Shown here: positions 1-62,195 of the stretch, piece by piece
Layout of the letters: every line of letters starts with the position of its first letter
Numbering within the stretch: position 1 is the first letter of the stretch
NCBI GenBank assembly: GCA_017309275.1
Contig: JAFKLT010000058.1
Span: 1-62,195 of the forward strand
Direction of reading: 5' to 3'
From: Sphingomonadales bacterium
GTDB taxonomy: Bacteria; Pseudomonadota; Alphaproteobacteria; Sphingomonadales; Sphingomonadaceae
DNA: 62,195 nucleotides
The notes under the pieces: generated by a model
What the model was told of the DNA's origin: nothing
What the model saw: only the letters and a program-made list of their open reading frames with translations
The model's database searches: none
Translations under genes and position numbers: made by a program

Positions 1-169
1 GGCCGCCGCCAAGCTCGGCCACGACCGACAGGCTTCCGTCCGGGGCGACGCGGGTCAGCGTGCCGCGCGCAATCTCTACAAGCAGCACCGACCCGTCGGG
101 CATCGGCACCGGCCCTTCGGGAAAGCGCAGCCCCGTCGCCACGACCTGAGGGGCGCCGTAGTCGCTCAT
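1..169 (-). CDS. SMP-30/gluconolactonase family protein, N-terminal part (cut by window edge)
   Basis: Reading the minus strand from the ATG at 169 gives an open frame to the window edge, about 56 residues. It begins MSDYGAPQVVATGLRFPEGP and continues with PDGSVLLVEIARGTLTRV, the first blade of the SMP-30/gluconolactonase/LRE beta-propeller (FPEGP, then a Leu/Val-rich strand and an acidic residue near the metal site). Family members hydrolyse lactones with a divalent metal. Its start overlaps the stop of the upstream AhpD-like gene by four bases (ATGA), so it is the last visible gene of a five-gene minus-strand operon that begins with the MFS transporter. A lactone-opening step in the same pathway is inferred. 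Most of the protein is outside the window. Confidence 0.75.
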   Translation of the reverse strand, partial: MSDYGAPQVVATGLRFPEGPVPMPDGSVLLVEIARGTLTRVAPDGSLSVVAELGGG

Positions 170-813
170 CCGTTTGCGGGGCGCGGCGCGCTGAGGAAGT
201 CGGCGGCGCTGAAGCCCTCGGGTGCGGCGACTTCGACGATCGGATCCTCGCGCGCGTCATATTCCATGCGCAGCGCGCGGGTGATCACCGCGTGCATGTC
301 ATAGAGGCAGGTGATGTAGGTAAATTCGAAGATCTGCTCGTCATCCCAGAATGTCTTGAGCTTTTCGAACACCTCCAGCGGCACGCGCCCGCCGGCCTGG
401 CTCAGGCAGTCGGCATAGGCGAGGACGGTGCGTTCCTGGTCGTCGTAGCAGTCGGCGACCTGCCAATAGGCGATGCCGGCGATCTTCTCTTCGCTGACGC
501 CCAGGCCGCGCAGCGACTTGCAGTGCTGCGAAAAGACGAACTGGCTGCCCTTGACCCAGCCCGCGCGGGTCTGACCCAGCTCGCGCAGCACCGGGTCGAT
601 CTTGCGCGCCGGATGACGATAGACCGCGAAGCCGTCGACGGCATGTTTGAAGATGTCGGGCGCGAGCGCGAAGACCGTCCACCAGTCGCCGGGCGTTCCG
701 GTGGCGGTGCCGGGCTCGGCGACGGGATCGCGCTCACCGAACAGGCGGTTGTAATAAGCGGTGACGGTTTCGTCGGTGACTTCCGACCGGGGAACCTGGC
801 GCAGGACGGGCAT
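166..813 (-). CDS. carboxymuconolactone decarboxylase / AhpD-like protein
   Basis: A 215-residue all-helical protein of the carboxymuconolactone decarboxylase (CMD)/AhpD family. The diagnostic helix is around residues 88-112 (SQFVFSQHCKSLRGLGVSE), where AhpD proteins carry a Cys-x2-Cys pair followed by His. Here only one cysteine of the pair is present, which argues against a classical alkylhydroperoxidase thiol-disulfide role and leaves a decarboxylase, isomerase or non-enzymatic role open. The start follows a strong GAGGAG ribosome site that overlaps the stop of the preceding NTF2-like gene. It is in the operon MFS-SDR-NTF2-CMD-SMP-30. Such proteins are common in sphingomonad catabolic clusters, where their reactions are mostly untested. 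Confidence 0.8.
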   Translation of the reverse strand: MPVLRQVPRSEVTDETVTAYYNRLFGERDPVAEPGTATGTPGDWWTVFALAPDIFKHAVDGFAVYRHPARKIDPVLRELGQTRAGWVKGSQFVFSQHCKSLRGLGVSEEKIAGIAYWQVADCYDDQERTVLAYADCLSQAGGRVPLEVFEKLKTFWDDEQIFEFTYITCLYDMHAVITRALRMEYDAREDPIVEVAAPEGFSAADFLSAPRPANG

Positions 814-823
814 GATTTACTCC

Positions 824-1219
824 TCAGGCGTTCGCAAATTTGCGGAATTCGGCGACGTGCGCCGAATCGAAATATTCGTCGAGCCGGGTGATCTTGCCGT
901 CCACGACCTTGCATATGATCGCGCAGGGCAGGCGGACCTCGCCATCGTCATGGACGCGGCGACCCTTCAGCACATGCTGCTGGACGAAGCCGCCGGGAAA
1001 GGCCGTCAGTCGGCGCTCGTCATACAGGCGGTCCTTGATGCGCGCGACCATGCCCGTGAGCGTTTGCGCGGTCTGCGCGGGCGAGACGACCAGCCCGTCG
1101 GTGTTGTGCCAGATCTCGGCATCCGGCGTGAAGCTGTTCTGCATCGTCGCGATGTCGCCTTCCTCGATCGCGTCGAAAAAGCGCTTCGCCATTGCGCGAA
1201 TGTCGTCCTGCTCTGCCAT
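824..1219 (-). CDS. NTF2-like (SnoaL-type) small protein
   Basis: A 131-residue protein with the alpha+beta cone fold of the NTF2/SnoaL superfamily: an N-terminal helix pair (AMAKRFFDAIEEGD), the typical FTPDAEIWHNTDG strand, and a C-terminal KITRLDEYFDSAHVAEF strand. Members act as isomerases, cyclases, dehydratases or hydrolases on small hydrophobic ligands, so the family does not fix the reaction. An AAGGAG ribosome site lies just before the ATG. It is ten bases downstream of the SDR and in the same operon. Inference: it acts on a ring or enone intermediate of the cluster A pathway. Confidence 0.78.
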   Translation of the reverse strand: MAEQDDIRAMAKRFFDAIEEGDIATMQNSFTPDAEIWHNTDGLVVSPAQTAQTLTGMVARIKDRLYDERRLTAFPGGFVQQHVLKGRRVHDDGEVRLPCAIICKVVDGKITRLDEYFDSAHVAEFRKFANA

Positions 1220-1229
1220 CTTGCTCTCC

Positions 1230-2117
1230 TTAAGCCTTGGCGCCGAACATGCGGCCGCCGTTGGCCGCGATCAGCCCGTCGATGTCGTCGCCCTTATACC
1301 CCGGATCGGCCGACGGGCCGAAGGAGGACAGCATGTCCTGCGTCACCAGTTCGGCCATCGCCTTCCATTCGGGGTGGGTGAATATCCAATAGTCGCCATC
1401 CTCGATCGCCTGCACGACGCGCGCACCGATCTTGTCGGGCGACATGCCGCCGGCGAGTACGCCCTGCATCGCCTGGCTGGTTGCCGCGGCCTGGCCGACT
1501 TCGTTTTCCACCGGGCGGAGGTCGCGCGTCGTCTCCACGATCCGCGTCGCCGACATGCCCGGCATGAGCACCGAGATGTCGACGCAGGTTTCGGCAAGCT
1601 CGTTGCGCAGTGCCATCGCGATCCCCAGCGTCGCATATTTCGAGCTGATATAGGCGACCGAGATCGGCGGCGGCACGATCGCGACCATCGAAGAGGTGAG
1701 GACAAGGTGCGAGGGCTCGCCCGATGCCTTCATGTCGCCCAGGAAGGTCCGGCAGGCATAGAGGTGCGCGTGCGCGTTGACGGCGTAGTTCCAGCGCCAG
1801 ACGTCGGTGTCATATTGTTCGAACGGTCCCGATCCGCCGCCGACGCCGGCGTTGCTGAACAGGATGCGCACTGCGCCGAACTTGCGGGCTTCGAGCCCCG
1901 CCGCGGCCCAGCTATCCTCGCTGGTGACGTCGAGTTGCAGGCCAAGCGCCTTTGCGCCGGTTTCGCGGATTGCGGCCGCGGCCTCTTCGACACGCGCCGC
2001 ATCGATATCGGCGAGGATGACCGAGGCGCCCCTGGCGGCGAGCGCCTTTGCGGTGGCAAGGCCGAGGCCGCTTGCGCCGCCCGTGATGAAGGCGGCTTTG
2101 CCCGCGACGTCGGTCAT
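1230..2117 (-). CDS. short-chain dehydrogenase/reductase (SDR)
   Basis: A 295-residue classical SDR. The cofactor motif TGGASGLG lies at residues 12-19, the acidic residue of ILADIDA after beta-2 suggests NAD(H) preference, NAG follows beta-4, and the catalytic YISSK (Tyr-x3-Lys) with upstream serines (LTSSM) is complete. It is longer than the usual 250 residues because of a C-terminal extension (TQDMLSSFGPSADPGYKG onward) that may form the substrate lid. Its ATG overlaps the stop of the MFS gene by four bases, so translation is coupled. The likely reaction is NAD(P)-dependent oxidation or reduction of a hydroxyl or keto group of an imported compound; the substrate is unknown. Confidence 0.88.
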   Translation of the reverse strand: MTDVAGKAAFITGGASGLGLATAKALAARGASVILADIDAARVEEAAAAIRETGAKALGLQLDVTSEDSWAAAGLEARKFGAVRILFSNAGVGGGSGPFEQYDTDVWRWNYAVNAHAHLYACRTFLGDMKASGEPSHLVLTSSMVAIVPPPISVAYISSKYATLGIAMALRNELAETCVDISVLMPGMSATRIVETTRDLRPVENEVGQAAATSQAMQGVLAGGMSPDKIGARVVQAIEDGDYWIFTHPEWKAMAELVTQDMLSSFGPSADPGYKGDDIDGLIAANGGRMFGAKA

Positions 2118-3409
2118 TCGGCGAAGTCCTTTTCCAGGTGGCGCGTCATCGCGAACTGCGCGACGCAGGCCGCGGCGGCAAACGGCATCAGCGCCATCAA
2201 CGCCCAACGCAGGCTGTCGACGCCATGCGCATCCTTCAGCGCGTCGCTGACGATCCCGGCGAACAGCGGACCGAGGCCGAGGCCGACGATGTTGAACATC
2301 AGCATCAGCACCGCCGCAGCGGTCGCGCGCGAGCGCGGGGGCGTGAGGTTCTGCACCAGCGCGAGGGCCGGAGCGACATAGGCGGTGCATGCCGCCATCG
2401 GGATCAGCATCAGCGCGAGCGAGAGTTGCCAGCTGTCGACGAGCAGCGCGGCGATGAAGGTCGGGATGAGTACTGCCGTCGCGATGGCGGGTATGGTGCC
2501 ATAGGCGCGCGCCGAATGCTTCGCGCGCCGGCTGACGAGCCAGCCGCCACCGAGGATGCCGATGCCGAAGGTGATGCCCGCGGCGGGAGCGAACCAGGTC
2601 GCCATCGCCTCCAGCGGCATCTTTTGCGTGCGCATCAGAAAGGCGGGGATCCAGTTCAGCATGCCATAGCTCACGAAAGCGGCGAGCCCGCTGCCGATCA
2701 TGACCATGCGCAGCGAGGGGCGGCGGATGAACATCGCGAGGCTCTGACTGAAAGGCAGCGCTTCGTCGGCGGGCTTGTGCGTGTCCATGGCGCCGCGCGC
2801 CGGCTCGCGGACCAGCCAGATGAGCAGCGGCGCGACCAGAATGCCGACGATGCCGATCACGACGAACGCGTTGCGCCAGCCGATGTTCGCGGCGGCCCAA
2901 GCGCCGAAGGCGGCGCCGACGAACACGCCGAACGGGCCGTTGCAGGTGAACAGGCCGATGGCGAGCGGGCGCTGAGCCGGCGGATAATAATCGGCGATGA
3001 CCGAAAGCGAGGGCGCGGTTCCGCCCGCCTCGCCCGCGCCGACGCCGAAGCGCATCAGGGCGAGCTGCCAGAAATTGCCGACCATGCCGCAGGCGGCGGT
3101 GAAGCCGCTCCATACGACGCAGGCGATGCCGATCAGCTTGATGCGGTTCCAGCGGTCGGCGATCATCGCGACGGGGACGCCCATCGCGGCATAGAAGAGC
3201 GCGAAGGCGAGGCCGGTGAGCAGGCCGAACTGCGTGTCGCTGAACTGCATCTCGGCGCGGATCGGCTCGACGAGGACGGACAGGAGCTGGCGGTCGACGA
3301 AGTTGATCGTGCCGACGATGAACAGCATGGCCAGCGCGACGTTGCGGCGCAGCCCAAGGCCGCTGTCGGATGCGGCGGCGCCTGCATTTAGGGCGGTGGC
3401 CTCAGTCAT
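2114..3409 (-). CDS. MFS transporter, spinster-like
   Basis: A 431-residue major facilitator with about twelve hydrophobic segments. The N-terminal NFVDRQLLSVLVEPI helix and the ADRWNRIKLIGIA loop between helices 2 and 3 (the MFS D-R-x-x-R-x signature region) are typical of the spinster/organic-acid group common beside sphingomonad catabolic operons. I chose the ATG at 3409, which has a GGGGAGAG ribosome site just upstream, rather than a TTG twelve bases earlier. It is the first gene of the minus-strand operon and faces the plus-strand SDR at 3518 across a region with a 16-bp dyad. Import of a small organic acid, or export of an intermediate, across the inner membrane is inferred. Confidence 0.85.
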   Translation of the reverse strand: MTEATALNAGAAASDSGLGLRRNVALAMLFIVGTINFVDRQLLSVLVEPIRAEMQFSDTQFGLLTGLAFALFYAAMGVPVAMIADRWNRIKLIGIACVVWSGFTAACGMVGNFWQLALMRFGVGAGEAGGTAPSLSVIADYYPPAQRPLAIGLFTCNGPFGVFVGAAFGAWAAANIGWRNAFVVIGIVGILVAPLLIWLVREPARGAMDTHKPADEALPFSQSLAMFIRRPSLRMVMIGSGLAAFVSYGMLNWIPAFLMRTQKMPLEAMATWFAPAAGITFGIGILGGGWLVSRRAKHSARAYGTIPAIATAVLIPTFIAALLVDSWQLSLALMLIPMAACTAYVAPALALVQNLTPPRSRATAAAVLMLMFNIVGLGLGPLFAGIVSDALKDAHGVDSLRWALMALMPFAAAACVAQFAMTRHLEKDFAE

Positions 3410-3450
3410 AACTCTCCCCAAAATCGCACGAGTCTTCTCGGTCGAAAAAT

Positions 3451-3466
3451 ACTTAGGTATTTAAGT
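3451..3466. promoter_or_regulatory. operator-like dyad, cluster A motif copy 1
   Basis: The 16-mer ACTTAGGTATTTAAGT is an imperfect inverted repeat (12 of 16 positions symmetric) midway between the divergent MFS operon and the SDR at 3518. The same pattern, ACTTAG-N4-CTAAGT-like, recurs at 7789-7804 and 11026-11041, each time in a divergent intergenic region of the same cluster. Size and symmetry suit a TetR- or GntR-type repressor; the regulator is not in the window. Confidence 0.55.
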
Positions 3467-3517
3467 TTATCTGTCAATGTGCTTTACGGTAGCGACAAGA
3501 TAGACGGGAGAAAAGGC

Positions 3518-4288
3518 ATGGATGTCGGCGGCAAGACGGCGATTGTGACGGGATCGGCGGGCGGCATCGGCCGTGCGACCGCGGTGATGCTGGCGGCGCG
3601 CGGTGCTGCCGAAATCGCGCTGGTCGACGTCAAGGAGGACGACCTGCGGGAAACCGCGCGACTGGTCGAGGCAGCGGGCGCGCGGGCGACGATCCACCGC
3701 CTGGACCTGTCCGACATCCCGGCGACCGAGGCATGGTTCCAGGCGCATGGCGACGTCGACATCCTCTACAATAACGCCGGGGTGGTGTCCGGGCTGCCGC
3801 AGTTTCCCGATGTCGATGCAGCGCGCATCCGCTGGATCATCGACGTCAACATCACCTCGCTCGTCGCCGCGACGCAGATCGCGGTGCAGGCGATGCGGCG
3901 GCGTGGGGGCGGCGTGATCGTCAACACGGTGTCGACCGTCGCGCTGGGAACGGGATTCTACGACGCGATGTATGCGACGACGAAGGCGGCGGTGATGATG
4001 TTCACACGCTGCTGCGCATCGCTGAAGGAGGAATGCAACGTCCGCGTCGCGGGCATGCTGCCGGGACTGGTCGATACGCCGATCCTCGACACGACGGGCG
4101 CGGGCGGCAAGTCCGACTGGATGAAGACGGTGCTCGCGAACAACGAGGCGTGCGTCCCCGACGATATTGCCGCGGGGGTATTGATGCTGATCGAAGACGA
4201 CAGCCTGGCCGGCGGTGACTGGGTTGCGGTGCGGCGTATCGACGGGAAGATCGCGTATCAGTGGGGGCACGCCGATACGGCCGCCTAG
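3518..4288 (+). CDS. short-chain dehydrogenase/reductase (SDR)
   Basis: A 256-residue classical SDR with TGSAGGIG at about residues 10-17, an acidic ALVDVKE after beta-2 (NAD-type), NNAG near residue 89 and the catalytic YATTK near residue 157. The ATG at 3518 is preceded by GGGAGAAAAGG; an upstream in-frame ATG at 3479 has no ribosome site and would add 13 residues before the Rossmann strand. It is transcribed away from the MFS operon. Its TAG stop overlaps the stop of the convergent GST gene by three bases. Role: oxidation or reduction of an alcohol or ketone intermediate; substrate unknown. Confidence 0.88.
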   Translation: MDVGGKTAIVTGSAGGIGRATAVMLAARGAAEIALVDVKEDDLRETARLVEAAGARATIHRLDLSDIPATEAWFQAHGDVDILYNNAGVVSGLPQFPDVDAARIRWIIDVNITSLVAATQIAVQAMRRRGGGVIVNTVSTVALGTGFYDAMYATTKAAVMMFTRCCASLKEECNVRVAGMLPGLVDTPILDTTGAGGKSDWMKTVLANNEACVPDDIAAGVLMLIEDDSLAGGDWVAVRRIDGKIAYQWGHADTAA

Positions 4289-4995
4289 CGCGTCGGCGCC
4301 TCGAGCATGTTCTTCCCGAACAGGTTCGACCATTGTTCCTCGGTCAGTACGGGCCGGGCGCTCGACAGGTTCGCGGCATTTTTGACATCGGTGCCGGCGA
4401 TCACCGCCGGGCGTTCGCCGATCCGGGCGAACCAGTCGGCGACCGCCGGATAATCGTCGAGCGTCAGTCCGATCGCGCGGATGGCGCGCGTCCACGGCCA
4501 AGCGGCGATATCGGCGATCGAATATTCCTCGGCCAGATAGGGGGCTTCGCTCAGCCGGCCGTTGAGGACGTGCAGCAGCCGGAGCGTTTCGTTGCGATAA
4601 CGCTCGACGGGATAGGTCTGCCCCTCGGGCGCATAGCGGATGAAATGATGCGCCTGTCCCTGCATCGGCCCGAAGCTGGCCATCTGCCACATCAGCCATT
4701 GCTGTGCCTGCGAACGGCGGCGCGGGCTTTCGGGAAGAAGCCGGCCGCTCTTTTCGGCCAGATAGAGGAGGATCGCGCCGGATTCGAAGATGGGCAGGGG
4801 CGCCCCGCCGCCGATGGGATCATGGTCGACGATCGCGGGCAGGCGACCGTTGGGATTGATGCGGCGATATTCGGGGGTCAGGTGATCGCCCGCGAGCATG
4901 TCCATCTTGAGAAGCTGATGCGGCAGCCCGGTCTCCTCGAGCATGATCGAGACTTTGTGACCGTTCGGGGTGGGCGTGAAATAGACGTCGATCAT
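4285..4995 (-). CDS. glutathione transferase, Nu class (YfcG/Ure2p-like), copy 1
   Basis: A 236-residue two-domain GST. The N-terminal thioredoxin-fold half has TPTPNGHK at residues 7-14, the signature of E. coli YfcG/YghU and other Nu-class enzymes, which use Thr/Asn rather than Tyr or Ser at the glutathione site. LPAIVD and ESGAIL form the rest of the glutathione pocket. The C-terminal helical half has SIADIAAWPW. Nu-class enzymes act as disulfide-bond reductases, and one from Novosphingobium (NaGSTNu) works as a glutathione lyase on lignin ethers. It is the last gene of the operon TonB receptor-NTF2-GST, with an ATGA overlap to the NTF2 gene. Two more Nu-class paralogues lie within 6 kb. 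Confidence 0.88.
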   Translation of the reverse strand: MIDVYFTPTPNGHKVSIMLEETGLPHQLLKMDMLAGDHLTPEYRRINPNGRLPAIVDHDPIGGGAPLPIFESGAILLYLAEKSGRLLPESPRRRSQAQQWLMWQMASFGPMQGQAHHFIRYAPEGQTYPVERYRNETLRLLHVLNGRLSEAPYLAEEYSIADIAAWPWTRAIRAIGLTLDDYPAVADWFARIGERPAVIAGTDVKNAANLSSARPVLTEEQWSNLFGKNMLEAPTR

Positions 4996-5501
4996 GGAGC
5001 GGCCCTTTCGGCAAATTTGGCCCGCGCAGCGGCGAAGGCGGCATCGAACGCGGGCCGCCCGGCGGGATAGCCGGCGACGGTGAGCGTGACGCCGGTAATC
5101 TTCCAGCCGTCGCCGCCTTGATCGTCGCGGACCAGGAGATGGGTATAATGGCCGATCAGATCGCCCAGCAGTGTTTCGCCGTCGACAGCGATGAAATGCG
5201 CGGCATCGACGATGCAGCGGACGACCGCCCGGTCACCGGCAATGTCGGCCGAGATATTGTGCAGCCGATGCGCGGTCGCATCGAAGCCTTCGAGCGCGCG
5301 GCAGCGCGCGGTCCATTCGTCGGCGGCAATCGTCGCGACGACCGATCCGATCGCGCCATAATCCAGGGTGATCTGATCCGAGAGAAGTGCGCGATAGGCG
5401 GTCCAATCGCGGGCATCCAGCGCCCCGGCATAAGCGGTCACGGCCGCGACCGCCGCTTCCCTGTCGAGGAAAGCGGCGAGCGCGACCGTGCCTTGGGACA
5501 T
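4992..5501 (-). CDS. NTF2-like (SnoaL_4-type) protein
   Basis: A 169-residue NTF2-superfamily protein, of the longer type with an N-terminal helix DREAAVAAVTAYAGALDARDW followed by YRALLSDQITLDYG. This layout matches the SnoaL_4 group that includes dehydratases and the small subunits of ring-hydroxylating oxygenases. No oxygenase large subunit is adjacent, so a free-standing isomerase or dehydratase is more likely. Its ATG shares one base with the stop of the TonB receptor gene, and its stop overlaps the GST start (ATGA). All three genes are therefore translationally coupled. The substrate is unknown. Confidence 0.75.
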   Translation of the reverse strand: MSQGTVALAAFLDREAAVAAVTAYAGALDARDWTAYRALLSDQITLDYGAIGSVVATIAADEWTARCRALEGFDATAHRLHNISADIAGDRAVVRCIVDAAHFIAVDGETLLGDLIGHYTHLLVRDDQGGDGWKITGVTLTVAGYPAGRPAFDAAFAAARAKFAERAAP

Positions 5502-7720
5502 CAGAACTTGAACCCGGCCTCGATCGACAGATTGCGCGGGGGCTCAAGATAAAGGATCGCACGCGGAACCGCGGTGATCGGTGCGGGCAGGTTGAACGCC
5601 GAGCCGGTGGTCAGCTCGTTGGTCAGGTTCTTGCCGACGAAGGCGAGGAACCAGCGGTCATCCTGATCGGCGAGCTGGACGCGCAGGTCGAGCTTCACAT
5701 AACCCTTTTGCACACCGAAGATCGGGCTCTGGTTGTCCGAGTCGAAATATTTCGAACGGCCCGAGGCGACGCCGGTGATGTCGAGTTTCAGGTCGTCACC
5801 AAAGTCGAAGCGGCCATGGGCCGAGACGTTGCCGGTGTATTTCGACGAGTAAGCGACGCGATAGCCCGCGAGGTTGTTCGTAGCCGGCAAGCAGGTCGTC
5901 GGCTGCGAGGCGAGGCAGGCCGCGCCCGGATAGTCGTCATATTTGACATCCTGATAGGCACCCGATGCCTGGATGTCGAAATTTGGCGACAGGTAGAGCG
6001 CGAGCGAACCCTCGATACCCTTTGACGTTGCGCTCGCCGCGTTCCCGGTCAGGTAGCTCGAAGTCGCGGGCTGATAGACCGAGACCTGCAGATTCTTGAA
6101 CTGGGTGTCATAGACCGAAACGTTCGCGACGACCTTGCCGTCGAGGAGCGTCGACTTGATGCCCGCTTCGTAGTTGCGCGAGCGCTCGGGCTTGAACGCG
6201 AAGGTGGCGTTGGTCGTACCCAACGTGTTCGACACGAAGCCGCCCGACTTCGACCCGCGACCGAAGGTCGCATAGACCATGATGCGCGGCGCGATGTCGT
6301 ACTGGACGGTCGCCGACGGATCGACGTTGCCTTCGCTGATCGACCCCACGGCGCTGGAGATCGGACGGATCGCGAACGGTCCGTAGACGAGCCGCGATGC
6401 GAAATCGCCATCCTTGCTGGTGTGCGAATAGCGCAGGCTGCCGATCACGCGGAAGGCGTCGGATATGTTGAACGTGCCCTGGCCAAAGACCGAATAGGAT
6501 TCGGCAGTCTGGTTGAAGCGGCTGTCGATGCGACCGAAATAGGGGCTGCCGAACAGGTTCAGGATGTTGAAACCCTGCAACTGGTCGAGCCGGTATTTCG
6601 CATGATCATAATAGGCGCCGGCGACGAATTCGAAGGTACGACCGGTCGGTGACAGAATGCGCAGTTCCTGCGAGAACTGCTCGAAGCGCTCGGGGAAGCT
6701 GTTGTACACCGAATTGTTGGTGTGCGCGCCGCCGCCGTTCGGGATCATCTGGTCGAAGCCGTTGACGATGTTTGCGTTGAACCAGCTGTAGCCGGTGACC
6801 GACGTGAGCGTGTAGTCGCCGATCGACAGGTTGCCGGTGCCCGACACCATGACCGATTTGGTCTTCGTGCCTTCGTCGCCGAGCGCCGATTTTTCGAGAT
6901 AGCGGACACGCTGCGGGTTCTGGCCGCTGGTCAGCGGGCTCGACACGGTGACGCCGCCGATGACGTCGCGGTTCGCATATTCGACCTTTGCGGTATAATC
7001 GAAGGCCGACGACGGTTCCCACTTCAGCGTCAGGCGAAGCAGCTGCTGCTTGACTTCGGGGTCGTCATGATTGGTCGCAAGGTTGCGGATATAACCCTGT
7101 TGATTGACGACCTTCATCGCCAGGCGCGCGCCGAGCGTATCGGTGATCGGACCGGCAAGATAGCCCGAGAAATCGGTGCCCTTGAAGTCGAAGTTATAGT
7201 TCGCGGAGAGCTTGCCCTCGAAATCCTTCGTCGGACCCGCCGACACGACGCTGACCGCGCCAGCCGCGGTGTTCTTGCCGAACAGCGCGCCCTGCGGACC
7301 GCGCAGCACCTCGACGCGGGCAAGGTCGAAGAAGGGCGCTTGTGCCTGGCGCGAACGGCCGGCGTAGACGCCATCGACATAGAGCGAGACCGACTGGTCG
7401 AACGCGAAGTTCGCCGGCGGCGAGCCGAAGCCGCGAATATAGATGACGTCGTTGCCCGCGGTCGACTGGACGAAGACGTTCGGCGTATAGTTCATCACCG
7501 ACTTGATGTCGTTGGAGTTGAAGTCGTCGAGGCGGTCGCCGCTGACGACTTCCATCGAGATCGGAACGTCCTGCAGGTTCTGCTCGCGCTTTTGCGCTGT
7601 GACGATGATTTCGTTGGCGTCGGTCGTGTCCGCGGCACTCTGCGCCATCGCCGGCGCAGCACATCCAAGCATCGCGATCGTCGCGGCGCCGGACAGCAGA
7701 ATCTGGTTTCGAGACTTCAT
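5501..7720 (-). CDS. TonB-dependent outer-membrane receptor
   Basis: A 739-residue receptor. It has a signal peptide ending near APAMAQ, a TonB box-like stretch (EIIVTAQKRE), a plug domain with YIRGFGSPP and RVEVLRGPQGALFGKNT, and a 22-strand barrel ending in the canonical C-terminal Phe (EAGFKF). It imports a substrate into the periplasm using TonB energy. I chose the ATG at 7720 with the GAGGG ribosome site; a GTG six bases upstream would overlap that site. There is no STN signalling domain, so it is not a FecA-type transducer. It heads an operon with NTF2 and GST genes and faces the DUF3237 gene. It likely takes up the cluster A growth substrate. Confidence 0.93.
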   Translation of the reverse strand: MKSRNQILLSGAATIAMLGCAAPAMAQSAADTTDANEIIVTAQKREQNLQDVPISMEVVSGDRLDDFNSNDIKSVMNYTPNVFVQSTAGNDVIYIRGFGSPPANFAFDQSVSLYVDGVYAGRSRQAQAPFFDLARVEVLRGPQGALFGKNTAAGAVSVVSAGPTKDFEGKLSANYNFDFKGTDFSGYLAGPITDTLGARLAMKVVNQQGYIRNLATNHDDPEVKQQLLRLTLKWEPSSAFDYTAKVEYANRDVIGGVTVSSPLTSGQNPQRVRYLEKSALGDEGTKTKSVMVSGTGNLSIGDYTLTSVTGYSWFNANIVNGFDQMIPNGGGAHTNNSVYNSFPERFEQFSQELRILSPTGRTFEFVAGAYYDHAKYRLDQLQGFNILNLFGSPYFGRIDSRFNQTAESYSVFGQGTFNISDAFRVIGSLRYSHTSKDGDFASRLVYGPFAIRPISSAVGSISEGNVDPSATVQYDIAPRIMVYATFGRGSKSGGFVSNTLGTTNATFAFKPERSRNYEAGIKSTLLDGKVVANVSVYDTQFKNLQVSVYQPATSSYLTGNAASATSKGIEGSLALYLSPNFDIQASGAYQDVKYDDYPGAACLASQPTTCLPATNNLAGYRVAYSSKYTGNVSAHGRFDFGDDLKLDITGVASGRSKYFDSDNQSPIFGVQKGYVKLDLRVQLADQDDRWFLAFVGKNLTNELTTGSAFNLPAPITAVPRAILYLEPPRNLSIEAGFKF

Positions 7721-7754
7721 TTTCACCCTCCCATTGAGTGTTGTGCGGCGGTTC

Positions 7755-7788
7755 CGGAATTTGATTCCGATCCGTCAATCTGATTGAC
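7755..7788. promoter_or_regulatory. two adjacent 15-bp inverted repeats upstream of the TonB receptor
   Basis: CGGAATTTGATTCCG (7755-7769) and GTCAATCTGATTGAC (7774-7788) are each perfect 6-3-6 inverted repeats four bases apart. They share the centre AAT-Y-TG-ATT, and the cluster A dyad follows at once (7789-7804). All three lie between the divergent receptor and DUF3237 genes. The arrangement suggests binding by a dimeric regulator at tandem sites, or control of both directions. Confidence 0.5.
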
Positions 7789-7804
7789 CCTTAGTATACT
7801 AATT
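7789..7804. promoter_or_regulatory. operator-like dyad, cluster A motif copy 2
   Basis: CCTTAGTATACTAATT contains the perfect 12-bp palindrome TTAGTATACTAA (7791-7802). It matches copy 1 (3451) and copy 3 (11026) in the CTTAG half, the spacing and the YTAWKT half. It is about 70 bases upstream of the receptor start and 40 bases upstream of the DUF3237 start. Confidence 0.55.
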
Positions 7805-7841
7805 GTTTTATGCTTGTCCATAGCTCGGGAAGAGGATTCGT

Positions 7842-8351
7842 ATGATGACGCAAGACAGGGAACATTCACCGCCGCAGTCTCTCGCGAGCCGCTATCTGTG
7901 CACGGCCGAATTCGAGGTTGGTGGCGGCCTGATCGCGATCGGCGCTTCGCCGTTCGGCGACCAGCGGCTTGGCTACGTCACCGGGGGCCGATTTTTCGGG
8001 CCGCGAATCAATGGCATGATTCTGCCCGGTGGTGGCAACTGGTCGCGAAGTGGCAGGCTGGAAGGCGTATCGTCCGTGGGTACGTTCGATGCTCGCGCGG
8101 TGTGGCAGACCGATGACGGCGACCTCATATATCTCAGCTACACGGGGCGCAGCATCATCCCCGACGACGTTCGCGCGACTTTCGCCGATCCCGCCGTGCC
8201 CGACGCCGATCCGTCGCGATACTATCTGCGAATCGCACCCGTGTTCGAAACGGCGAGCGCGAAATACGGCTGGCTGAACGGCGTGCTGGCGATCGGCGTC
8301 GGTGAGCGCACGGACTTCGGCGTTCGCCATGTGATTCACGAGGTGCTGTGA
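7842..8351 (+). CDS. DUF3237 (UPF0311) protein
   Basis: A 169-residue protein matching the DUF3237 beta-barrel pattern: LCTAEFEVGGGLIAIG, VTGGRFFGPRINGMILPGG, then ARAVWQTDDGDLIYLSYTG. The family is common in proteobacterial catabolic clusters but has no firmly established reaction. Two ATG codons in tandem (7842 and 7845) follow a GAAGAGG ribosome site. The downstream GST starts one base after its TGA, so the two genes form an operon. Inference: a non-redox step such as isomerisation, hydration or ligand binding in the glutathione-dependent pathway. Confidence 0.82.
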   Translation: MMTQDREHSPPQSLASRYLCTAEFEVGGGLIAIGASPFGDQRLGYVTGGRFFGPRINGMILPGGGNWSRSGRLEGVSSVGTFDARAVWQTDDGDLIYLSYTGRSIIPDDVRATFADPAVPDADPSRYYLRIAPVFETASAKYGWLNGVLAIGVGERTDFGVRHVIHEVL

Positions 8352-8352
8352 G

Positions 8353-9078
8353 ATGATCGACCTGCATTATTCGGCGACGCCGAACGGACAGAAGATCGCG
8401 ATCATGCTCGAGGAGATCGGAGCGCCCCATCGCGTGATCCCTTATGATATCTTCGAAGGCGATCAGTTGACCGAGGCGTTTGGGCGTATCAACCCGAACC
8501 ACAAGCTGCCCGCGATCGTCGACCAGAGCCCGGCGGACGGCGGCGAACCGGTGACGGTCTTCGAGTCGGGAGCAATCTTGCAATATCTGGCCGAAAAGGG
8601 CGGGCGCTTTCTGCCCGCATCGGGCGCCGCGCGTGCCGCGACATTGTCGTGGCTTACCTGGCAGGTGGCGGGACTGGGGCCCATGGGTGGGCAGGCCAGC
8701 CATTTCCTTCGCTATGCGCCGGCGGGGCAGGATTATGCGGTCGCGCGCTATACGAAGGAGGTGCAGCGCCTGTTGACCGTGCTCGAAAAGCGGTTGGAGA
8801 AAAACGCCTATGTCGCGGGCGATGACTATACGATCGCCGATATGGCGATCTGGCCCGGCCGTGCCTCGGCGTTCGTCATGGGCATGGGGCTCGACGAATG
8901 GCCCGCAATGAAGGACTGGTTCGAACGGATTCGCGAACGACCGGCCGTTGCTCGTGCCATGGCGCGCGCCGACCTTGCCGCACCGGCAAAATATATCGGA
9001 CGCCACCAGACGCTCGACGAAAAACAATGGTCGAACATGTTCGGCGATGCGAACCACGCGGCGGTGACGAAGGACTGA
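8353..9078 (+). CDS. glutathione transferase, Nu class (YfcG/Ure2p-like), copy 2
   Basis: A 241-residue Nu-class GST closely similar to copy 1 in motifs: SATPNGQK at residues 7-14 (Thr/Asn glutathione site), KLPAIVD, ESGAILQYLAEK and the helical-domain motif TIADMAIWPG. It even shares the C-terminal EKQWSNMFG stretch with copy 1 (EEQWSNLFG), so the two probably arose by duplication. It is the second gene after DUF3237. Expected activity is glutathione conjugation, thiol lysis or disulfide reduction in the cytoplasm. The conserved C-terminal tail may help shape a common substrate pocket. Confidence 0.88.
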   Translation: MIDLHYSATPNGQKIAIMLEEIGAPHRVIPYDIFEGDQLTEAFGRINPNHKLPAIVDQSPADGGEPVTVFESGAILQYLAEKGGRFLPASGAARAATLSWLTWQVAGLGPMGGQASHFLRYAPAGQDYAVARYTKEVQRLLTVLEKRLEKNAYVAGDDYTIADMAIWPGRASAFVMGMGLDEWPAMKDWFERIRERPAVARAMARADLAAPAKYIGRHQTLDEKQWSNMFGDANHAAVTKD

Positions 9079-9088
9079 GAGCCCGCGG

Positions 9089-9793
9089 TCAGCGTGGCGC
9101 GTGTTGCCGCTCGCCCCACAGGATTGCGCGATGTTCGTCGGTGAATCCGGTCAGGCCGCCCTCGATCGTTTCGGCGCGGGCGATGCCGACCTTCATTCCC
9201 TCGGCCACCGCCGGGCGCGCGAGCATCGCCGTGCCCCAGCGCTCGACGTTCGGAAACCGCCCGGCCTTGTCGATGAACTGGCGCCGCAGATAGGGAAGAG
9301 TGGCCATGTCGGCGATCGTATAATCGTCGCCCGCCAGCCACTCGGCTTCGCCGAGGCGCTTGTCGAGGACCATCATCAGCCGGTCGACCTCGCGGCTGTA
9401 GCGCTCGATCGCATAGTCGTGCCGATCCTTGGCATAATGGGTGAAATGCGCTTCCTGTCCGAACATCGGGCCGACGCCCGACACCTGAAACATCAGCCAT
9501 TGCCAGCAGATCGCGCGCTTCACGGGATCTTCGGGAATGAAGCGGCCGGTCTTCTGCGCGAGGTAAAGCAGGATTGCCCCGGTCTCCCACAGCACGAAAC
9601 CCGGGCCTTCGGGGCCTTCGTCGTCGACGATCACGGGCGTCTTGTTGTTCGGGTTCAGCGCGAGGAACGCCGGGGTCAGCTGATCGCCCGCCAGGATATC
9701 GATCGGCTCGAGCCGCCATTCGATCCCCATTTCGATCAGCGCGATCGCGATCTTGCGCGCGTTGGGCGTCGGCCCACCGTAAAGCGTGATCAT
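9089..9793 (-). CDS. glutathione transferase, Nu class-like, divergent copy 3
   Basis: A 234-residue GST related to the other two but more divergent. The active-site loop reads GPTPNARK instead of TPNGHK/TPNGQK, the cis-Pro region is KTPVIVD, and the gamma-Glu-binding motif is ETGAIL. TIADMATLPY marks the helical domain. It lacks the WSN-F-G tail of copies 1 and 2, so it may do a different step such as glutathione removal rather than addition. It follows the CoA-transferase gene by four bases on the minus strand, in a two-gene operon, and converges on copy 2 with about ten bases between the stops. Confidence 0.85.
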   Translation of the reverse strand: MITLYGGPTPNARKIAIALIEMGIEWRLEPIDILAGDQLTPAFLALNPNNKTPVIVDDEGPEGPGFVLWETGAILLYLAQKTGRFIPEDPVKRAICWQWLMFQVSGVGPMFGQEAHFTHYAKDRHDYAIERYSREVDRLMMVLDKRLGEAEWLAGDDYTIADMATLPYLRRQFIDKAGRFPNVERWGTAMLARPAVAEGMKVGIARAETIEGGLTGFTDEHRAILWGERQHAPR

Positions 9794-9797
9794 GGCG

Positions 9798-10964
9798 TCA
9801 AGCCTCCCGGTCCAGCCAGCGCTTCAGCACGTCGGCGCTATCCTGTCCGACGGTCAGCGGGGCGGGGCGGCGGACGCTGCCCGGCGTTCCGGACAGTTTC
9901 GGAAAGACCCCTTGCATGGTGACTTCGCCCAGTTCTTCGTCCTCGACCGTCACCAGCGCCTCGCGTGCCGCGAAATGCGGGTCGGCCAGCATGTCTTCGG
10001 GATCATAGACGCGGCCGGCGGGAACGCTCGCCTCGATCATCTTCGCTTCGAGTTCGGCGATGGTCATCGTCGCGGTCCATTCGCCGATCAGCGCGTCGAG
10101 CTCTTCCTGACGCGCGCCGCGTGCGCGGTGCGTCGCATAGCGCTCGTCGCTGGCGAGTTCGGGCCTGCCCATCGCTGCGGCAAGGCGACCAAAGACGGCA
10201 TCCTGGTTGGCGCCGATCAGATATTCGCCGTCGCTGCACGGATAGACGTTCGACGGCGCGATGCCGGGCAGCGTCGACCCGGTGCGGCGACGCTTTGCGC
10301 CGCTTGCTGAATAATCGGATACGGTCGATTCCATCACCTGAAGCACGGCTTCATAGAGCGCCGAGTCGACGATCTGTCCTTCGCCGGTCTTGCTGCGGTG
10401 GTGCAGCGCGGCGAGGGCGCCCATACAGCCATAGGTCGCGGCCAGCGTGTCGCCGATCGATACGCCCATGCGCGCGGGCGGCAGGTCGGGATAACCGACG
10501 ATACCGCGCCATCCGCCCATCGCCTCGCCGATTCCGCCGAAGCCGGCGCGCGACGAATAGGGGCCCGTCTGGCCATAGCCCGATACGCGCACGACGATCA
10601 GGCCCGGGTTGGTCTTGCGCAGCTCGGCCGGGTCGAGATTCCATTTTTCCAGCGTGCCGGGGCGGAAGTTCTCGATGAGAATGTCGGCCTTCGCGATCAG
10701 GTCGCGCGCCAGTTGCTGCCCCTCTTCGGAACGGAGATCGACGGCGACCGAATATTTGTTTCGGGCGATCACCCGCCACCAGCTCGGCTTCTCTCCCTGG
10801 CCCCAGTTGCGCATCTGGTCGCCCGTGACCGGCGGCTCCAGCTTGACGATCTCGGCGCCCATGTCGCCGAGCAGCTGGCCACAGAAGGGGCCAGCGATCA
10901 GCTGTCCCATCTCCACGACCTTGATACCTTCCAGCGCTCCCCCGCCGCTGTTCGTTTTCGTCAT
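9798..10964 (-). CDS. class III CoA-transferase (CaiB/BaiF family)
   Basis: A 388-residue single-length CaiB/BaiF protein. The N-terminus LEGIKVVEMGQLIAGPFCGQ and DMGAEIVKLEPP are family hallmarks, ILIENFRPGTLEKW marks the CoA-binding region, and the expected catalytic aspartate lies in SIGDTLAAT (Asp172). It would transfer CoA between carboxylates, activating a pathway acid without ATP. An AAAGGA site precedes the ATG. The gene faces the HMG-CoA-lyase-like gene across copy 3 of the cluster A dyad. This suggests CoA activation followed by lyase cleavage. Donor and acceptor cannot be told from sequence. Confidence 0.9.
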   Translation of the reverse strand: MTKTNSGGGALEGIKVVEMGQLIAGPFCGQLLGDMGAEIVKLEPPVTGDQMRNWGQGEKPSWWRVIARNKYSVAVDLRSEEGQQLARDLIAKADILIENFRPGTLEKWNLDPAELRKTNPGLIVVRVSGYGQTGPYSSRAGFGGIGEAMGGWRGIVGYPDLPPARMGVSIGDTLAATYGCMGALAALHHRSKTGEGQIVDSALYEAVLQVMESTVSDYSASGAKRRRTGSTLPGIAPSNVYPCSDGEYLIGANQDAVFGRLAAAMGRPELASDERYATHRARGARQEELDALIGEWTATMTIAELEAKMIEASVPAGRVYDPEDMLADPHFAAREALVTVEDEELGEVTMQGVFPKLSGTPGSVRRPAPLTVGQDSADVLKRWLDREA

Positions 10965-11025
10965 GTCATTCCTTTCGGGGTCGGGCCTGATAGAGATGAG
11001 GCCGCGCTGCCCATTGGCTCTTTAT

Positions 11026-11041
11026 ACTTAGAATGCTATGT
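11026..11041. promoter_or_regulatory. operator-like dyad, cluster A motif copy 3
   Basis: ACTTAGAATGCTATGT keeps the ACTTAG half exactly and has CTATGT for CTAAGT, with four bases between the halves as in the other two copies. It lies between the divergent CoA-transferase and lyase genes, 62 bases from the former start and 44 from the latter. Confidence 0.52.
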
Positions 11042-11084
11042 AATTTTCAACCTGCTAAATGACTCGAACAATTCGGGACGCAAG

Positions 11085-11990
11085 ATGCTGAAAAACAGAC
11101 AAGTGGAAATGGTCGAAGTCGGTCCGCGCGACGGCCTTCAGAATGAATCCGCGATCGTGTCGACCGCCGACAAGGCCGAATTGATCCGTCGGGCGATCGG
11201 CTATGGCGCCCGGCGTATCGAGGTCACGAGCTTCGTCAACCCGAAGAAGGTGCCGCAGCTTGCCGACGCCGAGGATCTGGTTGCGATGCTGCCCGACCGC
11301 GAGGACGTTACCTACATCGGCCTGGTCCTCAATCGCCGCGGCGCCGAGCGTGCGCTGGCGACCGGCCGGATCGACGAGCTGGGCGCGGTCTGCGTGACCA
11401 GCGACAGCTTCGGCATCCGCAACCAGGGACAGACGTCGGACGAATCGCTGGCCGCGGCGATGGAGATCGTCGCGCTGGCGAAGCAGGCCGGGCGTGGCGG
11501 GCAGATCACTATCGCAACCGCCTTTGGCTGTCCGTTCGAGGGTGAGGTCTCGATCGGCCGCGTCGTCGACATGGCCAAGCGCGCGGCCGATGCGGCGCCC
11601 CGGGAAATCGCGCTGGCCGATACGATCGGGGTTGGGGTGCCCGCGCAAGTCGCCGAGATGGTAGGCCGGGTGCGCGATGCGGTGGGCGGGCTGCCGGTCC
11701 GCGTCCATTTCCACAACACGCGCAACACCGGCCTCGCCAATGTGTGGGCGGCGGTAAATGAGGGCGCGGCGACGGTCGATGCTTCGCTCGGCGGGCTGGG
11801 CGGTTGCCCCTTCGCACCGGGCGCGGCAGGCAATGTGCCGACCGAGGATGTCGCCTACATGCTCGACCGCAGCGGCGTCGCGACGGGGCTTTCGCTGCCC
11901 GATGTTGTCGACGCGGCGGCCTGGTTTACCGACGTCATGGGGCGGCCGCTTCCCGCGATGGTCAGCCGGGCGCCGGCTTTTCCCGCATAA
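11085..11990 (+). CDS. hydroxymethylglutaryl-CoA lyase-like enzyme
   Basis: A 301-residue TIM-barrel protein of the HMGL/DRE metallolyase family. VEVGPRDGLQNE at residues 10-21 carries the Arg-Asp pair of the active site, the metal-binding HFH is in VRVHFHNTRNTG, and GCPFAPGAAGN is the cysteine loop signature. In true HMG-CoA lyases the His pair is followed by Asp (HxHDTxG); here it is Asn, with an NTRNTG loop, so a different 3-hydroxy-acyl-CoA may be cleaved to acetyl-CoA plus a ketone or keto acid. The start has only a weak ribosome site. It is paired by a divergent promoter with the CoA-transferase. Confidence 0.85.
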   Translation: MLKNRQVEMVEVGPRDGLQNESAIVSTADKAELIRRAIGYGARRIEVTSFVNPKKVPQLADAEDLVAMLPDREDVTYIGLVLNRRGAERALATGRIDELGAVCVTSDSFGIRNQGQTSDESLAAAMEIVALAKQAGRGGQITIATAFGCPFEGEVSIGRVVDMAKRAADAAPREIALADTIGVGVPAQVAEMVGRVRDAVGGLPVRVHFHNTRNTGLANVWAAVNEGAATVDASLGGLGGCPFAPGAAGNVPTEDVAYMLDRSGVATGLSLPDVVDAAAWFTDVMGRPLPAMVSRAPAFPA

Positions 11991-12071
11991 CATATCGGTA
12001 GCCTTGCTCCGCAGCGGTTCGCGCGCGATACTCTGATCCGAAACGGGTCGTCGCGTTTTGAGGAGGCGGGT

Positions 12072-12545
12072 ATGAAGCGGATGATCTGGGCGGCCTTTCT
12101 GGTCGCTGCCATGGTTCCGGTCGGTGCAGCGGCGCAAGGTAGCGACGCCGAGGATACCGAAGACGCGTCGATCGTCATCGAGGCGAAGACCTTCATGGCG
12201 GGATATGCCGGCGACCTGATCGGTGGTGACCGGAATGCGATCACCAATCGCTATGACCGGCGCGGCGCGTGGCGGGTCGGCGAGGGCGAAAAAGTTTTTG
12301 AGAGCTGGGACGCCATCCGCCGCCTCTATGCCGAAAAGTGGCAGAAGCCCGCCAGCTTTGGCTGGCGCGACCTGAGCTATGAGCCGATCGGCCCCGATGC
12401 CATCGTCATCGTCGGGCTGTTCGACTGGGGCCTCGAAGACGGCGGACCGCCCATCACGCTTTCCTACACCGCTTTGCTGACGCGACAGGAAGGCGAGCTT
12501 CGCATCCGGGTGGAAGACGAAAGCGCGGCGCCGTCGAAGCCTTGA
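12072..12545 (+). CDS. exported NTF2-like / DUF4440-type protein
   Basis: A 157-residue protein with a clear signal peptide (about residues 1-22, ending GAAAQ). The mature part resembles the NTF2/DUF4440 fold: helix IVIEAKTFMAGYAGDLIGGD, then RYDRRGAWRVGEGEKV and a C-terminal beta sheet. It is probably periplasmic. A GAGGAGG ribosome site lies seven bases before the ATG. It stands alone between the lyase gene and a convergent prolyl oligopeptidase gene. A strong hairpin lies directly after its stop. No function can be assigned. Confidence 0.7.
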   Translation: MKRMIWAAFLVAAMVPVGAAAQGSDAEDTEDASIVIEAKTFMAGYAGDLIGGDRNAITNRYDRRGAWRVGEGEKVFESWDAIRRLYAEKWQKPASFGWRDLSYEPIGPDAIVIVGLFDWGLEDGGPPITLSYTALLTRQEGELRIRVEDESAAPSKP

Positions 12546-12550
12546 ACGCG

Positions 12551-12576
12551 GCCATTCCCGCGGCAGCGGGAATGGC
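12551..12576. terminator. strong hairpin between convergent genes
   Basis: GCCATTCCCGC and GCGGGAATGGC form a perfect 11-bp stem with a GGCA tetraloop. It lies between the stops of the NTF2-like gene (plus) and the prolyl oligopeptidase gene (minus). There is no clear T-tract on either strand, so it may work as a bidirectional barrier or need Rho. Confidence 0.6.
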
Positions 12577-12585
12577 GCGAGCGAG

Positions 12586-14697
12586 CTATCTCTTCTCCAC
12601 CAGTTCGCGCAGGAGAAAGGCGTGGAGCATCGCCGCGCGTACCGCATCCTCGGCATGGTCGGCGCCGACCGAATGGCCGCCTTCCAGATATTCGTGATAA
12701 TAGACCTTGTTGCCATATTCGCCCAGGCGCGCGGCGAATTTGCGCGCGTGGCCGGGATGGACGCGGTCGTCCTTCGTCGACAGGTACAGAAAGATCGGGG
12801 GGTATTTCACGCCCTTGCGGATGTTCTGATACGGCGAATATTTCGACATGAACGCCCAGTCGTCGGGATTGTCGGGGTTGCCATATTCGGCGACCCATGA
12901 CGCGCCCGCCAGCATCTTGTTGTAGCGCCGCATGTCCTTGAGCGGCGAGCCGGAGATCACCGCGCCGTAAAGATCGGGGCGCTGCGTCATCGCCGCGCCG
13001 ACGAGCACGCCGCCGTTCGAGCGCCCCGATATGGCGATCTTGCCCTTGCGGCTTACGCCGGTGGCGACGAGATCCTCCGCGACAGCGTGCAGGTCGTCGA
13101 AGCTGTTCTGGCGCTTTTCGCGCAGCGCCGCCTGGTGCCATGCCGGCCCATATTCACCGCCGCCGCGGATGTTCGCCAGCACATAGGCATTGCCGTCCTC
13201 GACCCAGAAGAGGCCGAGCGGACCCGCGCGGTAGGGCTGGCCGGTGAGGTAGCCGGGCGTCTGCGCCGCGCGGAAACCGCCATAGGCATGGACGAGCGCC
13301 GGAACGGGCCCCGACGCGCCCTTTTTGCGGACCAGAAAATAAGGGATTTTCGTGCCGTCCTTCGACGTCGCGAACCGCTTTTCGACCGTCATGTTCTTTG
13401 CATCGAACGTCGCGGGCAGACTCTGCACCGTTTGCGGCGCGGCGCCCTCTGACACCGCATAAAGCGTCGGCGGCATCAGCATGGTCTCCGCCGTCGCGAA
13501 GATGGTATCGCGCTTGCCGATCGCGCCGGCGATGCCGACGGTTGCATTGTCGGCGAGCGGGACCTGCTTCTGGCTCCAGTTGCCGGTGGCGGGGTCGCGG
13601 CGCAATGCGAACAGCTTGCCTTCGACATCGTCGAGCGCCTTCACCCACAGGATATTATCGGTCGCGGTGACATTCTCGATCGCCTGCGCCTTCGTCGGGG
13701 TCATCGCGGTGATGATCGGCACCTGTCGGCCAGCCGCCATGTCGGCGAGCGAGAGCGATACGAGCGAGCCGGCCGGGACGTCGGCCCAATCGCGGTTGAG
13801 GAAGAGGATCAATTGACCGTCGATGACGTCTCGGACGCTGGCGGTGTCGGGGATGATCGTCGAGATATAGCGCGACGCGTCGGTGTTCGGCAGCTTGTAG
13901 TCGGTGGTGTAGAAGGTCTTGCCGCGGCTGATCATCGGCCAGCGCTTGTCACCGTCGGTGAAGGCGAAGACGTTCATGCCGACATCCTCATGCTCGCCCT
14001 CGGCGACCGTCTGGGCAGTCGATAGCGGCGTGCCGCGCTTCCAGCGCTTTACGATGCGCGGATAGCCCGATGCGGTCATGCTGCCGTCGCCAAAGTCGGT
14101 CGCGACGAGCAAGGTGTCGGCATTTTCCCAGGTCACGCTGCTCTTCGCCTGCGGCAGGGTGAAGCCGTCCTTCACGAAGCTCTTGGTCGTGCGGTCCCAT
14201 TCGCGGACGATGTCGGCGTCGGTTCCGCCGGGGCTGACCGATATCAGGCAGCGCTTATATTCGGGCGCGAGGCAGTCGGCGCCGTGCCAGACCCAGCTTT
14301 GCTTCTCCGCCTTGCCGAGCGCGTCGACGTCGATCAGCGTCGTCCATTGCGGTTTGCCGGCAAGATAGGCGTCGAGCGGGCTCTGCCGCCATATGCCGCG
14401 AGGGTTGTTCGCGTCGCGCCAGAAGTTGGTGATAGTGTCGCCCATCACGTCGCCGGGTTCGGCGATCTGGCGATCGTCGTCGAGGATGGCCTTTGCCCGC
14501 TGACGGTCCTTTTCGAAGCCGGGACGGCCGAGGATCAGCTTGTCGGTGGCCGCATTTTCCTTTTTCACCCAATCGAGGGCCTTGGGGCCTTCGATGTCTT
14601 CCAGCCACAGCCAGGGATCGTCTTCGCCCGCTGCGGCAAAGGAAACGGCGGCGAAGGAACAACTCAGGGCCAGCGCGGCAAGGGTGGCGCGGATCAT
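12586..14697 (-). CDS. exported prolyl oligopeptidase (S9 family)
   Basis: A 703-residue S9A-type serine peptidase with a signal peptide (MIRATLAALALSCSFAAVSFA). An N-terminal EDDPWLWLEDIEG motif opens the seven-bladed propeller, and the C-terminal alpha/beta-hydrolase domain contains the nucleophile elbow SGRSNGG, the aspartate in STKDDRVHPGHA and the histidine in EGGHSVGADH. All triad residues are present. It would cleave short proline-containing peptides in the periplasm. I chose the ATG at 14697, which begins the signal peptide; longer in-frame starts have no such feature. It is likely monocistronic and unrelated to the catabolic clusters. Confidence 0.92.
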   Translation of the reverse strand: MIRATLAALALSCSFAAVSFAAAGEDDPWLWLEDIEGPKALDWVKKENAATDKLILGRPGFEKDRQRAKAILDDDRQIAEPGDVMGDTITNFWRDANNPRGIWRQSPLDAYLAGKPQWTTLIDVDALGKAEKQSWVWHGADCLAPEYKRCLISVSPGGTDADIVREWDRTTKSFVKDGFTLPQAKSSVTWENADTLLVATDFGDGSMTASGYPRIVKRWKRGTPLSTAQTVAEGEHEDVGMNVFAFTDGDKRWPMISRGKTFYTTDYKLPNTDASRYISTIIPDTASVRDVIDGQLILFLNRDWADVPAGSLVSLSLADMAAGRQVPIITAMTPTKAQAIENVTATDNILWVKALDDVEGKLFALRRDPATGNWSQKQVPLADNATVGIAGAIGKRDTIFATAETMLMPPTLYAVSEGAAPQTVQSLPATFDAKNMTVEKRFATSKDGTKIPYFLVRKKGASGPVPALVHAYGGFRAAQTPGYLTGQPYRAGPLGLFWVEDGNAYVLANIRGGGEYGPAWHQAALREKRQNSFDDLHAVAEDLVATGVSRKGKIAISGRSNGGVLVGAAMTQRPDLYGAVISGSPLKDMRRYNKMLAGASWVAEYGNPDNPDDWAFMSKYSPYQNIRKGVKYPPIFLYLSTKDDRVHPGHARKFAARLGEYGNKVYYHEYLEGGHSVGADHAEDAVRAAMLHAFLLRELVEKR

Positions 14698-14771
14698 GTC
14701 TTGGAATTCTCCCCAGGGGTGTGAAGGCGCTGTGCTAGCACCATCAGACACCCCAGGGGAAGGGGGCGCCC

Positions 14772-15194
14772 CTATTGATCGATGATGATCGTGCCCGGAT
14801 GGTGCTTGTCCAGATGCTTCTTGATGATCTTGAGGTTGCGCGTGTTCGAACGGAACAGAAAGTCGAACGCGTCGCCGACAAGCGGAACCGCGCCAAGCGC
14901 GGTGTCGAACCCGAGATTGCCGACCATCCGCCAGATCTTCCACTTCGGCATGCCGAGATTGCGGGCTTCCCAGATGATGTAAGCACCCATCGTCGCGGTG
15001 ATGACGTCGCCGACCACCGGCACGAGCCCGACGATCGCGTCGAGCCCCACCGGCCGGTTGATGCCGGGGATAACGAAGCTGCGTTCCAGCAGAAACTCCA
15101 GCGTTTCGATGCGCTTTCGGAGCGATTCCGGGTCACGGCGATTCTGGATCAGCGCATCGAAGATCGCATCGGGATTCGGTGTCGAAGGGGCCAT
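14772..15194 (-). CDS. DUF4112 membrane-associated protein
   Basis: A 140-residue protein with the DUF4112 pattern: LEFLLERSFVIPGINRPVGLDAIVGLVPVVGD, a hydrophobic hairpin ITATMGAYIIWEA, then the repeat-like FDTALGAVPLVGDAFDFLFR and a basic tail RNLKIIKKHLDKH. The two G-x-VPLVGD motifs are the family hallmark. Function is unknown. The ATG at 15194 follows AAAGGACCCC; the 20 upstream in-frame codons do not resemble the family. It lies 43 bases downstream of the lipoprotein gene on the same strand and may be co-transcribed with it. Confidence 0.82.
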   Translation of the reverse strand: MAPSTPNPDAIFDALIQNRRDPESLRKRIETLEFLLERSFVIPGINRPVGLDAIVGLVPVVGDVITATMGAYIIWEARNLGMPKWKIWRMVGNLGFDTALGAVPLVGDAFDFLFRSNTRNLKIIKKHLDKHHPGTIIIDQ

Positions 15195-15237
15195 CGGGGT
15201 CCTTTCAGGCAGCGCCCGGGGGTGAAGCGCCGCTGTA

Positions 15238-16731
15238 TTAGTTAGGTAAGGCAATCAACCGATTCAATGGGTGCGCCGCACGGGCGTTCGCACGCAGTCC
15301 GGTAAGCCGCTGCGACGCGACCGACCAGCGAAGCGGAGAGGCGAGAGGAATGAACGGGGTATAGCGCGCAAGGACCGCCTCGGCCTCGCTCACCTGCTGC
15401 GAGCGCTGGCCTGCGTCGATATTGTTCATCGTCGCCTCGATCAGGTCCTGCGCGTCGCGGTTGCATAGCGTGTCGCGCTGGCAGGAGAGGCGGCGCAGCG
15501 CCCATAGGGCGTCGTCGTTTGGAGCAACTTCGTCGATCAGCCGCAGGTCGGCGTCCGATGCCATGTTGACCCGGCGGCTTTCGATCCCCAGCCGTGCAAA
15601 ATCGGCGGCGACATAGGCGAAGAGAATGCGTCCGCCGGGGGTGGAGGGCACGGCGATGCGCAGCGGCTCGATCTCTCGGCCCGTCGCTCTCCAGGCATCG
15701 ACGACGCGCTTTGCCTGCACCAGGCGCGAGTCGTCGTCATACTCGGCCCAGGCCGGGATCAGCGGTTCGGCCCCGCCGTCGCGGCGATACACCGACGGGC
15801 GCAGCGTCACCTGCTGTTGCCATTCGGTGAGGCCGAACGCGTCGACAAGCCGCTGCCGTCGGATCGCGCGTGCGAGCGCGTCGCGATTGGCATCGGTGGC
15901 GAGGAAACCCTCGGCATTCAGGAAGGACAGGCCGAAAAGTCCGGGGGCCGGATCGACGATCAGGCGCGAGCGACCGATGTTCGACGCGGCAAAATAGGGG
16001 AGGGTCGAGAAGCGGCCGCCGATAACGCCATCGGCATAGCCGTTCTTGAAGCGCGCGAGGGCACCCTGCGGCGTGGTGCCGACAAGCTCGATCGACGCCG
16101 CGGGATCCGCTGCCGCGGCTTCGGCAGCTTCCTGATCTTCGGCAAGCGGATCTGGGACGGGCGACAGCAGGACGGCGCGGCCGATCTTTTTTGCGCGCAT
16201 CGGGCCCCAGCCCATGCCCTTGTAGACGATCGCCATCGACGGCTGGGCGAGGAGCTCCAGCATGTTGGGTTGCGGTACGGTCAGGCGGATTTCGATGACC
16301 GTGTCGGTCATCGCCTTGATCGTGTCGACCTCCGGAAAGTCGTCGCGCAGGACATGGGGGCTGGATCGTGCCAGATAAGACCGCAGCGTCGCCGCGACCT
16401 CCTCGGCCATCACCTTGCGGCCGTTCGTCCATTTGGCCTCGCGAATCCGGAAGATATAGCTGCGCCCATCGGCGGTGACGGTCCAGCGCTCGGCGAGGCC
16501 GGTTTCGATCTGCCCTTCGCCGTCGAAGCTGACGAGGCCTTGCGCCGCCAGATCGAGCAGCGCGGCATTGCCCGCCGACAACTCGCCGCCGAGCGGGGTT
16601 GCGCCGGCATTGAGCGGCCCGATCGCCGCGACCCTGACCGGGCCGCGCACGCCGAACAATCCGCAACTCGTCAACAGGAGCGAAGTGGACGCGGCAAGAA
16701 TGGCGATGGCGGCAGGACGAACGAAACGCAT
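15238..16731 (-). CDS. peptide/solute-binding lipoprotein (SBP_bac_5 type)
   Basis: A 497-residue extracytoplasmic solute-binding protein of the oligopeptide/nickel family 5. The ATG at 16731 opens a lipoprotein signal peptide with lipobox LLTSC (Cys about residue 22). Family motifs include GLAERWTVTADGRSYIFRIR and EAKWTNGRKVMAEEV. It would present a peptide or similar ligand to an ABC importer, but no permease or ATPase of that family is nearby. It is divergent from the crotonase gene at 16854. It may be an orphan component or serve a sensing role. Confidence 0.82.
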   Translation of the reverse strand: MRFVRPAAIAILAASTSLLLTSCGLFGVRGPVRVAAIGPLNAGATPLGGELSAGNAALLDLAAQGLVSFDGEGQIETGLAERWTVTADGRSYIFRIREAKWTNGRKVMAEEVAATLRSYLARSSPHVLRDDFPEVDTIKAMTDTVIEIRLTVPQPNMLELLAQPSMAIVYKGMGWGPMRAKKIGRAVLLSPVPDPLAEDQEAAEAAAADPAASIELVGTTPQGALARFKNGYADGVIGGRFSTLPYFAASNIGRSRLIVDPAPGLFGLSFLNAEGFLATDANRDALARAIRRQRLVDAFGLTEWQQQVTLRPSVYRRDGGAEPLIPAWAEYDDDSRLVQAKRVVDAWRATGREIEPLRIAVPSTPGGRILFAYVAADFARLGIESRRVNMASDADLRLIDEVAPNDDALWALRRLSCQRDTLCNRDAQDLIEATMNNIDAGQRSQQVSEAEAVLARYTPFIPLASPLRWSVASQRLTGLRANARAAHPLNRLIALPN

Positions 16732-16853
16732 TGGGGACACATTAGGACGGCGCGTGTCGCAAGGCCATGCCCTATCGTGGTCGGCGCTTTCGATAGTGGC
16801 GGGCGGCGGGCGTCCGTCGATAATCGCAAACCCGCCGAAGGAAGGATGCCGCC

Positions 16854-17693
16854 ATGGAAATATCAAGCGACGCGCTGGTGCTGGTCGACCGCCCCGCAGA
16901 CCGGATTGCGCGCCTTACGCTCAATCGTCCGGAGAAACGCAATGCGATGTCCAACGCGCTGCGGACGCAGCTTTTTGCAGCGCTCGAAGCGGCGGATCGC
17001 GACCCGGACATTTCGGTGATCGTCCTGCGCGGCGCCGGAAGCTGTTTCAGCGCAGGCTATGACCTGTCCTCCGACGTGCGCGATGAACAGCCCTGGTATT
17101 CGGCGGGCGGGCTGGGCAATTGGCCGCGCCATGTGACCGAGGGCTGCTTCCGCATCTGGGATCTCGCCAAGCCCGTGATCGGTCAGGTCCACGGCTATTG
17201 CCTTGCCGGCGGGACCGAACTCGCCGCGGCGTGCGACCTGTTGTACGTCGCGGAGGATGCGATGATCGGATATCCCGTCGTGCGGTCGATCAGTCCGCCC
17301 GATAATCAATTCTATCCCTGGCTGGTAGGCATGCGCCGCGCGATGGAGATGATGCTGACCGGCGATACGATCAGCGGGCGCGAGGCCGCGGAGGATGGCT
17401 TTGCCAATCGCGCGATTCCGCTGGCCGACCTCGAGGCGACGGTCCTTGAAATCGCCGCCCGCGTGGCGAAGGTGCCCACCGATGTGCAACAGATCAACAA
17501 GCGCGCGGTTCACCGGCAGATGGAGGCGATGGGCATTCGCGCCGGTATCCGCGCCGGAACCGAATTGCAGGCGCTGAGCGCGATGACCAAAAGCGCGCAG
17601 GCCTTTTACGCGGCAGTCCAGAGCGACGGGCTGACCGCAGCGCTCAGCGAACGTGACGGAAAGTTCGGGGACTATCGGACCAAAAACGGATGA
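16854..17693 (+). CDS. enoyl-CoA hydratase/isomerase family protein (crotonase)
   Basis: A 279-residue crotonase-fold protein. The oxyanion-hole elements are present: SCFSAGYDL, and HGYCLAGGTELAAACD with the Gly-Gly pair. The first catalytic glutamate position (GGTELA) is kept, but where hydratases have a second glutamate (GxPE) this protein has IGYPVV, so the second acid is replaced by Val. That pattern is seen in isomerases, hydrolases and lyases of the superfamily, so simple hydration of enoyl-CoA is doubtful. An AAGGA site precedes the ATG. It is followed by the sterol-desaturase-like gene 47 bases later on the same strand. Confidence 0.85.
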   Translation: MEISSDALVLVDRPADRIARLTLNRPEKRNAMSNALRTQLFAALEAADRDPDISVIVLRGAGSCFSAGYDLSSDVRDEQPWYSAGGLGNWPRHVTEGCFRIWDLAKPVIGQVHGYCLAGGTELAAACDLLYVAEDAMIGYPVVRSISPPDNQFYPWLVGMRRAMEMMLTGDTISGREAAEDGFANRAIPLADLEATVLEIAARVAKVPTDVQQINKRAVHRQMEAMGIRAGIRAGTELQALSAMTKSAQAFYAAVQSDGLTAALSERDGKFGDYRTKNG

Positions 17694-17740
17694 GGGCGCT
17701 CTAACCGGATATTCACCAGTCCCGCTCTATTCAGCGCGCC

Positions 17741-18574
17741 ATGGATTGGCTCAACGACAGCGTGAATGCCTGGACGGCGCTGATACCCTTTTCCGCCTTT
17801 TTCGGAGCGCTTGCCCTGCTGACCAAGCGGCGCGGGCGGGCGATGGCGGACGCGCGCCGAGCGGCCGGCGAGTGGCGGACCAACCTGCTGATCTTTCTGT
17901 TCGATACGCTGGTCATCCTGCCCTATGTCGCGTTGCCGAGCGTGTGGCTCGTCGCATGGCTGGGGACGCCCGTGGCGTTTTCGGACTTCTGGGCGGGGTT
18001 GCCGGTTGTCGTGACCGGCGCTGCGGTGGTCATCCTTGGCGATTATGTCGGCTATTGGCGGCACCGGCTCGAGCATGGCCCGCTGCTATGGCCTTTCCAC
18101 GCGACGCATCACTCCGATCGCGAGATGAACTGGTTTTCGCTGAACCGCATGCATCCGGTGAATCGGCTGACGACAGTCACGATCGATTCGGTCTTTCTTG
18201 CGATCGCGGGTTTTCCGGCCTGGGCCGTCGTGCTCAACGGTCTGGTCCGCAGCGGATGGGGCTTCTTCATCCACGCCGATCTGCGCTGGACGCTTGGCCG
18301 GGCAGGTATTCTGTTGATTTCGCCGTCCGCGCACCGCTGGCATCATGTCCGCGACGAGGCGATGGCGGGGACCAATTTTGCGACCATGTTCACGCTGTGG
18401 GATCGCCTGCACGGGACGTGGCAGCCGTCGCCCGAGCCGTGCCGCGAGCCGACCGGCGTCGAGGGGCATAGCGGCGGTTTCCTGTACGAGATGGTCCAGC
18501 CTTTCGGCCTGTGGCCGGTGCGGGAAAAGCCCGCCGACGACGCGACCAATGCAAAGGCGCTCGCCGAAGCCTGA
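17741..18574 (+). CDS. sterol desaturase / fatty acid hydroxylase family membrane protein
   Basis: A 277-residue integral membrane di-iron protein. The eight-histidine pattern is visible: HRLEH, HATHH and HRWHH, spaced as in the FA_hydroxylase (sterol desaturase) family, together with WFSLNRMHPVNR. About four membrane-spanning segments are predicted by hydrophobicity. Such enzymes hydroxylate or desaturate lipids, hopanoids or carotenoids with oxygen. It is co-directional with the crotonase gene and its stop is four bases from the 3' end of the convergent tRNA-Leu. The substrate cannot be inferred. Confidence 0.88.
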   Translation: MDWLNDSVNAWTALIPFSAFFGALALLTKRRGRAMADARRAAGEWRTNLLIFLFDTLVILPYVALPSVWLVAWLGTPVAFSDFWAGLPVVVTGAAVVILGDYVGYWRHRLEHGPLLWPFHATHHSDREMNWFSLNRMHPVNRLTTVTIDSVFLAIAGFPAWAVVLNGLVRSGWGFFIHADLRWTLGRAGILLISPSAHRWHHVRDEAMAGTNFATMFTLWDRLHGTWQPSPEPCREPTGVEGHSGGFLYEMVQPFGLWPVREKPADDATNAKALAEA

Positions 18575-18578
18575 ATAT

Positions 18579-18664
18579 TGGTGCGGACGCCGGGACTTGA
18601 ACCCGGATATCCAGAGGATGGCAGATTTTAAGTCTGCTGCGTCTACCTGTTTCGCCACGTCCGC
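18579..18664 (-). tRNA. tRNA-Leu (anticodon TAA)
   Basis: The minus strand folds as a class II tRNA. The acceptor GCGGACG pairs with CGTCCGC, the discriminator is A (18582), and CCA is encoded (18579-18581). The anticodon stem GCAGA/TCTGC encloses the loop CTTAAAA with anticodon TAA, then a variable arm and the TTCAAGT T-loop. It reads UUA leucine codons, which are rare in this GC-rich genome. Confidence 0.95.
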
Positions 18665-18753
18665 AATCGTCGTCGGTCAAGCCGATGGCCGGGGGGAGGT
18701 CAAGCGATGTTTGACGCTTCACCCGGCGGGGTGGCTCGGCTAGACCGGGCGTC

Positions 18754-19695
18754 ATGCAACCAGTCCTCGAAATTTCCGACCTTGGAAAGACATATAAGAG
18801 CGGTCACCAGGCGCTGAGCGGCGTCGACCTCACGATCAACAAGGGCGAGATTTTCGCACTGCTCGGGCCGAATGGTGCGGGCAAGACGACGCTGATCAGC
18901 ATCGTCTGCGGAATCGTCACCGCCAGCAGGGGGACGGTGACTGTCGGCGGGCACGACCATGCCCGCGACTATCGCGCCGCGCGCTCGATGATCGGCCTGG
19001 TGCCGCAGGAATTGCACACCGACGCGTTCGAGAAGGTGATCACGACGGTGAGCTTTTCGCGCGGCCTGTTCGGAAAGGTGGCGGATGCTGGGTTTATCGA
19101 ACAATTGTTGAAGGACCTGTCCTTGTGGGACAAACGCAACAGCAAGATCATGGAGCTGTCGGGCGGCATGAAACGCCGCGTTATGATCGCGAAAGCGCTG
19201 AGTCATGAGCCCGAAATCCTGTTCCTCGACGAACCCACCGCGGGCGTCGATGTCGAATTGCGGCGCGATATGTGGGCAATGGTGCGCGGTCTGCGCGATC
19301 GCGGCGTCACGATCATCCTGACCACGCACTATATCGAGGAGGCCGAGGAAATGGCCGACCGGGTGGGGGTGATCAGCAAGGGCAAGCTGATCCTGGTCGA
19401 AGAAAAGAATGCGCTGATCAAGAAGATGGGGCGCAAGACACTGACGCTGAATCTGGCGGAGCCGCTCGATGCGGTGCCGGGCGAGCTGGGGCAGTGGGCG
19501 CTGCGACTGGCGGGCGAGGGACATGAGCTGGTCTATGAGTTCGACAGCCATGCCGAGGCGACCGGCGTGCCGTCGCTGCTGCGCCGGATGAGCGACCTTG
19601 GCATCCAGTTCAAGGACCTGAACACCCAGCAAAGCTCGCTGGAGGATATCTTCGTCGGGCTGGTGCACGAGACAAGGGCGGAGCAACCCGCATGA
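18754..19695 (+). CDS. ABC-2 type transporter, ATP-binding protein
   Basis: A 313-residue ABC ATPase of the drug/polysaccharide-export (YadG-like) group. Walker A is GPNGAGKTT (near residue 44), the signature is LSGGMKRR, Walker B is [12 protein letters not shown], and the switch histidine lies in [13 protein letters not shown]-terminal extension of about 80 residues follows the nucleotide domain, as usual for this group. It overlaps the permease gene by four bases (ATGA), so the two form one complex. The cargo is unknown. Confidence 0.93.
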
Positions 19696-20459
19696 TCCAG
19701 AATCTTCGCGGTATCCGCGCGATCTATCTGTTCGAAATGGCGCGCTTCGGGCGCACCTTCTGGACCAGCCTGATGCTGCCGGTGATCACGACGACGCTCT
19801 ATTTCGTCGTCTTCGGGTCGGCGATCGGCAGCCGGATGAGCGACGTCAGCACGGTGCCCTATGGCGCGTTCATCGTGCCGGGGCTGATGATGCTGACGAT
19901 GTTCACCGAAAGCATCAGCAACGCCAGCTTCGGCATCTATATGCCCAAATGGACGGGCACGATCTATGAGATGCTGTCGTCGCCCATGTCGCCGCTGGAG
20001 TTGTTGATCGCCTATGTCGGCGCCGCGGCGACGAAGTCGGTGATCATCGGCGCGATCATATTCGCCACCGCCCACCTGTTCGTCGACGTGCAGGTCGCGC
20101 ATCCGCTGCTGATGGCCGCGTTCATGATCCTGATGGCGGTGACCTTTTGCCTGTTCGGCTTCATCATCGGAATCTGGGCGCAGAGCTTCGAGCAGCTGCA
20201 GGTGATCCCGCTGCTGGTCGTCTATCCGCTGACCTTCCTCGGCGGCGCCTTCTATTCGATCGACATGCTGCCCGCGGCGTGGCGTACGGTCACCCTGTTC
20301 AACCCGGTCGTCTATCTGATCAGCGGGTTCCGCTGGACCTTTTTCGGGCAGGGCGATGTCGGGATCGGGGTCAGCATGGGCGCGGTCGCGCTGTTCCTGA
20401 CGCTGTGCCTCGTCGTGATCTTCTGGATGTTCCGGACGGGATACCGGCTGAAGAACTGA
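19692..20459 (+). CDS. ABC-2 type transporter, permease (YadH-like)
   Basis: A 255-residue inner-membrane permease with six hydrophobic segments and the ABC-2 signature region [19 protein letters not shown] before the last two segments. It closely resembles the YadH/NodJ type of exporter permease and partners the ATPase directly upstream through an ATGA overlap. The pair is probably an exporter for a lipid, glycan or drug. Its end is followed by a GC-rich hairpin (20497-20532). Confidence 0.92.
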
Positions 20460-20496
20460 TCTCGCGATTCGCCGCCGCGAGGCGCGAGCACGGCGA

Positions 20497-20532
20497 AACG
20501 CTCCAGGGCGGCTGGCGCTGCCCCGGAGCGTT
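20497..20532. terminator. GC-rich hairpin between convergent permease and ihfB genes
   Basis: AACGCTCC (20497-20504) pairs with GGAGCGTT (20525-20532), extended inward by GGGC/GCCC after an A-C mismatch. It lies between the stops of the ABC permease (plus) and ihfB (minus). There is no T-tract, so the terminator call is based on position and stem strength. Confidence 0.5.
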
Positions 20533-20562
20533 GCGGTTCCGAAATATGGGCGGCCGCCGAAC

Positions 20563-20841
20563 TCAGTCGTTCAGACGCTCGCGCATTTCCTTTCCGGGTT
20601 TGAAATACGGCACTTTTTTCGCATTCACCGCAACCGGTGCCCCGGTGCGAGGATTGCGACCGGTCCGCGATTCGCGTGACCGGGTAGAGAATGCTCCGAA
20701 TCCGCGCAGTTCGACCCTGCCGCCCGAGGCGAGCTGGTCTACGATGGAATCGAAAAATGCGTCGACGATTCGTTCGACCTCTTCGAGTCGCAAATCGCTG
20801 TTCTCACTCGCGATTTTTTGCACCAGTTCCGACCGGATCAT
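20563..20841 (-). CDS. ihfB: integration host factor subunit beta
   Basis: A 92-residue HU/IHF-family DNA-bending protein. It begins [11 protein letters not shown], and the DNA-intercalating beta arm contains [14 protein letters not shown] with the conserved Pro. VELRGFGAF is the family core motif. The length and the Asn-Pro-Arg-Thr-Gly sequence fit the IHF beta chain. It acts with the alpha subunit, encoded elsewhere, in recombination, replication and promoter architecture. It lies downstream of rpsA, as in many alphaproteobacteria, but is separated from it by a strong terminator and so probably has its own promoter. Confidence 0.93.
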
Positions 20842-20864
20842 GTGCTTCCCCTAATATGTCACGC

Positions 20865-20880
20865 GCATCCCGCGGGATGC
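20865..20880. repeat. 16-bp perfect palindrome upstream of ihfB
   Basis: GCATCCCGCGGGATGC is a perfect palindrome 24 bases before the ihfB start. It could be an operator, a leader hairpin in the ihfB transcript, or chance in GC-rich DNA. Confidence 0.4.
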
Positions 20881-20982
20881 AGGCCATCCGGTCTTTGCCG
20901 GCTCCGATTGCGTGAGGACCCCTCCCAACGCGGGCGGGAGACTAACATGAATCACTGTTCGGTCAAAATATATCACTGAAAG

Positions 20983-21018
20983 AAAAAGGCCCGCAGAGGG
21001 ACACTCTGCGGGCCTTTT
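20983..21018 (-). terminator. Rho-independent terminator of rpsA
   Basis: An 11-bp perfect stem, GGCCCGCAGAG/CTCTGCGGGCC (20988-20998 with 21004-21014), has a five-base loop. On the minus strand it ends in TTTTTCTTTC, a textbook intrinsic terminator about 35 bases after the rpsA stop. A shorter T run on the other strand could also stop plus-strand transcription. Confidence 0.9.
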
Positions 21019-21048
21019 CTGATGCCTGACGGCAAAGGAATGAAATTA

Positions 21049-22761
<1,713 letters not shown>

Positions 22762-23064
22762 AATATATATCCTTACTTCATTTGTTCCGGCCAAGCGGTT
22801 GGTTCCGCTGGTCTTTTGGCCGATCGGTCCTGCACGCCGGATGCGATGCAGAACATCCTTCGCACCTTCATGGGTCGAAGCCGGGCAAAGCAAAAAGGGC
22901 GCGATGGGTGCATCCCATCACGCCCGACGCCCAGTGTTTTGGGCGGCGGTCTGTCCGTGCCTCGACCGGCTGAAAGCCCGTCGGACGGCGCGCATATATG
23001 GGGGAAGGGCCGCGAAAGCAAGGCGAAAGGCGCAGTAAACCGTAGGGCGAGGCCCCCGTCGGGA
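22762..23064 (-). promoter_or_regulatory. rpsA leader/promoter region with cmk terminator
   Basis: This 303-base region has no gene. Next to cmk, a hairpin at 22897-22925 (GGGCGCGATGGG paired with CCCATCACGCCC, one mismatch) is followed on the minus strand by TTTTTG and is a good intrinsic terminator for aroA-cmk. The remaining part up to 22761 should hold the rpsA promoter and leader. I see an AAGGA site and an AT-rich TATATATT stretch before the ATG but no convincing -35/-10 pair. S1 is often autoregulated through its leader; no specific structure can be claimed here. Confidence 0.7.
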
Positions 23065-23694
23065 TCAGGCGGGTCGTCCGACCTTTTGCTCGACGAAGGC
23101 GATCGCCGCCGCGATGGTTTCCCCGATGTCCATGTCGCTGTTGTCGAGCAACAGCGCGTCGTCGGCGCAAAGCAGCGGTGCGTCGGCGCGGCCCGTGTCG
23201 CGGGCGTCGCGCGCGTGGATGTTGGCCAATACGGCGTCATAGGTCACGGCGACCCCGCGCGCGAGCATCTCTGCATGACGGCGGCGTGTGCGTTCCTCCG
23301 CCGATGCCGTGACGAAAAGCTTGGCGTCGGCGTGCGGCGCGATGACCGTCCCGATATCGCGTCCGTCGAGCACGGCGCCCCCCGGCTGGTTCGCGAAATC
23401 GACCTGTCGCTGGTAAAGCGCCTTGCGCACGGCGGGGTGGATCGAGACGCGGCTGGCAAGGCCGCCGGTGCTTTCGTAGCGGAGCGCGGGATCGCCGAGC
23501 AGCGTGTCGGGAAAGTCGCACGCGGCCAGCGCATCGGCGCTGTCGTCCGGATCGCCATGGTTGAGCTGGGTCTGATAGCCGACCGCGCGATAGAGCAGCC
23601 CGGTATCGAGCACGGGCAGGCCGAAATGTTCCGCGAGCGCGCGGGCGATCGTGCCTTTGCCCGACGCAGTGGGGCCGTCGACGGCGATGATCAT
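23065..23694 (-). CDS. cmk: (d)CMP kinase (cytidylate kinase)
   Basis: A 209-residue nucleoside monophosphate kinase: P-loop GPTASGKGT at residues 7-15, [12 protein letters not shown] for CMP binding, the DGRDIGTVI motif, and the LID region [10 protein letters not shown]. It phosphorylates CMP and dCMP in the cytoplasm. Its ATG overlaps the aroA stop by four bases (ATGA), so the two are translationally coupled. The order aroA-cmk-rpsA is conserved in many proteobacteria. Confidence 0.96.
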
Positions 23695-25019
23695 TGCTGC
23701 AGGCTCACGAGCAGCGCCTCGAAATTGGGGAAGCTCGTCGCGACGGGGGCCATGTCGTCGATCTCGACCGGTGCCGTGCTGACGAGGCCCGCGATGGCGA
23801 AGCTCATGCAGATGCGGTGATCGAGATGTCCGGCGATGGTGGCGCCGCCGGGCAGCGGATCGCCGCCGGTGCCATGGATGACGAGGCCGTCTTCGCTTTC
23901 CTCGACGCGCACGCCGATTGCCGTCAGACCGGTCGCCATCACCGCCAGGCGATCGCTTTCCTTGACGCGCAATTCGTCGAGGCCGGTGGTGATCGTACGC
24001 CCTTCGGCGAGCGCCGCGGCGACGAAGAGGACGGGGAATTCGTCGATCATGCTGGGCGCGACCGCGGGGTCGACCGCGATGCCGCGCAAGATGCTGTGCC
24101 GGACGCGCAGGTCGGCGACGGGCTCGCCCCCCACTTCGCGCGGGTCGAGCAGTTCGATGTCGCCGCCCATCTGCTGCAGCACCTCGACAAGGCCGGCGCG
24201 CGTCGGATTGAGGCCGACATTGGCGATGGTGACGTCGGAGCCCGGAACGACCAGCGCGGCGACGATGAAGAAGGCGGCCGACGAAGGGTCGCCCGGGACG
24301 ACGATCGTCTGCGGCTTGAGTTCGGCTTCGCCGCGAATGCGGATGTGGCGCGTGCCCCGCTGGTCGGTCTCGACCGTCAATTCGGCGCCGAAGCCCCTGA
24401 GCATCCGCTCGCTATGGTCGCGGGTGGGCACGGGCTCGATCACTTCGGTGATGCCGGGCGTATTGAGCCCGGCGAGCAGGACCGCACTCTTCACCTGCGC
24501 CGATGCCATCGGAAGGCGATAGGAGAGGGGGATGGCGGGTGAGAGTCCGCGCACCATCAGTGGCAGGCGGCCGCCGGGCGATGACGATATGTCGGCGCCC
24601 ATCTGCGACAGCGGGTCGATGACGCGGCCCATCGGTCGACCCGACAGGCTGGCGTCGCCGACGAAGGTTGCGGTGATCGGATGGCTGGCGACCAGGCCCA
24701 TGAGCAGGCGCGTCGACGTGCCGCTGTTGCCCATGTCGAGCGCCTCGCGCGGCTGGAGCAGCCCGCCGACGCCGACGCCGTGGATTCGCCATTCGCCATC
24801 GTCGCGGCGTTCGATGGTCGCGCCCATCGCGCGCATGGCGGCGGCGGTCGCCAGCACGTCATGCCCCTCGAGCAAGCCCGTGACGCGGCTTTCGCCGACC
24901 GCCAGGGCCGAAAGCATCAGCGAGCGATGCGATATGCTCTTGTCGCCGGGAATGGCGATATTACCTTTGAGCGGTACGGAAGCCGCAAAGCGGCGCGGGC
25001 TGGCAGTCTGGTCGGTCAT
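23691..25019 (-). CDS. aroA: 3-phosphoshikimate 1-carboxyvinyltransferase (EPSP synthase)
   Basis: A 442-residue EPSP synthase of the shikimate pathway. The PEP/S3P-site motifs are clear: [11 protein letters not shown] (about residues 27-37), [26 protein letters not shown] and [17 protein letters not shown]. The last two are of the class II (CP4-like) type. The residue equivalent to the CP4 alanine that gives glyphosate tolerance is glycine here (GNSGT versus GNAAT), so tolerance is not expected from that position. I chose the ATG at 25019; 15 upstream in-frame codons have no homology. It faces the FYDLN-acid gene. Confidence 0.96.
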
Positions 25020-25144
25020 TGCGTGCGGCTTTTGACAGCGGCCAAACAATCTGGCAAGGCGCACGCCGATTTGACGGGCGACCCGGATGGCGTCGCCTTC
25101 CTTCCCGACTTTCTATCATTCCTTCAAAGGGTTATGAGGCATAT

Positions 25145-25468
25145 ATGGTAAAGGCTGAATGGGGCGCGAAGCGTAGCTGCCCGAAATGCGCCACCCGATT
25201 CTATGATCTGACCAACGACGATCCGGTCACCTGCATCAACTGCGGTTATGCCTGGTTGCCGGAATCGGTGCTGAAATCGAAACAGCCGATGCCGTTCGAA
25301 CAGATCGAAAAGCCCGGCAAGGCGCCCAAGGAAGAAGGCGTCGACGAAGATCTGGATCTGGACGTCGATGTCGACGAGGACAGCGATTCGCCCGACAATG
25401 ACGTCGACCTTGGCGGCGACGACGATCTGGGCGTCGACACCGGCGACGACAGCGACGACGAAAGCTGA
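25145..25468 (+). CDS. FYDLN-acid domain zinc-ribbon protein (TIGR02300 family)
   Basis: A 107-residue alphaproteobacterial protein. It has a zinc ribbon, CPKC near residue 12 and CINC near residue 31, enclosing the name-giving RFYDL motif. After about residue 60 comes a very acidic Asp-rich tail (repeated DLD/DVD/DED/DDD), with an estimated net charge below -25. I chose the ATG at 25145, which matches the family start, over an ATG 126 bases upstream. The function is unknown; the tail could mimic nucleic acid or bind cations. It is divergent from aroA, a conserved arrangement, and is followed by a hairpin and tRNA-Ala. Confidence 0.9.
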   Translation: MVKAEWGAKRSCPKCATRFYDLTNDDPVTCINCGYAWLPESVLKSKQPMPFEQIEKPGKAPKEEGVDEDLDLDVDVDEDSDSPDNDVDLGGDDDLGVDTGDDSDDES

Positions 25469-25492
25469 TTATTTTCGGCATTTGATTTTGCG

Positions 25493-25528
25493 GGGGCCAA
25501 AAAAGCATCGGAAGATGCATTTGGCCCC
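25493..25528 (+). terminator. terminator-like nested hairpin after the FYDLN gene
   Basis: GGGGCCAAA (25493-25501) pairs perfectly with TTTGGCCCC (25520-25528), and the loop contains a second small stem, GCAT/ATGC. It starts 24 bases after the stop. The T-tract is short, so it may be Rho-assisted. Confidence 0.6.
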
Positions 25529-25600
25529 TTGCATAACGGACGAGCGCTGGTAAAGGCGGCGTCCCGGTCGCACCACCCAGGGCGACCAGCAAAATGGCAC

Positions 25601-25676
<76 letters not shown>

Positions 25677-25847
25677 TTTTCCAATTTCCTGCCGAAATTG
25701 CAGTCTTGCCGCCACGGCGAAGCGTGGCATTTCAAGGCCGTCGGCATCCCCTTAAACCGATGATGCGCAATCGATGGATGCGCGACCGATGCGCGCGCGG
25801 AAGCGCAAGCGGGCGTGAGCTCGCCTGACTTCGGTGACGCTGGCTGG

Positions 25848-28055
25848 CTAAGGCGCGGCCTGGGCGAGAACGCCTTCGATCGCGGTGAATGTATCGCGGC
25901 TGGTCGGCTGCAGGATGCCCGCCTCTTCCAACGCTCCGATTTTTGCGTCGCCAAGGCCCAGCCAGGCCTCGACGACCTGTGCCGTCTGTTCGCCCATCAG
26001 GGGGGCGGGATGCGCCTGTGGCGGGACCAGATTGCGGCCATGCGCCGGAGCGCGTTCGGAGACGACCGGCTCGGGAAGATGCGGGTGCCGGTCGATGCGA
26101 AAGCTGTCGCGCTCGCGGCAATAGGCAAAGTCGGGAAGGTCGGCGACGCGAAGCATCGGCGCGGCCGCAATGCCTCTGGCCTGCAACGCCGTGGCCGCCT
26201 CCATCGGCGACCGGGCGCCGACCCATTGTTCCAGCGAAACGCCGTCCAGCCATTCTTCCGGGCGCGTGCCGTCTCGATCCAGCGTCACGACGCACCATTC
26301 GTCGTCGCCCTGTGCGGGAAGGACCATCGATATATGGGGCGGCGTTTCGGTGTCCGGCGGCAGCAGCAGATCGGCAAATTGCGCCAGCATCGTCTCGGCC
26401 TGCGAAACGCTGGCGGTGCCGCCGCGCCCCGTCCGCAGCCGGCGGATGAGCAGCGCGATGGCGCCGATCGCACTGATCCGGCCGGCCACATGGTCGGGAT
26501 AGACCGTAACCGCGTCGCTGTAGCTGTCGGGATCGCCGGGATAGCGCCACATTTGCGTAAGCCCCGTCGCCGCGCGGACGAGCGGGCCATAGCCGAGCCG
26601 CTTCGCCCATGGGCCGGTCGGCCCGAAGGCCGAGCTGTCGGCCATGACGAGGCGCGGGTTTGCCGATGCAAGCACGTCAGGGCCCAGGCCGAGCGATTCC
26701 ATCGTTCCCGGCTTGAAATTGGATAACAGCACATCGGCCTGGCCGACGAGGTCGAGGAACAGCGCGCGGCCTTCGGCTTGCCTCAGGTCGAGGCCCAGGC
26801 TCCGCTTGTTCCGGTGGCCCGCCGCGAAGCTCGCCGAAAGGCCATAGGGGAGGTAGGATTGGCGCGAGCCGTCGGGAAAGGCCGCGCTTTCGACCTTCAC
26901 CACATCGGCGCCGCCGTCGGCGAACATGCGGCCCGCTTCGGCGCCGACGACGATGACGCCGAGGTCGAGGACCTTGAGGCCGTCTAAGGCGTGCGCTGCC
27001 GCCTCGTTGCCGGGGGCGGGCGGTGCGGGGACGTCGGTTGCGGTATCGACCGGCCCCATGCGCGCGCCGTCGATCGTCAGGACGCCGTTGGGTATCGGGG
27101 TGCGCGTCCCGTCGGCGGCCACCAGGTCGATCAGCGCGTTGCGCGCGACGACCTGATCGCTGGCGGCGAATTCCTGAAAATTGAACAGGCCGGCGATCGG
27201 TACGCCGTGCGCCTGGCCCTCGGTCTCCAGCTCCGCGCGGCTTCGCGTCGCGAAGAAGGCGGCAAGCGCCTCCTGCAGCGCGGTCGATTCCTGGCGCGTG
27301 ATGATCCGCGCGAACTCGGGCCCGGCAAAGGCTTCGGGCTCGCCCATCCAGCGGAACATGCCCTGCCACTGGCGCGGGGCGAGCAGGCAGATGCGCACCT
27401 CGCCGTCGGCGCAGGGGAAGATCGGATATTGCGTGCCCTTCGCCGGGCGGTCGCGCGACAGCAGGTGAACCGGCCGCCCCATCGTCGCGCTGCCGTTGAT
27501 GCCGTAGCCGGGATCGAGCGCCTGCATCGCCCCGTCGAGCGCGGCAAAGTCGATCCGGTCGCCGATGCCTGAGCGCAGCGCCTTGTAATAGGCGGCGAGC
27601 AACACGTAGGCGCCCTGAACGGCGGCGCATTGCCAGGCCAGTTCGCCGGGCGGGAGAAGGGGTGGGCGGCCCCGTATGCCCGAACGCGAAAGGCTGCCCG
27701 ACAAGGCGTGCAGCACGGCGTCGCTGGCTTTCCAGTCGCTGAAGCCGTTGCCGCTACCGAACGAGCTGACCTGCATCAGGACTAGCGCAGGATTGGCGGC
27801 GGCGAGCGCGTCCTGGTCGAGCGCCACGGCGGGCGAGGCGACGATGATGTGCGCCGCGCCCATCGTGGCGGCGTCGACCGGGCCGTCGTGCCATATCTTG
27901 CCGGCGTTCGCGACGAAGTCCCGGGCGTCGCCCGTCCGCGGCACGAAGCGGTCGACGCGGGCGCCGAGTTCGGCAAGGTAGCGCGTGATCGGTGCGAGGG
28001 GGCCCTCGACGAGGTCGACGACGCGAACCCCCGCGAGCGGCCGGTCGGCGCTCAT
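25848..28055 (-). CDS. fused two-domain class III CoA-transferase (CaiB/BaiF-CaiB/BaiF)
   Basis: A 735-residue protein made of two CaiB/BaiF halves. The first begins LAGVRVVDLVEGPLAPITRYLAEL (residues 7-30), the second LDGLKVLDLGVIVVGAEAGR (357-376), with an Ala/Pro linker near 340-352. In the second half the catalytic aspartate position is kept (YPDHVAG, Asp521); in the first the equivalent reads PPGELAW, Glu138. Class III enzymes normally form interlocked dimers of single-length chains, so the fusion may act as an internal dimer with one active site. Its ATG at 28055 overlaps the stop of the GFA gene (ATGA). Role: CoA transfer to a pathway acid. Confidence 0.85.
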   Translation of the reverse strand: MSADRPLAGVRVVDLVEGPLAPITRYLAELGARVDRFVPRTGDARDFVANAGKIWHDGPVDAATMGAAHIIVASPAVALDQDALAAANPALVLMQVSSFGSGNGFSDWKASDAVLHALSGSLSRSGIRGRPPLLPPGELAWQCAAVQGAYVLLAAYYKALRSGIGDRIDFAALDGAMQALDPGYGINGSATMGRPVHLLSRDRPAKGTQYPIFPCADGEVRICLLAPRQWQGMFRWMGEPEAFAGPEFARIITRQESTALQEALAAFFATRSRAELETEGQAHGVPIAGLFNFQEFAASDQVVARNALIDLVAADGTRTPIPNGVLTIDGARMGPVDTATDVPAPPAPGNEAAAHALDGLKVLDLGVIVVGAEAGRMFADGGADVVKVESAAFPDGSRQSYLPYGLSASFAAGHRNKRSLGLDLRQAEGRALFLDLVGQADVLLSNFKPGTMESLGLGPDVLASANPRLVMADSSAFGPTGPWAKRLGYGPLVRAATGLTQMWRYPGDPDSYSDAVTVYPDHVAGRISAIGAIALLIRRLRTGRGGTASVSQAETMLAQFADLLLPPDTETPPHISMVLPAQGDDEWCVVTLDRDGTRPEEWLDGVSLEQWVGARSPMEAATALQARGIAAAPMLRVADLPDFAYCRERDSFRIDRHPHLPEPVVSERAPAHGRNLVPPQAHPAPLMGEQTAQVVEAWLGLGDAKIGALEEAGILQPTSRDTFTAIEGVLAQAAP

Positions 28056-28468
28056 GCAGGATTGCGCGCGAATTGCGGCAGGCCCGCGGGGATGTCGACC
28101 CACGGCAGCGCGGAAGCTGTCCAGACGTGGATCGTCGGGGCGAACTGCCCCGGATCGTCGGCAGTCCCCGCTTTCACGATCGCGATGTTGGGCGATGCGG
28201 CGGACAGCGACCGGATCGGCGAGCCGCAGGTCGCGCAGAATTGCCGCAGCACCGGCTGGCCGCTTTCGGTGTCATGATCTTCCCAGGTCGTGACGGCGCC
28301 CGTCATCGCCATCGCGTCGTCACGCAGGACGACGTTCACCGAAAAGGCGCTGCCCGACTGGCGCCGGCAATTGCTGCAATGGCAGACTGCGACGACCATA
28401 GGCTTGCCGGTCAGGCGATACCGCACAGCACCGCAGTTGCACCCGCCCTCGATTTCGGTTTCCGGCAT
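28052..28468 (-). CDS. GFA-family (glutathione-dependent formaldehyde-activating enzyme-like) zinc protein
   Basis: A 138-residue GFA/CENP-V domain protein with all zinc cysteines: CNC (10, 12), CHCSNC (29, 31, 34) and CATC (78, 81). The family includes the glutathione-dependent formaldehyde-activating enzyme, but most members have other, mostly unknown roles. A GGGAGAAGAG ribosome site precedes the ATG. It is the first gene of a two-gene operon with the fused CoA-transferase, divergent from the aldehyde dehydrogenase operon across a perfect 13-bp dyad. Confidence 0.85.
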   Translation of the reverse strand: MPETEIEGGCNCGAVRYRLTGKPMVVAVCHCSNCRRQSGSAFSVNVVLRDDAMAMTGAVTTWEDHDTESGQPVLRQFCATCGSPIRSLSAASPNIAIVKAGTADDPGQFAPTIHVWTASALPWVDIPAGLPQFARNPA

Positions 28469-28506
28469 CGCTCTTCTCCCATATTCGTTTTCAATTGCAC
28501 TTTTAT

Positions 28507-28519
28507 CTAACGTCGTTAG
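28507..28519. promoter_or_regulatory. operator-like dyad, cluster D motif copy 1
   Basis: CTAACGTCGTTAG is a perfect inverted repeat, CTAACG-T-CGTTAG, between the divergent GFA and aldehyde dehydrogenase genes. Close relatives occur at 33908-33920 and 40971-40983, and a weaker one at 41975-41987. The TetR-family gene at 39508 is the obvious candidate regulator. Confidence 0.62.
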
Positions 28520-28583
28520 TTTGTAAAGGCAGCAGCGAACAATCGAGCCGACAATGATCGGCAGGACAAGAGGGAAGAGGCGA

Positions 28584-29996
28584 ATGAGCGAGCAATTTTC
28601 GATGACGATCGACGGCCGCGCGGTCGATGCCAAGGCGACGATCGAGGTGCGAAACCCGGCAACGGGCGAAGTCTTTGCCGCCGCGCCCGACGCCGATGCC
28701 GCCGATCTCGATGCCGCGGTGACTGCCGCGACGCGTGCCTTCCCGGGCTGGCGCGACACACCGCTCGCGACGCGAAAGGCCTGTCTGGCGAAGGCGGCCG
28801 ACGCGATCGAGGCGCACGCCGATGAACTGGCCGCGCTGTTCGTGAAAGAGCAGGGCCGCCCGCTTCCCGGCGCCGAGATGGAAATCCTGGGCGCGGCGAT
28901 GTGGATGCGGGCCACGACGATGCTCGACATCCCGGTCGATGTCACCGAGGACAGCGACACGCGGCGTATCGAGGTTCATCATGTCCCGCTGGGCGTCGTA
29001 TGCGGCATCGTGCCGTGGAATTTCCCGGTGCTTCTCGCGTCGTGGAAGATCGGCCCGGCGCTGATGGCGGGCAACACGCTGGTCCTGAAGCCGTCGCCCT
29101 TCACGCCGCTTTGCACGCTGCGCATCGGTGAATTGATCCGCGATGCCTTTCCTGCTGGCGTGATCAACATCATCAGCGGCGGTGACGCGCTCGGCCCGTT
29201 GATGACCGCGCATCCGGGCTTTGCGAAGATCAGCTTTACGGGATCGACCGCGACCGGGCGCCGCGTGATGGAGTCGGCGGCGAAGGACCTGAAGCGCACC
29301 ACGCTGGAACTCGGCGGCAACGACGCGGCGATCGTGCTGCCCGACGTCGATGTCGACGCGGTGGCCGCGCAACTGTTCGAAGGCGCCTTTCACAACACGG
29401 CGCAGGTCTGCGTCGCGACGAAGCGGCTCTATATCCACGCCGACATCTATGACCGGCTTCGCGACCGTCTGCACCAACTGGCGAAGGAACTGCCCGTGGG
29501 CGACGGGGCGGAGCAGGGCAATCGCTATGGTCCGGTCCAGAACGAGCCGCAGTATCGCCGCGTGCTGGCGCTGCTCGACGATGCGCGCGCGAGCGGGCTG
29601 ACCTTGCTCGAAGGGGGCCCAGTTCCCGAGGCCGGCTATTTCGTGCCGTTGACATTGGTCGACAATCCGCCGGAGGATAGCCGCGTCGTGGTCGAGGAAG
29701 CGTTCGGTCCGGTGCTGCCGCTGTTGAAGTTCGACGATATCGACGATGTCGTCGCGCGCGCCAACGACACCGAATATGGTCTGGCGGGCGCAGTGTGGTC
29801 GGCCGATGTCGAGGCCGCGACCGCGATCGCGCATCGGCTGGATACCGGCACGGTCTGGATCAACCAGAATCTCCAGTCGACGCCGTTCACGCCGCTCGCG
29901 GGGGCAAAGCAATCGGGTTTCGGCCAGGAGAACGGCGTACCCGGCCTGCTGGAATTTACGCGGCCCAAGGCGATCTTCATCCCCAAGGCGGCGTGA
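28584..29996 (+). CDS. NAD(P)-dependent aldehyde dehydrogenase
   Basis: A 470-residue ALDH-superfamily enzyme with IVPWNFPV (Asn146), GSTATGR (cofactor binding), the general base LELGG (Glu242) and the nucleophile in NTAQVCVATK (Cys276). It oxidises an aldehyde to the acid, or to acyl-CoA in some subfamilies. I chose the ATG at 28584, which has AGGGAAGAGG just upstream. The next gene, an acyl-CoA dehydrogenase, starts four bases after its stop. The pair forms a plus-strand operon controlled from the region with dyad copy 1. Confidence 0.93.
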   Translation: MSEQFSMTIDGRAVDAKATIEVRNPATGEVFAAAPDADAADLDAAVTAATRAFPGWRDTPLATRKACLAKAADAIEAHADELAALFVKEQGRPLPGAEMEILGAAMWMRATTMLDIPVDVTEDSDTRRIEVHHVPLGVVCGIVPWNFPVLLASWKIGPALMAGNTLVLKPSPFTPLCTLRIGELIRDAFPAGVINIISGGDALGPLMTAHPGFAKISFTGSTATGRRVMESAAKDLKRTTLELGGNDAAIVLPDVDVDAVAAQLFEGAFHNTAQVCVATKRLYIHADIYDRLRDRLHQLAKELPVGDGAEQGNRYGPVQNEPQYRRVLALLDDARASGLTLLEGGPVPEAGYFVPLTLVDNPPEDSRVVVEEAFGPVLPLLKFDDIDDVVARANDTEYGLAGAVWSADVEAATAIAHRLDTGTVWINQNLQSTPFTPLAGAKQSGFGQENGVPGLLEFTRPKAIFIPKAA

Positions 29997-30000
29997 GGCG

Positions 30001-31206
30001 ATGCAGCTCAGCCCCGCCGACGAAGCCTTCCGCGATGAGGTCCGCGCTTTTTTCGCGGCCGAACTGACGCCCGAACTGCGCCGCGCGGGCCGGCTGATGA
30101 CCAGCGTCTATGCCGACCATGAATCGCAGATGGCCTGGCAGGCAAAGCTTCACGCAAAGGGTTGGGCGGCGCCCGCCTGGCCGGTGGAATATGGCGGGTG
30201 CGACTGGAGCGTGGTCCGGCACCATATCTTTGCCAGCCAGCGCGTCCGTGCGGGCGCGCCGCCGGTGTCGCCGATGGGGATCAAGATGTGCGGCCCTGCG
30301 ATCATCGGTTTCGGCACCGACGAACAAAAGGCCCACTTCCTGCCGCGCATGCTGAACGGCGAGCATTTCTGGTGCCAGGGCTATTCGGAGCCTGGTGCGG
30401 GATCGGATCTGGCGGCGCTGCAGATGAAGGCCGTGCGCGACGGCGACGATCTGGTGTGCACCGGCACGAAGATATGGACCACGCATGCGAATGTCGCGAA
30501 CTGGGCCTTCTGCCTCGTCCGCACCGCGAAAGGCGGGCGCAAGCAGCAAGGGATCACCTTCCTGCTGATCGACATGACGTCGCCGGGGATCGAGGTGCGC
30601 CCGATCATCATGGCGTCGGGCGAGCATATTCAGAACCAGATATTCTTCGACAATGTCCGCGTGCCGGTCGCCAATGTGCTCGGCGAGATCGACAATGGCT
30701 GGACCGTCGCCAAATATTTGCTGGAGTTCGAGCGCGGCGGCAGCGCCTATGCGCCCGAGATCGAGGTGGCGCTCGATGATCTGGCAACGCAGGTCGCGGC
30801 GCAACCCACCGGGCCGGGCCGCGCGCTGCTCGACGCAAGGATTGCCGAGGCGCGCATTCGCTGCGACATATTGGCGCGGCTGGAAAGCGATATCCTGTCG
30901 CGCCTGTCGGCGGGTGCGCCGACGGGCACCGATGCCTCGATGATGAAGATTCTCGGCACCGAATTGCAGCAACGCATCACCGAGCTTGCTCTCGATGCCG
31001 CAGGGCCGCTGGCGCGGGCGTTTCAGCCCGGCGTCGCGATGCCCGGCGGTCCGATACCGGGGCATGCGCTGGACGATTATTGCAGCGGCGAGACGTGGCA
31101 GGCGATCGCGCCGCTGCATTATCTGAACGAGCGCGCGAGCAGCATCTATGCCGGGACGAACGAGATTCAGCGCAACATCCTGGCGAAGGCCGAACTCGGC
31201 CTCTAG
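30001..31206 (+). CDS. acyl-CoA dehydrogenase, large type
   Basis: A 401-residue flavoprotein of the acyl-CoA dehydrogenase family. FAD/substrate-binding motifs include CQGYSEPGAGSDLAAL and TGTKIWTTHAN, and the C-terminal YLNERASSIYAGTNEIQRNI is typical of the FadE-like enzymes found in steroid and terpenoid pathways, some of which work as heteromers. It would introduce a C2-C3 double bond into an acyl-CoA thioester. It follows the aldehyde dehydrogenase gene by four bases. It converges on a second, shorter acyl-CoA dehydrogenase gene, a plausible partner. Confidence 0.9.
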   Translation: MQLSPADEAFRDEVRAFFAAELTPELRRAGRLMTSVYADHESQMAWQAKLHAKGWAAPAWPVEYGGCDWSVVRHHIFASQRVRAGAPPVSPMGIKMCGPAIIGFGTDEQKAHFLPRMLNGEHFWCQGYSEPGAGSDLAALQMKAVRDGDDLVCTGTKIWTTHANVANWAFCLVRTAKGGRKQQGITFLLIDMTSPGIEVRPIIMASGEHIQNQIFFDNVRVPVANVLGEIDNGWTVAKYLLEFERGGSAYAPEIEVALDDLATQVAAQPTGPGRALLDARIAEARIRCDILARLESDILSRLSAGAPTGTDASMMKILGTELQQRITELALDAAGPLARAFQPGVAMPGGPIPGHALDDYCSGETWQAIAPLHYLNERASSIYAGTNEIQRNILAKAELGL

Positions 31207-31221
31207 CCACCGGTTTCGCGG

Positions 31222-32232
31222 TCAGGGCAGCGCCATGTAGCGTGCGAGATGCTCGTCGCGCGTGCCGAATTCGCTTTCGATCGCGGTCAGCCGCTTGAAC
31301 AGGGCCGATACCGGCAGTTCCTCCGTCATGCCCATGCCGCCGTGAAGCTGCACGGCGTTCTGGCCGACGAAGCGGCCCGCGTCGGCGATCGTGACTTTCG
31401 CGGCGCTGATCGCGCGGATGCGATCCCTGGTGTCCAGGTCCAGCGCGTCGGCGGCCAGCGCCGCGGCGGCGGCGGCTCGCCTGGCCTCGATATGCATGTC
31501 GACAAGGCGGTGCTGGACCGCCTGAAAGTCGGCGATACGCTGATCAAACTGTTCGCGCTGGACGCAATAGTCGCGCGTGTCGGTGACCAAGCGCGCCATG
31601 ATTGCGCCGGCCTCCGCCGTGATCGCCGCGGCGCCGATGTCTAGGATATCGGCAATATCGTCGGCGGCCACCGGAAGCCGCGCGTCATGTGCGACCGTGA
31701 CGTCGTCGAGCAGCAGATCGGCGGCGCGGCGTCCGTCGATCGTCGGATAGGCCCTCATGGCCAGCACCTCGCGCGGCAGCAGGAAGGCGGCGGCCCCTTC
31801 GCTGGTCATGGCGGTGACGATCGTCGCATCGGCTTCGGCCGCGCCGATCGCGAGCAGCTTGCCGCCCGAAAGACGCCATCCCGTCACGTCGGCTTCGGCG
31901 CGGGCGGGGTCGCGATCATCGATCCAGGCCAGGGCGAGCTTGGCTTCGCCCGCCGCAACGCGTGGCAGCCAATGCGCCGCCGCCGCGCCGCCGGCGCGGT
32001 CGAGCAACACGCCGGCAAGCAGCACGCACTCGAGATAGGGGAGGGCGACGGCGCGCGGCCCAAGCGCTTCGAGCACGGCAAAGCCCGCGCGCGGGGAGAG
32101 GCCGAGTCCGCCGTGAACTTCGGCGAAGGGCAGGCCGAGCACGCCGGCATCGGCAAGCGCCTGCCAGCCGTCCTCATGCGCCTTCAGCCGGTCGAACCGC
32201 GCGATCAGGGCATCTTTCAGTTCGCTGTCCAT
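31222..32232 (-). CDS. acyl-CoA dehydrogenase, short type
   Basis: A 336-residue acyl-CoA dehydrogenase-like chain, about 60 residues shorter than usual. Its N-terminal helical domain is compact (LKDALIARFDRLKAHEDGWQ onward) and the middle beta domain is degenerate, without the usual TEP-x-GSD motif. The C-terminal FAD/dimer motifs REQFDQRIADFQAVQH and VQLHGGMGMTEELP are well kept. Such chains often form alpha2-beta2 complexes with a full-length partner, as in the FadE26/FadE27 type. The ATG is one base from the stop of the upstream GMC oxidoreductase gene, so the two are co-translated. Confidence 0.85.
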   Translation of the reverse strand: MDSELKDALIARFDRLKAHEDGWQALADAGVLGLPFAEVHGGLGLSPRAGFAVLEALGPRAVALPYLECVLLAGVLLDRAGGAAAAHWLPRVAAGEAKLALAWIDDRDPARAEADVTGWRLSGGKLLAIGAAEADATIVTAMTSEGAAAFLLPREVLAMRAYPTIDGRRAADLLLDDVTVAHDARLPVAADDIADILDIGAAAITAEAGAIMARLVTDTRDYCVQREQFDQRIADFQAVQHRLVDMHIEARRAAAAAALAADALDLDTRDRIRAISAAKVTIADAGRFVGQNAVQLHGGMGMTEELPVSALFKRLTAIESEFGTRDEHLARYMALP

Positions 32233-32233
32233 C

Positions 32234-33850
32234 TCAGGCTGCCTTTGTCGTCGGCGCATCGCGCAGGATGATGTCGGCCGCGCGCCAGGCCATCGCCATC
32301 GTCGGGCCGTTGGTGTTACCCGACGGTATCACCGGCATCACCGACGTGTCGATGACGCGCAGCCCATCGACCCCGCGCACGCGGAGCGCCGGATCGACGA
32401 CAGACGCCTCGTCCTTTCCCATCCGGCAGCTTCCGACCGCATGATAGCCGCAGGTGCCGAAGCGGTCATAGGCATCGAGGATTTCTGCGTCGGTATCGAA
32501 CGCAGGCCCCGGCATCGTTTCCTGGGCGATCATTTCTGCAAGCGGTGCCTGCTTCGCATAGTCGCGCATCACCCGCACCGCGCCCACCATCGCTGCGCGA
32601 TCCTCGTCGGTTGCGCGGTAATTGGGTTTGAAGCTGGCCGATGCGTCGGGATCGCGCGTCGCGATATGGATGCTGCCGCGCGAGGTTGGGCGCAGGGGAT
32701 AGATGACGGCATTCATGCCTGGGTGCCTTTCGAGCTGCGTGCGCTGCGTCGCCATGTCGAAGCTGAAGGGCGCGATCAGCATCTGGGCGTCGGGCCGGTT
32801 GAGTCCCGGGCGCGTCTTGAACCAGCCGCCGATTTCATAGGCCGCGGCCGACATCGGCCCGTCACCGGTCAGATAATATTTGAGCGTTGCGAGCAGCAGG
32901 CGCCAGCCGCCGAACACGCGGTTCTGCGACAGGGCATCCTTCGTCAGCTTCCACTGCATGATAATGCCGCGATGTTCGATCAGCCCCTCGCCAACCTGAG
33001 GATTGTGATGGACGAGCGGGATGCCGAGCGCCGCAAGCCGGTCCTTGTCGCCGACGCCCGACCGCTCGAGAATCGCCGGGCTGGCCATCGCGCCGCCGCA
33101 GACGATGACCTCATGCGCGGCGTCGATCGTCTCGCGCGCGCCGCCGTGGACCACCTCCACCCCGATCGCCCGCGTGCCGTCGAACACTATGCGGTCGACG
33201 GTGCGGTCGGTCAGGATGGTGAGGTTGGGGCGCTTTTCGGCCGGACGCAAAAAGGCCTGCGCGGCGCTCTGACGTTTGCCCTTGAAGATGGTGCGTGGTG
33301 CATAGCCGATCGCAACCTGATCATCGGGGGCGTTGACGTCGGGCTTGTTCATCCAGCCCATCGCTTCGCCCGCTGCGACCTGTGCGTCCGAAATCGGCAG
33401 ACGCTGCGTCGGCATCGAAATCTTCATCGGTCCCGCATCGCCGCGCGTTTCGTCGGCGCCAAGCTCGTGGTTCTCGAAGGCGCGATAGGCGGCGCCGATA
33501 TGCGTCCAGCTCCAGTCATCGCTCGATTTCTCGGCGATCGCATCGAAATCGGCGGGCTGGCCGCGCACATACATCATGCCGTTGACCGATGACGATCCGC
33601 CCAGGACGCGCCCGCGGACCCAGGCTTCGGACTGGCCCGCGGTCGACTCTTCGGGCTCGCTCATATGGACCCACAGATGTTTCGGATCCTGCATCACCTT
33701 TGCCAAGCCTTTGGGCATGGAGATGAAGGGATGGCGGTCGCGCGGACCCGCTTCGATCAGCGCGACTCTGATCGCCGGATTTTCGGAAAGACGATAGGCG
33801 AGGACACAGCCCGCCGCCCCGGCACCACAGATGATATAGTCGAAGCGCAT
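32234..33850 (-). CDS. GMC-family FAD oxidoreductase (choline dehydrogenase-like)
   Basis: A 538-residue GMC flavoprotein. The ADP-binding Rossmann motif is GAGAAGCVLAYRL at the N-terminus, the second signature is GRVLGGSSSVNGMMYVRG, and the C-terminal block has HAVGSCRMG and PSGNTNGPTMAMAWRAAD with the active-site His and Asn. It oxidises an alcohol to an aldehyde or ketone. I chose the ATG at 33850 (MRFDYIICG), with GAGGG eight bases upstream; ATGs up to 33901 remain possible. It heads a minus-strand operon with the short acyl-CoA dehydrogenase and faces the Rieske operon. Confidence 0.9.
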   Translation of the reverse strand: MRFDYIICGAGAAGCVLAYRLSENPAIRVALIEAGPRDRHPFISMPKGLAKVMQDPKHLWVHMSEPEESTAGQSEAWVRGRVLGGSSSVNGMMYVRGQPADFDAIAEKSSDDWSWTHIGAAYRAFENHELGADETRGDAGPMKISMPTQRLPISDAQVAAGEAMGWMNKPDVNAPDDQVAIGYAPRTIFKGKRQSAAQAFLRPAEKRPNLTILTDRTVDRIVFDGTRAIGVEVVHGGARETIDAAHEVIVCGGAMASPAILERSGVGDKDRLAALGIPLVHHNPQVGEGLIEHRGIIMQWKLTKDALSQNRVFGGWRLLLATLKYYLTGDGPMSAAAYEIGGWFKTRPGLNRPDAQMLIAPFSFDMATQRTQLERHPGMNAVIYPLRPTSRGSIHIATRDPDASASFKPNYRATDEDRAAMVGAVRVMRDYAKQAPLAEMIAQETMPGPAFDTDAEILDAYDRFGTCGYHAVGSCRMGKDEASVVDPALRVRGVDGLRVIDTSVMPVIPSGNTNGPTMAMAWRAADIILRDAPTTKAA

Positions 33851-33907
33851 CCTCATTTCCCTCGATTTCGGCTGCTTTTGCAGCATTCTCATCCTCTCCA
33901 TAAAAAA

Positions 33908-33920
33908 CTATTGTCATTAG
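33908..33920. promoter_or_regulatory. operator-like dyad, cluster D motif copy 2
   Basis: CTATTGTCATTAG matches copy 1 (CTAACGTCGTTAG) at 10 of 13 positions and keeps five of six symmetric pairs. It overlaps the candidate -35 hexamer of the Rieske operon promoter and lies 58 bases from the GMC gene start, suitable for repressing both directions. Confidence 0.6.
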
Positions 33921-33939
33921 GTAAAGGGTGGAATAGTCT
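33911..33939 (+). promoter_or_regulatory. candidate promoter of the Rieske/CoA-ligase/P450 operon
   Basis: TTGTCA (33911-33916) and TAGTCT (33934-33939) are separated by 17 bases. The hydrolase gene has the same arrangement at its own dyad: TTGACG, 17 bases, CAGTCT (40974-41002). The -10 match is weak, so the support comes from the shared spacing and the overlap with the operator. It lies 30 bases upstream of the ATG, and AAGGAGAGG serves as ribosome site. Confidence 0.4.
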
Positions 33940-33969
33940 GATGCCAACGACAAGGAGAGGATCTGCAAT

Positions 33970-35148
33970 ATGAGTGAAGTTGCAGAAGTTTCACGCCCCG
34001 CGCGCAAGCTGACTACGCTTGCCGACCTGACGCCGAGCCAGATCGAGGCGATCCGCAAGATTCCGGCTGAAAAAGACGCGGTCGTCGTGCCGTTCGGCGC
34101 GACGCGTCCCAATGCGATTTTCACCGGGCAGGAACGCTTCGACCTCGAACAGGAAAAGATTTTTCGTCGCTATCCGGTGCCGGTCACCGTTTCCGCCTTG
34201 CTGGAACCGGGCAGCATCGTCGCCAACGACAGCTATGGCTTTCCGATGCTGGTCTCGCGTACTCGCGACGGCACGATCAAGGCGTTCGTCAACGCCTGCC
34301 AGCACAAGGGATCGAAGATCATCGAGGATTGCGCGGTCCACAAGCAGGGCCGTGTGACCTGTCCCTATCATGCCTGGACCTATGGCATCGACGGCAAGCT
34401 GATCGGCGTGTCGCGCAGCGAGGCGTTCGAGGATTTCGACAAGAGCAAGCGCGGCCTGGCCGAGCTCGAGGCGCGCGAATGGGGCGGCATCGTCTATGTC
34501 CAGCTCAATCGCGCCATCCCAGCTGACTGGTCGAACCTGTCCGAACAGGTCGGCGAAGATTTTACCGCGATCGGCATTCCGTCGGCGCATGTCTATGGCC
34601 GCAAGAGCTTTGACCTCAAGGCGAACTGGAAGGTCGTGCTCGAACCCTTTCTGGAGGGCTATCATGTCCAGCGGCTTCACGCCGCGTCGATCGGCGACCG
34701 CTTCCAGGACGCGCCGAATATCGTCGACATGTTCGGTCCGAACATCCGCCAGGTTTCGGGGCGGATCGGCTATGTTCCCGAAATGCTCGACGAGGATGCG
34801 TCGGCGAACGTCCACAAGCTGGTCACCCACGCCTATACGGCTTTTCCGAACTGCGTCGTGGTGACCAGCCAATATTATACCAGCGTCATGCTCCTCATGC
34901 CGCGCGGGCCGGATCGCACGACGGTCGAATATTTCATGCTGACGCCCGAAGTCGCATCGACGCCGAAGGCCGAGGAGGTGTTCGCGCGCTCCTATGAGCT
35001 GATCCTCAGCGTCTTTGGCGGCGAGGATTTCCGGGCGGCCGAGATCAGCCAGCAGGGACTGAACGCGGGTGTGCCCGAAGAAACCGTCTATTGCGGGCTC
35101 GAGACGAATATCGTGCGCTATTATGAAGCGATCGAAGCGCTTCTGTGA
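33970..35148 (+). CDS. Rieske non-heme iron oxygenase, large subunit
   Basis: A 392-residue aromatic-ring-hydroxylating-type oxygenase. The Rieske [2Fe-2S] ligands are Cys110/His112 and Cys131/His134 (CQH ... CPYH). The catalytic domain carries NWKVVLEPFLEGYHVQRLH, giving the mononuclear iron ligands His232 and His237. No small subunit, ferredoxin or reductase gene is adjacent, so it is either an alpha-only enzyme or borrows electron partners from elsewhere. It is first of five co-directional genes (CoA synthetase, P450, DUF35, thiolase-fold). It likely hydroxylates the pathway substrate; mono- or dioxygenation cannot be decided. Confidence 0.92.
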   Translation: MSEVAEVSRPARKLTTLADLTPSQIEAIRKIPAEKDAVVVPFGATRPNAIFTGQERFDLEQEKIFRRYPVPVTVSALLEPGSIVANDSYGFPMLVSRTRDGTIKAFVNACQHKGSKIIEDCAVHKQGRVTCPYHAWTYGIDGKLIGVSRSEAFEDFDKSKRGLAELEAREWGGIVYVQLNRAIPADWSNLSEQVGEDFTAIGIPSAHVYGRKSFDLKANWKVVLEPFLEGYHVQRLHAASIGDRFQDAPNIVDMFGPNIRQVSGRIGYVPEMLDEDASANVHKLVTHAYTAFPNCVVVTSQYYTSVMLLMPRGPDRTTVEYFMLTPEVASTPKAEEVFARSYELILSVFGGEDFRAAEISQQGLNAGVPEETVYCGLETNIVRYYEAIEALL

Positions 35149-35185
35149 TTATTGAACCGGCGGCAGACCGGATGGAGAGGGACTG

Positions 35186-36685
35186 ATGGCGCAGACTTTG
35201 TCCAGCGCATTGGCTTGGTGGGCGCGCATGCGGCCCGAGCAGCCCGCGGTGGTGCTGGGCGGCGACCGGCTGAGCTATGGCGAATACAAGGCATGGTCGG
35301 ACCGCGTTGCCGCGATGCTGGAGGCCGAAGGGCTGGAGCCGGGCGACCGCGTCGCAATCTGTTCGACCAACAGTATGGCCTATTGCGCGCTGCTGATGGG
35401 CATCATCCGCGCGGGCGGCATCGTCAACCCGGTCAACTTCCGATTCACGCCGCGCGAGATCAGGGAGCTGTGCGAGACCACCGAGCCGCGCTTTACCTTT
35501 GCCGCGCCGGAGTTCGAGGGGAATGTCGCCGCGGCCGGGCTGGTTCCGCGTCCGATGGCGCAGATCGAGGCCCTGCGCCAGGGTGCGCCCGCCTCGCCCG
35601 CGCATGATCCGCAGCCCGATGCGCCGGTCGTGATCATCGCGACGAGCGGGTCGACCGCGAAGCCGAAGGGCGTGGTGTTCACCAACCGATCGATGACCGC
35701 CTATGCCGCCTGCTGGTCGCTCGAAGAGACATCGTCGTCGGCCGGCGCGCGCATCATCAGCCTGGCGCCGCTCAACACCTCGGCGGGTTTCGTCCAGCTC
35801 ATCCACTATATCACGCAGGGCTGCACCATCTTCATGGAACCGGCCTTCGTTCCCGATGCGATCCTGCGATTGCTGCAGGACGAGAAGATCAATTGCTTTG
35901 GAGCCGTCCCGACCTTTTTCGAGGCGATCGCGCGTTGTCCGGGCTTCGCCGACGCCGACCTGTCGTCGATCCGCCTTGCGACCGCGGGGGGCGCCCGGGT
36001 CAGCCGGCAGCTGCTGGACGTCTATAAGGCTAAGGGCATCACGATCCGCCAGATCTATGGCCAGACCGAGGTCGGCGGCAATGTGACGATGATGCCCGAG
36101 CATCTTGCGATGGCCGAGCCCGAGAAATGTGGATGGGGCGGTATCTTCATGGAGGTCCGCGTCGTGCGGCCCGACGGCAGCGATTGCGATCCGGGCGAGG
36201 CAGGCGAGATCGTGATGCGCTCGCCGGGAATGATGCAGGGCTATTGGCGCAACCCGGAAGAGACGGCGAAGGCGATCCGCGACGGCTGGCTCTATTCGGG
36301 CGATATCGGAATGCTCGACGAGCGGGGGCTTTTGACCTTCGTCGACCGGATGAAGGACCTGATCATCTCGGGCGGCCTCAATATTTCGGCGGCCGAGGTC
36401 GAGCGCGTCGTGTGCGAATTCCCCGGCATCGTCGAGGCGCTGGCGATTGCTGCGCCCGACCCGAAATTCGGCGAGACGCCCTTCATCGTCTATCATGGCG
36501 CGGCCGAGATCGACGTTGCCGCGCTGATAACCCACTGCAACGCGAACCTCTCCAACTACAAGGTGCCGCGTTACGTGGCCTTTTCGGCCGACCCGCTGCC
36601 GCGGCTCGCCACCGGCAAATTGTCCAAACCCGCGGTGCGCGAGCTGTACGCCGGCGCGCACGAGACGATGGAGCGCGTGCGATGA
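35186..36685 (+). CDS. acyl-CoA synthetase (AMP-forming)
   Basis: A 499-residue ANL-family adenylating enzyme. The P-loop is TSGSTAKPKGV (near residue 154), followed by IYGQTEVGG, GWLYSGDIGM, VDRMKDLIISGG and the C-terminal catalytic lysine in RLATGKLSK. It activates a carboxylic acid to its CoA thioester using ATP. The length and motifs fit the medium/long-chain or aryl-acid ligases. It lies 37 bases after the Rieske gene, and the P450 gene starts ten bases after its stop. In context it should prime the acid for beta-oxidation-like cleavage by the enzymes that follow. Confidence 0.93.
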   Translation: MAQTLSSALAWWARMRPEQPAVVLGGDRLSYGEYKAWSDRVAAMLEAEGLEPGDRVAICSTNSMAYCALLMGIIRAGGIVNPVNFRFTPREIRELCETTEPRFTFAAPEFEGNVAAAGLVPRPMAQIEALRQGAPASPAHDPQPDAPVVIIATSGSTAKPKGVVFTNRSMTAYAACWSLEETSSSAGARIISLAPLNTSAGFVQLIHYITQGCTIFMEPAFVPDAILRLLQDEKINCFGAVPTFFEAIARCPGFADADLSSIRLATAGGARVSRQLLDVYKAKGITIRQIYGQTEVGGNVTMMPEHLAMAEPEKCGWGGIFMEVRVVRPDGSDCDPGEAGEIVMRSPGMMQGYWRNPEETAKAIRDGWLYSGDIGMLDERGLLTFVDRMKDLIISGGLNISAAEVERVVCEFPGIVEALAIAAPDPKFGETPFIVYHGAAEIDVAALITHCNANLSNYKVPRYVAFSADPLPRLATGKLSKPAVRELYAGAHETMERVR

Positions 36686-36695
36686 GGAGCAAGAC

Positions 36696-37916
36696 ATGAC
36701 CGCCCCGCAAATGGCCGCCGCGCCCGTACCGCCGCATATTCCGGCACACCTCGTCTTCGATTTCGACATCTATGCCGATCCGCGCATCGGCGAGGATGTG
36801 CAGGGCACCTATGCCGCGGCGCTTGAAAGCGCGCCCGACATCTTCTGGACCCGGCTTAACGGCGGGCACTGGATCGTCAAAAGCTTTGAAGCGATTAGCA
36901 AGGTCGTGCTCGACCCCGACCATTTCTCGGTGCGTGAGATGCAGATTCCGCGCGTCGAGAATCCGCCCTTCTTCATTCCCCTGAGCCTCGATCCGCCGGA
37001 AAATCTGCCGTACCGCAAGGCGATGATGCCTATGTTCGGGCCGACCGCGATCAAGGCGCTCGAACCGCGCATCCGCGAATGGGCGGTCGAACTGGTCGAC
37101 GCCGTCGCTGCGAAGGGCGCGTGCGATTTTCAGGCCGATCTGGCCAAGCTGTTTCCGGTCAGCGTCTTCATGGAGCTGATGGGAATGGACCTGTCGCGGC
37201 TCCGCGACTTTCGGGCGCTCGCCGAAGCCTTTTTCTCGGCGCAGAATGACGAGGTCGAAATGGGTCGCCTCAGCGCCGCGATCCTCGGCGAGATGAAAGC
37301 GCTGATCGAGGCAAAGAAGGCCGCGCCCGACGACAAGCTGATGTCGCATTTCATCCACGTCGACATCGACGGCCGGACGATGAGTGACGACGAGATCCTG
37401 GCGATGAGCTTTGTGCTCTTCCTCGGCGGGATGGACACGGTGACCAACGTCACCGGCTTCGCCTTTCAGCAGCTCGCGCAGATGCCGGAGGTGCAGGCGC
37501 GGCTCGCGGCAGACCCGTCGCTGATCCCCGCCTTCGCGGACGAGGCCGTGCGGCTTTATGGCGTGGTCAACACGCCGCGGCTGGTGGTGCAGGACCAGGT
37601 GATCGGCGACGCCCAGTTCCGCGAGGGCGAGATGGTGCTGAACATCCTTTGCCTCGGTAGCCGCGACCCTGCGAAGTTCGAAGCGCCGAACGCCTTCGAC
37701 CTCGATCGCAAGAAAACCGCGCACCTGACCTTTTCGTCCGGCCCGCATCTGTGCGTCGGCCATGTCCTGGGACGCGCGGAGTTGCGCATCCTGACCGAGG
37801 AGTGGGTGCGGCGTATCCCGTCGTTTCGCGCGCAACCGGGCGAGCGCCACGCATTCCGCATCGGCACGGTGATGGCGCTTGAGACGCTGCCGCTCGAATG
37901 GACAGTGGCGGCCTGA
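36696..37916 (+). CDS. cytochrome P450, P450cam (CYP101)-like
   Basis: A 406-residue class I bacterial P450. The N-terminal HLVFDFDIYADP and DIFWTRLNGGHWI closely resemble P450cam. The I-helix acid-alcohol pair is Asp247-Thr248 (GGMDTVTN), ExxR is Glu283-Arg286, and the heme thiolate is Cys353 in FSSGPHLCVGH. Residues that P450cam uses for camphor differ: Tyr96 corresponds to Pro91, Thr101 to Leu96, and Asp297 to Thr293, while Arg299 is kept as Arg295. So it is a CYP101-type fold with a different, probably non-camphor, hydrophobic substrate. No ferredoxin or ferredoxin reductase is encoded nearby. It is third in the operon. Confidence 0.93.
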   Translation: MTAPQMAAAPVPPHIPAHLVFDFDIYADPRIGEDVQGTYAAALESAPDIFWTRLNGGHWIVKSFEAISKVVLDPDHFSVREMQIPRVENPPFFIPLSLDPPENLPYRKAMMPMFGPTAIKALEPRIREWAVELVDAVAAKGACDFQADLAKLFPVSVFMELMGMDLSRLRDFRALAEAFFSAQNDEVEMGRLSAAILGEMKALIEAKKAAPDDKLMSHFIHVDIDGRTMSDDEILAMSFVLFLGGMDTVTNVTGFAFQQLAQMPEVQARLAADPSLIPAFADEAVRLYGVVNTPRLVVQDQVIGDAQFREGEMVLNILCLGSRDPAKFEAPNAFDLDRKKTAHLTFSSGPHLCVGHVLGRAELRILTEEWVRRIPSFRAQPGERHAFRIGTVMALETLPLEWTVAA

Positions 37917-37918
37917 TC

Positions 37919-38317
37919 ATGCACGTGAACGACGGCGCCGACGCGCCTTACTGGAACGGATTGGCCGAAGGGCGCCTGCTGCTTCCGCGATGCGGCGGCT
38001 GCGGCCGCTGGATGTGGCCGGCGATGAACCGCTGCGGTGCATGCGGCAGCGAGGATGTCGAATGGATCCAGCGCGAAATGCGCGCCACGATTTTTTCATG
38101 GACGCGGACCTGGCATCGCTTCGGCTATACCGAAAGCCTTGATCTTCCGTTCGTTTCCATCGTCGCGACCGTCGCAGATTGCGGCATTCGCCTGCTCGGC
38201 CGGCTCGACGACCCCGACCAGGTCGACCCTGTGATCGGGGAGGGCATTGCCGGTCGGATCGGGGCGACGCGCGTCGGGACACGCGACATTCCCACGATCA
38301 TCTGGAGCCGCGGCTGA
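37919..38317 (+). CDS. DUF35 OB-fold / zinc-ribbon acyl-CoA-associated protein
   Basis: A 132-residue DUF35 protein. Its N-terminal zinc ribbon is CGGCGRWMWPAMNRCGACG (two Cys-x2-Cys pairs), followed by the OB-fold with TIFSWTRTWH and LPFVSIVATV. DUF35 proteins pair with thiolase-fold partners: examples are ChsH2 with Ltp2 (steroid side-chain aldolase) and the small IpfE with IpfD in ibuprofen breakdown. It starts three bases after the P450 stop, and its TGA shares one base with the next ATG, so it is tightly coupled to the thiolase-like gene. It probably supplies acyl-CoA binding for that partner. Confidence 0.88.
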   Translation: MHVNDGADAPYWNGLAEGRLLLPRCGGCGRWMWPAMNRCGACGSEDVEWIQREMRATIFSWTRTWHRFGYTESLDLPFVSIVATVADCGIRLLGRLDDPDQVDPVIGEGIAGRIGATRVGTRDIPTIIWSRG

Positions 38318-39483
38318 TGCACCCCCTCTACGGAACCACCGCAGTCGCCGGCATCGGCATGCGGCAGTACAGGCGCGGCGCTTCGCCGCTGCCCGAACAG
38401 GGCGCGCTGGTCGAGGCGATCCTGACCGCGTGCGCCGACGCCGGCTTCGATCCCGCCGACGTCGACGGCTTTGTCTCCTATGGCGACGACAAGAATGAGC
38501 CCGTGCGGCTGATGCCGGCGCTTGGCACGCGCGAACTCAAATGGTCGAGCGTGGTGTGGGGCGGTGGCGGCGGCGGCATTGCCGGCGCCTTCGGTCTTGC
38601 CGCCGCGGCGATCGTGTCGGGGCAGGCAAGCGCCGTGATCGTCTTTCGCGCATTGGTCGAAGGGTCGAGCGGGCGTCTGTCGGCGGCGGTGATGGCGCAC
38701 CACCTGAACGACCATATGCTGGCCGCAGGTATCGTCGCCCCGGCGCAGGTGTGCGCGATCCGCGCCAACCGCATGTACGAGCATCACGGCGTGCCGCGAT
38801 CGGTCGCCGAGGAACTGGTCCGCGCGTCCTATTATCATGGCTCGCGCAACCCCGAGGCGATCGCTTATGGCACCGACATCGACCTCGACGAGATGCGCGA
38901 CTCACGCTGGATCGCGGAGCCTTTTCGCCTGTTCGACTGCAGCCGAGAGAATGACGGCGCCGCCGCCTTTCTGATGGTGTCGGCCGAACGGGCGCGCGAC
39001 CTGAAGAAAGCGCCAGCCTATCTGCTCGGCTGTGCGAACGGCGCTGAGCGGGGGTGGGGGGATCTTTTGGAGAATGACGACGAGGCGCTCTATCCGACCG
39101 CCGGATTTCGACCGATCGCGCGGCGGCTTTATGCCGACACCGGCCTGACCCCGTCCGACATCGACGTCATCCAGCTATACGAGAATTTCAGCGCGCAAGG
39201 CGTCGCGTCGCTGATCGACCATGGGTTCTGTACGTACGAGAATGTTGCCGAGGTCGTGCGCTTCGAAAATCTGATCGCGCCGACGGGCAAGCTACCGGTC
39301 AACACCGGCGGCGGCAATTTCGCGCAGGGTTTCATCCACGGAATCGGCACGGCCTATGAGGCGGTGAAGCAATTGCGCGGCGAGTCCGCCAATCCCGTTC
39401 CCGATGCGAAACTATGCCTGCTTGCCGGCGGTCCGGGCGCGCCGACGGTCAGTTCGGCGATCTTCGGAAACGAAATTCCCTGA
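38317..39483 (+). CDS. thiolase-fold protein without catalytic cysteine (Ltp2/SCP2-type, probable retro-aldolase)
   Basis: A 388-residue thiolase-superfamily protein. Where thiolases have the nucleophile (CASG or CATG after beta-3), it has a glycine run at residues 82-87 (VVWGGGGGG) and no cysteine, so thiolysis through an acyl-enzyme is unlikely. The second-half motif GGNFAQGFIHGIG keeps the HGxG histidine (His341), and Tyr288 in IQLYENF may correspond to the catalytic Tyr of Ltp2 aldolases. Ltp2-type enzymes with a DUF35 partner cleave 3-hydroxy-acyl-CoA by retro-aldol chemistry, releasing a ketone plus propionyl- or acetyl-CoA. I chose the ATG at 38317, coupled to DUF35. It is last in the operon. 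Confidence 0.87.
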   Translation: MHPLYGTTAVAGIGMRQYRRGASPLPEQGALVEAILTACADAGFDPADVDGFVSYGDDKNEPVRLMPALGTRELKWSSVVWGGGGGGIAGAFGLAAAAIVSGQASAVIVFRALVEGSSGRLSAAVMAHHLNDHMLAAGIVAPAQVCAIRANRMYEHHGVPRSVAEELVRASYYHGSRNPEAIAYGTDIDLDEMRDSRWIAEPFRLFDCSRENDGAAAFLMVSAERARDLKKAPAYLLGCANGAERGWGDLLENDDEALYPTAGFRPIARRLYADTGLTPSDIDVIQLYENFSAQGVASLIDHGFCTYENVAEVVRFENLIAPTGKLPVNTGGGNFAQGFIHGIGTAYEAVKQLRGESANPVPDAKLCLLAGGPGAPTVSSAIFGNEIP

Positions 39484-39507
39484 CGCCACCGCCTCAAGGA
39501 TGACGCG

Positions 39508-40152
39508 TCAGCTGTGGGCGGGGTTGAGCGACTTGCCCATCGTGCCCTGTGCCAGGCGCGCTCGTACCCCGGTCAGGAAGATGCGCAGCGATTCGACGAA
39601 AAGCTCTTCATCGTCAAAGGGGCTGTCCGCGATCGCCTTTGCCAGATTGGGATATTTGTCGGGGTCGACATGGGGCATCGGATCGACGCCCCGCGCGCGG
39701 GCCGCCGCCTCGAACAGCGCGGTGCCATAGGTCAGCCGCTCGATCGCCTCGATCACCACAAGCTGGATTTGGGTCGGGAAGGGTTCGTCGCGTGCCGCGC
39801 GGTCATAAGCGGCAAGCAGCATGTGCTTCGGGAAATAGCGCAGGATCAGCGGCGCCGCATTGGGATGCTTCAACAGCGCGCGGCGCGTCGAGACGCAGAT
39901 GGCGACGATCCGCTCCTCATAGGATTCGTCGCCACTGTCCATCAGCGTGATGCGCACGAGCATGATGCGCGCGACCTCCTGAAGCAGTTCCGACTTGTCC
40001 TTGAAGTGATGATAGAGCGAAGGCGGGCGCACGCCGAGCTTCTTGGCGACGAGGCCCAGGCTCAGTTCCTCGAGCCCATGTTCGTCGATTACCTCAAGCG
40101 CGGCTTCGGCGGCATTGCTGCGCGAGATCAGCGGTTTGGAAGGTCGTGCCAA
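39508..40152 (-). CDS. TetR-family transcriptional regulator
   Basis: A 214-residue TetR regulator. The N-terminal HTH domain is NAAEAALEVIDEHGLEELS followed by LVAKKLGVRPPSLYHHFKDK (about residues 10-60); the C-terminal half is helical and ligand-binding. Translation appears to start at TTG (40150-40152) with AGGGG eight bases upstream; no ATG fits the family start, and the rare start may keep the level low. It lies 76 bases downstream of the SDR gene on the same strand, so the two are probably co-transcribed from the promoter holding dyad copy 3. It is the best candidate repressor for the cluster D operators. Confidence 0.9.
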   Translation of the reverse strand: MARPSKPLISRSNAAEAALEVIDEHGLEELSLGLVAKKLGVRPPSLYHHFKDKSELLQEVARIMLVRITLMDSGDESYEERIVAICVSTRRALLKHPNAAPLILRYFPKHMLLAAYDRAARDEPFPTQIQLVVIEAIERLTYGTALFEAAARARGVDPMPHVDPDKYPNLAKAIADSPFDDEELFVESLRIFLTGVRARLAQGTMGKSLNPAHS

Positions 40153-40228
40153 AAAACTATCCCCTGTTCGGGCCGCTCATGGCAGCAGCGAGCCGCATGC
40201 GCCAGCCTAAAAGGAATCGGTTTACGCA

Positions 40229-40948
40229 TCAGCGCAGCATCAGCCCGCCATCGACCACCAGGCTTTGCCCGGTGATATACGAGGCCTCAGGCGAGGCGAG
40301 GAACAGCGCGGCGGCGGCGACTTCGCTCACGGTTCCGAAGCGCCGGAGCGGAATAGCGCGCAGCGTATTGCCCGCCTTGCGCTCGTCGGCGCGGACTTCG
40401 GAGGTCATCCGCGTCTCGATGAACCCCGGCGCAAGCAGGTTCACGCGCACGCCGTCGCGCGCCCACTGGTCGGCGACCGCGCGGGTGAACCCCAACAGCC
40501 CGGTCTTGCTCGCCGTATAGGCGGGCGCATAGCCGATCGCGATGAAGCTGGCGCACGACCCGACATTGACGATCGCGCCGCGGCGTTCCCGCAACACGGT
40601 ATGGAACAGATAGCAAAGCTCGACAGCGGCATTCAGGTTGACCTCGATTACCCGGCCATAGCCCTCCATCGAATATTCATCGGCGTGCGACTGCCCCGCA
40701 TTGTTGACGAGGATGTCGATCGGTCCGACGGCCTCGGCCAGTGCGGCGCGGTCCGCCGGTTGGTCGAGGCAGGCACGGATATAGGTAAAGCGCGAAAGAT
40801 CGTCGTCATACTCGCCGGCATGGGCGCGCGTCCCGCTTATGATGACATCGGCGCCGCTGTCGGCGAAGGCTGCCGCTATGCCGAGACCGATGCCTTGGGT
40901 GCCGCCCGTGACGAGCACGCGCTGGCCCTGAAAGTCGAACCTGATCAT
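40229..40948 (-). CDS. short-chain dehydrogenase/reductase (SDR)
   Basis: A 239-residue classical SDR: TGGTQGIG at residues 14-21, NNAG near residue 87, YTASK near residue 145 and VDGGLMLR at the C-terminus. The region after beta-2 is SGTRAH, without acidic residue, suggesting NADP(H). A GGGAGAG ribosome site precedes the ATG. It is the first gene upstream of the TetR gene and is divergent from the alpha/beta hydrolase gene, with dyad copy 3 between them. Role: a redox step on the hydroxyl or keto group of a cluster D intermediate. Confidence 0.9.
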   Translation of the reverse strand: MIRFDFQGQRVLVTGGTQGIGLGIAAAFADSGADVIISGTRAHAGEYDDDLSRFTYIRACLDQPADRAALAEAVGPIDILVNNAGQSHADEYSMEGYGRVIEVNLNAAVELCYLFHTVLRERRGAIVNVGSCASFIAIGYAPAYTASKTGLLGFTRAVADQWARDGVRVNLLAPGFIETRMTSEVRADERKAGNTLRAIPLRRFGTVSEVAAAALFLASPEASYITGQSLVVDGGLMLR

Positions 40949-40970
40949 CCCGCTCTCCCATATTATAAAA

Positions 40971-40983
40971 CTATTGACGTTAG
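40971..40983. promoter_or_regulatory. operator-like dyad, cluster D motif copy 3
   Basis: CTATTGACGTTAG shares both outer halves (CTA, TTAG) with copies 1 and 2. It lies 23 bases upstream of the SDR start and 45 bases upstream of the hydrolase start. TTGACG inside it could serve as -35 of the hydrolase promoter, with CAGTCT 17 bases downstream. Being ahead of SDR-tetR, it offers autoregulation. Confidence 0.58.
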
Positions 40984-41027
40984 ATAATGCGAAGCGCAGT
41001 CTTTTTGCAAGCAGGAGAGGATGAAAG

Positions 41028-41909
41028 ATGGCGGATGGCTTGCAGCAGACCGTCTTTATCGCGCGTGACGGCGTGCGGCTGGTTGCGGATCGTGGTGGCA
41101 GCGCCGACGCACCTGCCGTGATTCTGCTCCATGGTGGCGGACAAACGCGCCATAGCTGGAGCCGCGCGGTCGAGCGGCTGCTGGCGGAGGGGTTTCAGGT
41201 CATCAACTATGATGCCCGCGGTCATGGCGAAAGCGACTGGTCGCCGGAGGGGGCCTATCAACTGACCGATCGCGCCGCCGATCTTGCGACGATCGTCGCG
41301 GATCTGGAGGTGCCTTACATCCTGGTCGGGGCGTCGCTGGGCGGCGCAACCGCGATCGTCGCGATCGATCGGGGGCTCCGGCCTGGCGGGTTGATACTCG
41401 TCGACATCGTTCCCGAACCCGACCCGCGCGGCGTCGATCGCATCGTATCCTTCATGCGCGGAAATCCCGACGGCTTTGCCACGGTCGAAGAGGCCGCCGC
41501 CGCAGTGGCGGCCTATAATCCCCAGCGCACGGCGCCACCCGACGGCAGCGGACTGATGAAGAACCTGCGCGAGAGGGAGGACGGCCGGCTCCGTTGGCAT
41601 TGGGACCCGCGAATCATCGCCGATGCTCCCACACATCATCACCATGTCGTTCAGCAGGCCGCGGCGGCGCTGACGCACTTGCCCGATCTTCCCGTTCTGC
41701 TCGTCCGCGGGCTCGCCAGCGACGTTGTGAGCGAAGCCGGAGTCGCCGCGTTCCGCAGAGGCCTGCCGCGCCTCGAACTGCTCGATGTCGTGGGGGCAGG
41801 GCATATGGTTGCGGGCGACCGAAACGACGCCTTCAACGATGGCGTCGTCGCCTTTGCTCGCCGCAGCTTGCGCGGCAATGTTGCGATAAATTCAGATCAA
41901 GCCATTTAA
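41028..41909 (+). CDS. alpha/beta hydrolase
   Basis: A 293-residue alpha/beta-hydrolase. The oxyanion HGGG is near residues 33-36, the DARGHGES motif follows beta-4, the nucleophile elbow is GASLGG (Ser near residue 104), and the histidine is in GAGHMVAGDRND near the C-terminus. These features suit esterases, lactonases, enol-lactone hydrolases and C-C hydrolases. GGAGAGG lies eight bases before the chosen ATG at 41028. It is controlled from the dyad copy 3 region, divergent from SDR-tetR. It may open a lactone or ester, possibly one made by earlier oxygenation. Confidence 0.88.
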   Translation: MADGLQQTVFIARDGVRLVADRGGSADAPAVILLHGGGQTRHSWSRAVERLLAEGFQVINYDARGHGESDWSPEGAYQLTDRAADLATIVADLEVPYILVGASLGGATAIVAIDRGLRPGGLILVDIVPEPDPRGVDRIVSFMRGNPDGFATVEEAAAAVAAYNPQRTAPPDGSGLMKNLREREDGRLRWHWDPRIIADAPTHHHHVVQQAAAALTHLPDLPVLLVRGLASDVVSEAGVAAFRRGLPRLELLDVVGAGHMVAGDRNDAFNDGVVAFARRSLRGNVAINSDQAI

Positions 41910-41913
41910 AAAT

Positions 41914-41928
41914 ATAGATTTTATCTAT
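41914..41928. repeat. AT-rich inverted repeat between hydrolase and receptor genes
   Basis: ATAGATTTTATCTAT is a perfect 6-3-6 inverted repeat five bases after the hydrolase stop and about 110 bases before the receptor gene. It is too weak to be a good terminator and could be a second operator for the receptor gene. Confidence 0.4.
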
Positions 41929-41962
41929 CCCTCCAAAAACCTTACGGCATTAATTTTCTCGA

Positions 41963-41990
41963 TTGACTTTAAATCTAATGAGCATAGGTT
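41963..41990 (+). promoter_or_regulatory. candidate promoter of the cluster D TonB receptor with dyad copy 4
   Basis: TTGACT (41963-41968) and TAGGTT (41985-41990), spaced by 16 bases, form a plausible promoter. Between them, CTAATGAGCATAG (41975-41987) read on the minus strand is CTATGCTCATTAG, which matches dyad copy 2 at 11 of 13 positions, though symmetry is weaker. Placement between -35 and -10 fits repression. Confidence 0.42.
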
Positions 41991-42038
41991 ATTGCCCAAG
42001 GCCGCAGATGACGGCCTGCTTTTTGGAGAGGACCCGTC

Positions 42039-44501
42039 ATGGACCGCAGTGCTTCGTTTCGCGCTATCCGCCACGCCTGCCTGGCGTCGATCATCGTAGC
42101 CGCAGGGGCGGCCGTTCCGGCTTATGCCCAGGCGCCGAAGGCCGACAGCGCGCCGATCGCCGATCAATCCGCAGACGTCCCGACCGAGGGTGAGATCATC
42201 GTCACCGCTCGCCGCCGCGACGAGCGCCTGATCGATGCGCCGGTCGCGATCACCGCGCTGGGCGGTGCCACGCTCGACAATTATGCGGTCACCGAATTCA
42301 GCGACATGGCTTCGCTCGTTCCCACGATGGTGGCAGGCAAGGCGGCTTCGGGTTCCTCCGCCAGCATCTTCCTGCGTGGTGTCGGTTCGACCGCGCTCAG
42401 TGCCGGTTTCGACCAGTCGGTCTCCTTTGTCGTCGACGGCATGCCGATGAGCCGCGGGCGCGAGATCAGCCTCAGCCAGTATGACGTTCAGCGTGTCGAA
42501 GTGCTGAAGGGACCGCAGGCGCTGTTCTTCGGCAAGAACGCGACCGGCGGCTTGATCGCGGTCACGACGAACAGCCCGAAGGATGTCTTCGAGGCCGGGT
42601 TCAAGGCGGGCTATGGTTTCGAGGCGAAGGAGAAATATGGCGAGGGCTATATCTCGGGTCCGCTTGCCGACACGTTGCGCGCGCGTCTGGCGTTCCGGGT
42701 GTCTGACAGCGAGGGTGCCTTCACCAACACCGCGGCCGACACCTATATCGATCCGCTGGGAATGCAGCGTCATAGGAACAGCAAGTATCGCGGCTATGGC
42801 CGCACCTACAGCGGTCGCGCCACCATCGAATGGGATGCGGCGCCGAACCTCAGCTTTCAGGTGAAGACCGGCTACACCGACCAGAAGGATGGAGGCCCGA
42901 CCGACATTATCGAACGCATCTGCGGTGGCGGGCGGACGACTCCCTTCTCGCCCAATCCGTTCGGTGGGCCGGCGGGAATTCCGCCCAGCCCCAACGCCGA
43001 TTGCAAGATCGACGGCCGGTCGGACAGTTCGACGATCCCGGCGGCAGTGGCCGCGGCCAATTATCGCTACGCCGGTGACGGCAGCATGTATTCGCGGCTG
43101 AAATCGGGTTTCGGTATTCTGACGGCGACGCTGACCAGCGACGTGTTCGACGTGACCTCGATCACCTCCTATTACCGGTTCAGGCAGACCGACCTCAACA
43201 ATGTGTCGGGCGAAGCCTATCCTGCCACCTTCTCGCAGCTTGCCGATTATCGCCAGACGGCAGAGGAATTGCGCTTTCAGTCGAAGTGGGATGGCTCGGT
43301 CAACGTGCTGTTCGGGCTGTTCGCGTCGAGCAACAAGTTCATCTTCAACACCGACGCCTATATCTTCCCTGTGCCGATCAGCCCGGTGACCGACACCTAT
43401 GTCACCTTCAAGCGCGACAATGGCTTTAGCGGCAGCTCGATGTCGGCGTTCGGCGAAGTGACCGCGAACCTGACGGACTCGATCGAACTCGCGGGCGGCG
43501 CGCGCTGGAGCTATGAATCGCGCGACAGCTATCAGGCGTCGCTGCCGGCGCATCTGGGCTTTGCCGGCGCCTTTCCCGCAGGGTTGCGTCTCGACGATCG
43601 CTATCGCGAATCCGACGTCTCGCCGCAGGTCACGCTGCGCTATAAGCCGTCGCGCGATTTGACCTTCTATGCTGCCTATAAGGAAGGCTTCAAATCGGGC
43701 GGCTTCAACATCTCGCAGACCCTGACCCCCGCGGCAACGGTGGCGGCGGGCCAGTTCGGCGCCGAGCGTGCGCGCGGCGGCGAAGTGGGCGCGCGTGCGA
43801 TCCTGATGGGCGGTGCGTTGTCGCTCAACGCGACGGCCTATTATTACGATTATCTGGACCTGCAGGTTCAGAACTTCGATCCGGTGACGATCGGTCAGGT
43901 CGTCGCCAACGCCGGTACGCTGCGCGTCAAGGGGATCGAGGGGGATTTCAACTGGCGTTCGGGCGGCTTTTCGCTGCGCGGCGCAGCGGCCTATAACAAC
44001 GCGTCGTACAAGGATTATATCGGGCAATGCTATGGCGGCCAGACCATCGCCGCCGGCTGTAATCTGCTTGCCGGACCGACGGGGGCCTTCACCAGCCAGG
44101 ACTATGACGGCCGCACGCCGCCAAAGGCGCCGCGTTTCGCGGGGCGCATCGGCGCAAGCTATGAAATGCCGCTGACGGACTCGGGATGGACGATGCAATT
44201 GTCCAGCGACCTCAGCTATACGTCCAAATATAATTTCACCGACACGCTGCGTCCCGACGCCGTGCAGCCCAGCTATACGAAGATCGACGCCGCGCTGCGC
44301 GTTAACGGTCCCGACGATCGCTGGACGATCGGCCTGATCGGCCGCAACCTCACCAACAAGCTGGTGGTCACGGCGGCGAACGACATTCCCTTTGCCGGTG
44401 GTACGGGCACCGGGTCGGCGGGTCCGGGCGTACTCGCGGACATGTCGGCCTTTGTCGACAATCACCGCGAAATCTACCTCGAAGTAGGTTTCAAATTCTG
44501 A
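42039..44501 (+). CDS. TonB-dependent outer-membrane receptor
   Basis: An 820-residue receptor with a signal peptide ending VPAYAQA, a TonB-box-like EIIVTARRRDERL, plug motifs FLRGVGSTA and RVEVLKGPQALFFGKNATGG, and a barrel ending in EVGFKF. It has no STN domain, so it is a transporter rather than a FecA-type signaller. GAGAGG lies before the ATG. It closes cluster D and probably imports the substrate or a related hydrophobic molecule. It differs in length and loops from the cluster A receptor, so a different ligand is likely. Confidence 0.93.
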   Translation: MDRSASFRAIRHACLASIIVAAGAAVPAYAQAPKADSAPIADQSADVPTEGEIIVTARRRDERLIDAPVAITALGGATLDNYAVTEFSDMASLVPTMVAGKAASGSSASIFLRGVGSTALSAGFDQSVSFVVDGMPMSRGREISLSQYDVQRVEVLKGPQALFFGKNATGGLIAVTTNSPKDVFEAGFKAGYGFEAKEKYGEGYISGPLADTLRARLAFRVSDSEGAFTNTAADTYIDPLGMQRHRNSKYRGYGRTYSGRATIEWDAAPNLSFQVKTGYTDQKDGGPTDIIERICGGGRTTPFSPNPFGGPAGIPPSPNADCKIDGRSDSSTIPAAVAAANYRYAGDGSMYSRLKSGFGILTATLTSDVFDVTSITSYYRFRQTDLNNVSGEAYPATFSQLADYRQTAEELRFQSKWDGSVNVLFGLFASSNKFIFNTDAYIFPVPISPVTDTYVTFKRDNGFSGSSMSAFGEVTANLTDSIELAGGARWSYESRDSYQASLPAHLGFAGAFPAGLRLDDRYRESDVSPQVTLRYKPSRDLTFYAAYKEGFKSGGFNISQTLTPAATVAAGQFGAERARGGEVGARAILMGGALSLNATAYYYDYLDLQVQNFDPVTIGQVVANAGTLRVKGIEGDFNWRSGGFSLRGAAAYNNASYKDYIGQCYGGQTIAAGCNLLAGPTGAFTSQDYDGRTPPKAPRFAGRIGASYEMPLTDSGWTMQLSSDLSYTSKYNFTDTLRPDAVQPSYTKIDAALRVNGPDDRWTIGLIGRNLTNKLVVTAANDIPFAGGTGTGSAGPGVLADMSAFVDNHREIYLEVGFKF

Positions 44502-44560
44502 TGCATCGCGACCGCGGTTCGTGAAACGGACCGTTCGCGTCGTTCCTCGGCCAGATCGTC

Positions 44561-44597
44561 CGGCACCCTGTAGCCGCCTTGCGGAAACAGGGTGCCG
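44561..44597. terminator. hairpin between convergent receptor and LuxR genes
   Basis: CGGCACCCTGT pairs perfectly with ACAGGGTGCCG around a 15-base loop, 60 bases after the receptor stop. A second small dyad, ATCCTCC-AGAT-GGAGGAT, lies at 44668-44685. Neither has a good T-tract. The 202-base gap holds no convincing gene. Confidence 0.5.
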
Positions 44598-44703
44598 TCG
44601 GCCGACAGATGTGGGTCGCAGAAAGCTGCCGGCGAGGAATGTCTAGGCGAGCACGCCGGGCGTCCGCATCCTCCAGATGGAGGATAGGCTCGAATTTTGT
44701 GGG

Positions 44704-45786
44704 TCAGTTCGGGGTGGTCGATCCGATGCGGGCGAGCAGCGCGGCAAGGTCGGCCTGGCGCGAGCATCCGGTCTTTTCGAGCACGCGGCGGATCTGGCTT
44801 CGCACCGTACTGATCGCGACGTCGCCGTCGGTCGCGAGCGCCTCGGGCGTATCGCCGCGTGCGATGCCGCTTGCGATGCGTGCTTCGGCCGGCGTCAGGT
44901 CGAACAGCGATTTCATCAGTGTCGCCGACGGAACGCGATCGGATGCGACAGGAAGCAAGAGCAGCAGGGCGTAGCTGTCGCCGAACACGTCATGCGCGCC
45001 GCGTCGGACCGGCACGACGTGCGCGACCTGCTGCGGAATGCCGATATCGTCGCGCACGGCAAAGGACCTGACCCCCTCGTCCGATCCGGCGGCCAGGGCG
45101 GCCAGCGCATCGCCGAGCATCTGGTCGGCCTGGCGATCGGCAAGTCGAAGGCGACCCTGGGCGCCCCACAGGATGCGCGCGCCAAGCTCGTCCGCGAGCG
45201 GGCTGGCTTCCGCGACCTCGCCGTTCATGCGCAGCAGGAAGGCGGGAAGCTGGAGCGCGGTCAGCGCCTCGGCAGCGCCCTGTGCTCGCTTGTGCTGAAG
45301 GCGCGCGCTGACGAGCGCGCTCCGCGCGAGATGCGGGCGGAGCATGTTCAGCCGCGCGACGCTGTCGGCGTCGACCGGACCGTCGGAAAAGGCACGCTCG
45401 ACGCTGAAGACGATATTGTCGCCGGTGGGGACTTGCACGCCCGTGCCCGCCGACCAGCCGAGCCCGCGCGGACGAAAGAAGTCGCGATAGACCGGGTCGG
45501 CCTCGATCTCCGCATCGCTCCAGAAATCATGTTCGACGAAGAAGGAGGGGGCCTCCTGGTTCATCAGGCAGAGTCGGCGGCTGCATTTGCCGAACCAGCC
45601 TTCCTCGACATAGGCGGCGAAGATATCCGAGACGCGTTCCGATGCGGTCCAGTTGAGCGCCTTGCGCGCCGAAAAGAGCAGGCCGCCCGCCGATCCCGTC
45701 AGCGCCGCCACCTCGCCGAGAACGGCCGGCCAAGCCTCCGGCACTACCGAGCATTCATAGATGCGGTCGACAAGATCCTCGTGCAT
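44704..45786 (-). CDS. LuxR-type (helix-turn-helix) transcriptional regulator
   Basis: A 360-residue regulator with a C-terminal LuxR/FixJ-type HTH. LTPAEARIASGIARGDTPEA and STVRSQIRRVLEKTGCSRQ are the recognition elements, at about residues 292-350. The N-terminal 280 residues have no clear autoinducer domain; the layout (a conserved early IYECSVVPEAWPAVL, then a PAS-like region with AFLLRMNGEVAEAS) is of the type seen beside sphingomonad catabolic and receptor genes. It faces the cluster D receptor tail-to-tail and is divergent from the Ser/Thr kinase gene, so it could regulate either. The ligand is unknown. Confidence 0.85.
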   Translation of the reverse strand: MHEDLVDRIYECSVVPEAWPAVLGEVAALTGSAGGLLFSARKALNWTASERVSDIFAAYVEEGWFGKCSRRLCLMNQEAPSFFVEHDFWSDAEIEADPVYRDFFRPRGLGWSAGTGVQVPTGDNIVFSVERAFSDGPVDADSVARLNMLRPHLARSALVSARLQHKRAQGAAEALTALQLPAFLLRMNGEVAEASPLADELGARILWGAQGRLRLADRQADQMLGDALAALAAGSDEGVRSFAVRDDIGIPQQVAHVVPVRRGAHDVFGDSYALLLLLPVASDRVPSATLMKSLFDLTPAEARIASGIARGDTPEALATDGDVAISTVRSQIRRVLEKTGCSRQADLAALLARIGSTTPN

Positions 45787-45946
45787 TCGCGATCCCCCAT
45801 ATCAGCGAGCGGTCAGCCATATGCCATAAAAGCAAGCCACGCGGAACGATGGCGCGGGCTAAGCCGTCCTTCCGGGCGCATCCATTCGGCGAAGCAATTG
45901 CTATTGCCCATCCTTCTGATACCCCAGGCGAAGATCGGGGGGACAC

Positions 45947-48379
45947 ATGGTCGATGACGGCGCCGGCGAATGGAGAGCTATTCAGAAACTGTTCGATCAA
46001 TTGGTCGACCTGTCGCCGGACGATCAGGAAAGACTATTGGCCCGATCGACCGAGCCGCCGACGGTCACCGCAAAGGCCATGGCGATGCTAAAGGCCCACC
46101 ACTCCAACAGCATTCTCGACGGCACGAGCCCGTCCCTGGGTGGTGAAACAGGCGAGGGCGATTTCAGGTCGCTGCTGGCCGGCCAGGTCGTCGGGGACTT
46201 TACCATCGACCGCTATCTCGGGCGCGGCGGGATGGGCGAGGTCTATCTGGCCCGCCGATCCAACGCCGATTTTGTTCAACAGGTCGCGATCAAGCTGCTT
46301 CGCACCGAAGCCGCAGCGAAAAGCCAGCTCTTTGCGCGCGAGCGGCGTCTGCTCGCGAGCCTCAGTCACCCGCATATCGCGCGTCTTATCGACGGCGGGA
46401 TGGCGGCCGACGGGCGGCCCTATATGGTCATGGATTATATCGATGGGCGGCCGATCGACGTCTGGGTTCGCGAGGAGCGCGCAGACCTTGCCACCCGATT
46501 GCGGTTGTTCCGGGATATTTGCGGGGCAGTGGCCTATGCGCACGCACATCTGGTGGTGCACCGCGACCTGAAGCCGTCGAACATCATGATCGACGGCGAA
46601 GGCTCGGTCAAACTGCTCGACTTCGGTATCGCGAAGCTGATCGACGGCGATCTCGGAGCAGCGGAGACGACGCAGCCGATGCTGACGCCCGACTACGCCG
46701 CACCGGAGCAATTGGGCGGCGAGCATGTCACCGTCGCGACCGATATCTATGCGTTGGGCGCGGTCCTGTTTCAGCTTTTGACAGGCGCGTCACCGTGGCA
46801 GCGCGACGGTAGCTCGGTGCCCATGATGGTGCGCCGTATCCTGCAAGAAGACCCCGAACTGCCAAGCCGGGTTGCAGCGCGCGAGGGCGCGCCGGTCCGG
46901 GCGCAGGCGGTTGCGGGCGACCTCGACGCGATCGTGCTGAAGGCGATGCGACGCGATCCGGCGCAACGTTATGCCAGCGTGCAGGACCTGGCCGATGATG
47001 TCGCGCGGCATCAGGCGCTGAAACCGGTGAAGGCCCGCGATGGGACGACGCGCTATCGCTTCGGCCGCTTCGTCCGACGCAACAGGCTGGCGGTGACCGC
47101 GGCCGGAGCGGCGGCAGCGGCGTTACTCGTCGGCGTGGGCGGGATCGTCTGGCAGTCGCACCAGACCGCGATTGAACGCGATCTGGCGCAGGACGCGGCG
47201 CGGCGTTCCGCATCGATCAACCAGATGTTGCAGATCATGCTGCGCGATACGGCGGAGTCCGACGTCGGCGACAGCGTGACCGTCAAGCAGATGCTGGACT
47301 CGACCGCCGAACGATTGGTCAACTCGGTCGACACCAGCGCGGATTCGGCGACTTTGGTGTCGACGCTCTTCGATCTCTATATCACGCTGGAGGACCCGGT
47401 CGGCGGCGATGCGCTGATCACCAAGGCGCTGGCCCGCGGAATCGGCAAGGGCGACCGCGTCGCGACGGCGCAACTAAAGGTCCGCGCGGCGGCCTCCGCG
47501 GCCTCGTTGGGAAAAACCGATGCGATGGCGCCCCTGATCGATGCCGCGGAACCCGTTTTTCGGACTGACCCCGTGCGGTTCCGTCGCGAGCTCGTCGATA
47601 TCAATCTGACGCGGGCGCAGTTGTGGCGGCGCACGGGCCGGATCGAAGACGCCATCGCGCTGTTGAAAGGGACCTTGTCCGACGCCGACATCGCCTATGC
47701 AGACAATTATCGCGACCGCATGACGGTCTATAACAATCTTCTCGCCTATATGGTGGAAGCGAACCAGATCGATGCGATGCCGGAAATTTTCGCTCGGGCG
47801 GACAAGATTACCGCTGCGAACCGGCAGGGCGACAGCACGCTGGCTCTCGCCATGGAGCAGCTCAAGGGCGTGCGGTTCGTCAAGCTGGAGCAGCCCGAGC
47901 GCGCGGAGCCCATCCTGCAACGTGTCGTGGCGCGGCGCCGCGCCGTGTTCGGCCGCTCGGCTGGGCTGGCGGTCGATCTGTTCCATCTGGGCCGCGTGAA
48001 GGTCGCGCTGAAAAAATATAAGGAAGCCGGCCTTTTGCTGGCGGAGTCCTGGCCGATGGCGAGCGAGAAGCTGAGCCCTTCCGCGCAGCCGACGTTGATC
48101 ATCGCGGGGACGCTGGTGGAGGCGCTTGCCGAACAGGGGGATATGGCTGGAGCCTTGGCGGTGCTCGGGAAGATCGATCCGATCCTGAAGGATATACCGG
48201 TCGGTCCGACGCACGGTATTGTCGAGCGCGCGCGCGCCATCACGCTTCTGAAGGTCGGACGGATTGCCGAAGCGAGAGCGGCGGCGGACCGGGCGGAAGC
48301 GATCTTCAAGGCGATGGGTCCGACCGGGGAATCCTATCTCAAGGCCTTCCCGGCGCTGCGCAAGCGGCTGGCCGGGTAG
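45947..48379 (+). CDS. transmembrane Ser/Thr protein kinase with C-terminal TPR-like domain
   Basis: An 810-residue Hanks-type kinase. An acidic N-terminal region (1-80) precedes the kinase domain: glycine loop LGRGGMGEVY (91-100), Lys116 in VAIKLL, HRDLKPSN (205-212), DFG (225-227) and APEQ. One membrane segment lies at about 381-402. The remaining 400 residues are helical repeats resembling TPRs. In the PknB-like topology the C-terminal part would be periplasmic and sense a signal. All catalytic residues are present. It converges with an ECF sigma gene 15 bases away. Kinase-linked ECF sigma factors (for example the ECF43 type) need phosphorylation to work. Confidence 0.92.
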   Translation: MVDDGAGEWRAIQKLFDQLVDLSPDDQERLLARSTEPPTVTAKAMAMLKAHHSNSILDGTSPSLGGETGEGDFRSLLAGQVVGDFTIDRYLGRGGMGEVYLARRSNADFVQQVAIKLLRTEAAAKSQLFARERRLLASLSHPHIARLIDGGMAADGRPYMVMDYIDGRPIDVWVREERADLATRLRLFRDICGAVAYAHAHLVVHRDLKPSNIMIDGEGSVKLLDFGIAKLIDGDLGAAETTQPMLTPDYAAPEQLGGEHVTVATDIYALGAVLFQLLTGASPWQRDGSSVPMMVRRILQEDPELPSRVAAREGAPVRAQAVAGDLDAIVLKAMRRDPAQRYASVQDLADDVARHQALKPVKARDGTTRYRFGRFVRRNRLAVTAAGAAAAALLVGVGGIVWQSHQTAIERDLAQDAARRSASINQMLQIMLRDTAESDVGDSVTVKQMLDSTAERLVNSVDTSADSATLVSTLFDLYITLEDPVGGDALITKALARGIGKGDRVATAQLKVRAAASAASLGKTDAMAPLIDAAEPVFRTDPVRFRRELVDINLTRAQLWRRTGRIEDAIALLKGTLSDADIAYADNYRDRMTVYNNLLAYMVEANQIDAMPEIFARADKITAANRQGDSTLALAMEQLKGVRFVKLEQPERAEPILQRVVARRRAVFGRSAGLAVDLFHLGRVKVALKKYKEAGLLLAESWPMASEKLSPSAQPTLIIAGTLVEALAEQGDMAGALAVLGKIDPILKDIPVGPTHGIVERARAITLLKVGRIAEARAAADRAEAIFKAMGPTGESYLKAFPALRKRLAG

Positions 48380-48394
48380 GGGCAGGCGGGCACT

Positions 48395-48880
48395 CTAAGC
48401 CGCCAGCATTTCGACATGGATCCAGGCGCGGGCCTGGACCCACCAGCGCCGTACGGTGCGATCCGAAACCCCCAGAACCTCTGCGGTTTCCTTTTCGTCG
48501 AGGCCGGCAAAGAAGCGGCAATCGACGACCTTCGCCAGATTGGCGTCGACATCGGCAAGCGCTTTCAGCGCGTCACCCAGCCGGACGATCTCCGCATCCT
48601 CGGGGACCGCGGCGGCCATCGAGTCCAGGCTTTGGGTGAAGCTGTACATCTGCGCGTCCCGTTTCGAGGCCATGCGCGCGCGCGCTGCGTCGATCAGGAT
48701 GTGGCGGATCGCGGTTGCGGCACAGCCCAGGAAATGGGCCTCGCTTTCCCACCCTTCGCGGCGTTGCAATTTGACATAAGCCTCGTTGATCAAGGCGGTC
48801 GGTTGCAGCGTTTGCGGTCCGCCGGCACGAAAATGCTCGCGCCGCGCGATGACCCGCAGCTCGCCATAGAGCAGAGCCAT
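48395..48880 (-). CDS. ECF-type RNA polymerase sigma factor (kinase-associated, TIGR02999-like)
   Basis: A 161-residue sigma factor. Region 2 contains QTLQPTALINEAYVKL and HFLGCAATAIRHILIDAARAR, the hallmark of the TIGR02999-like ECF group; region 4 is VDCRFFAGLDEKETAEVLGVSDRTVRRWW. The N-terminus is short: the family usually has about 15 more residues before YGELR, and in-frame codons continue upstream without ATG, GTG or TTG in the nearest 40 codons, so the true start is uncertain. No anti-sigma gene is adjacent. The convergent Ser/Thr kinase is the likely activator. It lies at the end of a run of genes for exported proteins. Confidence 0.85.
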   Translation of the reverse strand: MALLYGELRVIARREHFRAGGPQTLQPTALINEAYVKLQRREGWESEAHFLGCAATAIRHILIDAARARMASKRDAQMYSFTQSLDSMAAAVPEDAEIVRLGDALKALADVDANLAKVVDCRFFAGLDEKETAEVLGVSDRTVRRWWVQARAWIHVEMLAA

Positions 48881-49047
48881 CAGGTCATCGGCATTTCCTG
48901 AAAAATTCGATGCGGCGCTGGGATCCGGATCGATCGACTTTCTCCGCGCTTTCCGGCGACCACCCGCCGCATTCGCGGAATTTATGCGGCGGGGTCAGGG
49001 CTTTGGCAAGCGCGAAAGAAAGGCGTCGTTGTCTGGTAGTCGAGACC

Positions 49048-49605
49048 TCAGGCGCCCAGATCGCGGGCGAGCTTCGTCGCCTGCTCCTTTGACGACGGGC
49101 TGCTCGGCAGCGTGATGATCGCAAATTTGTCGTCGCCGATGAAGACGTTCATCGCGTCGATCTTGCCGATCCAGAACGCCGATTTGCCCAGGCCTGCGAC
49201 CGCTTCGACGCTGCCGCCGAAAGCCTCGGCGGCTTGCTTGGAGGTATTGAGCGCCGTCGTCATCGCTTCGGGCGTGTTGTCGCCAATCGGCGACCAGCGG
49301 AGCATGACGGAGGCGCGGGTGCCGTCTTCCATGATATAGCTGCACTCCGATGTCGTCGCATCGCTGCCACCGCTGCTGACGTGGACGAGGCCCAGGCTGG
49401 CTTCGCTGACGGGCTTGCCGGCCGTCGCGGCCATCTTTGCCTTGTCGACGACCGAACAGGCGTCAGCGGCATTCCAGCCGGCGGGCGCGGCGGTGCCGCC
49501 GCCAGCCACGGCGTCTTCGCCCTGCTTTGCGGATTCCGTCGATCCGCCGCAGCCCGCCAGTGTCAGCGAAGCCGCGAGGCCGATAACAAATTTCGTCATC
49601 TTCAT
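49048..49605 (-). CDS. lipoprotein of unknown function (DUF3558-like pattern)
   Basis: A 185-residue lipoprotein. The signal peptide MKMTKFVIGLAASLTLAGC ends in the lipobox LAGC (Cys19). The mature part holds DACSVVDKAKMAATAGKPVS and CSYIMEDGTRASVMLRW, two cysteines likely to form a disulfide; this resembles DUF3558-type lipoproteins, which are of unknown function. I chose the ATG at 49605, the lipoprotein signal start; an open frame continues upstream without a signal. It lies 34 bases downstream of the next exported-protein gene and upstream of the ECF sigma gene, all on the minus strand. Confidence 0.72.
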   Translation of the reverse strand: MKMTKFVIGLAASLTLAGCGGSTESAKQGEDAVAGGGTAAPAGWNAADACSVVDKAKMAATAGKPVSEASLGLVHVSSGGSDATTSECSYIMEDGTRASVMLRWSPIGDNTPEAMTTALNTSKQAAEAFGGSVEAVAGLGKSAFWIGKIDAMNVFIGDDKFAIITLPSSPSSKEQATKLARDLGA

Positions 49606-49639
49606 GTTCGTTGGTCCTTCATTCAGGGATATATTGGTC

Positions 49640-50518
49640 TCAGCCGCAGCTACCGGCGCGATTGCTGGTGCGGTCCGCGGCATAGAAATCGAAATAGCCC
49701 TCGCCGAGCGCGGGATCGGTGTTCCGGCCGATGCCGATCAGATCCTTGCCGTTGGCGCTGAGGCCAAAATAGGCGCGATGCTTGATCGGCGATCCGTCGA
49801 GGCCGACTTCGGTCATCGAGAGGATCATCGTCCGCCCCTTTATGACGCCTGTAACCTGGCCTTGGAGCAGTTCATAACAGCCCGTGACCTGGTTGCCCTG
49901 TTGCGTCAGGCTGATCTTGCCCCAGCCGCTGTGGCCCTGATAGGTGCCGGTCACGTTGGGCATTTTGGCCGTCGCCGTCAGTTGCCGCCCATAACCGTGA
50001 AAGCCGGTCAGCGCGGAATATTCGTCGCCCGTATAATTATCGACGACGGTCAATCGTACCCATCGGCCCACGGGCAGAAATTCGGGGTCGAAAGAAAAGC
50101 TCTGGTTGTTCTTGAGCCGTTTCAGGGTGACCGCTGCGACGGTTTCGAAGCCGCTGGTCGCGGAGGTGTCGGACACTTCGACCGTGACCGATCGGACCGC
50201 CTTGGCGTCGCGATTCAGCGGACCGGTGTCGAACGAGATACGGCTTAGTTCGGTGCGTTCCGGCAACTCCAGAACGAACACCGGGGAGGGGGAGGCCTGT
50301 CCCGTCCAGTCGGTCGCGACGAATCCGTCGATCAGGTTGAGCGGGCTGCTGTCCATCTGGCTGATCATCACGTCGTCGGGATATTCGACTATGCGCGCGC
50401 CTTCGGAAAAGGCGAACAGGTCGGGCTGCCCCTTACCCTGCGCGCCGGCCATGCCCGTGCCGGTGAGGAGCGCGGCTGCGCTGATGGCAAGAGCCAGGGA
50501 TTTGCGAAATTTTGTCAT
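49640..50518 (-). CDS. exported protein with discoidin-like (F5/8 type C) beta domain
   Basis: A 292-residue protein with a signal peptide (MTKFRKSLALAISAAALLTG..., cleavage near AGAQG). Residues about 45-180 resemble a galactose-binding/discoidin jelly roll: NLIDGFVATDWTGQ, PVFVLELPERTELSRI, and WVRLTVVDNYTGDEYSAL. The C-terminal third has VTGTYQGHSGWGKISLTQQG and VTGCYELLQGQVTGV, a small beta-barrel lipocalin-like pattern. It probably binds carbohydrate or cell-envelope material in the periplasm or at the surface. It is in the exported-protein run next to the ECF sigma gene. Identity beyond fold is unknown. Confidence 0.68.
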   Translation of the reverse strand: MTKFRKSLALAISAAALLTGTGMAGAQGKGQPDLFAFSEGARIVEYPDDVMISQMDSSPLNLIDGFVATDWTGQASPSPVFVLELPERTELSRISFDTGPLNRDAKAVRSVTVEVSDTSATSGFETVAAVTLKRLKNNQSFSFDPEFLPVGRWVRLTVVDNYTGDEYSALTGFHGYGRQLTATAKMPNVTGTYQGHSGWGKISLTQQGNQVTGCYELLQGQVTGVIKGRTMILSMTEVGLDGSPIKHRAYFGLSANGKDLIGIGRNTDPALGEGYFDFYAADRTSNRAGSCG

Positions 50519-50564
50519 GCAAAAATCCTTTCTGTCGATGATGTGGGTCGACGGGACATGCCGC

Positions 50565-51005
50565 CTATTGCGGGTCCTGTGTCTTGCGGGCGGTCGTCAG
50601 AATGTCCTGGACCAGGCCCAGGGGATCCGTGCCGGGCGATCCCGGCGCGCCGCCATGGCGGCCGGCCTTTCGGATTACCGTGCGGACAATCGTTTCGGCG
50701 TCCTGCACCCGTTGTGCGCCCTTGTTGCCCAGAACGCTGGTGGCAATGTCCGCGACGCTGCGGTCGCCGATCGATTGCGGGGAAGCAGTGCCATAGGCCG
50801 GCTCGGCCGCATATGGGTCGGCGGGGTCGGCTTCGGCATATGGGTCGGCATCCGCATACGGGTCGGCCTCTGCATCCGTCTGGTCATAGCCTTCGTCTGC
50901 CGGCAGTTCCCCAGGCTCTTCGGCGGCGAATTGGGCATGGGCCGGTGAGGCCGACAGGCTTGCGGCCGCTATCAGGGCAAGCGTAACGCAAAGCGATCGT
51001 CGCAT
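50565..51005 (-). CDS. exported small protein with acidic Asp-Pro-Tyr-Ala repeats
   Basis: A 146-residue protein with a signal peptide ending SPAHAQ. Residues about 45-72 hold three to four short tandem ADPYA units, so a flexible acidic segment. The C-terminal 70 residues are helical (SIGDRSVADIATSVLGNKGAQRVQ onward) with a glycine/proline segment. I recognise no family. It lies between the 1024-residue repeat protein and the discoidin-like protein on the same strand, with gaps of 108 and 46 bases, so co-transcription is likely. The acidic repeats complement the Arg-rich repeats of the large protein, which may point to an interaction. Confidence 0.65.
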   Translation of the reverse strand: MRRSLCVTLALIAAASLSASPAHAQFAAEEPGELPADEGYDQTDAEADPYADADPYAEADPADPYAAEPAYGTASPQSIGDRSVADIATSVLGNKGAQRVQDAETIVRTVIRKAGRHGGAPGSPGTDPLGLVQDILTTARKTQDPQ

Positions 51006-51113
51006 GGTCTTTACTCCCTCAAACCAGTGGTTCCCGCCAAACGGGCCACCTTTTCCTTAAGACGGCAAAGCGCGTGGAAAGCGGACACGGCGCGCCGTTG
51101 CGCCGTGCGCTTT

Positions 51114-54100
51114 TTACCGGATCAGCTTGGGCTGCTTTCCCATCTTGGCTTGCTTTGCGGCCAGCGCGGCGGTCGCCATCGATTGCCGCAGCTTGGAATC
51201 GTCGACTTCCTTCTGGAATTTGGGGACGAATTCCTTGTTGACCTGTTGGTTGATCTTCATCGTGCCGAGGCTGGGTGTCGCATTCGCAATCTCTGCCGCG
51301 CGCGGCCCCATTTGCATCGTCAACGCGGTGATATTGTCAAAGCAGAGGCTGTCCTCGCACTGCTTCGTCCAGATCGCCTGCGCCAGAATGCCCATCGCAT
51401 TCGACACGTCCTGCGACTTGCGCGCCTGCGCCTGGGCGACATAGGCGGCTGCCCGCTTGGCTGCTTCGACGTAGAAGGGATTCATCGCCTGGAGCAGCGT
51501 CTTCAGGTCGCCGCCCGGATTGTCGGCGTCCATCTTCTTCCCTTCGAAAACCGCCTTGTTGCGCGCCAACCTGACGCCGAACCGACAGGTGTCGTCGATG
51601 CATTTCGGAATCCACAGGGCCTCGAAATCCATGCCCCATTGTTCGACGCGGCCCAGGAACAGCGACTGGGCTCCGTTCGGCGTGAAGCGGAATTCCTGTG
51701 AGCAGACGGTTCCTTCGTGGCATTCGAACTTCAGCCCGTCCGACGGCACGGTGACGGCCAATTGGGGGAACCAGACCGGCCAGTCGACCTTTGCGCCCCA
51801 TACCGCCAGGTCGATGAACAGCCGGGCGTTGAGGCCCGGGGTCAGCGTGAATTTGATCCCATATTGCGGATTGCCGATGTTGAATTCGGCCGCGCCGTTT
51901 TTCAGTGCGACCGGTACCGATGCGGTACCCGCAGGCAAAATGGTCGTCTTGTTGCCGGCGAATTTATCGGTCAGCGTCAGCGACAGCAGGGTCGAATCCA
52001 TCCGGACGTCGACGGCCGGAAATACCTTCGCGCCAAGTACTCCAAAATTCCCGCTCCCCCCGAGCAGATCGAGCTGTTCGAGAATGAAGGGCGCCGACGG
52101 ACCCGGTTTGCCGGGCTCTGGCGGCTTGAACTGGCCGTTGGTGAAGTCGCCTGGCAACAGCGTCGTGAGATCATAGTCGAGCAGGGGAATGTCGATCGGG
52201 CCAAGCTGTCCGACCAGCGGCAGCTTTGCGCCGACCCCGGCGTGGGCCGAGAAGCTGGCGACCAGTTCCTTGCCATCATACACGAGGTTGCCGGGCAGCT
52301 TCGTCGAGGCATAGTCCGCCGCGCTGCCGTTGATGGTCGCGACGTTTGCCGTCACCGTTCCGCTCTGCGCGCCGTCCTTCAGAGCGTAGTCGTACGTGCC
52401 GGTCAGCTGGATCGGGAAACGCAGCCCGAACTTATAGCCGAAGCCGGCGGATACCTTGGCGTAATAGCTTTCCTTGCACCCGAACAGGCACCATTTGATC
52501 GTGGTATAGACCCCTTGGCTCCACTCGAAATCGCGTCCCAGGGTGAAGCCAGCGAGATAGGTGTGGGTGCCGAGCGGATAGGATGCGCTGACATCCTCGA
52601 CCTTGGGCGCGGGCGGCGGCGCGGGGGTTACCGGTTCTTGCGGCGGTGCGTTGGTGGGGACGTAGAAAACCTGTTCGATCAGATTGTCGCTGTTGTTGAT
52701 AAGCTCGCCGGCAAGCGACGTGTCGTCGAGCGCCTCCAGCCGAGCGACTTCGGCATCGCCAACGGCCGATGCGAGTTCGGCGCGCATTCCCGGGTCCGCA
52801 AGTCGGGCGCGGAAATCTGCGACCCTTTTGTCGATATCCTGCCCGACCCGGTTGCGTTCTGCCTTGGCTTCGCTCAGCGCCTGCGCCCGTTTGACGGGAT
52901 CGCGGACGTAACGGAGGCTGCCTGCCCGGGCGTAGCTGCTGTCGATGTCGGCGGCGGACGAGCGGGTAAAGCAGGATACGCCAGTTGCTGCGATCCGGGC
53001 GCGGTTTTCCGCCGTGGTACAAGCGCCGGGCTTGAAACTGTACGACAGGAAGTCGCGGACAACGACGCCTTTGCCGATCTCATAGGCCGTCAGCTTGCCG
53101 GGCCGCACATCGACCAGATCGGGCATCCGCCCCAGTCGATCGGCGACGTTGATCAGCGCCATCGGGTTGTCGAGCATCTTGCGAAAATCGAGCTGCGACT
53201 TGCCGACCTTGACCATGGGATTGGCGCGCAACTGCGCGCCCGAAATCTCGCGGGCGACGGGCAGAGTCCGGATCATGTCGTCGAATGCGCCGCGCCGCAG
53301 GGTCACGGATCCCGAGAGCGGGAGCGTCTGGCCCTCGGCTGGCGGGACGAGTTCGGTCGCCAGGACGTTGACCATCGATCCCGGGCGCGGGCGCACCGGG
53401 GTTTGTGGGCGGCGGTCCGACGGGACAATGACGGGCGGTTGCGCCGGGTCGCCGGCAGCATCTCCATCGGACGAGGTGACGACCGGCGGACGGCGACGGG
53501 CATCGCCGGGAGGGACATTGGTGATCACCGGCGGACGACGGCGGACATCGCCGACTCCCTCCGTCGAAGGAGTGGTGATCACGGGAGGGCGTCGCCGGAC
53601 TTCGCCGGTCCCATCGGAAGCCGGGGTGGTAATGATGGGCGGGCGTCGCCGCACCTCTCCGGGAGCCGTATCCGCGGGCGTCGGCGTCGTGATCACCGGC
53701 GGCACGCGTCGCGGCCGTACCGGGCCGGTCGGCGGCGGCGCCGGCGGCGTTGTGACGACGGGCGGCACGCGGCGGATTTCCGAGTTGTCCGGAATGGAGG
53801 TCGATACGGTTGGCGGCGTCGTGATGACGGGTGGCCGCCGGCGCGGCGCGACCGTCGATTGTGTCGGACGCTGATCGCTATCCGTCGTGGGCGTCGTCGC
53901 CGGTACGCGCCGCACGGGCGGCGCAACGGGCACCGTCGCCGGGGTCGGCGACGTTACGATCGGCGCAACCCGGCGAATTTGCCGGGGGGCGGGCGAGGGT
54001 GTCGGCGCCGGGGCTTCTTCCGCCGCAGGCTCCGCCTCTTCGGCCGGCGGCGGGGGCGGGGTCACGATCCGCGGCGGGATACGCCGCGGAGGCGTCTGTG

Positions 54101-54188
54101 CCATGGTGGCGGTGGCGCCGCACAGCATGAACAGGCTGGCGAGTACCGTGCCGCAGCCCGCACGCAACAGAAGACGATTGTTCATCAT
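51114..54188 (-). CDS. large exported protein with Arg/Pro-rich repeats, unknown function
   Basis: A 1024-residue protein. A signal peptide ends near ATATMAQ (about residue 30). Residues 35-265 are disordered and basic, built of repeats of the type RRRPPVITTP (seven in a row at 116-239). Residues 270-500 are mostly helical with an early REISGAQLRANPMV segment; 540-800 is beta-rich with aromatic strands (FGYKFGLRFPIQLTGTYDYA), like a barrel or sandwich; the last 150 residues are helical. Several paired cysteines (WCLFGC, CEDSLC) suggest disulfides. GGGAGGGAC precedes the ATG. I do not recognise a family. It is the first gene of the exported-protein run that ends with the ECF sigma factor. Confidence 0.75.
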   Translation of the reverse strand: MMNNRLLLRAGCGTVLASLFMLCGATATMAQTPPRRIPPRIVTPPPPPAEEAEPAAEEAPAPTPSPAPRQIRRVAPIVTSPTPATVPVAPPVRRVPATTPTTDSDQRPTQSTVAPRRRPPVITTPPTVSTSIPDNSEIRRVPPVVTTPPAPPPTGPVRPRRVPPVITTPTPADTAPGEVRRRPPIITTPASDGTGEVRRRPPVITTPSTEGVGDVRRRPPVITNVPPGDARRRPPVVTSSDGDAAGDPAQPPVIVPSDRRPQTPVRPRPGSMVNVLATELVPPAEGQTLPLSGSVTLRRGAFDDMIRTLPVAREISGAQLRANPMVKVGKSQLDFRKMLDNPMALINVADRLGRMPDLVDVRPGKLTAYEIGKGVVVRDFLSYSFKPGACTTAENRARIAATGVSCFTRSSAADIDSSYARAGSLRYVRDPVKRAQALSEAKAERNRVGQDIDKRVADFRARLADPGMRAELASAVGDAEVARLEALDDTSLAGELINNSDNLIEQVFYVPTNAPPQEPVTPAPPPAPKVEDVSASYPLGTHTYLAGFTLGRDFEWSQGVYTTIKWCLFGCKESYYAKVSAGFGYKFGLRFPIQLTGTYDYALKDGAQSGTVTANVATINGSAADYASTKLPGNLVYDGKELVASFSAHAGVGAKLPLVGQLGPIDIPLLDYDLTTLLPGDFTNGQFKPPEPGKPGPSAPFILEQLDLLGGSGNFGVLGAKVFPAVDVRMDSTLLSLTLTDKFAGNKTTILPAGTASVPVALKNGAAEFNIGNPQYGIKFTLTPGLNARLFIDLAVWGAKVDWPVWFPQLAVTVPSDGLKFECHEGTVCSQEFRFTPNGAQSLFLGRVEQWGMDFEALWIPKCIDDTCRFGVRLARNKAVFEGKKMDADNPGGDLKTLLQAMNPFYVEAAKRAAAYVAQAQARKSQDVSNAMGILAQAIWTKQCEDSLCFDNITALTMQMGPRAAEIANATPSLGTMKINQQVNKEFVPKFQKEVDDSKLRQSMATAALAAKQAKMGKQPKLIR
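53472..53843 (-). repeat. degenerate tandem repeat encoding RRRPPVITT units
   Basis: Seven units of about 45-70 bases encode RRRPPVITT or close variants (RRVPPVVTT, RRRPPIITT, RRRPPVVTS) in residues 116-239 of the large exported protein. Unit spacing shortens from 23 to 15 residues, and an eighth, diverged unit lies near residue 35. Variation at DNA level shows it is not a recent expansion, and length change between strains is likely. Confidence 0.8.
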
Positions 54189-54385
54189 GTCCCTCCCGGC
54201 TGGAGGACGCTGGTCCCCGCATCAGTGCCATGCGAAGGCATCGCCGACGGTCGCGGTGATTGCCTTGCGTAAGGGAAGACGGGACGGGCGGGCGAAAGCG
54301 GACATGCTTCGCACGGAAAATTTCATTGCAGCTCCGACCGCCGGATAAAATGGAGGAAGATGGAGGGGCCTCGTCGGTGGTCGTT

Positions 54386-55435
54386 CTACAGCGACGCGGC
54401 AGAGGCCAGTCGTGCGGGCGCGACACTGATCGGCGATCCGGGTGTCAGGCGATAATGCGCCGTGTAGCCGAAATGATCCGAAAGCATCTCGCCATTCCGG
54501 GCGCGACCGAACGGCACCGATATACGCTCGGCATTCAATCCGGCGAGCCGGGTCGACGCAAAAATCTGCCAATCTTTTGCGCGCGCGAAGCTTTCTTCCG
54601 CCGCTTTTGGGAAGCGTGCGAAATCGCCGTGGCAGCTGTGCATCGCATCCTGCATCGGACCAAGGCGGGTGTCTTTCCACCAACCCGACATCGCATTGGC
54701 GAGCCAATGTCTGCGCGGACCGCTTTTGCCGACATTGAAATCGCCGGCGAATATGATCGGGTCGCTGTGCCAGGGCATCCGCGCGAGGAAGCGGCCGGCG
54801 GCATCGAGCTGAAGGCGATAGGCATGGTTCGACCGGCTATCGGGAACGCCCGAACTGTGCCGTGAATTGAAGTGCGCCGTCGCGATGACGACCGGCGAAG
54901 CCGCGCCCGGCATTTCGACTTTCACAAGCAATACGCCCTTGTTCGCGAGGCAGTCGAAGCCCGCACAGGCGTAAGAAGGAAAGGCTGTGCGACGCACTCC
55001 GACGATCGGATGATCGGACAGGATGACCAGGCCGCTGTCGACAAGCTTTCCCGAACGTTCGCCCTTGAACCAGGAAGCCCCTGCGACGAACACCCGTTCC
55101 AGAGCGGAGGGGGTAACGGCGTTGACTTCGTCGACCGTCGGACCCGTTACGACATAAGGATAGCCGCTTTGTCGTCCGATAGCCTTCGCCGCGTTGGTGA
55201 AGGCCTCCTGCAGCACGACGACGTCGGGCTGGGTGCCGCTGCGACGCATCGTGCGGAGCCGCGCCGCGATACGGCCGAAATCAGCGTCGCGCCCTTGGGC
55301 CAGCGGCCATGGCAGGCCATGCACATTATACGTCATCACCGACAGCGGAGCCGTTGTCGGTGCCGCTTCCGCTGGCGCTGCGGCGATGAGGGCGGCTACG
55401 CCGATGCCGGTAATCACTCCGTCGAAAAGCCGCAT
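54386..55435 (-). CDS. exported endonuclease/exonuclease/phosphatase-fold protein
   Basis: A 349-residue secreted EEP-fold protein: signal peptide ending PAEAAP, MTYNVHGLPW (Asn ligand), VLQEA (metal Glu), TAHFNSRH, FAGDFNVG and LSDHFGY (His) in the right order. The family includes sphingomyelinase C, inositol phosphatases and DNases. The FNSRHS and HSCHGDF regions suggest a neutral sphingomyelinase-like phosphodiesterase, but substrate cannot be decided; sphingomonads contain sphingolipids, which makes it worth noting. It is divergent from the fecI-like sigma gene and 197 bases from the large exported protein gene. Confidence 0.85.
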   Translation of the reverse strand: MRLFDGVITGIGVAALIAAAPAEAAPTTAPLSVMTYNVHGLPWPLAQGRDADFGRIAARLRTMRRSGTQPDVVVLQEAFTNAAKAIGRQSGYPYVVTGPTVDEVNAVTPSALERVFVAGASWFKGERSGKLVDSGLVILSDHPIVGVRRTAFPSYACAGFDCLANKGVLLVKVEMPGAASPVVIATAHFNSRHSSGVPDSRSNHAYRLQLDAAGRFLARMPWHSDPIIFAGDFNVGKSGPRRHWLANAMSGWWKDTRLGPMQDAMHSCHGDFARFPKAAEESFARAKDWQIFASTRLAGLNAERISVPFGRARNGEMLSDHFGYTAHYRLTPGSPISVAPARLASAASL

Positions 55436-55587
55436 GTTGAACCTCGTTTGACGACCGCTTCAGAAGGGGAGACGGCGCCAGGAAGAGAAATCCGCAGCAG
55501 TGCCTGCAGGTACTCGTCCTTCGATTTCATGATCGATCGCAGTGCACTTCGATTGCTCGGCCGAAGCGGCCTTGTTATGGCTGGAAG

Positions 55588-56148
55588 ATGGATTCCTCCG
55601 GCCTTGAAAAGCTGTTTCTTGAGCACAGGCCGGCGCTCGCGCGCTTCCTGCGTGCGCGGTGCGGCGCCGACCTGGACGTCGAGGATATGCTTCAGGACCT
55701 GTGGCTCAAATTGAGCGACATCAGCGTCGATCCTGCCGATGCGCAGGCCTATTTCTATCGCATGGCGGACAATCTGGTGACCGATCGCCGCCGGTCGGCG
55801 CAGCGCCGGCTGAGGCGCGACGATGCGTGGAATGCTCATGCGATCGGCCCAGGCGAAGAATCGCCTGCGCCGTCGCCCGAGCGCGAAGCGATTGCGCGGA
55901 GCGATCTTGATCGCGTTGCGGCGCTGTTCGCCGAGCTTGGTGAGCGGACGACGGCAATTTTCCGAAGCTACCGCATCGATGGCGACCGGCAGGACGATAT
56001 TGCCGCGGCGCATGGCATCAGTCGCAGCGCCGTGGAAAAGCACCTGCAAAAGGCGTATCGCGCTGTGTTGCAACTTCGTGACAGGCTCGATGCGGAAATC
56101 GGCGAGGCAGACCGTCTTACCGATGAAGGGGCAGAAGAACGGATATGA
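55588..56148 (+). CDS. FecI-type ECF sigma factor
   Basis: A 186-residue ECF sigma factor. Region 2 holds RARCGADLDVEDMLQDLWLKL and YFYRMADNLVTDRRRSAQRR; region 4 is IAAAHGISRSAVEKHLQKAYRAV. The layout is FecI-like, and the next two genes encode FecR and a TonB receptor with an STN domain, completing a cell-surface signalling set. The stop overlaps the fecR start by four bases (ATGA). It would direct RNA polymerase to the receptor promoter when the receptor is occupied. A short GGAAG site is directly before the ATG. Confidence 0.93.
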   Translation: MDSSGLEKLFLEHRPALARFLRARCGADLDVEDMLQDLWLKLSDISVDPADAQAYFYRMADNLVTDRRRSAQRRLRRDDAWNAHAIGPGEESPAPSPEREAIARSDLDRVAALFAELGERTTAIFRSYRIDGDRQDDIAAAHGISRSAVEKHLQKAYRAVLQLRDRLDAEIGEADRLTDEGAEERI

Positions 56149-57095
56149 CCGACGTGGCGACACGCGAAGAAGCAATCGGCTGGACGATCCGGCTGCGCTC
56201 CGCCGCGCCCGCCGATTGGGAAGCCTTTACCTCATGGCTGGAAGCCGATCCGGCACATGCGGCCGCCTATGACATGGTAACCCTGGCCGATGCGGAGATG
56301 GTGGACGCCGTTTCCGCGATACCTGCGGCACCCGAACCGGTCGCGGTTTCGACGGACGAGCCCGCGGTTGCGGCCAACGACAACGCGCCCGGCTTCTTTC
56401 GCCGTTATGGCGCGCTTGCTGCGGCGCTGCTTGTGTGCGTGATGGCATATCCGGCCTATCGAGTGCTGGTGCCGACCTATGTCGTCGAAACGGCGCTTGG
56501 TGAGACGCGGACCGTTACGCTTGATGACGGGAGCGTCATCAACCTCAATGGTGGCACGCGGCTGGTTCTTGATCGGCGCAATGCGCGCATTGCCAGCCTG
56601 GAGGCCGGTGAGGCGCGATTCCATGTCGTTCATGATCCGGCGAATCCGTTCGCCGTGACCGTCGGGGGAGCGGATGTCGTCGACGTCGGCACCATATTCA
56701 ACATCACGCGCGAAGGCGCGCAGACCGAGGTCAGCGTCGCCGAAGGTGCGGTGATCTTCAATCCCAAGCGCGAGGCGGTGACGCTCCGCCCCGGCGACCG
56801 GCTCCGCGTCGAAGGGTCGGGGAAGCCGGCCGTCGTCCGCGTCGATCCCGGCGAAGTCGGCGGCTGGACCAGCGGGCGGCTTGATTATGCGGCCGTGCGG
56901 ATCGGCGACATCGCACCCGACTTGACGCGTGCGTTGGGCGTGCAGGTCGCCGCCGATCCGGCGATTGCCGATCGGGCCTTTACGGGGACGATCATTGTCG
57001 ATCGGCAGGATCGCGATGCGGTTGGCAAGGTCGCCGCGCTGATGGGCGTTTCCGCCAAACGCACCGAACAGGGATGGCGGCTTTCAGGTCAGTGA
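56145..57095 (+). CDS. FecR-family anti-sigma regulator
   Basis: A 316-residue FecR protein. The N-terminal cytoplasmic DUF4880 part has AIGWTIRLRSAAPADWEAFTSW (sigma-binding), one membrane segment lies at about residues 86-107 (YGALAAALLVCVMAYPAYRV), and the periplasmic FecR domain follows with TRTVTLDDGSVINLNGGT and a C-terminal STN-like region. It passes the signal from the occupied receptor to the FecI sigma. It overlaps fecI by four bases and shares one base with the receptor start (TGATG), so all three are translationally coupled. Confidence 0.93.
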   Translation: MTDVATREEAIGWTIRLRSAAPADWEAFTSWLEADPAHAAAYDMVTLADAEMVDAVSAIPAAPEPVAVSTDEPAVAANDNAPGFFRRYGALAAALLVCVMAYPAYRVLVPTYVVETALGETRTVTLDDGSVINLNGGTRLVLDRRNARIASLEAGEARFHVVHDPANPFAVTVGGADVVDVGTIFNITREGAQTEVSVAEGAVIFNPKREAVTLRPGDRLRVEGSGKPAVVRVDPGEVGGWTSGRLDYAAVRIGDIAPDLTRALGVQVAADPAIADRAFTGTIIVDRQDRDAVGKVAALMGVSAKRTEQGWRLSGQ

Positions 57096-59464
57096 TGTCT
57101 GCGACCATTCGCAACTGGACGGCGCTGGGCGCTGCTGTGGCGCTTATGCCTCAGATCGTCTCTGCGGCGGAAACGCAGCAATTCTCCGTGCCTGCCGGAC
57201 GGTTGGACCAAGCGATTCTTCAGCTTGGGCGCCAAGGCGGCGTCAGTATCGCGCTTGCCGATCCGTCGCTGGGTTCGACCCGCGTCCGTGGTGTTTCGGG
57301 CCGGATGGACGCCGCGGCCGCCCTTCGCCGATTGCTCACGGGAACGGAGTTGACGGTGATCGCGATCGACGCGCGGTCCTATCGCATCGTCCGCCGTGCC
57401 CCTGCGCGTCCAAAGCCCGCTCCGACGCCTCCGCGCGCTGCAGCATCGCCGCGTTCCGTCGAGCCGGCCGCGCCGCCGGTCGAAATCGTCGTTACGGCAA
57501 GCAAGCGCGACACGCGCCTCGATGACTATCCGGGATCGGTGACGGTGATGACGCTCGACGAACGGCTGGGCGCAACGCCGGGGCAGCATGGCTCGAGCAT
57601 GCTTATCGGCCAGCTTCCGGTGCTGAATTCGACGAATCTTGGTCCCGGCCGCAACAAGCTGTTCATCCGCGGAGTTGCCGACAGCAGCTTTACCGGCCCG
57701 ACCCAGGCGACCGTGGGCCAGTATTTCGGTTACGCGCGCTTGAACTACAACGCGCCCGATCCCGACCTTGAGCTCTATGACATCGAAAAGGTCGAGGTAC
57801 TCGAAGGGCCGCAAGGCACGCTTTATGGCGCGGGATCGCTCGGCGGCATCGTCCGTCTGTCGCCGCATGTGCCGGACAGCAACGACTGGAGCGGCAGCCT
57901 GCGCGGCGGGATCGCCTTTACCGATCATGGCGCGTCCAGCCGCGACGGTGCCGCGATGCTCAACATACCGATCGCCGCCGATATCGCGGGGTTACGGATC
58001 GTCGCTTATCAGAGCGTCGACGGCGGCTATATCGAGGATGTTCGTCGCAATCTTTCGAACATCAATCGCAGCAAGATTTCGGGCGGGCGGGCGGCGCTCC
58101 GTGTGACGCCCGGCGACGGATGGACGATCGATGCGGGGTGGGTCCGGCAGGACATACAGAGCCGCGACGGGCAATATGTCGAGGACGGCTTGCCCGATCT
58201 TTCGCAGGCGAGCGCGATCGCGCAGCCTTTCGACAATGATTATTCGCTGTTCTACGCCACCGTCGAAAAGAGCTGGGGCGGACTGATACTGCGTTCGACG
58301 GGATCGATCATCCACCATGACCTGTCGAGCCGGTTCGACGCGTCGGTCCTGGGTCCCGGCACTCCGATCGCCTTCGATCAGTCGATCGCGATCCGCCAGC
58401 ACGCGAACGAAACGACATTGTCGCGCGAGGAGGCAAACGGCCACGGCTGGGTCGTGGGGATAAGCTATAATGACGGGAGCGACCGGGTCGCGCGCCGCCT
58501 GGGCGACCCGGACGATCCCGCCCCCTTGAGCGACGTGGTCGACGAACGCGCCGAATGGGCGGCGTTCGGCGAATGGAGCTTTGGCATTGCGCCGACGATC
58601 AGCGCAAGCCTGGGCGGGCGCTATTCGCGGACGCGTTTTGCGGGAGAGATCATCGATCCCGCGCATCCGTCGCCGCCCGAACCGCGGCGCACGCTCGATC
58701 ATTTCGTGCCGCTGGCGGCGATAAGTTGGAAGCCGCAGAGCAACTGGCTTGTCTATGCCCGGTACCAGGAGGGATTTCGCCCCGGCGGCCTGGCGGTCAG
58801 CGGGATCAACGCGGTGACGCGTTTCGATTCCGACACCATCTCGACATTCGAGGTCGGCACGCGCTTCGGCCAAGCGGGGCTCGACCCGTTCAGCGTCTCG
58901 CTGGCCGCATCCCATGCACGATGGGAATTGATCCAGGCCGATCTGGTCGATGCACAAGGATTTCCCTATGCCGACAATATCGGCAACGGCGGCATCTGGA
59001 GCCTCAGCGGGACGGCAAGCTGGCGGCCCGCGCCCGCGCTGCAGATCGATGCCTCGGCCTTTTTCAACCGCAGTCGCCTGACGCAACCCGCCGCCGGTTA
59101 CGAACGCGCGGAGGACAACGACCTTCCGAACATCGCCCAATGGGGAGCAAGGCTGGGCATCGGCTGGAGCAGCACGATCGGCCCGCGCGAACGGATCATT
59201 GTGCGCGGTAACGCGCGCTATTTCGGCCCCTCCTATCTGGGCGTTGGCAATCTGCTCGACATCGAACAGGGGCAATATATCGACACCGCGGTCGACATCA
59301 GGATCGAACGCGACGCCATCGGCCTATCGATCGGTCTCACGAATCTGTTCAACGCCGATCAGAACCGCTTTTCCTATGGCAATCCCTTCACCGTGATGCG
59401 CGGTCTGCAGGAGACGCCGCTTCGCCCGCGGACGATCAGGATCGGCCTTGATGCAATCTTTTGA
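57095..59464 (+). CDS. TonB-dependent receptor with N-terminal STN signalling domain
   Basis: A 789-residue FecA-type transducer. After the signal peptide (ends about SAAETQ), the STN domain spans about residues 28-110 (FSVPAGRLDQAILQLGRQGG and LTGTELTVIAIDARSYRIV), then a Pro/Ala linker, the TonB box EIVVTASKRD, plug motifs FIRGVADSS and KVEVLEGPQGTLYGAGS, and the barrel. I chose the ATG at 57095, coupled to the fecR stop. It would import a ligand and signal through FecR/FecI. No siderophore or heme gene is adjacent, so the ligand is unknown; glycans are possible given the following genes. Confidence 0.92.
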   Translation: MSATIRNWTALGAAVALMPQIVSAAETQQFSVPAGRLDQAILQLGRQGGVSIALADPSLGSTRVRGVSGRMDAAAALRRLLTGTELTVIAIDARSYRIVRRAPARPKPAPTPPRAAASPRSVEPAAPPVEIVVTASKRDTRLDDYPGSVTVMTLDERLGATPGQHGSSMLIGQLPVLNSTNLGPGRNKLFIRGVADSSFTGPTQATVGQYFGYARLNYNAPDPDLELYDIEKVEVLEGPQGTLYGAGSLGGIVRLSPHVPDSNDWSGSLRGGIAFTDHGASSRDGAAMLNIPIAADIAGLRIVAYQSVDGGYIEDVRRNLSNINRSKISGGRAALRVTPGDGWTIDAGWVRQDIQSRDGQYVEDGLPDLSQASAIAQPFDNDYSLFYATVEKSWGGLILRSTGSIIHHDLSSRFDASVLGPGTPIAFDQSIAIRQHANETTLSREEANGHGWVVGISYNDGSDRVARRLGDPDDPAPLSDVVDERAEWAAFGEWSFGIAPTISASLGGRYSRTRFAGEIIDPAHPSPPEPRRTLDHFVPLAAISWKPQSNWLVYARYQEGFRPGGLAVSGINAVTRFDSDTISTFEVGTRFGQAGLDPFSVSLAASHARWELIQADLVDAQGFPYADNIGNGGIWSLSGTASWRPAPALQIDASAFFNRSRLTQPAAGYERAEDNDLPNIAQWGARLGIGWSSTIGPRERIIVRGNARYFGPSYLGVGNLLDIEQGQYIDTAVDIRIERDAIGLSIGLTNLFNADQNRFSYGNPFTVMRGLQETPLRPRTIRIGLDAIF

Positions 59465-59577
59465 CGCCAACGCAGCTCATATCGGGCGCCGGCCGTTCGG
59501 GCGCCGCAGGCCGTGCGCAGTTGCGCGATCCCCATACCAGCCAGCGATACAGCAGGGTCATCAGGGAGTGGTTACGC

Positions 59578-60372
59578 ATGCCGACCTCCTCGCTTGAAGG
59601 CAGAAAGCTGCTGGCGTCGATACACGACGTCGGCCCCCGGTTTGCCGATGAAGTCGATCGTCTGCTCGATCGTCTGTCGCGCCATTTGGGCGGGCCACGG
59701 CTTGCGATGCTGGTCGTGCCCGATCACTGGAACGAGGCGCCGCTGTCGCGCGATCCCGCATTTCAGCGCCGCCTGCGCGACTGGGCAGCGGATGGCGTCG
59801 AGATGTTCGTTCACGGCTGGTCCCATCGTGACGACATGCGTCACGCCGGGGCGATCGACGGCTTTCGCGCACGCCACATGACGGCGGGGGAGGGCGAGTT
59901 CCTCGGCCTTGGCCATGCCGAGGCGCTTGCGCGCATGACGGCGGCCAAGAAACTGGTCGAAGATGTGACGGGTACACCCGCAACGGGCTTCATCGCACCG
60001 GCCTGGCTCTATGGGACTGGGGCATTGTCCGCATTGAGCGAGGCCGGCTTTGCGATGGCCGAGGATCATATGAAGGTCTGGGACCCGCGTTCGGGCGCCA
60101 TTCTGTCGCGCGGCCCGGTCATTACCTGGGCCAGCCGAAGCCGGGCGCGGATCGCGAGTTCGATCGGTTTCGCGGCGCTGGCCCGGCATGCGCTGAAGCC
60201 GCTCCGCCACGTTCGCGTCGCGGTGCATCCGGGCGATGCCGGTGTGCCCTCGCTCCTCGCCAGCATCGATGCGACGCTCGCCGCGCTGATGCACGGGCGG
60301 ACGGTGGGTCGCTATGCCGGGCTGCACCCTCATGCCGCGACGCGCCGTGTCATGGGCAACAGCGATTCATAA
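59578..60372 (+). CDS. DUF2334-type polysaccharide deacetylase-like protein
   Basis: A 264-residue protein of the DUF2334 branch of the polysaccharide deacetylase (CE4) superfamily. SIHDVGPRFADEVDRLLDRL near the N-terminus carries the metal Asp, MLVVPDHWNE the second motif, and VEMFVHGWSHRDD the His ligands; GFIAPAWLYG is typical. The ATG at 59578 follows AGGGAG; the codons back to the receptor stop lack a proper start. It may deacetylate a surface glycan. It is downstream of the receptor on the same strand, and its 3' end overlaps the convergent glycosyltransferase gene by 43 bases. Confidence 0.82.
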   Translation: MPTSSLEGRKLLASIHDVGPRFADEVDRLLDRLSRHLGGPRLAMLVVPDHWNEAPLSRDPAFQRRLRDWAADGVEMFVHGWSHRDDMRHAGAIDGFRARHMTAGEGEFLGLGHAEALARMTAAKKLVEDVTGTPATGFIAPAWLYGTGALSALSEAGFAMAEDHMKVWDPRSGAILSRGPVITWASRSRARIASSIGFAALARHALKPLRHVRVAVHPGDAGVPSLLASIDATLAALMHGRTVGRYAGLHPHAATRRVMGNSDS

Positions 60373-61508
60373 TGGGCGAGAAGGTCGTCGATATGGTCGT
60401 GATCCGACCGCACGCCGGCGGCGGCAATGCGCGCGGCCGCCGCGACGGCTGCCCGATCGCGCGCGCAGAAACGCAGGATAGCCGCGGCGGCTGACGCAGC
60501 GTCGCAGGCCGCATAGGTTTCGGCATAGGCGGGTTGCGCGATCTCGGCACAGCCGCCCTCGTCGGGGACGATCAACGGCAGGCCCGACGCCAGCGCTTCC
60601 GACGCCACCAGGCCGAAGGTTTCGCCTTCGCATCCGTGGATCAGCGCGTCGCAGCTCGCCATCAATGTCGCCAGTTGCGGCCGGTCGTAGATTGGCTGGA
60701 ACATGCGGATATGCGGATTGCCGCCGACCTGCTTGCGCAGCGCGGCGCTCGCCGGTCCCTTGCCGATCAGGATCAGGCCGACGGGTTCGCGCGCGGCGGC
60801 CGCCTGCACCGCGTCGATCACCATGTCCCATCGCTTTTCGCCATGGTGCCGCCCGATGCCGAGCAGCAGGGTGGCGCTTTCCGGAAGGTCGCATTGCGCC
60901 AGCAGGTCGGCGCGCAGGCTGGCGTCGCGCAGGGTCGGTGAAAAGGCGGCGCGATCTATGCCCAGCGCGACGCAATGCGCCGGACCGATGTGGCGGTCGC
61001 TTAGCCGCTTGCCCAGCGAATCGCCGCAGACCACCAGACTGTCGAACAGCGGCATCGCGCGGCGCAGATAACGATTGAACCATTCGAAGGCCGCGTCGAT
61101 CTTTTCGCGCGAGGCGATTCGTCCGAACCAGCGCTGTGGATAGGATACGACCGGGTCGCTGTGCAGGAAAAAGACCTTCGCGGCGTCGCCGGCCCATTTT
61201 CCGACGATCCACGCGGGGCGCCAGGGCGAAGAGGCTTCGACGACGTCGGGGTGCAACCGGTCGAGCCAGGCATGGATCGGCGCCGCATCCCAGAACATGC
61301 GGTAATTGGCGTCGAACGGCAGCGGCGGCGCCTTGACCCAGATGATCCGGCCGCCGGTCGCGCGCACTTCCTCGCGATCCTCGGCGCCGGGCGCGAGGAC
61401 GGTCAGTTCGTGGCCGGCTTCGGCAAGCAACTGCATCTTGCGGTCGACATAGGAGCGGATGCCGCCGCCCGTGGGGGAATAGAATTCGCAGACGTCGACG
61501 ATCCGCAT
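60330..61508 (-). CDS. family 4 glycosyltransferase
   Basis: A 392-residue GT-B fold protein of the GT4 group. The N-terminus MRIVDVCEFYSPTGGGIRSYV holds the glycine-rich acceptor loop; LLGIGRHHGEKRWDMVIDA and HGCEGETFGLVASEALASGLPLIV (EX7E) are the donor-binding signatures. It would transfer a sugar from an NDP-sugar or similar donor onto a glycan or lipid in the cytoplasm. The DUF2141 gene ends four bases before its start on the same strand, so it belongs to an operon that enters from beyond the right edge. Confidence 0.9.
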   Translation of the reverse strand: MRIVDVCEFYSPTGGGIRSYVDRKMQLLAEAGHELTVLAPGAEDREEVRATGGRIIWVKAPPLPFDANYRMFWDAAPIHAWLDRLHPDVVEASSPWRPAWIVGKWAGDAAKVFFLHSDPVVSYPQRWFGRIASREKIDAAFEWFNRYLRRAMPLFDSLVVCGDSLGKRLSDRHIGPAHCVALGIDRAAFSPTLRDASLRADLLAQCDLPESATLLLGIGRHHGEKRWDMVIDAVQAAAAREPVGLILIGKGPASAALRKQVGGNPHIRMFQPIYDRPQLATLMASCDALIHGCEGETFGLVASEALASGLPLIVPDEGGCAEIAQPAYAETYAACDAASAAAAILRFCARDRAAVAAAARIAAAGVRSDHDHIDDLLAHYESLLPMTRRVAA

Positions 61509-61512
61509 CGCC

Positions 61513-62037
61513 TCAATCCTTCTTGACCGGCGAAAAGCCCAGGCCGTGGAAATAATTCATCATCACGTGCATTTCCGTGACGCCGTTGCCCAGCGTCACC
61601 GCGGCCTTCGCCGATTTGGGTTTGCTCCACCCCAATTTGGGATTGCCGGGAAAGCCGACGCCGTCGGATGAAAAGCTGAACTTGTGCTTGCCGTCGCGGT
61701 CGTGGATCATCGCGAAGCTGTAGCGGCCAGGCCGCGGCGCCCGGATGCACACCGCGACCGGACCGGCGGCGGGGGCCGCAAATTCGATGCGGCGGAAGTC
61801 CTTGCCCGCTTTCTGAAGGACGAAATCATCCTCCAGAAAATCCTTGTCGTTGCTCGGGAACAGCTCGACCCGGATGCGTCCCTTGCGGTCCTTGAGCCCG
61901 TCGAGCCAGACGAGCAGCGCCGGCGTTGTCGAACCCGCGGCGCAGGCGGGCGCGTCGCCATAGACCGCGGCGCGTGCGGACGGCACCATCGCGGCTGAAG
62001 CCAGCATGGCGGCGGCGAGGGCAGGGAAGCGGGTCAT
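61513..62037 (-). CDS. exported DUF2141 protein
   Basis: A 174-residue protein with a signal peptide ending SARAAV. The mature part matches DUF2141: ALLVWLDGLKDRKGRIRVELF, CIRAPRPGRYSFAMIHDRDGK, and KFSFSSDGVGFPGNPKLG. It is a small periplasmic beta-sandwich of unknown function, frequently near polysaccharide or glycosyltransferase genes in sphingomonads. Its start overlaps the stop of the preceding membrane-protein gene (ATGA), so it is co-translated with it. Confidence 0.85.
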   Translation of the reverse strand: MTRFPALAAAMLASAAMVPSARAAVYGDAPACAAGSTTPALLVWLDGLKDRKGRIRVELFPSNDKDFLEDDFVLQKAGKDFRRIEFAAPAAGPVAVCIRAPRPGRYSFAMIHDRDGKHKFSFSSDGVGFPGNPKLGWSKPKSAKAAVTLGNGVTEMHVMMNYFHGLGFSPVKKD

Positions 62038-62195
62038 GCGGCCGCTCCCTTGCGCAGCGGCAGCCAGGTCAGTGCAAAGACGATGACGTGGCAGAGCAGG
62101 GTCAGCGCGACTGTCAGTGCCACGAGCCGCGTCACCGCGGCGTCGTTGCCGACCAGAAAGACCGCCAGATTGGCAAAGACGATGTCCTTGTTGGG
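62034..62195 (-). CDS. membrane protein, C-terminal part (cut by window edge)
   Basis: The minus strand is open from the right edge to the TGA at 62034-62036, 53 codons in frame. The peptide includes VFANLAVFLVGND and two hydrophobic runs, ending LTWLPLRKGAAA, so it is the C-terminus of an inner-membrane protein. The frame is supported by the ATGA overlap with the DUF2141 gene. The family cannot be named from this fragment; a lipid or glycan membrane enzyme is possible from the neighbours. Confidence 0.65.
   Translation of the reverse strand, partial: PNKDIVFANLAVFLVGNDAAVTRLVALTVALTLLCHVIVFALTWLPLRKGAAA

Follow-up and report, generated by a model that had tools for sequence, protein, structure and literature searches.

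How aerobic bacteria pass the branch points that block β-oxidation is only partly understood. One question raised by the locus described here, in which a Rieske oxygenase, a CoA ligase, a cytochrome P450, a DUF35 protein and a thiolase-fold protein are encoded side by side, is then whether these proteins serve one pathway, and whether such a pathway could deal with a branch of this kind. In the parts of PMC9599779 consulted, a C2 unit is removed from abscisic acid at such a branch in Rhodococcus, the mechanism being left open, and the shortening of β-methylcinnamate to acetophenone is cited. Abscisic acid and geraniol were both followed as leads; the chemistry is compatible, but a link to the genes was not found.

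Composition of the cluster

The host is a Sphingopyxis bacterium, and the five-gene set is the core of a larger cluster of about 15 genes spanning about 25.8-44.5 kb of the window, by which we mean the whole stretch of 62,195 nucleotides analysed. The first-pass annotation had described a five-gene module; the five genes are real, and the order and spacing given for them agree with the coordinates, the gaps (37, 10, 2 and -1 bases in window coordinates, all five reading frames lying on the plus strand) and the Pfam domains, but the unit is the one of about 15 genes and contains two separable sub-blocks. The genes and candidate control sites are as follows.

25848-28103, minus: two-domain type III CoA transferase (CaiB/BaiF; PF02515 in two stretches)
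28052-28468, minus: GFA-domain protein, whose gene forms a tandem pair with that of the CoA transferase (PF04828; start set at MPETE, giving 138 aa)
28507-28519: candidate operator site 1, CTAACGTCGTTAG, between the GFA-domain (minus) and ALDH (plus) genes
28554-29996, plus: aldehyde dehydrogenase, ALDH (PF00171)
30001-31206, plus: acyl-CoA dehydrogenase 1, ACAD1 (PF02771/02770/00441; start set at MQLSP, giving 401 aa)
31222-32259, minus: acyl-CoA dehydrogenase 2, ACAD2, of small-subunit type (PF00441, PF02771; match to pimD_small TIGR03203 below the cut-off)
32234-33901, minus: GMC-family alcohol dehydrogenase (PF00732, PF05199)
33908-33920: candidate operator site 2, CTATTGTCATTAG, within a conserved 28-bp block (33899-33926)
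33970-35148, plus: alpha-only Rieske oxygenase (Rieske and Ring_hydroxyl_A; PF00355, PF00848)
35186-36685, plus: AMP-forming acyl-CoA ligase (AMP-binding and AMP-binding_C; PF00501, PF13193)
36696-37916, plus: P450cam-like cytochrome P450 (PF00067; best PDB match P450cam)
37919-38317, plus: stand-alone DUF35 protein (Cys4 zinc ribbon and OB; zf-ChsH2, PF12172), putative aldolase partner
38317-39483, plus: predicted thiolase-fold aldolase (Thiolase_C_1, PF22691; Foldseek; residues)
39508-40152, minus: TetR-family regulator (PF00440, PF02909)
40229-40948, minus: SDR oxidoreductase, co-directional with and upstream of the TetR gene (PF13561)
40971-40983: candidate operator site 3, CTATTGACGTTAG, between the SDR (minus) and hydrolase (plus) genes
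41028-41909, plus: alpha/beta hydrolase (PF12697)
41941-41953: weaker operator-like site, CTTACGGCATTAA, with 2 mismatches, upstream of the TonB receptor
42039-44501, plus: TonB-dependent receptor (PF00593, PF07715)

Relatives of the CoA transferase, 56-57% identical, occur in G036/G043. Within the window cluster neither a ferredoxin or reductase nor, by Pfam and seed searches, a hydratase was recognised. In an empty-site test at the gene to the right of the cluster, 0 selected window proteins matched at 55% identity or above, and we therefore make no claim of an island.

A shared promoter element and linkage across genomes

Three of the window's promoter regions carry the 13-bp palindrome CTAWYGNCRWTAG, which was discovered through shared 8-mers; an inverted-repeat finder detected nothing in the promoters. 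The 28-bp block around site 2 is identical in 6/6 aligned Sphingopyxis, a site equivalent to site 1 precedes ALDH in L022, L023, L025 and L026, and a weak site similar to that before the TonB receptor recurs in L022-L024, L026, L107, L108 and L112. For counts over many loci one position of the pattern was relaxed, RTTAG becoming RWTAG, which makes it self-complementary. It then gave 57 sites in 32/49 related loci against 0.2 expected (0, 0, 0, 1 and 0 sites in five simulations), 56 of which lie between -40 and 250 bp upstream of the start of a cluster gene and none inside the matched cluster genes; the palindrome stands before the Rieske gene in 25 loci and before the DUF35 and ligase genes in 7 each. 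The cluster's TetR protein probably uses the palindrome as its operator, although nine palindrome-bearing loci in whose fetched DNA a TetR relative is missing count against TetR as the binder (palindrome present in 23/30 loci with such a relative and 9/19 without; p 0.063). The approximately 15 genes are probably switched on jointly as one set.

The distribution of the genes points in the same direction. The thiolase-fold and Rieske genes are present in the same 17 of 80 Sphingopyxis genomes, 16 of which also have the P450 (at least 85% identity), and seven of the 16 have the Rieske-P450 pair on a different contig from the thiolase-fold gene or at a distance of 24-53 kb from it. One cultured carrier of the cluster is S. 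terrae NBRC 15098, where it is locus L023. Among the 49 closest public loci, fetched with up to 10 kb on each side, 21 hold relatives of all five genes; together with the matching distributions over the 80 genomes this shows that the grouping is not due to chance. That the genes form one pathway, as first suggested from their tight spacing, is supported by matching phylogenetic profiles and by the shared promoter element, neither of which rests on adjacency. Within the core, CoA ligase and P450 (co-divergence r 0.93) and DUF35 and thiolase-fold protein (r 0.87) form two tightly co-diverging, separable sub-blocks.

The oxygenases and the predicted aldolase

The CxH-CxxH ligands of the Rieske cluster, C110, H112, C131 and H134, as well as H232, H237 and D353, the last of which we take to be the Asp of the His/His/Asp iron site, are invariant in 32 aligned sequences; the AlphaFold model (mean pLDDT 91.2) has CntA as its best Foldseek match. 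The first-pass annotation had noted that a small (beta) subunit is lacking, and none was found with Pfam among the 19 window proteins scanned. By convention, a protein belongs to CYP101 when it is 40% or more identical to any one member of that family. The P450, previously called P450cam-like, does have P450cam as its best structure match, but its identity to P450cam itself is below 40% (137 of 397 aligned residues, 34.5%), and the best 60 structure matches listed comprise P450cam, other CYP101, CYP143 and P450cin types, with no sterol P450.

For the thiolase-fold protein the best Foldseek match of the predicted model is the steroid retro-aldolase Ltp2 (6ok1; TM 0.87, 34% identity), and IpfD of the ibuprofen operon is a recognisable relative, in keeping with the ibuprofen and steroid-side-chain logic originally invoked. 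With the Ltp2-ChsH2(DUF35) aldolase it shares the fold, a DUF35 partner and the base Tyr in a YxxF motif, here Y288-E-N290-F; the Tyr is kept in 50/50 close and 31/31 far sequences. Whereas Ltp2 has YDHF and Tyr344, these same sequences have Asn (N290) in place of His and an invariant Phe (F339) in place of the acid Tyr344. Since one of the two catalytic Tyr residues of Ltp2 is absent, the window protein is more than a further copy of that enzyme; Phe at this position in all members leaves proton donation unexplained, which counts against the pathway proposed below. A DUF35 partner joined to a hydratase is typical of the Ltp2/Sal group, and that of Ltp2 is fused to a MaoC hydratase, while the window DUF35 protein stands alone (132 aa, no fused hydratase; Cys25, 28, 39 and 42 conserved in 22/22 aligned sequences, OB_ChsH2_C match below the Pfam cut-off), and, unlike Ltp2, the window protein is probably co-regulated with a Rieske oxygenase. 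The bile-acid aldolase Sal-Shy(DUF35) (9myr) likewise shares fold, DUF35 partner and base Tyr; in the sections of PMC12329534 consulted, the motif of Sal is YDCY, its Cys being catalytic, and the residue corresponding to Tyr344 is Gln. IpfD (accession taken from the consulted part of PMC11347016) has YDAF/Tyr and is 32.6% identical over 224 aa. The predicted active site, as read from these alignments, is thus unlike those of Ltp2, Sal or IpfD.

A proposed pathway and its alternatives

We consider it about an even chance (roughly 0.5) that the cluster is a single TetR-controlled catabolic regulon in which P450, GMC dehydrogenase and ALDH, CoA ligase, Rieske oxygenase and DUF35-aldolase break down a hydrocarbon-like compound that is branched or cyclic and in all likelihood of terpenoid or steroid type. 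The TetR protein would act as a repressor bound at the palindrome, and the TonB receptor would import the compound, which the P450 would hydroxylate with ferredoxin and reductase encoded elsewhere in the genome. The alcohol would be converted to an acid by the GMC dehydrogenase and ALDH, and the acid to a CoA ester by the ligase; the alpha-only Rieske oxygenase may then hydroxylate the β-carbon, where a branch blocks ordinary β-oxidation, and the DUF35-thiolase-fold aldolase may cut between Cα and Cβ, yielding a ketone and acetyl- or propionyl-CoA. We infer the order of steps and the position of Rieske attack. Support comes from gene content, linkage, co-occurrence, the promoter element, predicted folds and catalytic residues; for oxygenation and cleavage, the modelled fold nearest to the Ltp2 retro-aldolase, the retained base Tyr and the failure of four MaoC seeds to find a MaoC-like ORF in 80 loci are suggestive, but the acyl-CoA dehydrogenases of the cluster would also permit a hydratase route.

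On such a route the regulon and aldolase would be the same, but the β-hydroxyl would come from ACAD1/2 and a hydratase encoded elsewhere, the Rieske enzyme hydroxylating a ring or remote methyl group. We regard this as somewhat unlikely. ACAD1 and ACAD2 lie downstream of sites 1 and 2, and no Rieske gene was found in 13/49 close loci, some of them incomplete, while a crotonase gene occurs in the fetched DNA of 22/49, including nine of those 13; yet none of the window cluster's genes was recognised as encoding a hydratase, and three of four annotated sister-group stretches have a Rieske gene with no annotated acyl-CoA dehydrogenase or hydratase. Rieske and hydratase genes exclude each other in the close set at a distance of 10 kb (p 0.016) but not at 5 kb (p 0.51), and in the far set at 5 kb (p 0.0013) but not at 10 kb (p 0.15); the loci compared are related to one another.

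That the cluster instead removes the C17 side chain of a sterol or bile acid in the manner of Ltp2 appears improbable. The Ltp2 fold and base Tyr would suit it, and the consulted part of PMC8399759 reports side-chain removal in bile-acid-degrading Sphingomonadaceae as unexplained, but the YDHF/Tyr motif is not retained, no MaoC-like ORF was found in 80 loci searched with four MaoC seeds, the listed P450 matches include no sterol enzyme, and hits to the steroid-ring marker HsaD in the genome are below the cut-off (best 190.6 against 400 bits), although this is one marker and does not prove absence. The two altered residues (His to Asn, Tyr344 to Phe) and the fact that PhlC structures also match the model would be compatible with a member of the DUF35/thiolase group that, like PhlABC, is an acyltransferase or decarboxylase and no aldolase; we consider this distinctly improbable, given the catabolic context, Ltp2 as the nearest fold and the lack of any cysteine in residues 76-99, which align with the thiolase nucleophile region.

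Returning to the oxygenative pathway, we would tentatively generalise it to a widespread strategy: a Rieske oxygenase of the alpha-only kind may hydroxylate a CoA thioester directly at a blocked tertiary β-carbon before cleavage by a third catalytic type (Tyr/Asn, Phe) of DUF35-thiolase-fold aldolase. If true, this would constitute an oxygenative bypass of β-oxidation-blocking branches, with sphingomonads and mycobacteria at the two ends of its range and terpenoid or steroid-type molecules as its substrates. The regulon is a concrete and widespread candidate for branch-point chemistry, and since operator and aldolase type are defined and the hosts, including type strains, are named, substrate and mechanism are directly testable.

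Related modules

No described cluster of this content had been known to the first-pass annotation, and none matching was met in the literature searched, including the consulted parts of that on bile-acid side chains and on progesterone degradation. The ibuprofen operon of pIBU218 likewise groups Rieske, CoA ligase, thiolase-fold and DUF35 genes, and oxygenation of a CoA ester followed by retro-aldol cleavage has been described for it. Its Rieske enzyme IpfAB, encoded next to IpfD, E and F, is alpha plus beta and of another subfamily (IpfA 29% identical to the window protein over 201 aa), and P450, GMC, ALDH and ACAD, all present in the window, are not annotated in the 16 kb fetched. In modules of Burkholderia, Delftia, Variovorax and Cupriavidus (L103, L104, L118-L121), Rieske and CoA transferase genes adjoin the aldolase gene in 6/6, L119 and L120, which lack annotation, having been checked by sequence. 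In a tree of 80 ORFs including that of the window, L103, L104, L118 and L121 form the nearest clade to the window aldolases (join support 1.0); these modules differ in their larger Rieske protein (about 440 aa), an adjoining reductase in 5/6, Tyr at the position of F339 in the four compared and, as far as the four stretches with annotation show, the lack of a P450. The combination of Rieske enzyme, CoA activation and DUF35-thiolase pair recurs with other Rieske types, in these six loci and in the ipf operon, and this recurrence speaks for the proposed pathway. Plasmid pIBU218 also carries a second DUF35-thiolase, L102 (WP_208634557.1), distinct from IpfD.

Gene content and novelty

The core of the cluster (33970..39483, plus strand) consists of the five open reading frames described in the first-pass annotation, and re-examination of the window matched both the frames and their spacing exactly. 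In gene order, the Pfam domains of their products are Rieske and Ring_hydroxyl_A (Rieske oxygenase), AMP-binding (CoA ligase), p450, zf-ChsH2 (DUF35 protein) and Thiolase_C_1 (thiolase-fold aldolase). Catabolic genes flank this core on both sides.

Genes flanking the core, assigned by Pfam
Left of core, minus strand: type III CoA transferase and GFA
Left of core, plus strand: ALDH and ACAD1
Left of core, minus strand: ACAD2 and GMC
Right of core, minus strand: TetR and SDR
Right of core, plus strand: alpha/beta hydrolase and TonB receptor

The window is an entire contig (C63) within a 5.1-Mb genome, and its closest named relatives in a public genome scan are Sphingopyxis. Every part of the cluster is a member of a known family; what appears to be new is how the genes are combined, together with the regulon and the active site of the aldolase. 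The first-pass annotation knew of no described cluster with exactly these genes, and full-text searches of an open-access library, which mostly lacks subscription papers, listed none.

A tRNA-Ala gene (25601-25676) adjoins the left end of the cluster, and a search of the window with a degenerate version of its 3'-terminal sequence gave no second match. Also adjoining the cluster is a protein encoded at 44704-45786, which has no Pfam match and which we take to be LuxR-like; its relatives occur in 14 of 40 genomes searched, including some that lack the cluster, and in genome G060 a relative lies about 540 kb away from it.

Conservation of the gene set

From the public genome scan the best 80 of 105 relatives were retained and divided into a close set of 49 loci (L022-L070, thiolase identity at least 66%) and a more distant set of 31. 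The close loci belong to sphingomonads, Caulobacter, Brevundimonas, Pseudomonas, Cupriavidus, Solimonas, Zhongshania and others. Up to 10 kb was fetched per side, some contigs being shorter, and search of this DNA with profiles built from the loci detected DUF35, Rieske, CoA ligase and P450 genes in 49, 36, 36 and 32 of the 49 close loci, and in 30, 20, 27 and 21 of the 31 distant ones. Relatives of all five core genes are present in 21 close loci, across which the core-gene distances are correlated, most strongly for CoA ligase and P450 (r 0.93) and for DUF35 and thiolase (0.87), and least for Rieske and DUF35 (0.50). Several mycobacterial loci hold the same five kinds of gene in a different order (P450, Rieske, DUF35, thiolase, ligase). 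One mycobacterial DUF35 protein (L099:9234-10001) is extended at its N-terminus by about 120 residues that resemble an NTF2/SnoaL domain; Pfam matches fall only on its DUF35 parts, with none to the extension.

Among 80 Sphingopyxis genomes, including that of the window, the thiolase (at least 71% identity) occurs in 17, the Rieske protein (at least 72%) in the identical 17 and the P450 (at least 85%) in 16 of those. A P450 match is absent from G049, a genome 77% complete; the only P450 match in G012 is a 40% paralogue, and G079 has an additional distant copy of each gene. The three genes are contiguous in 9 of 16 genomes, while the Rieske-P450 pair lies 24-53 kb from the thiolase in six and on another contig in G030. 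G036 and G043 contain a block of GMC, Rieske, ligase, P450, hydrolase and TonB genes at 70-94% identity without the DUF35-thiolase pair, which in G036 is accompanied by a second set of Rieske, ligase, P450 and GMC genes. Within the 60 and 80 kb fetched from these genomes (L105-L107 and L108-L111, respectively), each region has at least two Rieske, CoA ligase, P450 and GMC genes, and that of G036 additionally holds a molybdopterin oxidoreductase and an ecdysteroid-kinase-like protein.

In a family-wide sample of 149 genomes, only two have the thiolase, and these are also the only two with the P450: the genome of the window and G179, in which the two genes are adjacent. Within the window's own genome a P450 gene lies within 5 kb of four of eight thiolase-like genes, against 0.17 expected (three of seven excluding the window), and a Rieske gene near two of eight, against 0.16 expected (one of seven excluding the window, p 0.13).

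A shared candidate operator

Inspection of 8-mers common to promoter regions revealed a 13-bp near-palindrome, CTAWYGNCRTTAG, at three window positions (28507, 33908 and 40971), all intergenic, giving four strand-matches against 0.03 expected from shuffles. Because the pattern with two mismatches is not rare (19 matches against 12 expected), the case for the weaker TonB site is its recurrence in relatives. The self-complementary form has 57 sites in 32 of the 49 close loci, about five of them repeats from near-duplicate pairs sharing at least 3 kb at 95% (L037/L069, L041/L046, L042/L051, L053/L054); five first-order Markov simulations gave 0, 0, 0, 1 and 0, and the distant set has two sites, in 2 of 31 loci. 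Judged against relatives of 16 window genes, 56 of the 57 sites lie at -40 to 250 bp upstream of a start, the exception being in L052, and none lies inside such a relative. Counting a site between divergent genes for both, it stands upstream of Rieske in 25 loci, GMC in 12, ligase and DUF35 in seven each, TetR in six, TonB in five, ALDH in four, and P450 and hydrolase in three each. In three loci (L057, L062, L066) the DUF35-thiolase pair is separate from Rieske-ligase-P450, yet a site precedes both units. This shared sequence is the best evidence that the cluster genes would answer one signal. The TetR gene lies downstream of, and co-directional with, SDR, whose promoter bears the site at 40971, and we infer that TetR binds the predicted operator.

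Active site of the aldolase

The model of the thiolase-fold protein (pLDDT 82.5) is matched best by the aldolase Ltp2 (TM 0.87, 34% identity), with Sal-Shy likewise near the top. Residues published for Ltp2 include Tyr294, within YDHF, and Tyr344 (PMC12329534), whereas all 50 close sequences have YENF and, at the position of Tyr344, Phe339; Y288, N290 and F339 are kept also in 31 of 31 distant sequences. True IpfD differs again, with YDAF and Tyr. In a tree of 94 sequences the 80 of window type form a single clade (0.94), joined next (support 1.0) by four proteins with YENF or YDSF but Tyr at the F339 position. All four zinc cysteines of DUF35 are kept in 22 of 22 sequences. The ibuprofen plasmid pIBU218 has a second DUF35-thiolase pair (L102:8588-10152), of YDHF/Tyr type, outside the ipf operon and separate from ipfDE, adjoining a CoA transferase and an enoyl-CoA hydratase.

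Proposed source of the beta-hydroxyl

The ibuprofen route, as outlined in PMC9195938, comprises CoA ligation, dioxygenation and retro-aldol release of propionyl-CoA, and supplies the logic for the proposed mechanism. The beta-hydroxyl could derive from the Rieske enzyme or from a hydratase. In the six nearest-group loci (L103, L104, L118-L121; four annotated, L119 and L120 checked by tblastn), Rieske and CoA transferase genes stand beside the aldolase in all six and a reductase in five. The PLSDB annotation being incomplete and the sequence check limited to few seeds, acyl-CoA dehydrogenases are annotated in L104 only, past an IS1071, and L119 alone yielded a crotonase. Among loci with the YDHF motif, MaoC genes adjoin the aldolase in L123 and L125, a crotonase is near it in L102, L125, L128 and L129, L126 has both Rieske and crotonase, and in L122 and L127 neither was seen. 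L124 (YDAF) has a MaoC gene at 5 kb.

In the close set a Rieske gene tends to stand in for a hydratase gene, and the reverse, within 10 kb (p 0.016): of 41 loci with enough DNA, 21 have the Rieske gene alone, 7 the hydratase alone, 12 have both and 1 has neither. The tendency is not seen within 5 kb (p 0.51 for 42 loci). In the distant set it appears within 5 kb, where 12 of 24 loci have the Rieske gene alone, 8 the hydratase alone, 4 have neither and none has both (p 0.0013), and is not significant within 10 kb (p 0.15 for 21 loci). These p-values are optimistic, the loci being akin to one another. On these counts and the neighbouring genes we favour the Rieske enzyme as the source, at about even odds. 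The six nearest-group loci are compact sets of Rieske, CoA transferase, thiolase-fold and DUF35 genes carried by plasmids or megaplasmids of Burkholderia, Delftia, Variovorax and Cupriavidus.

Oxygenases and electron partners

The Rieske protein has the full set of metal ligands and a confident model (pLDDT 91.2), its nearest fold being carnitine monooxygenase CntA at about 20% identity. Glu229 takes the place of the Asp that in many cases lies between the two iron sites. Aligned to its P450cam structure match, the P450 retains the Cys loop and the Asp-Thr pair, and has a Phe near the position of Tyr96 of P450cam. Elsewhere in the genome are seven ferredoxin relatives (30-42%) and two ferredoxin reductases (65-66%).
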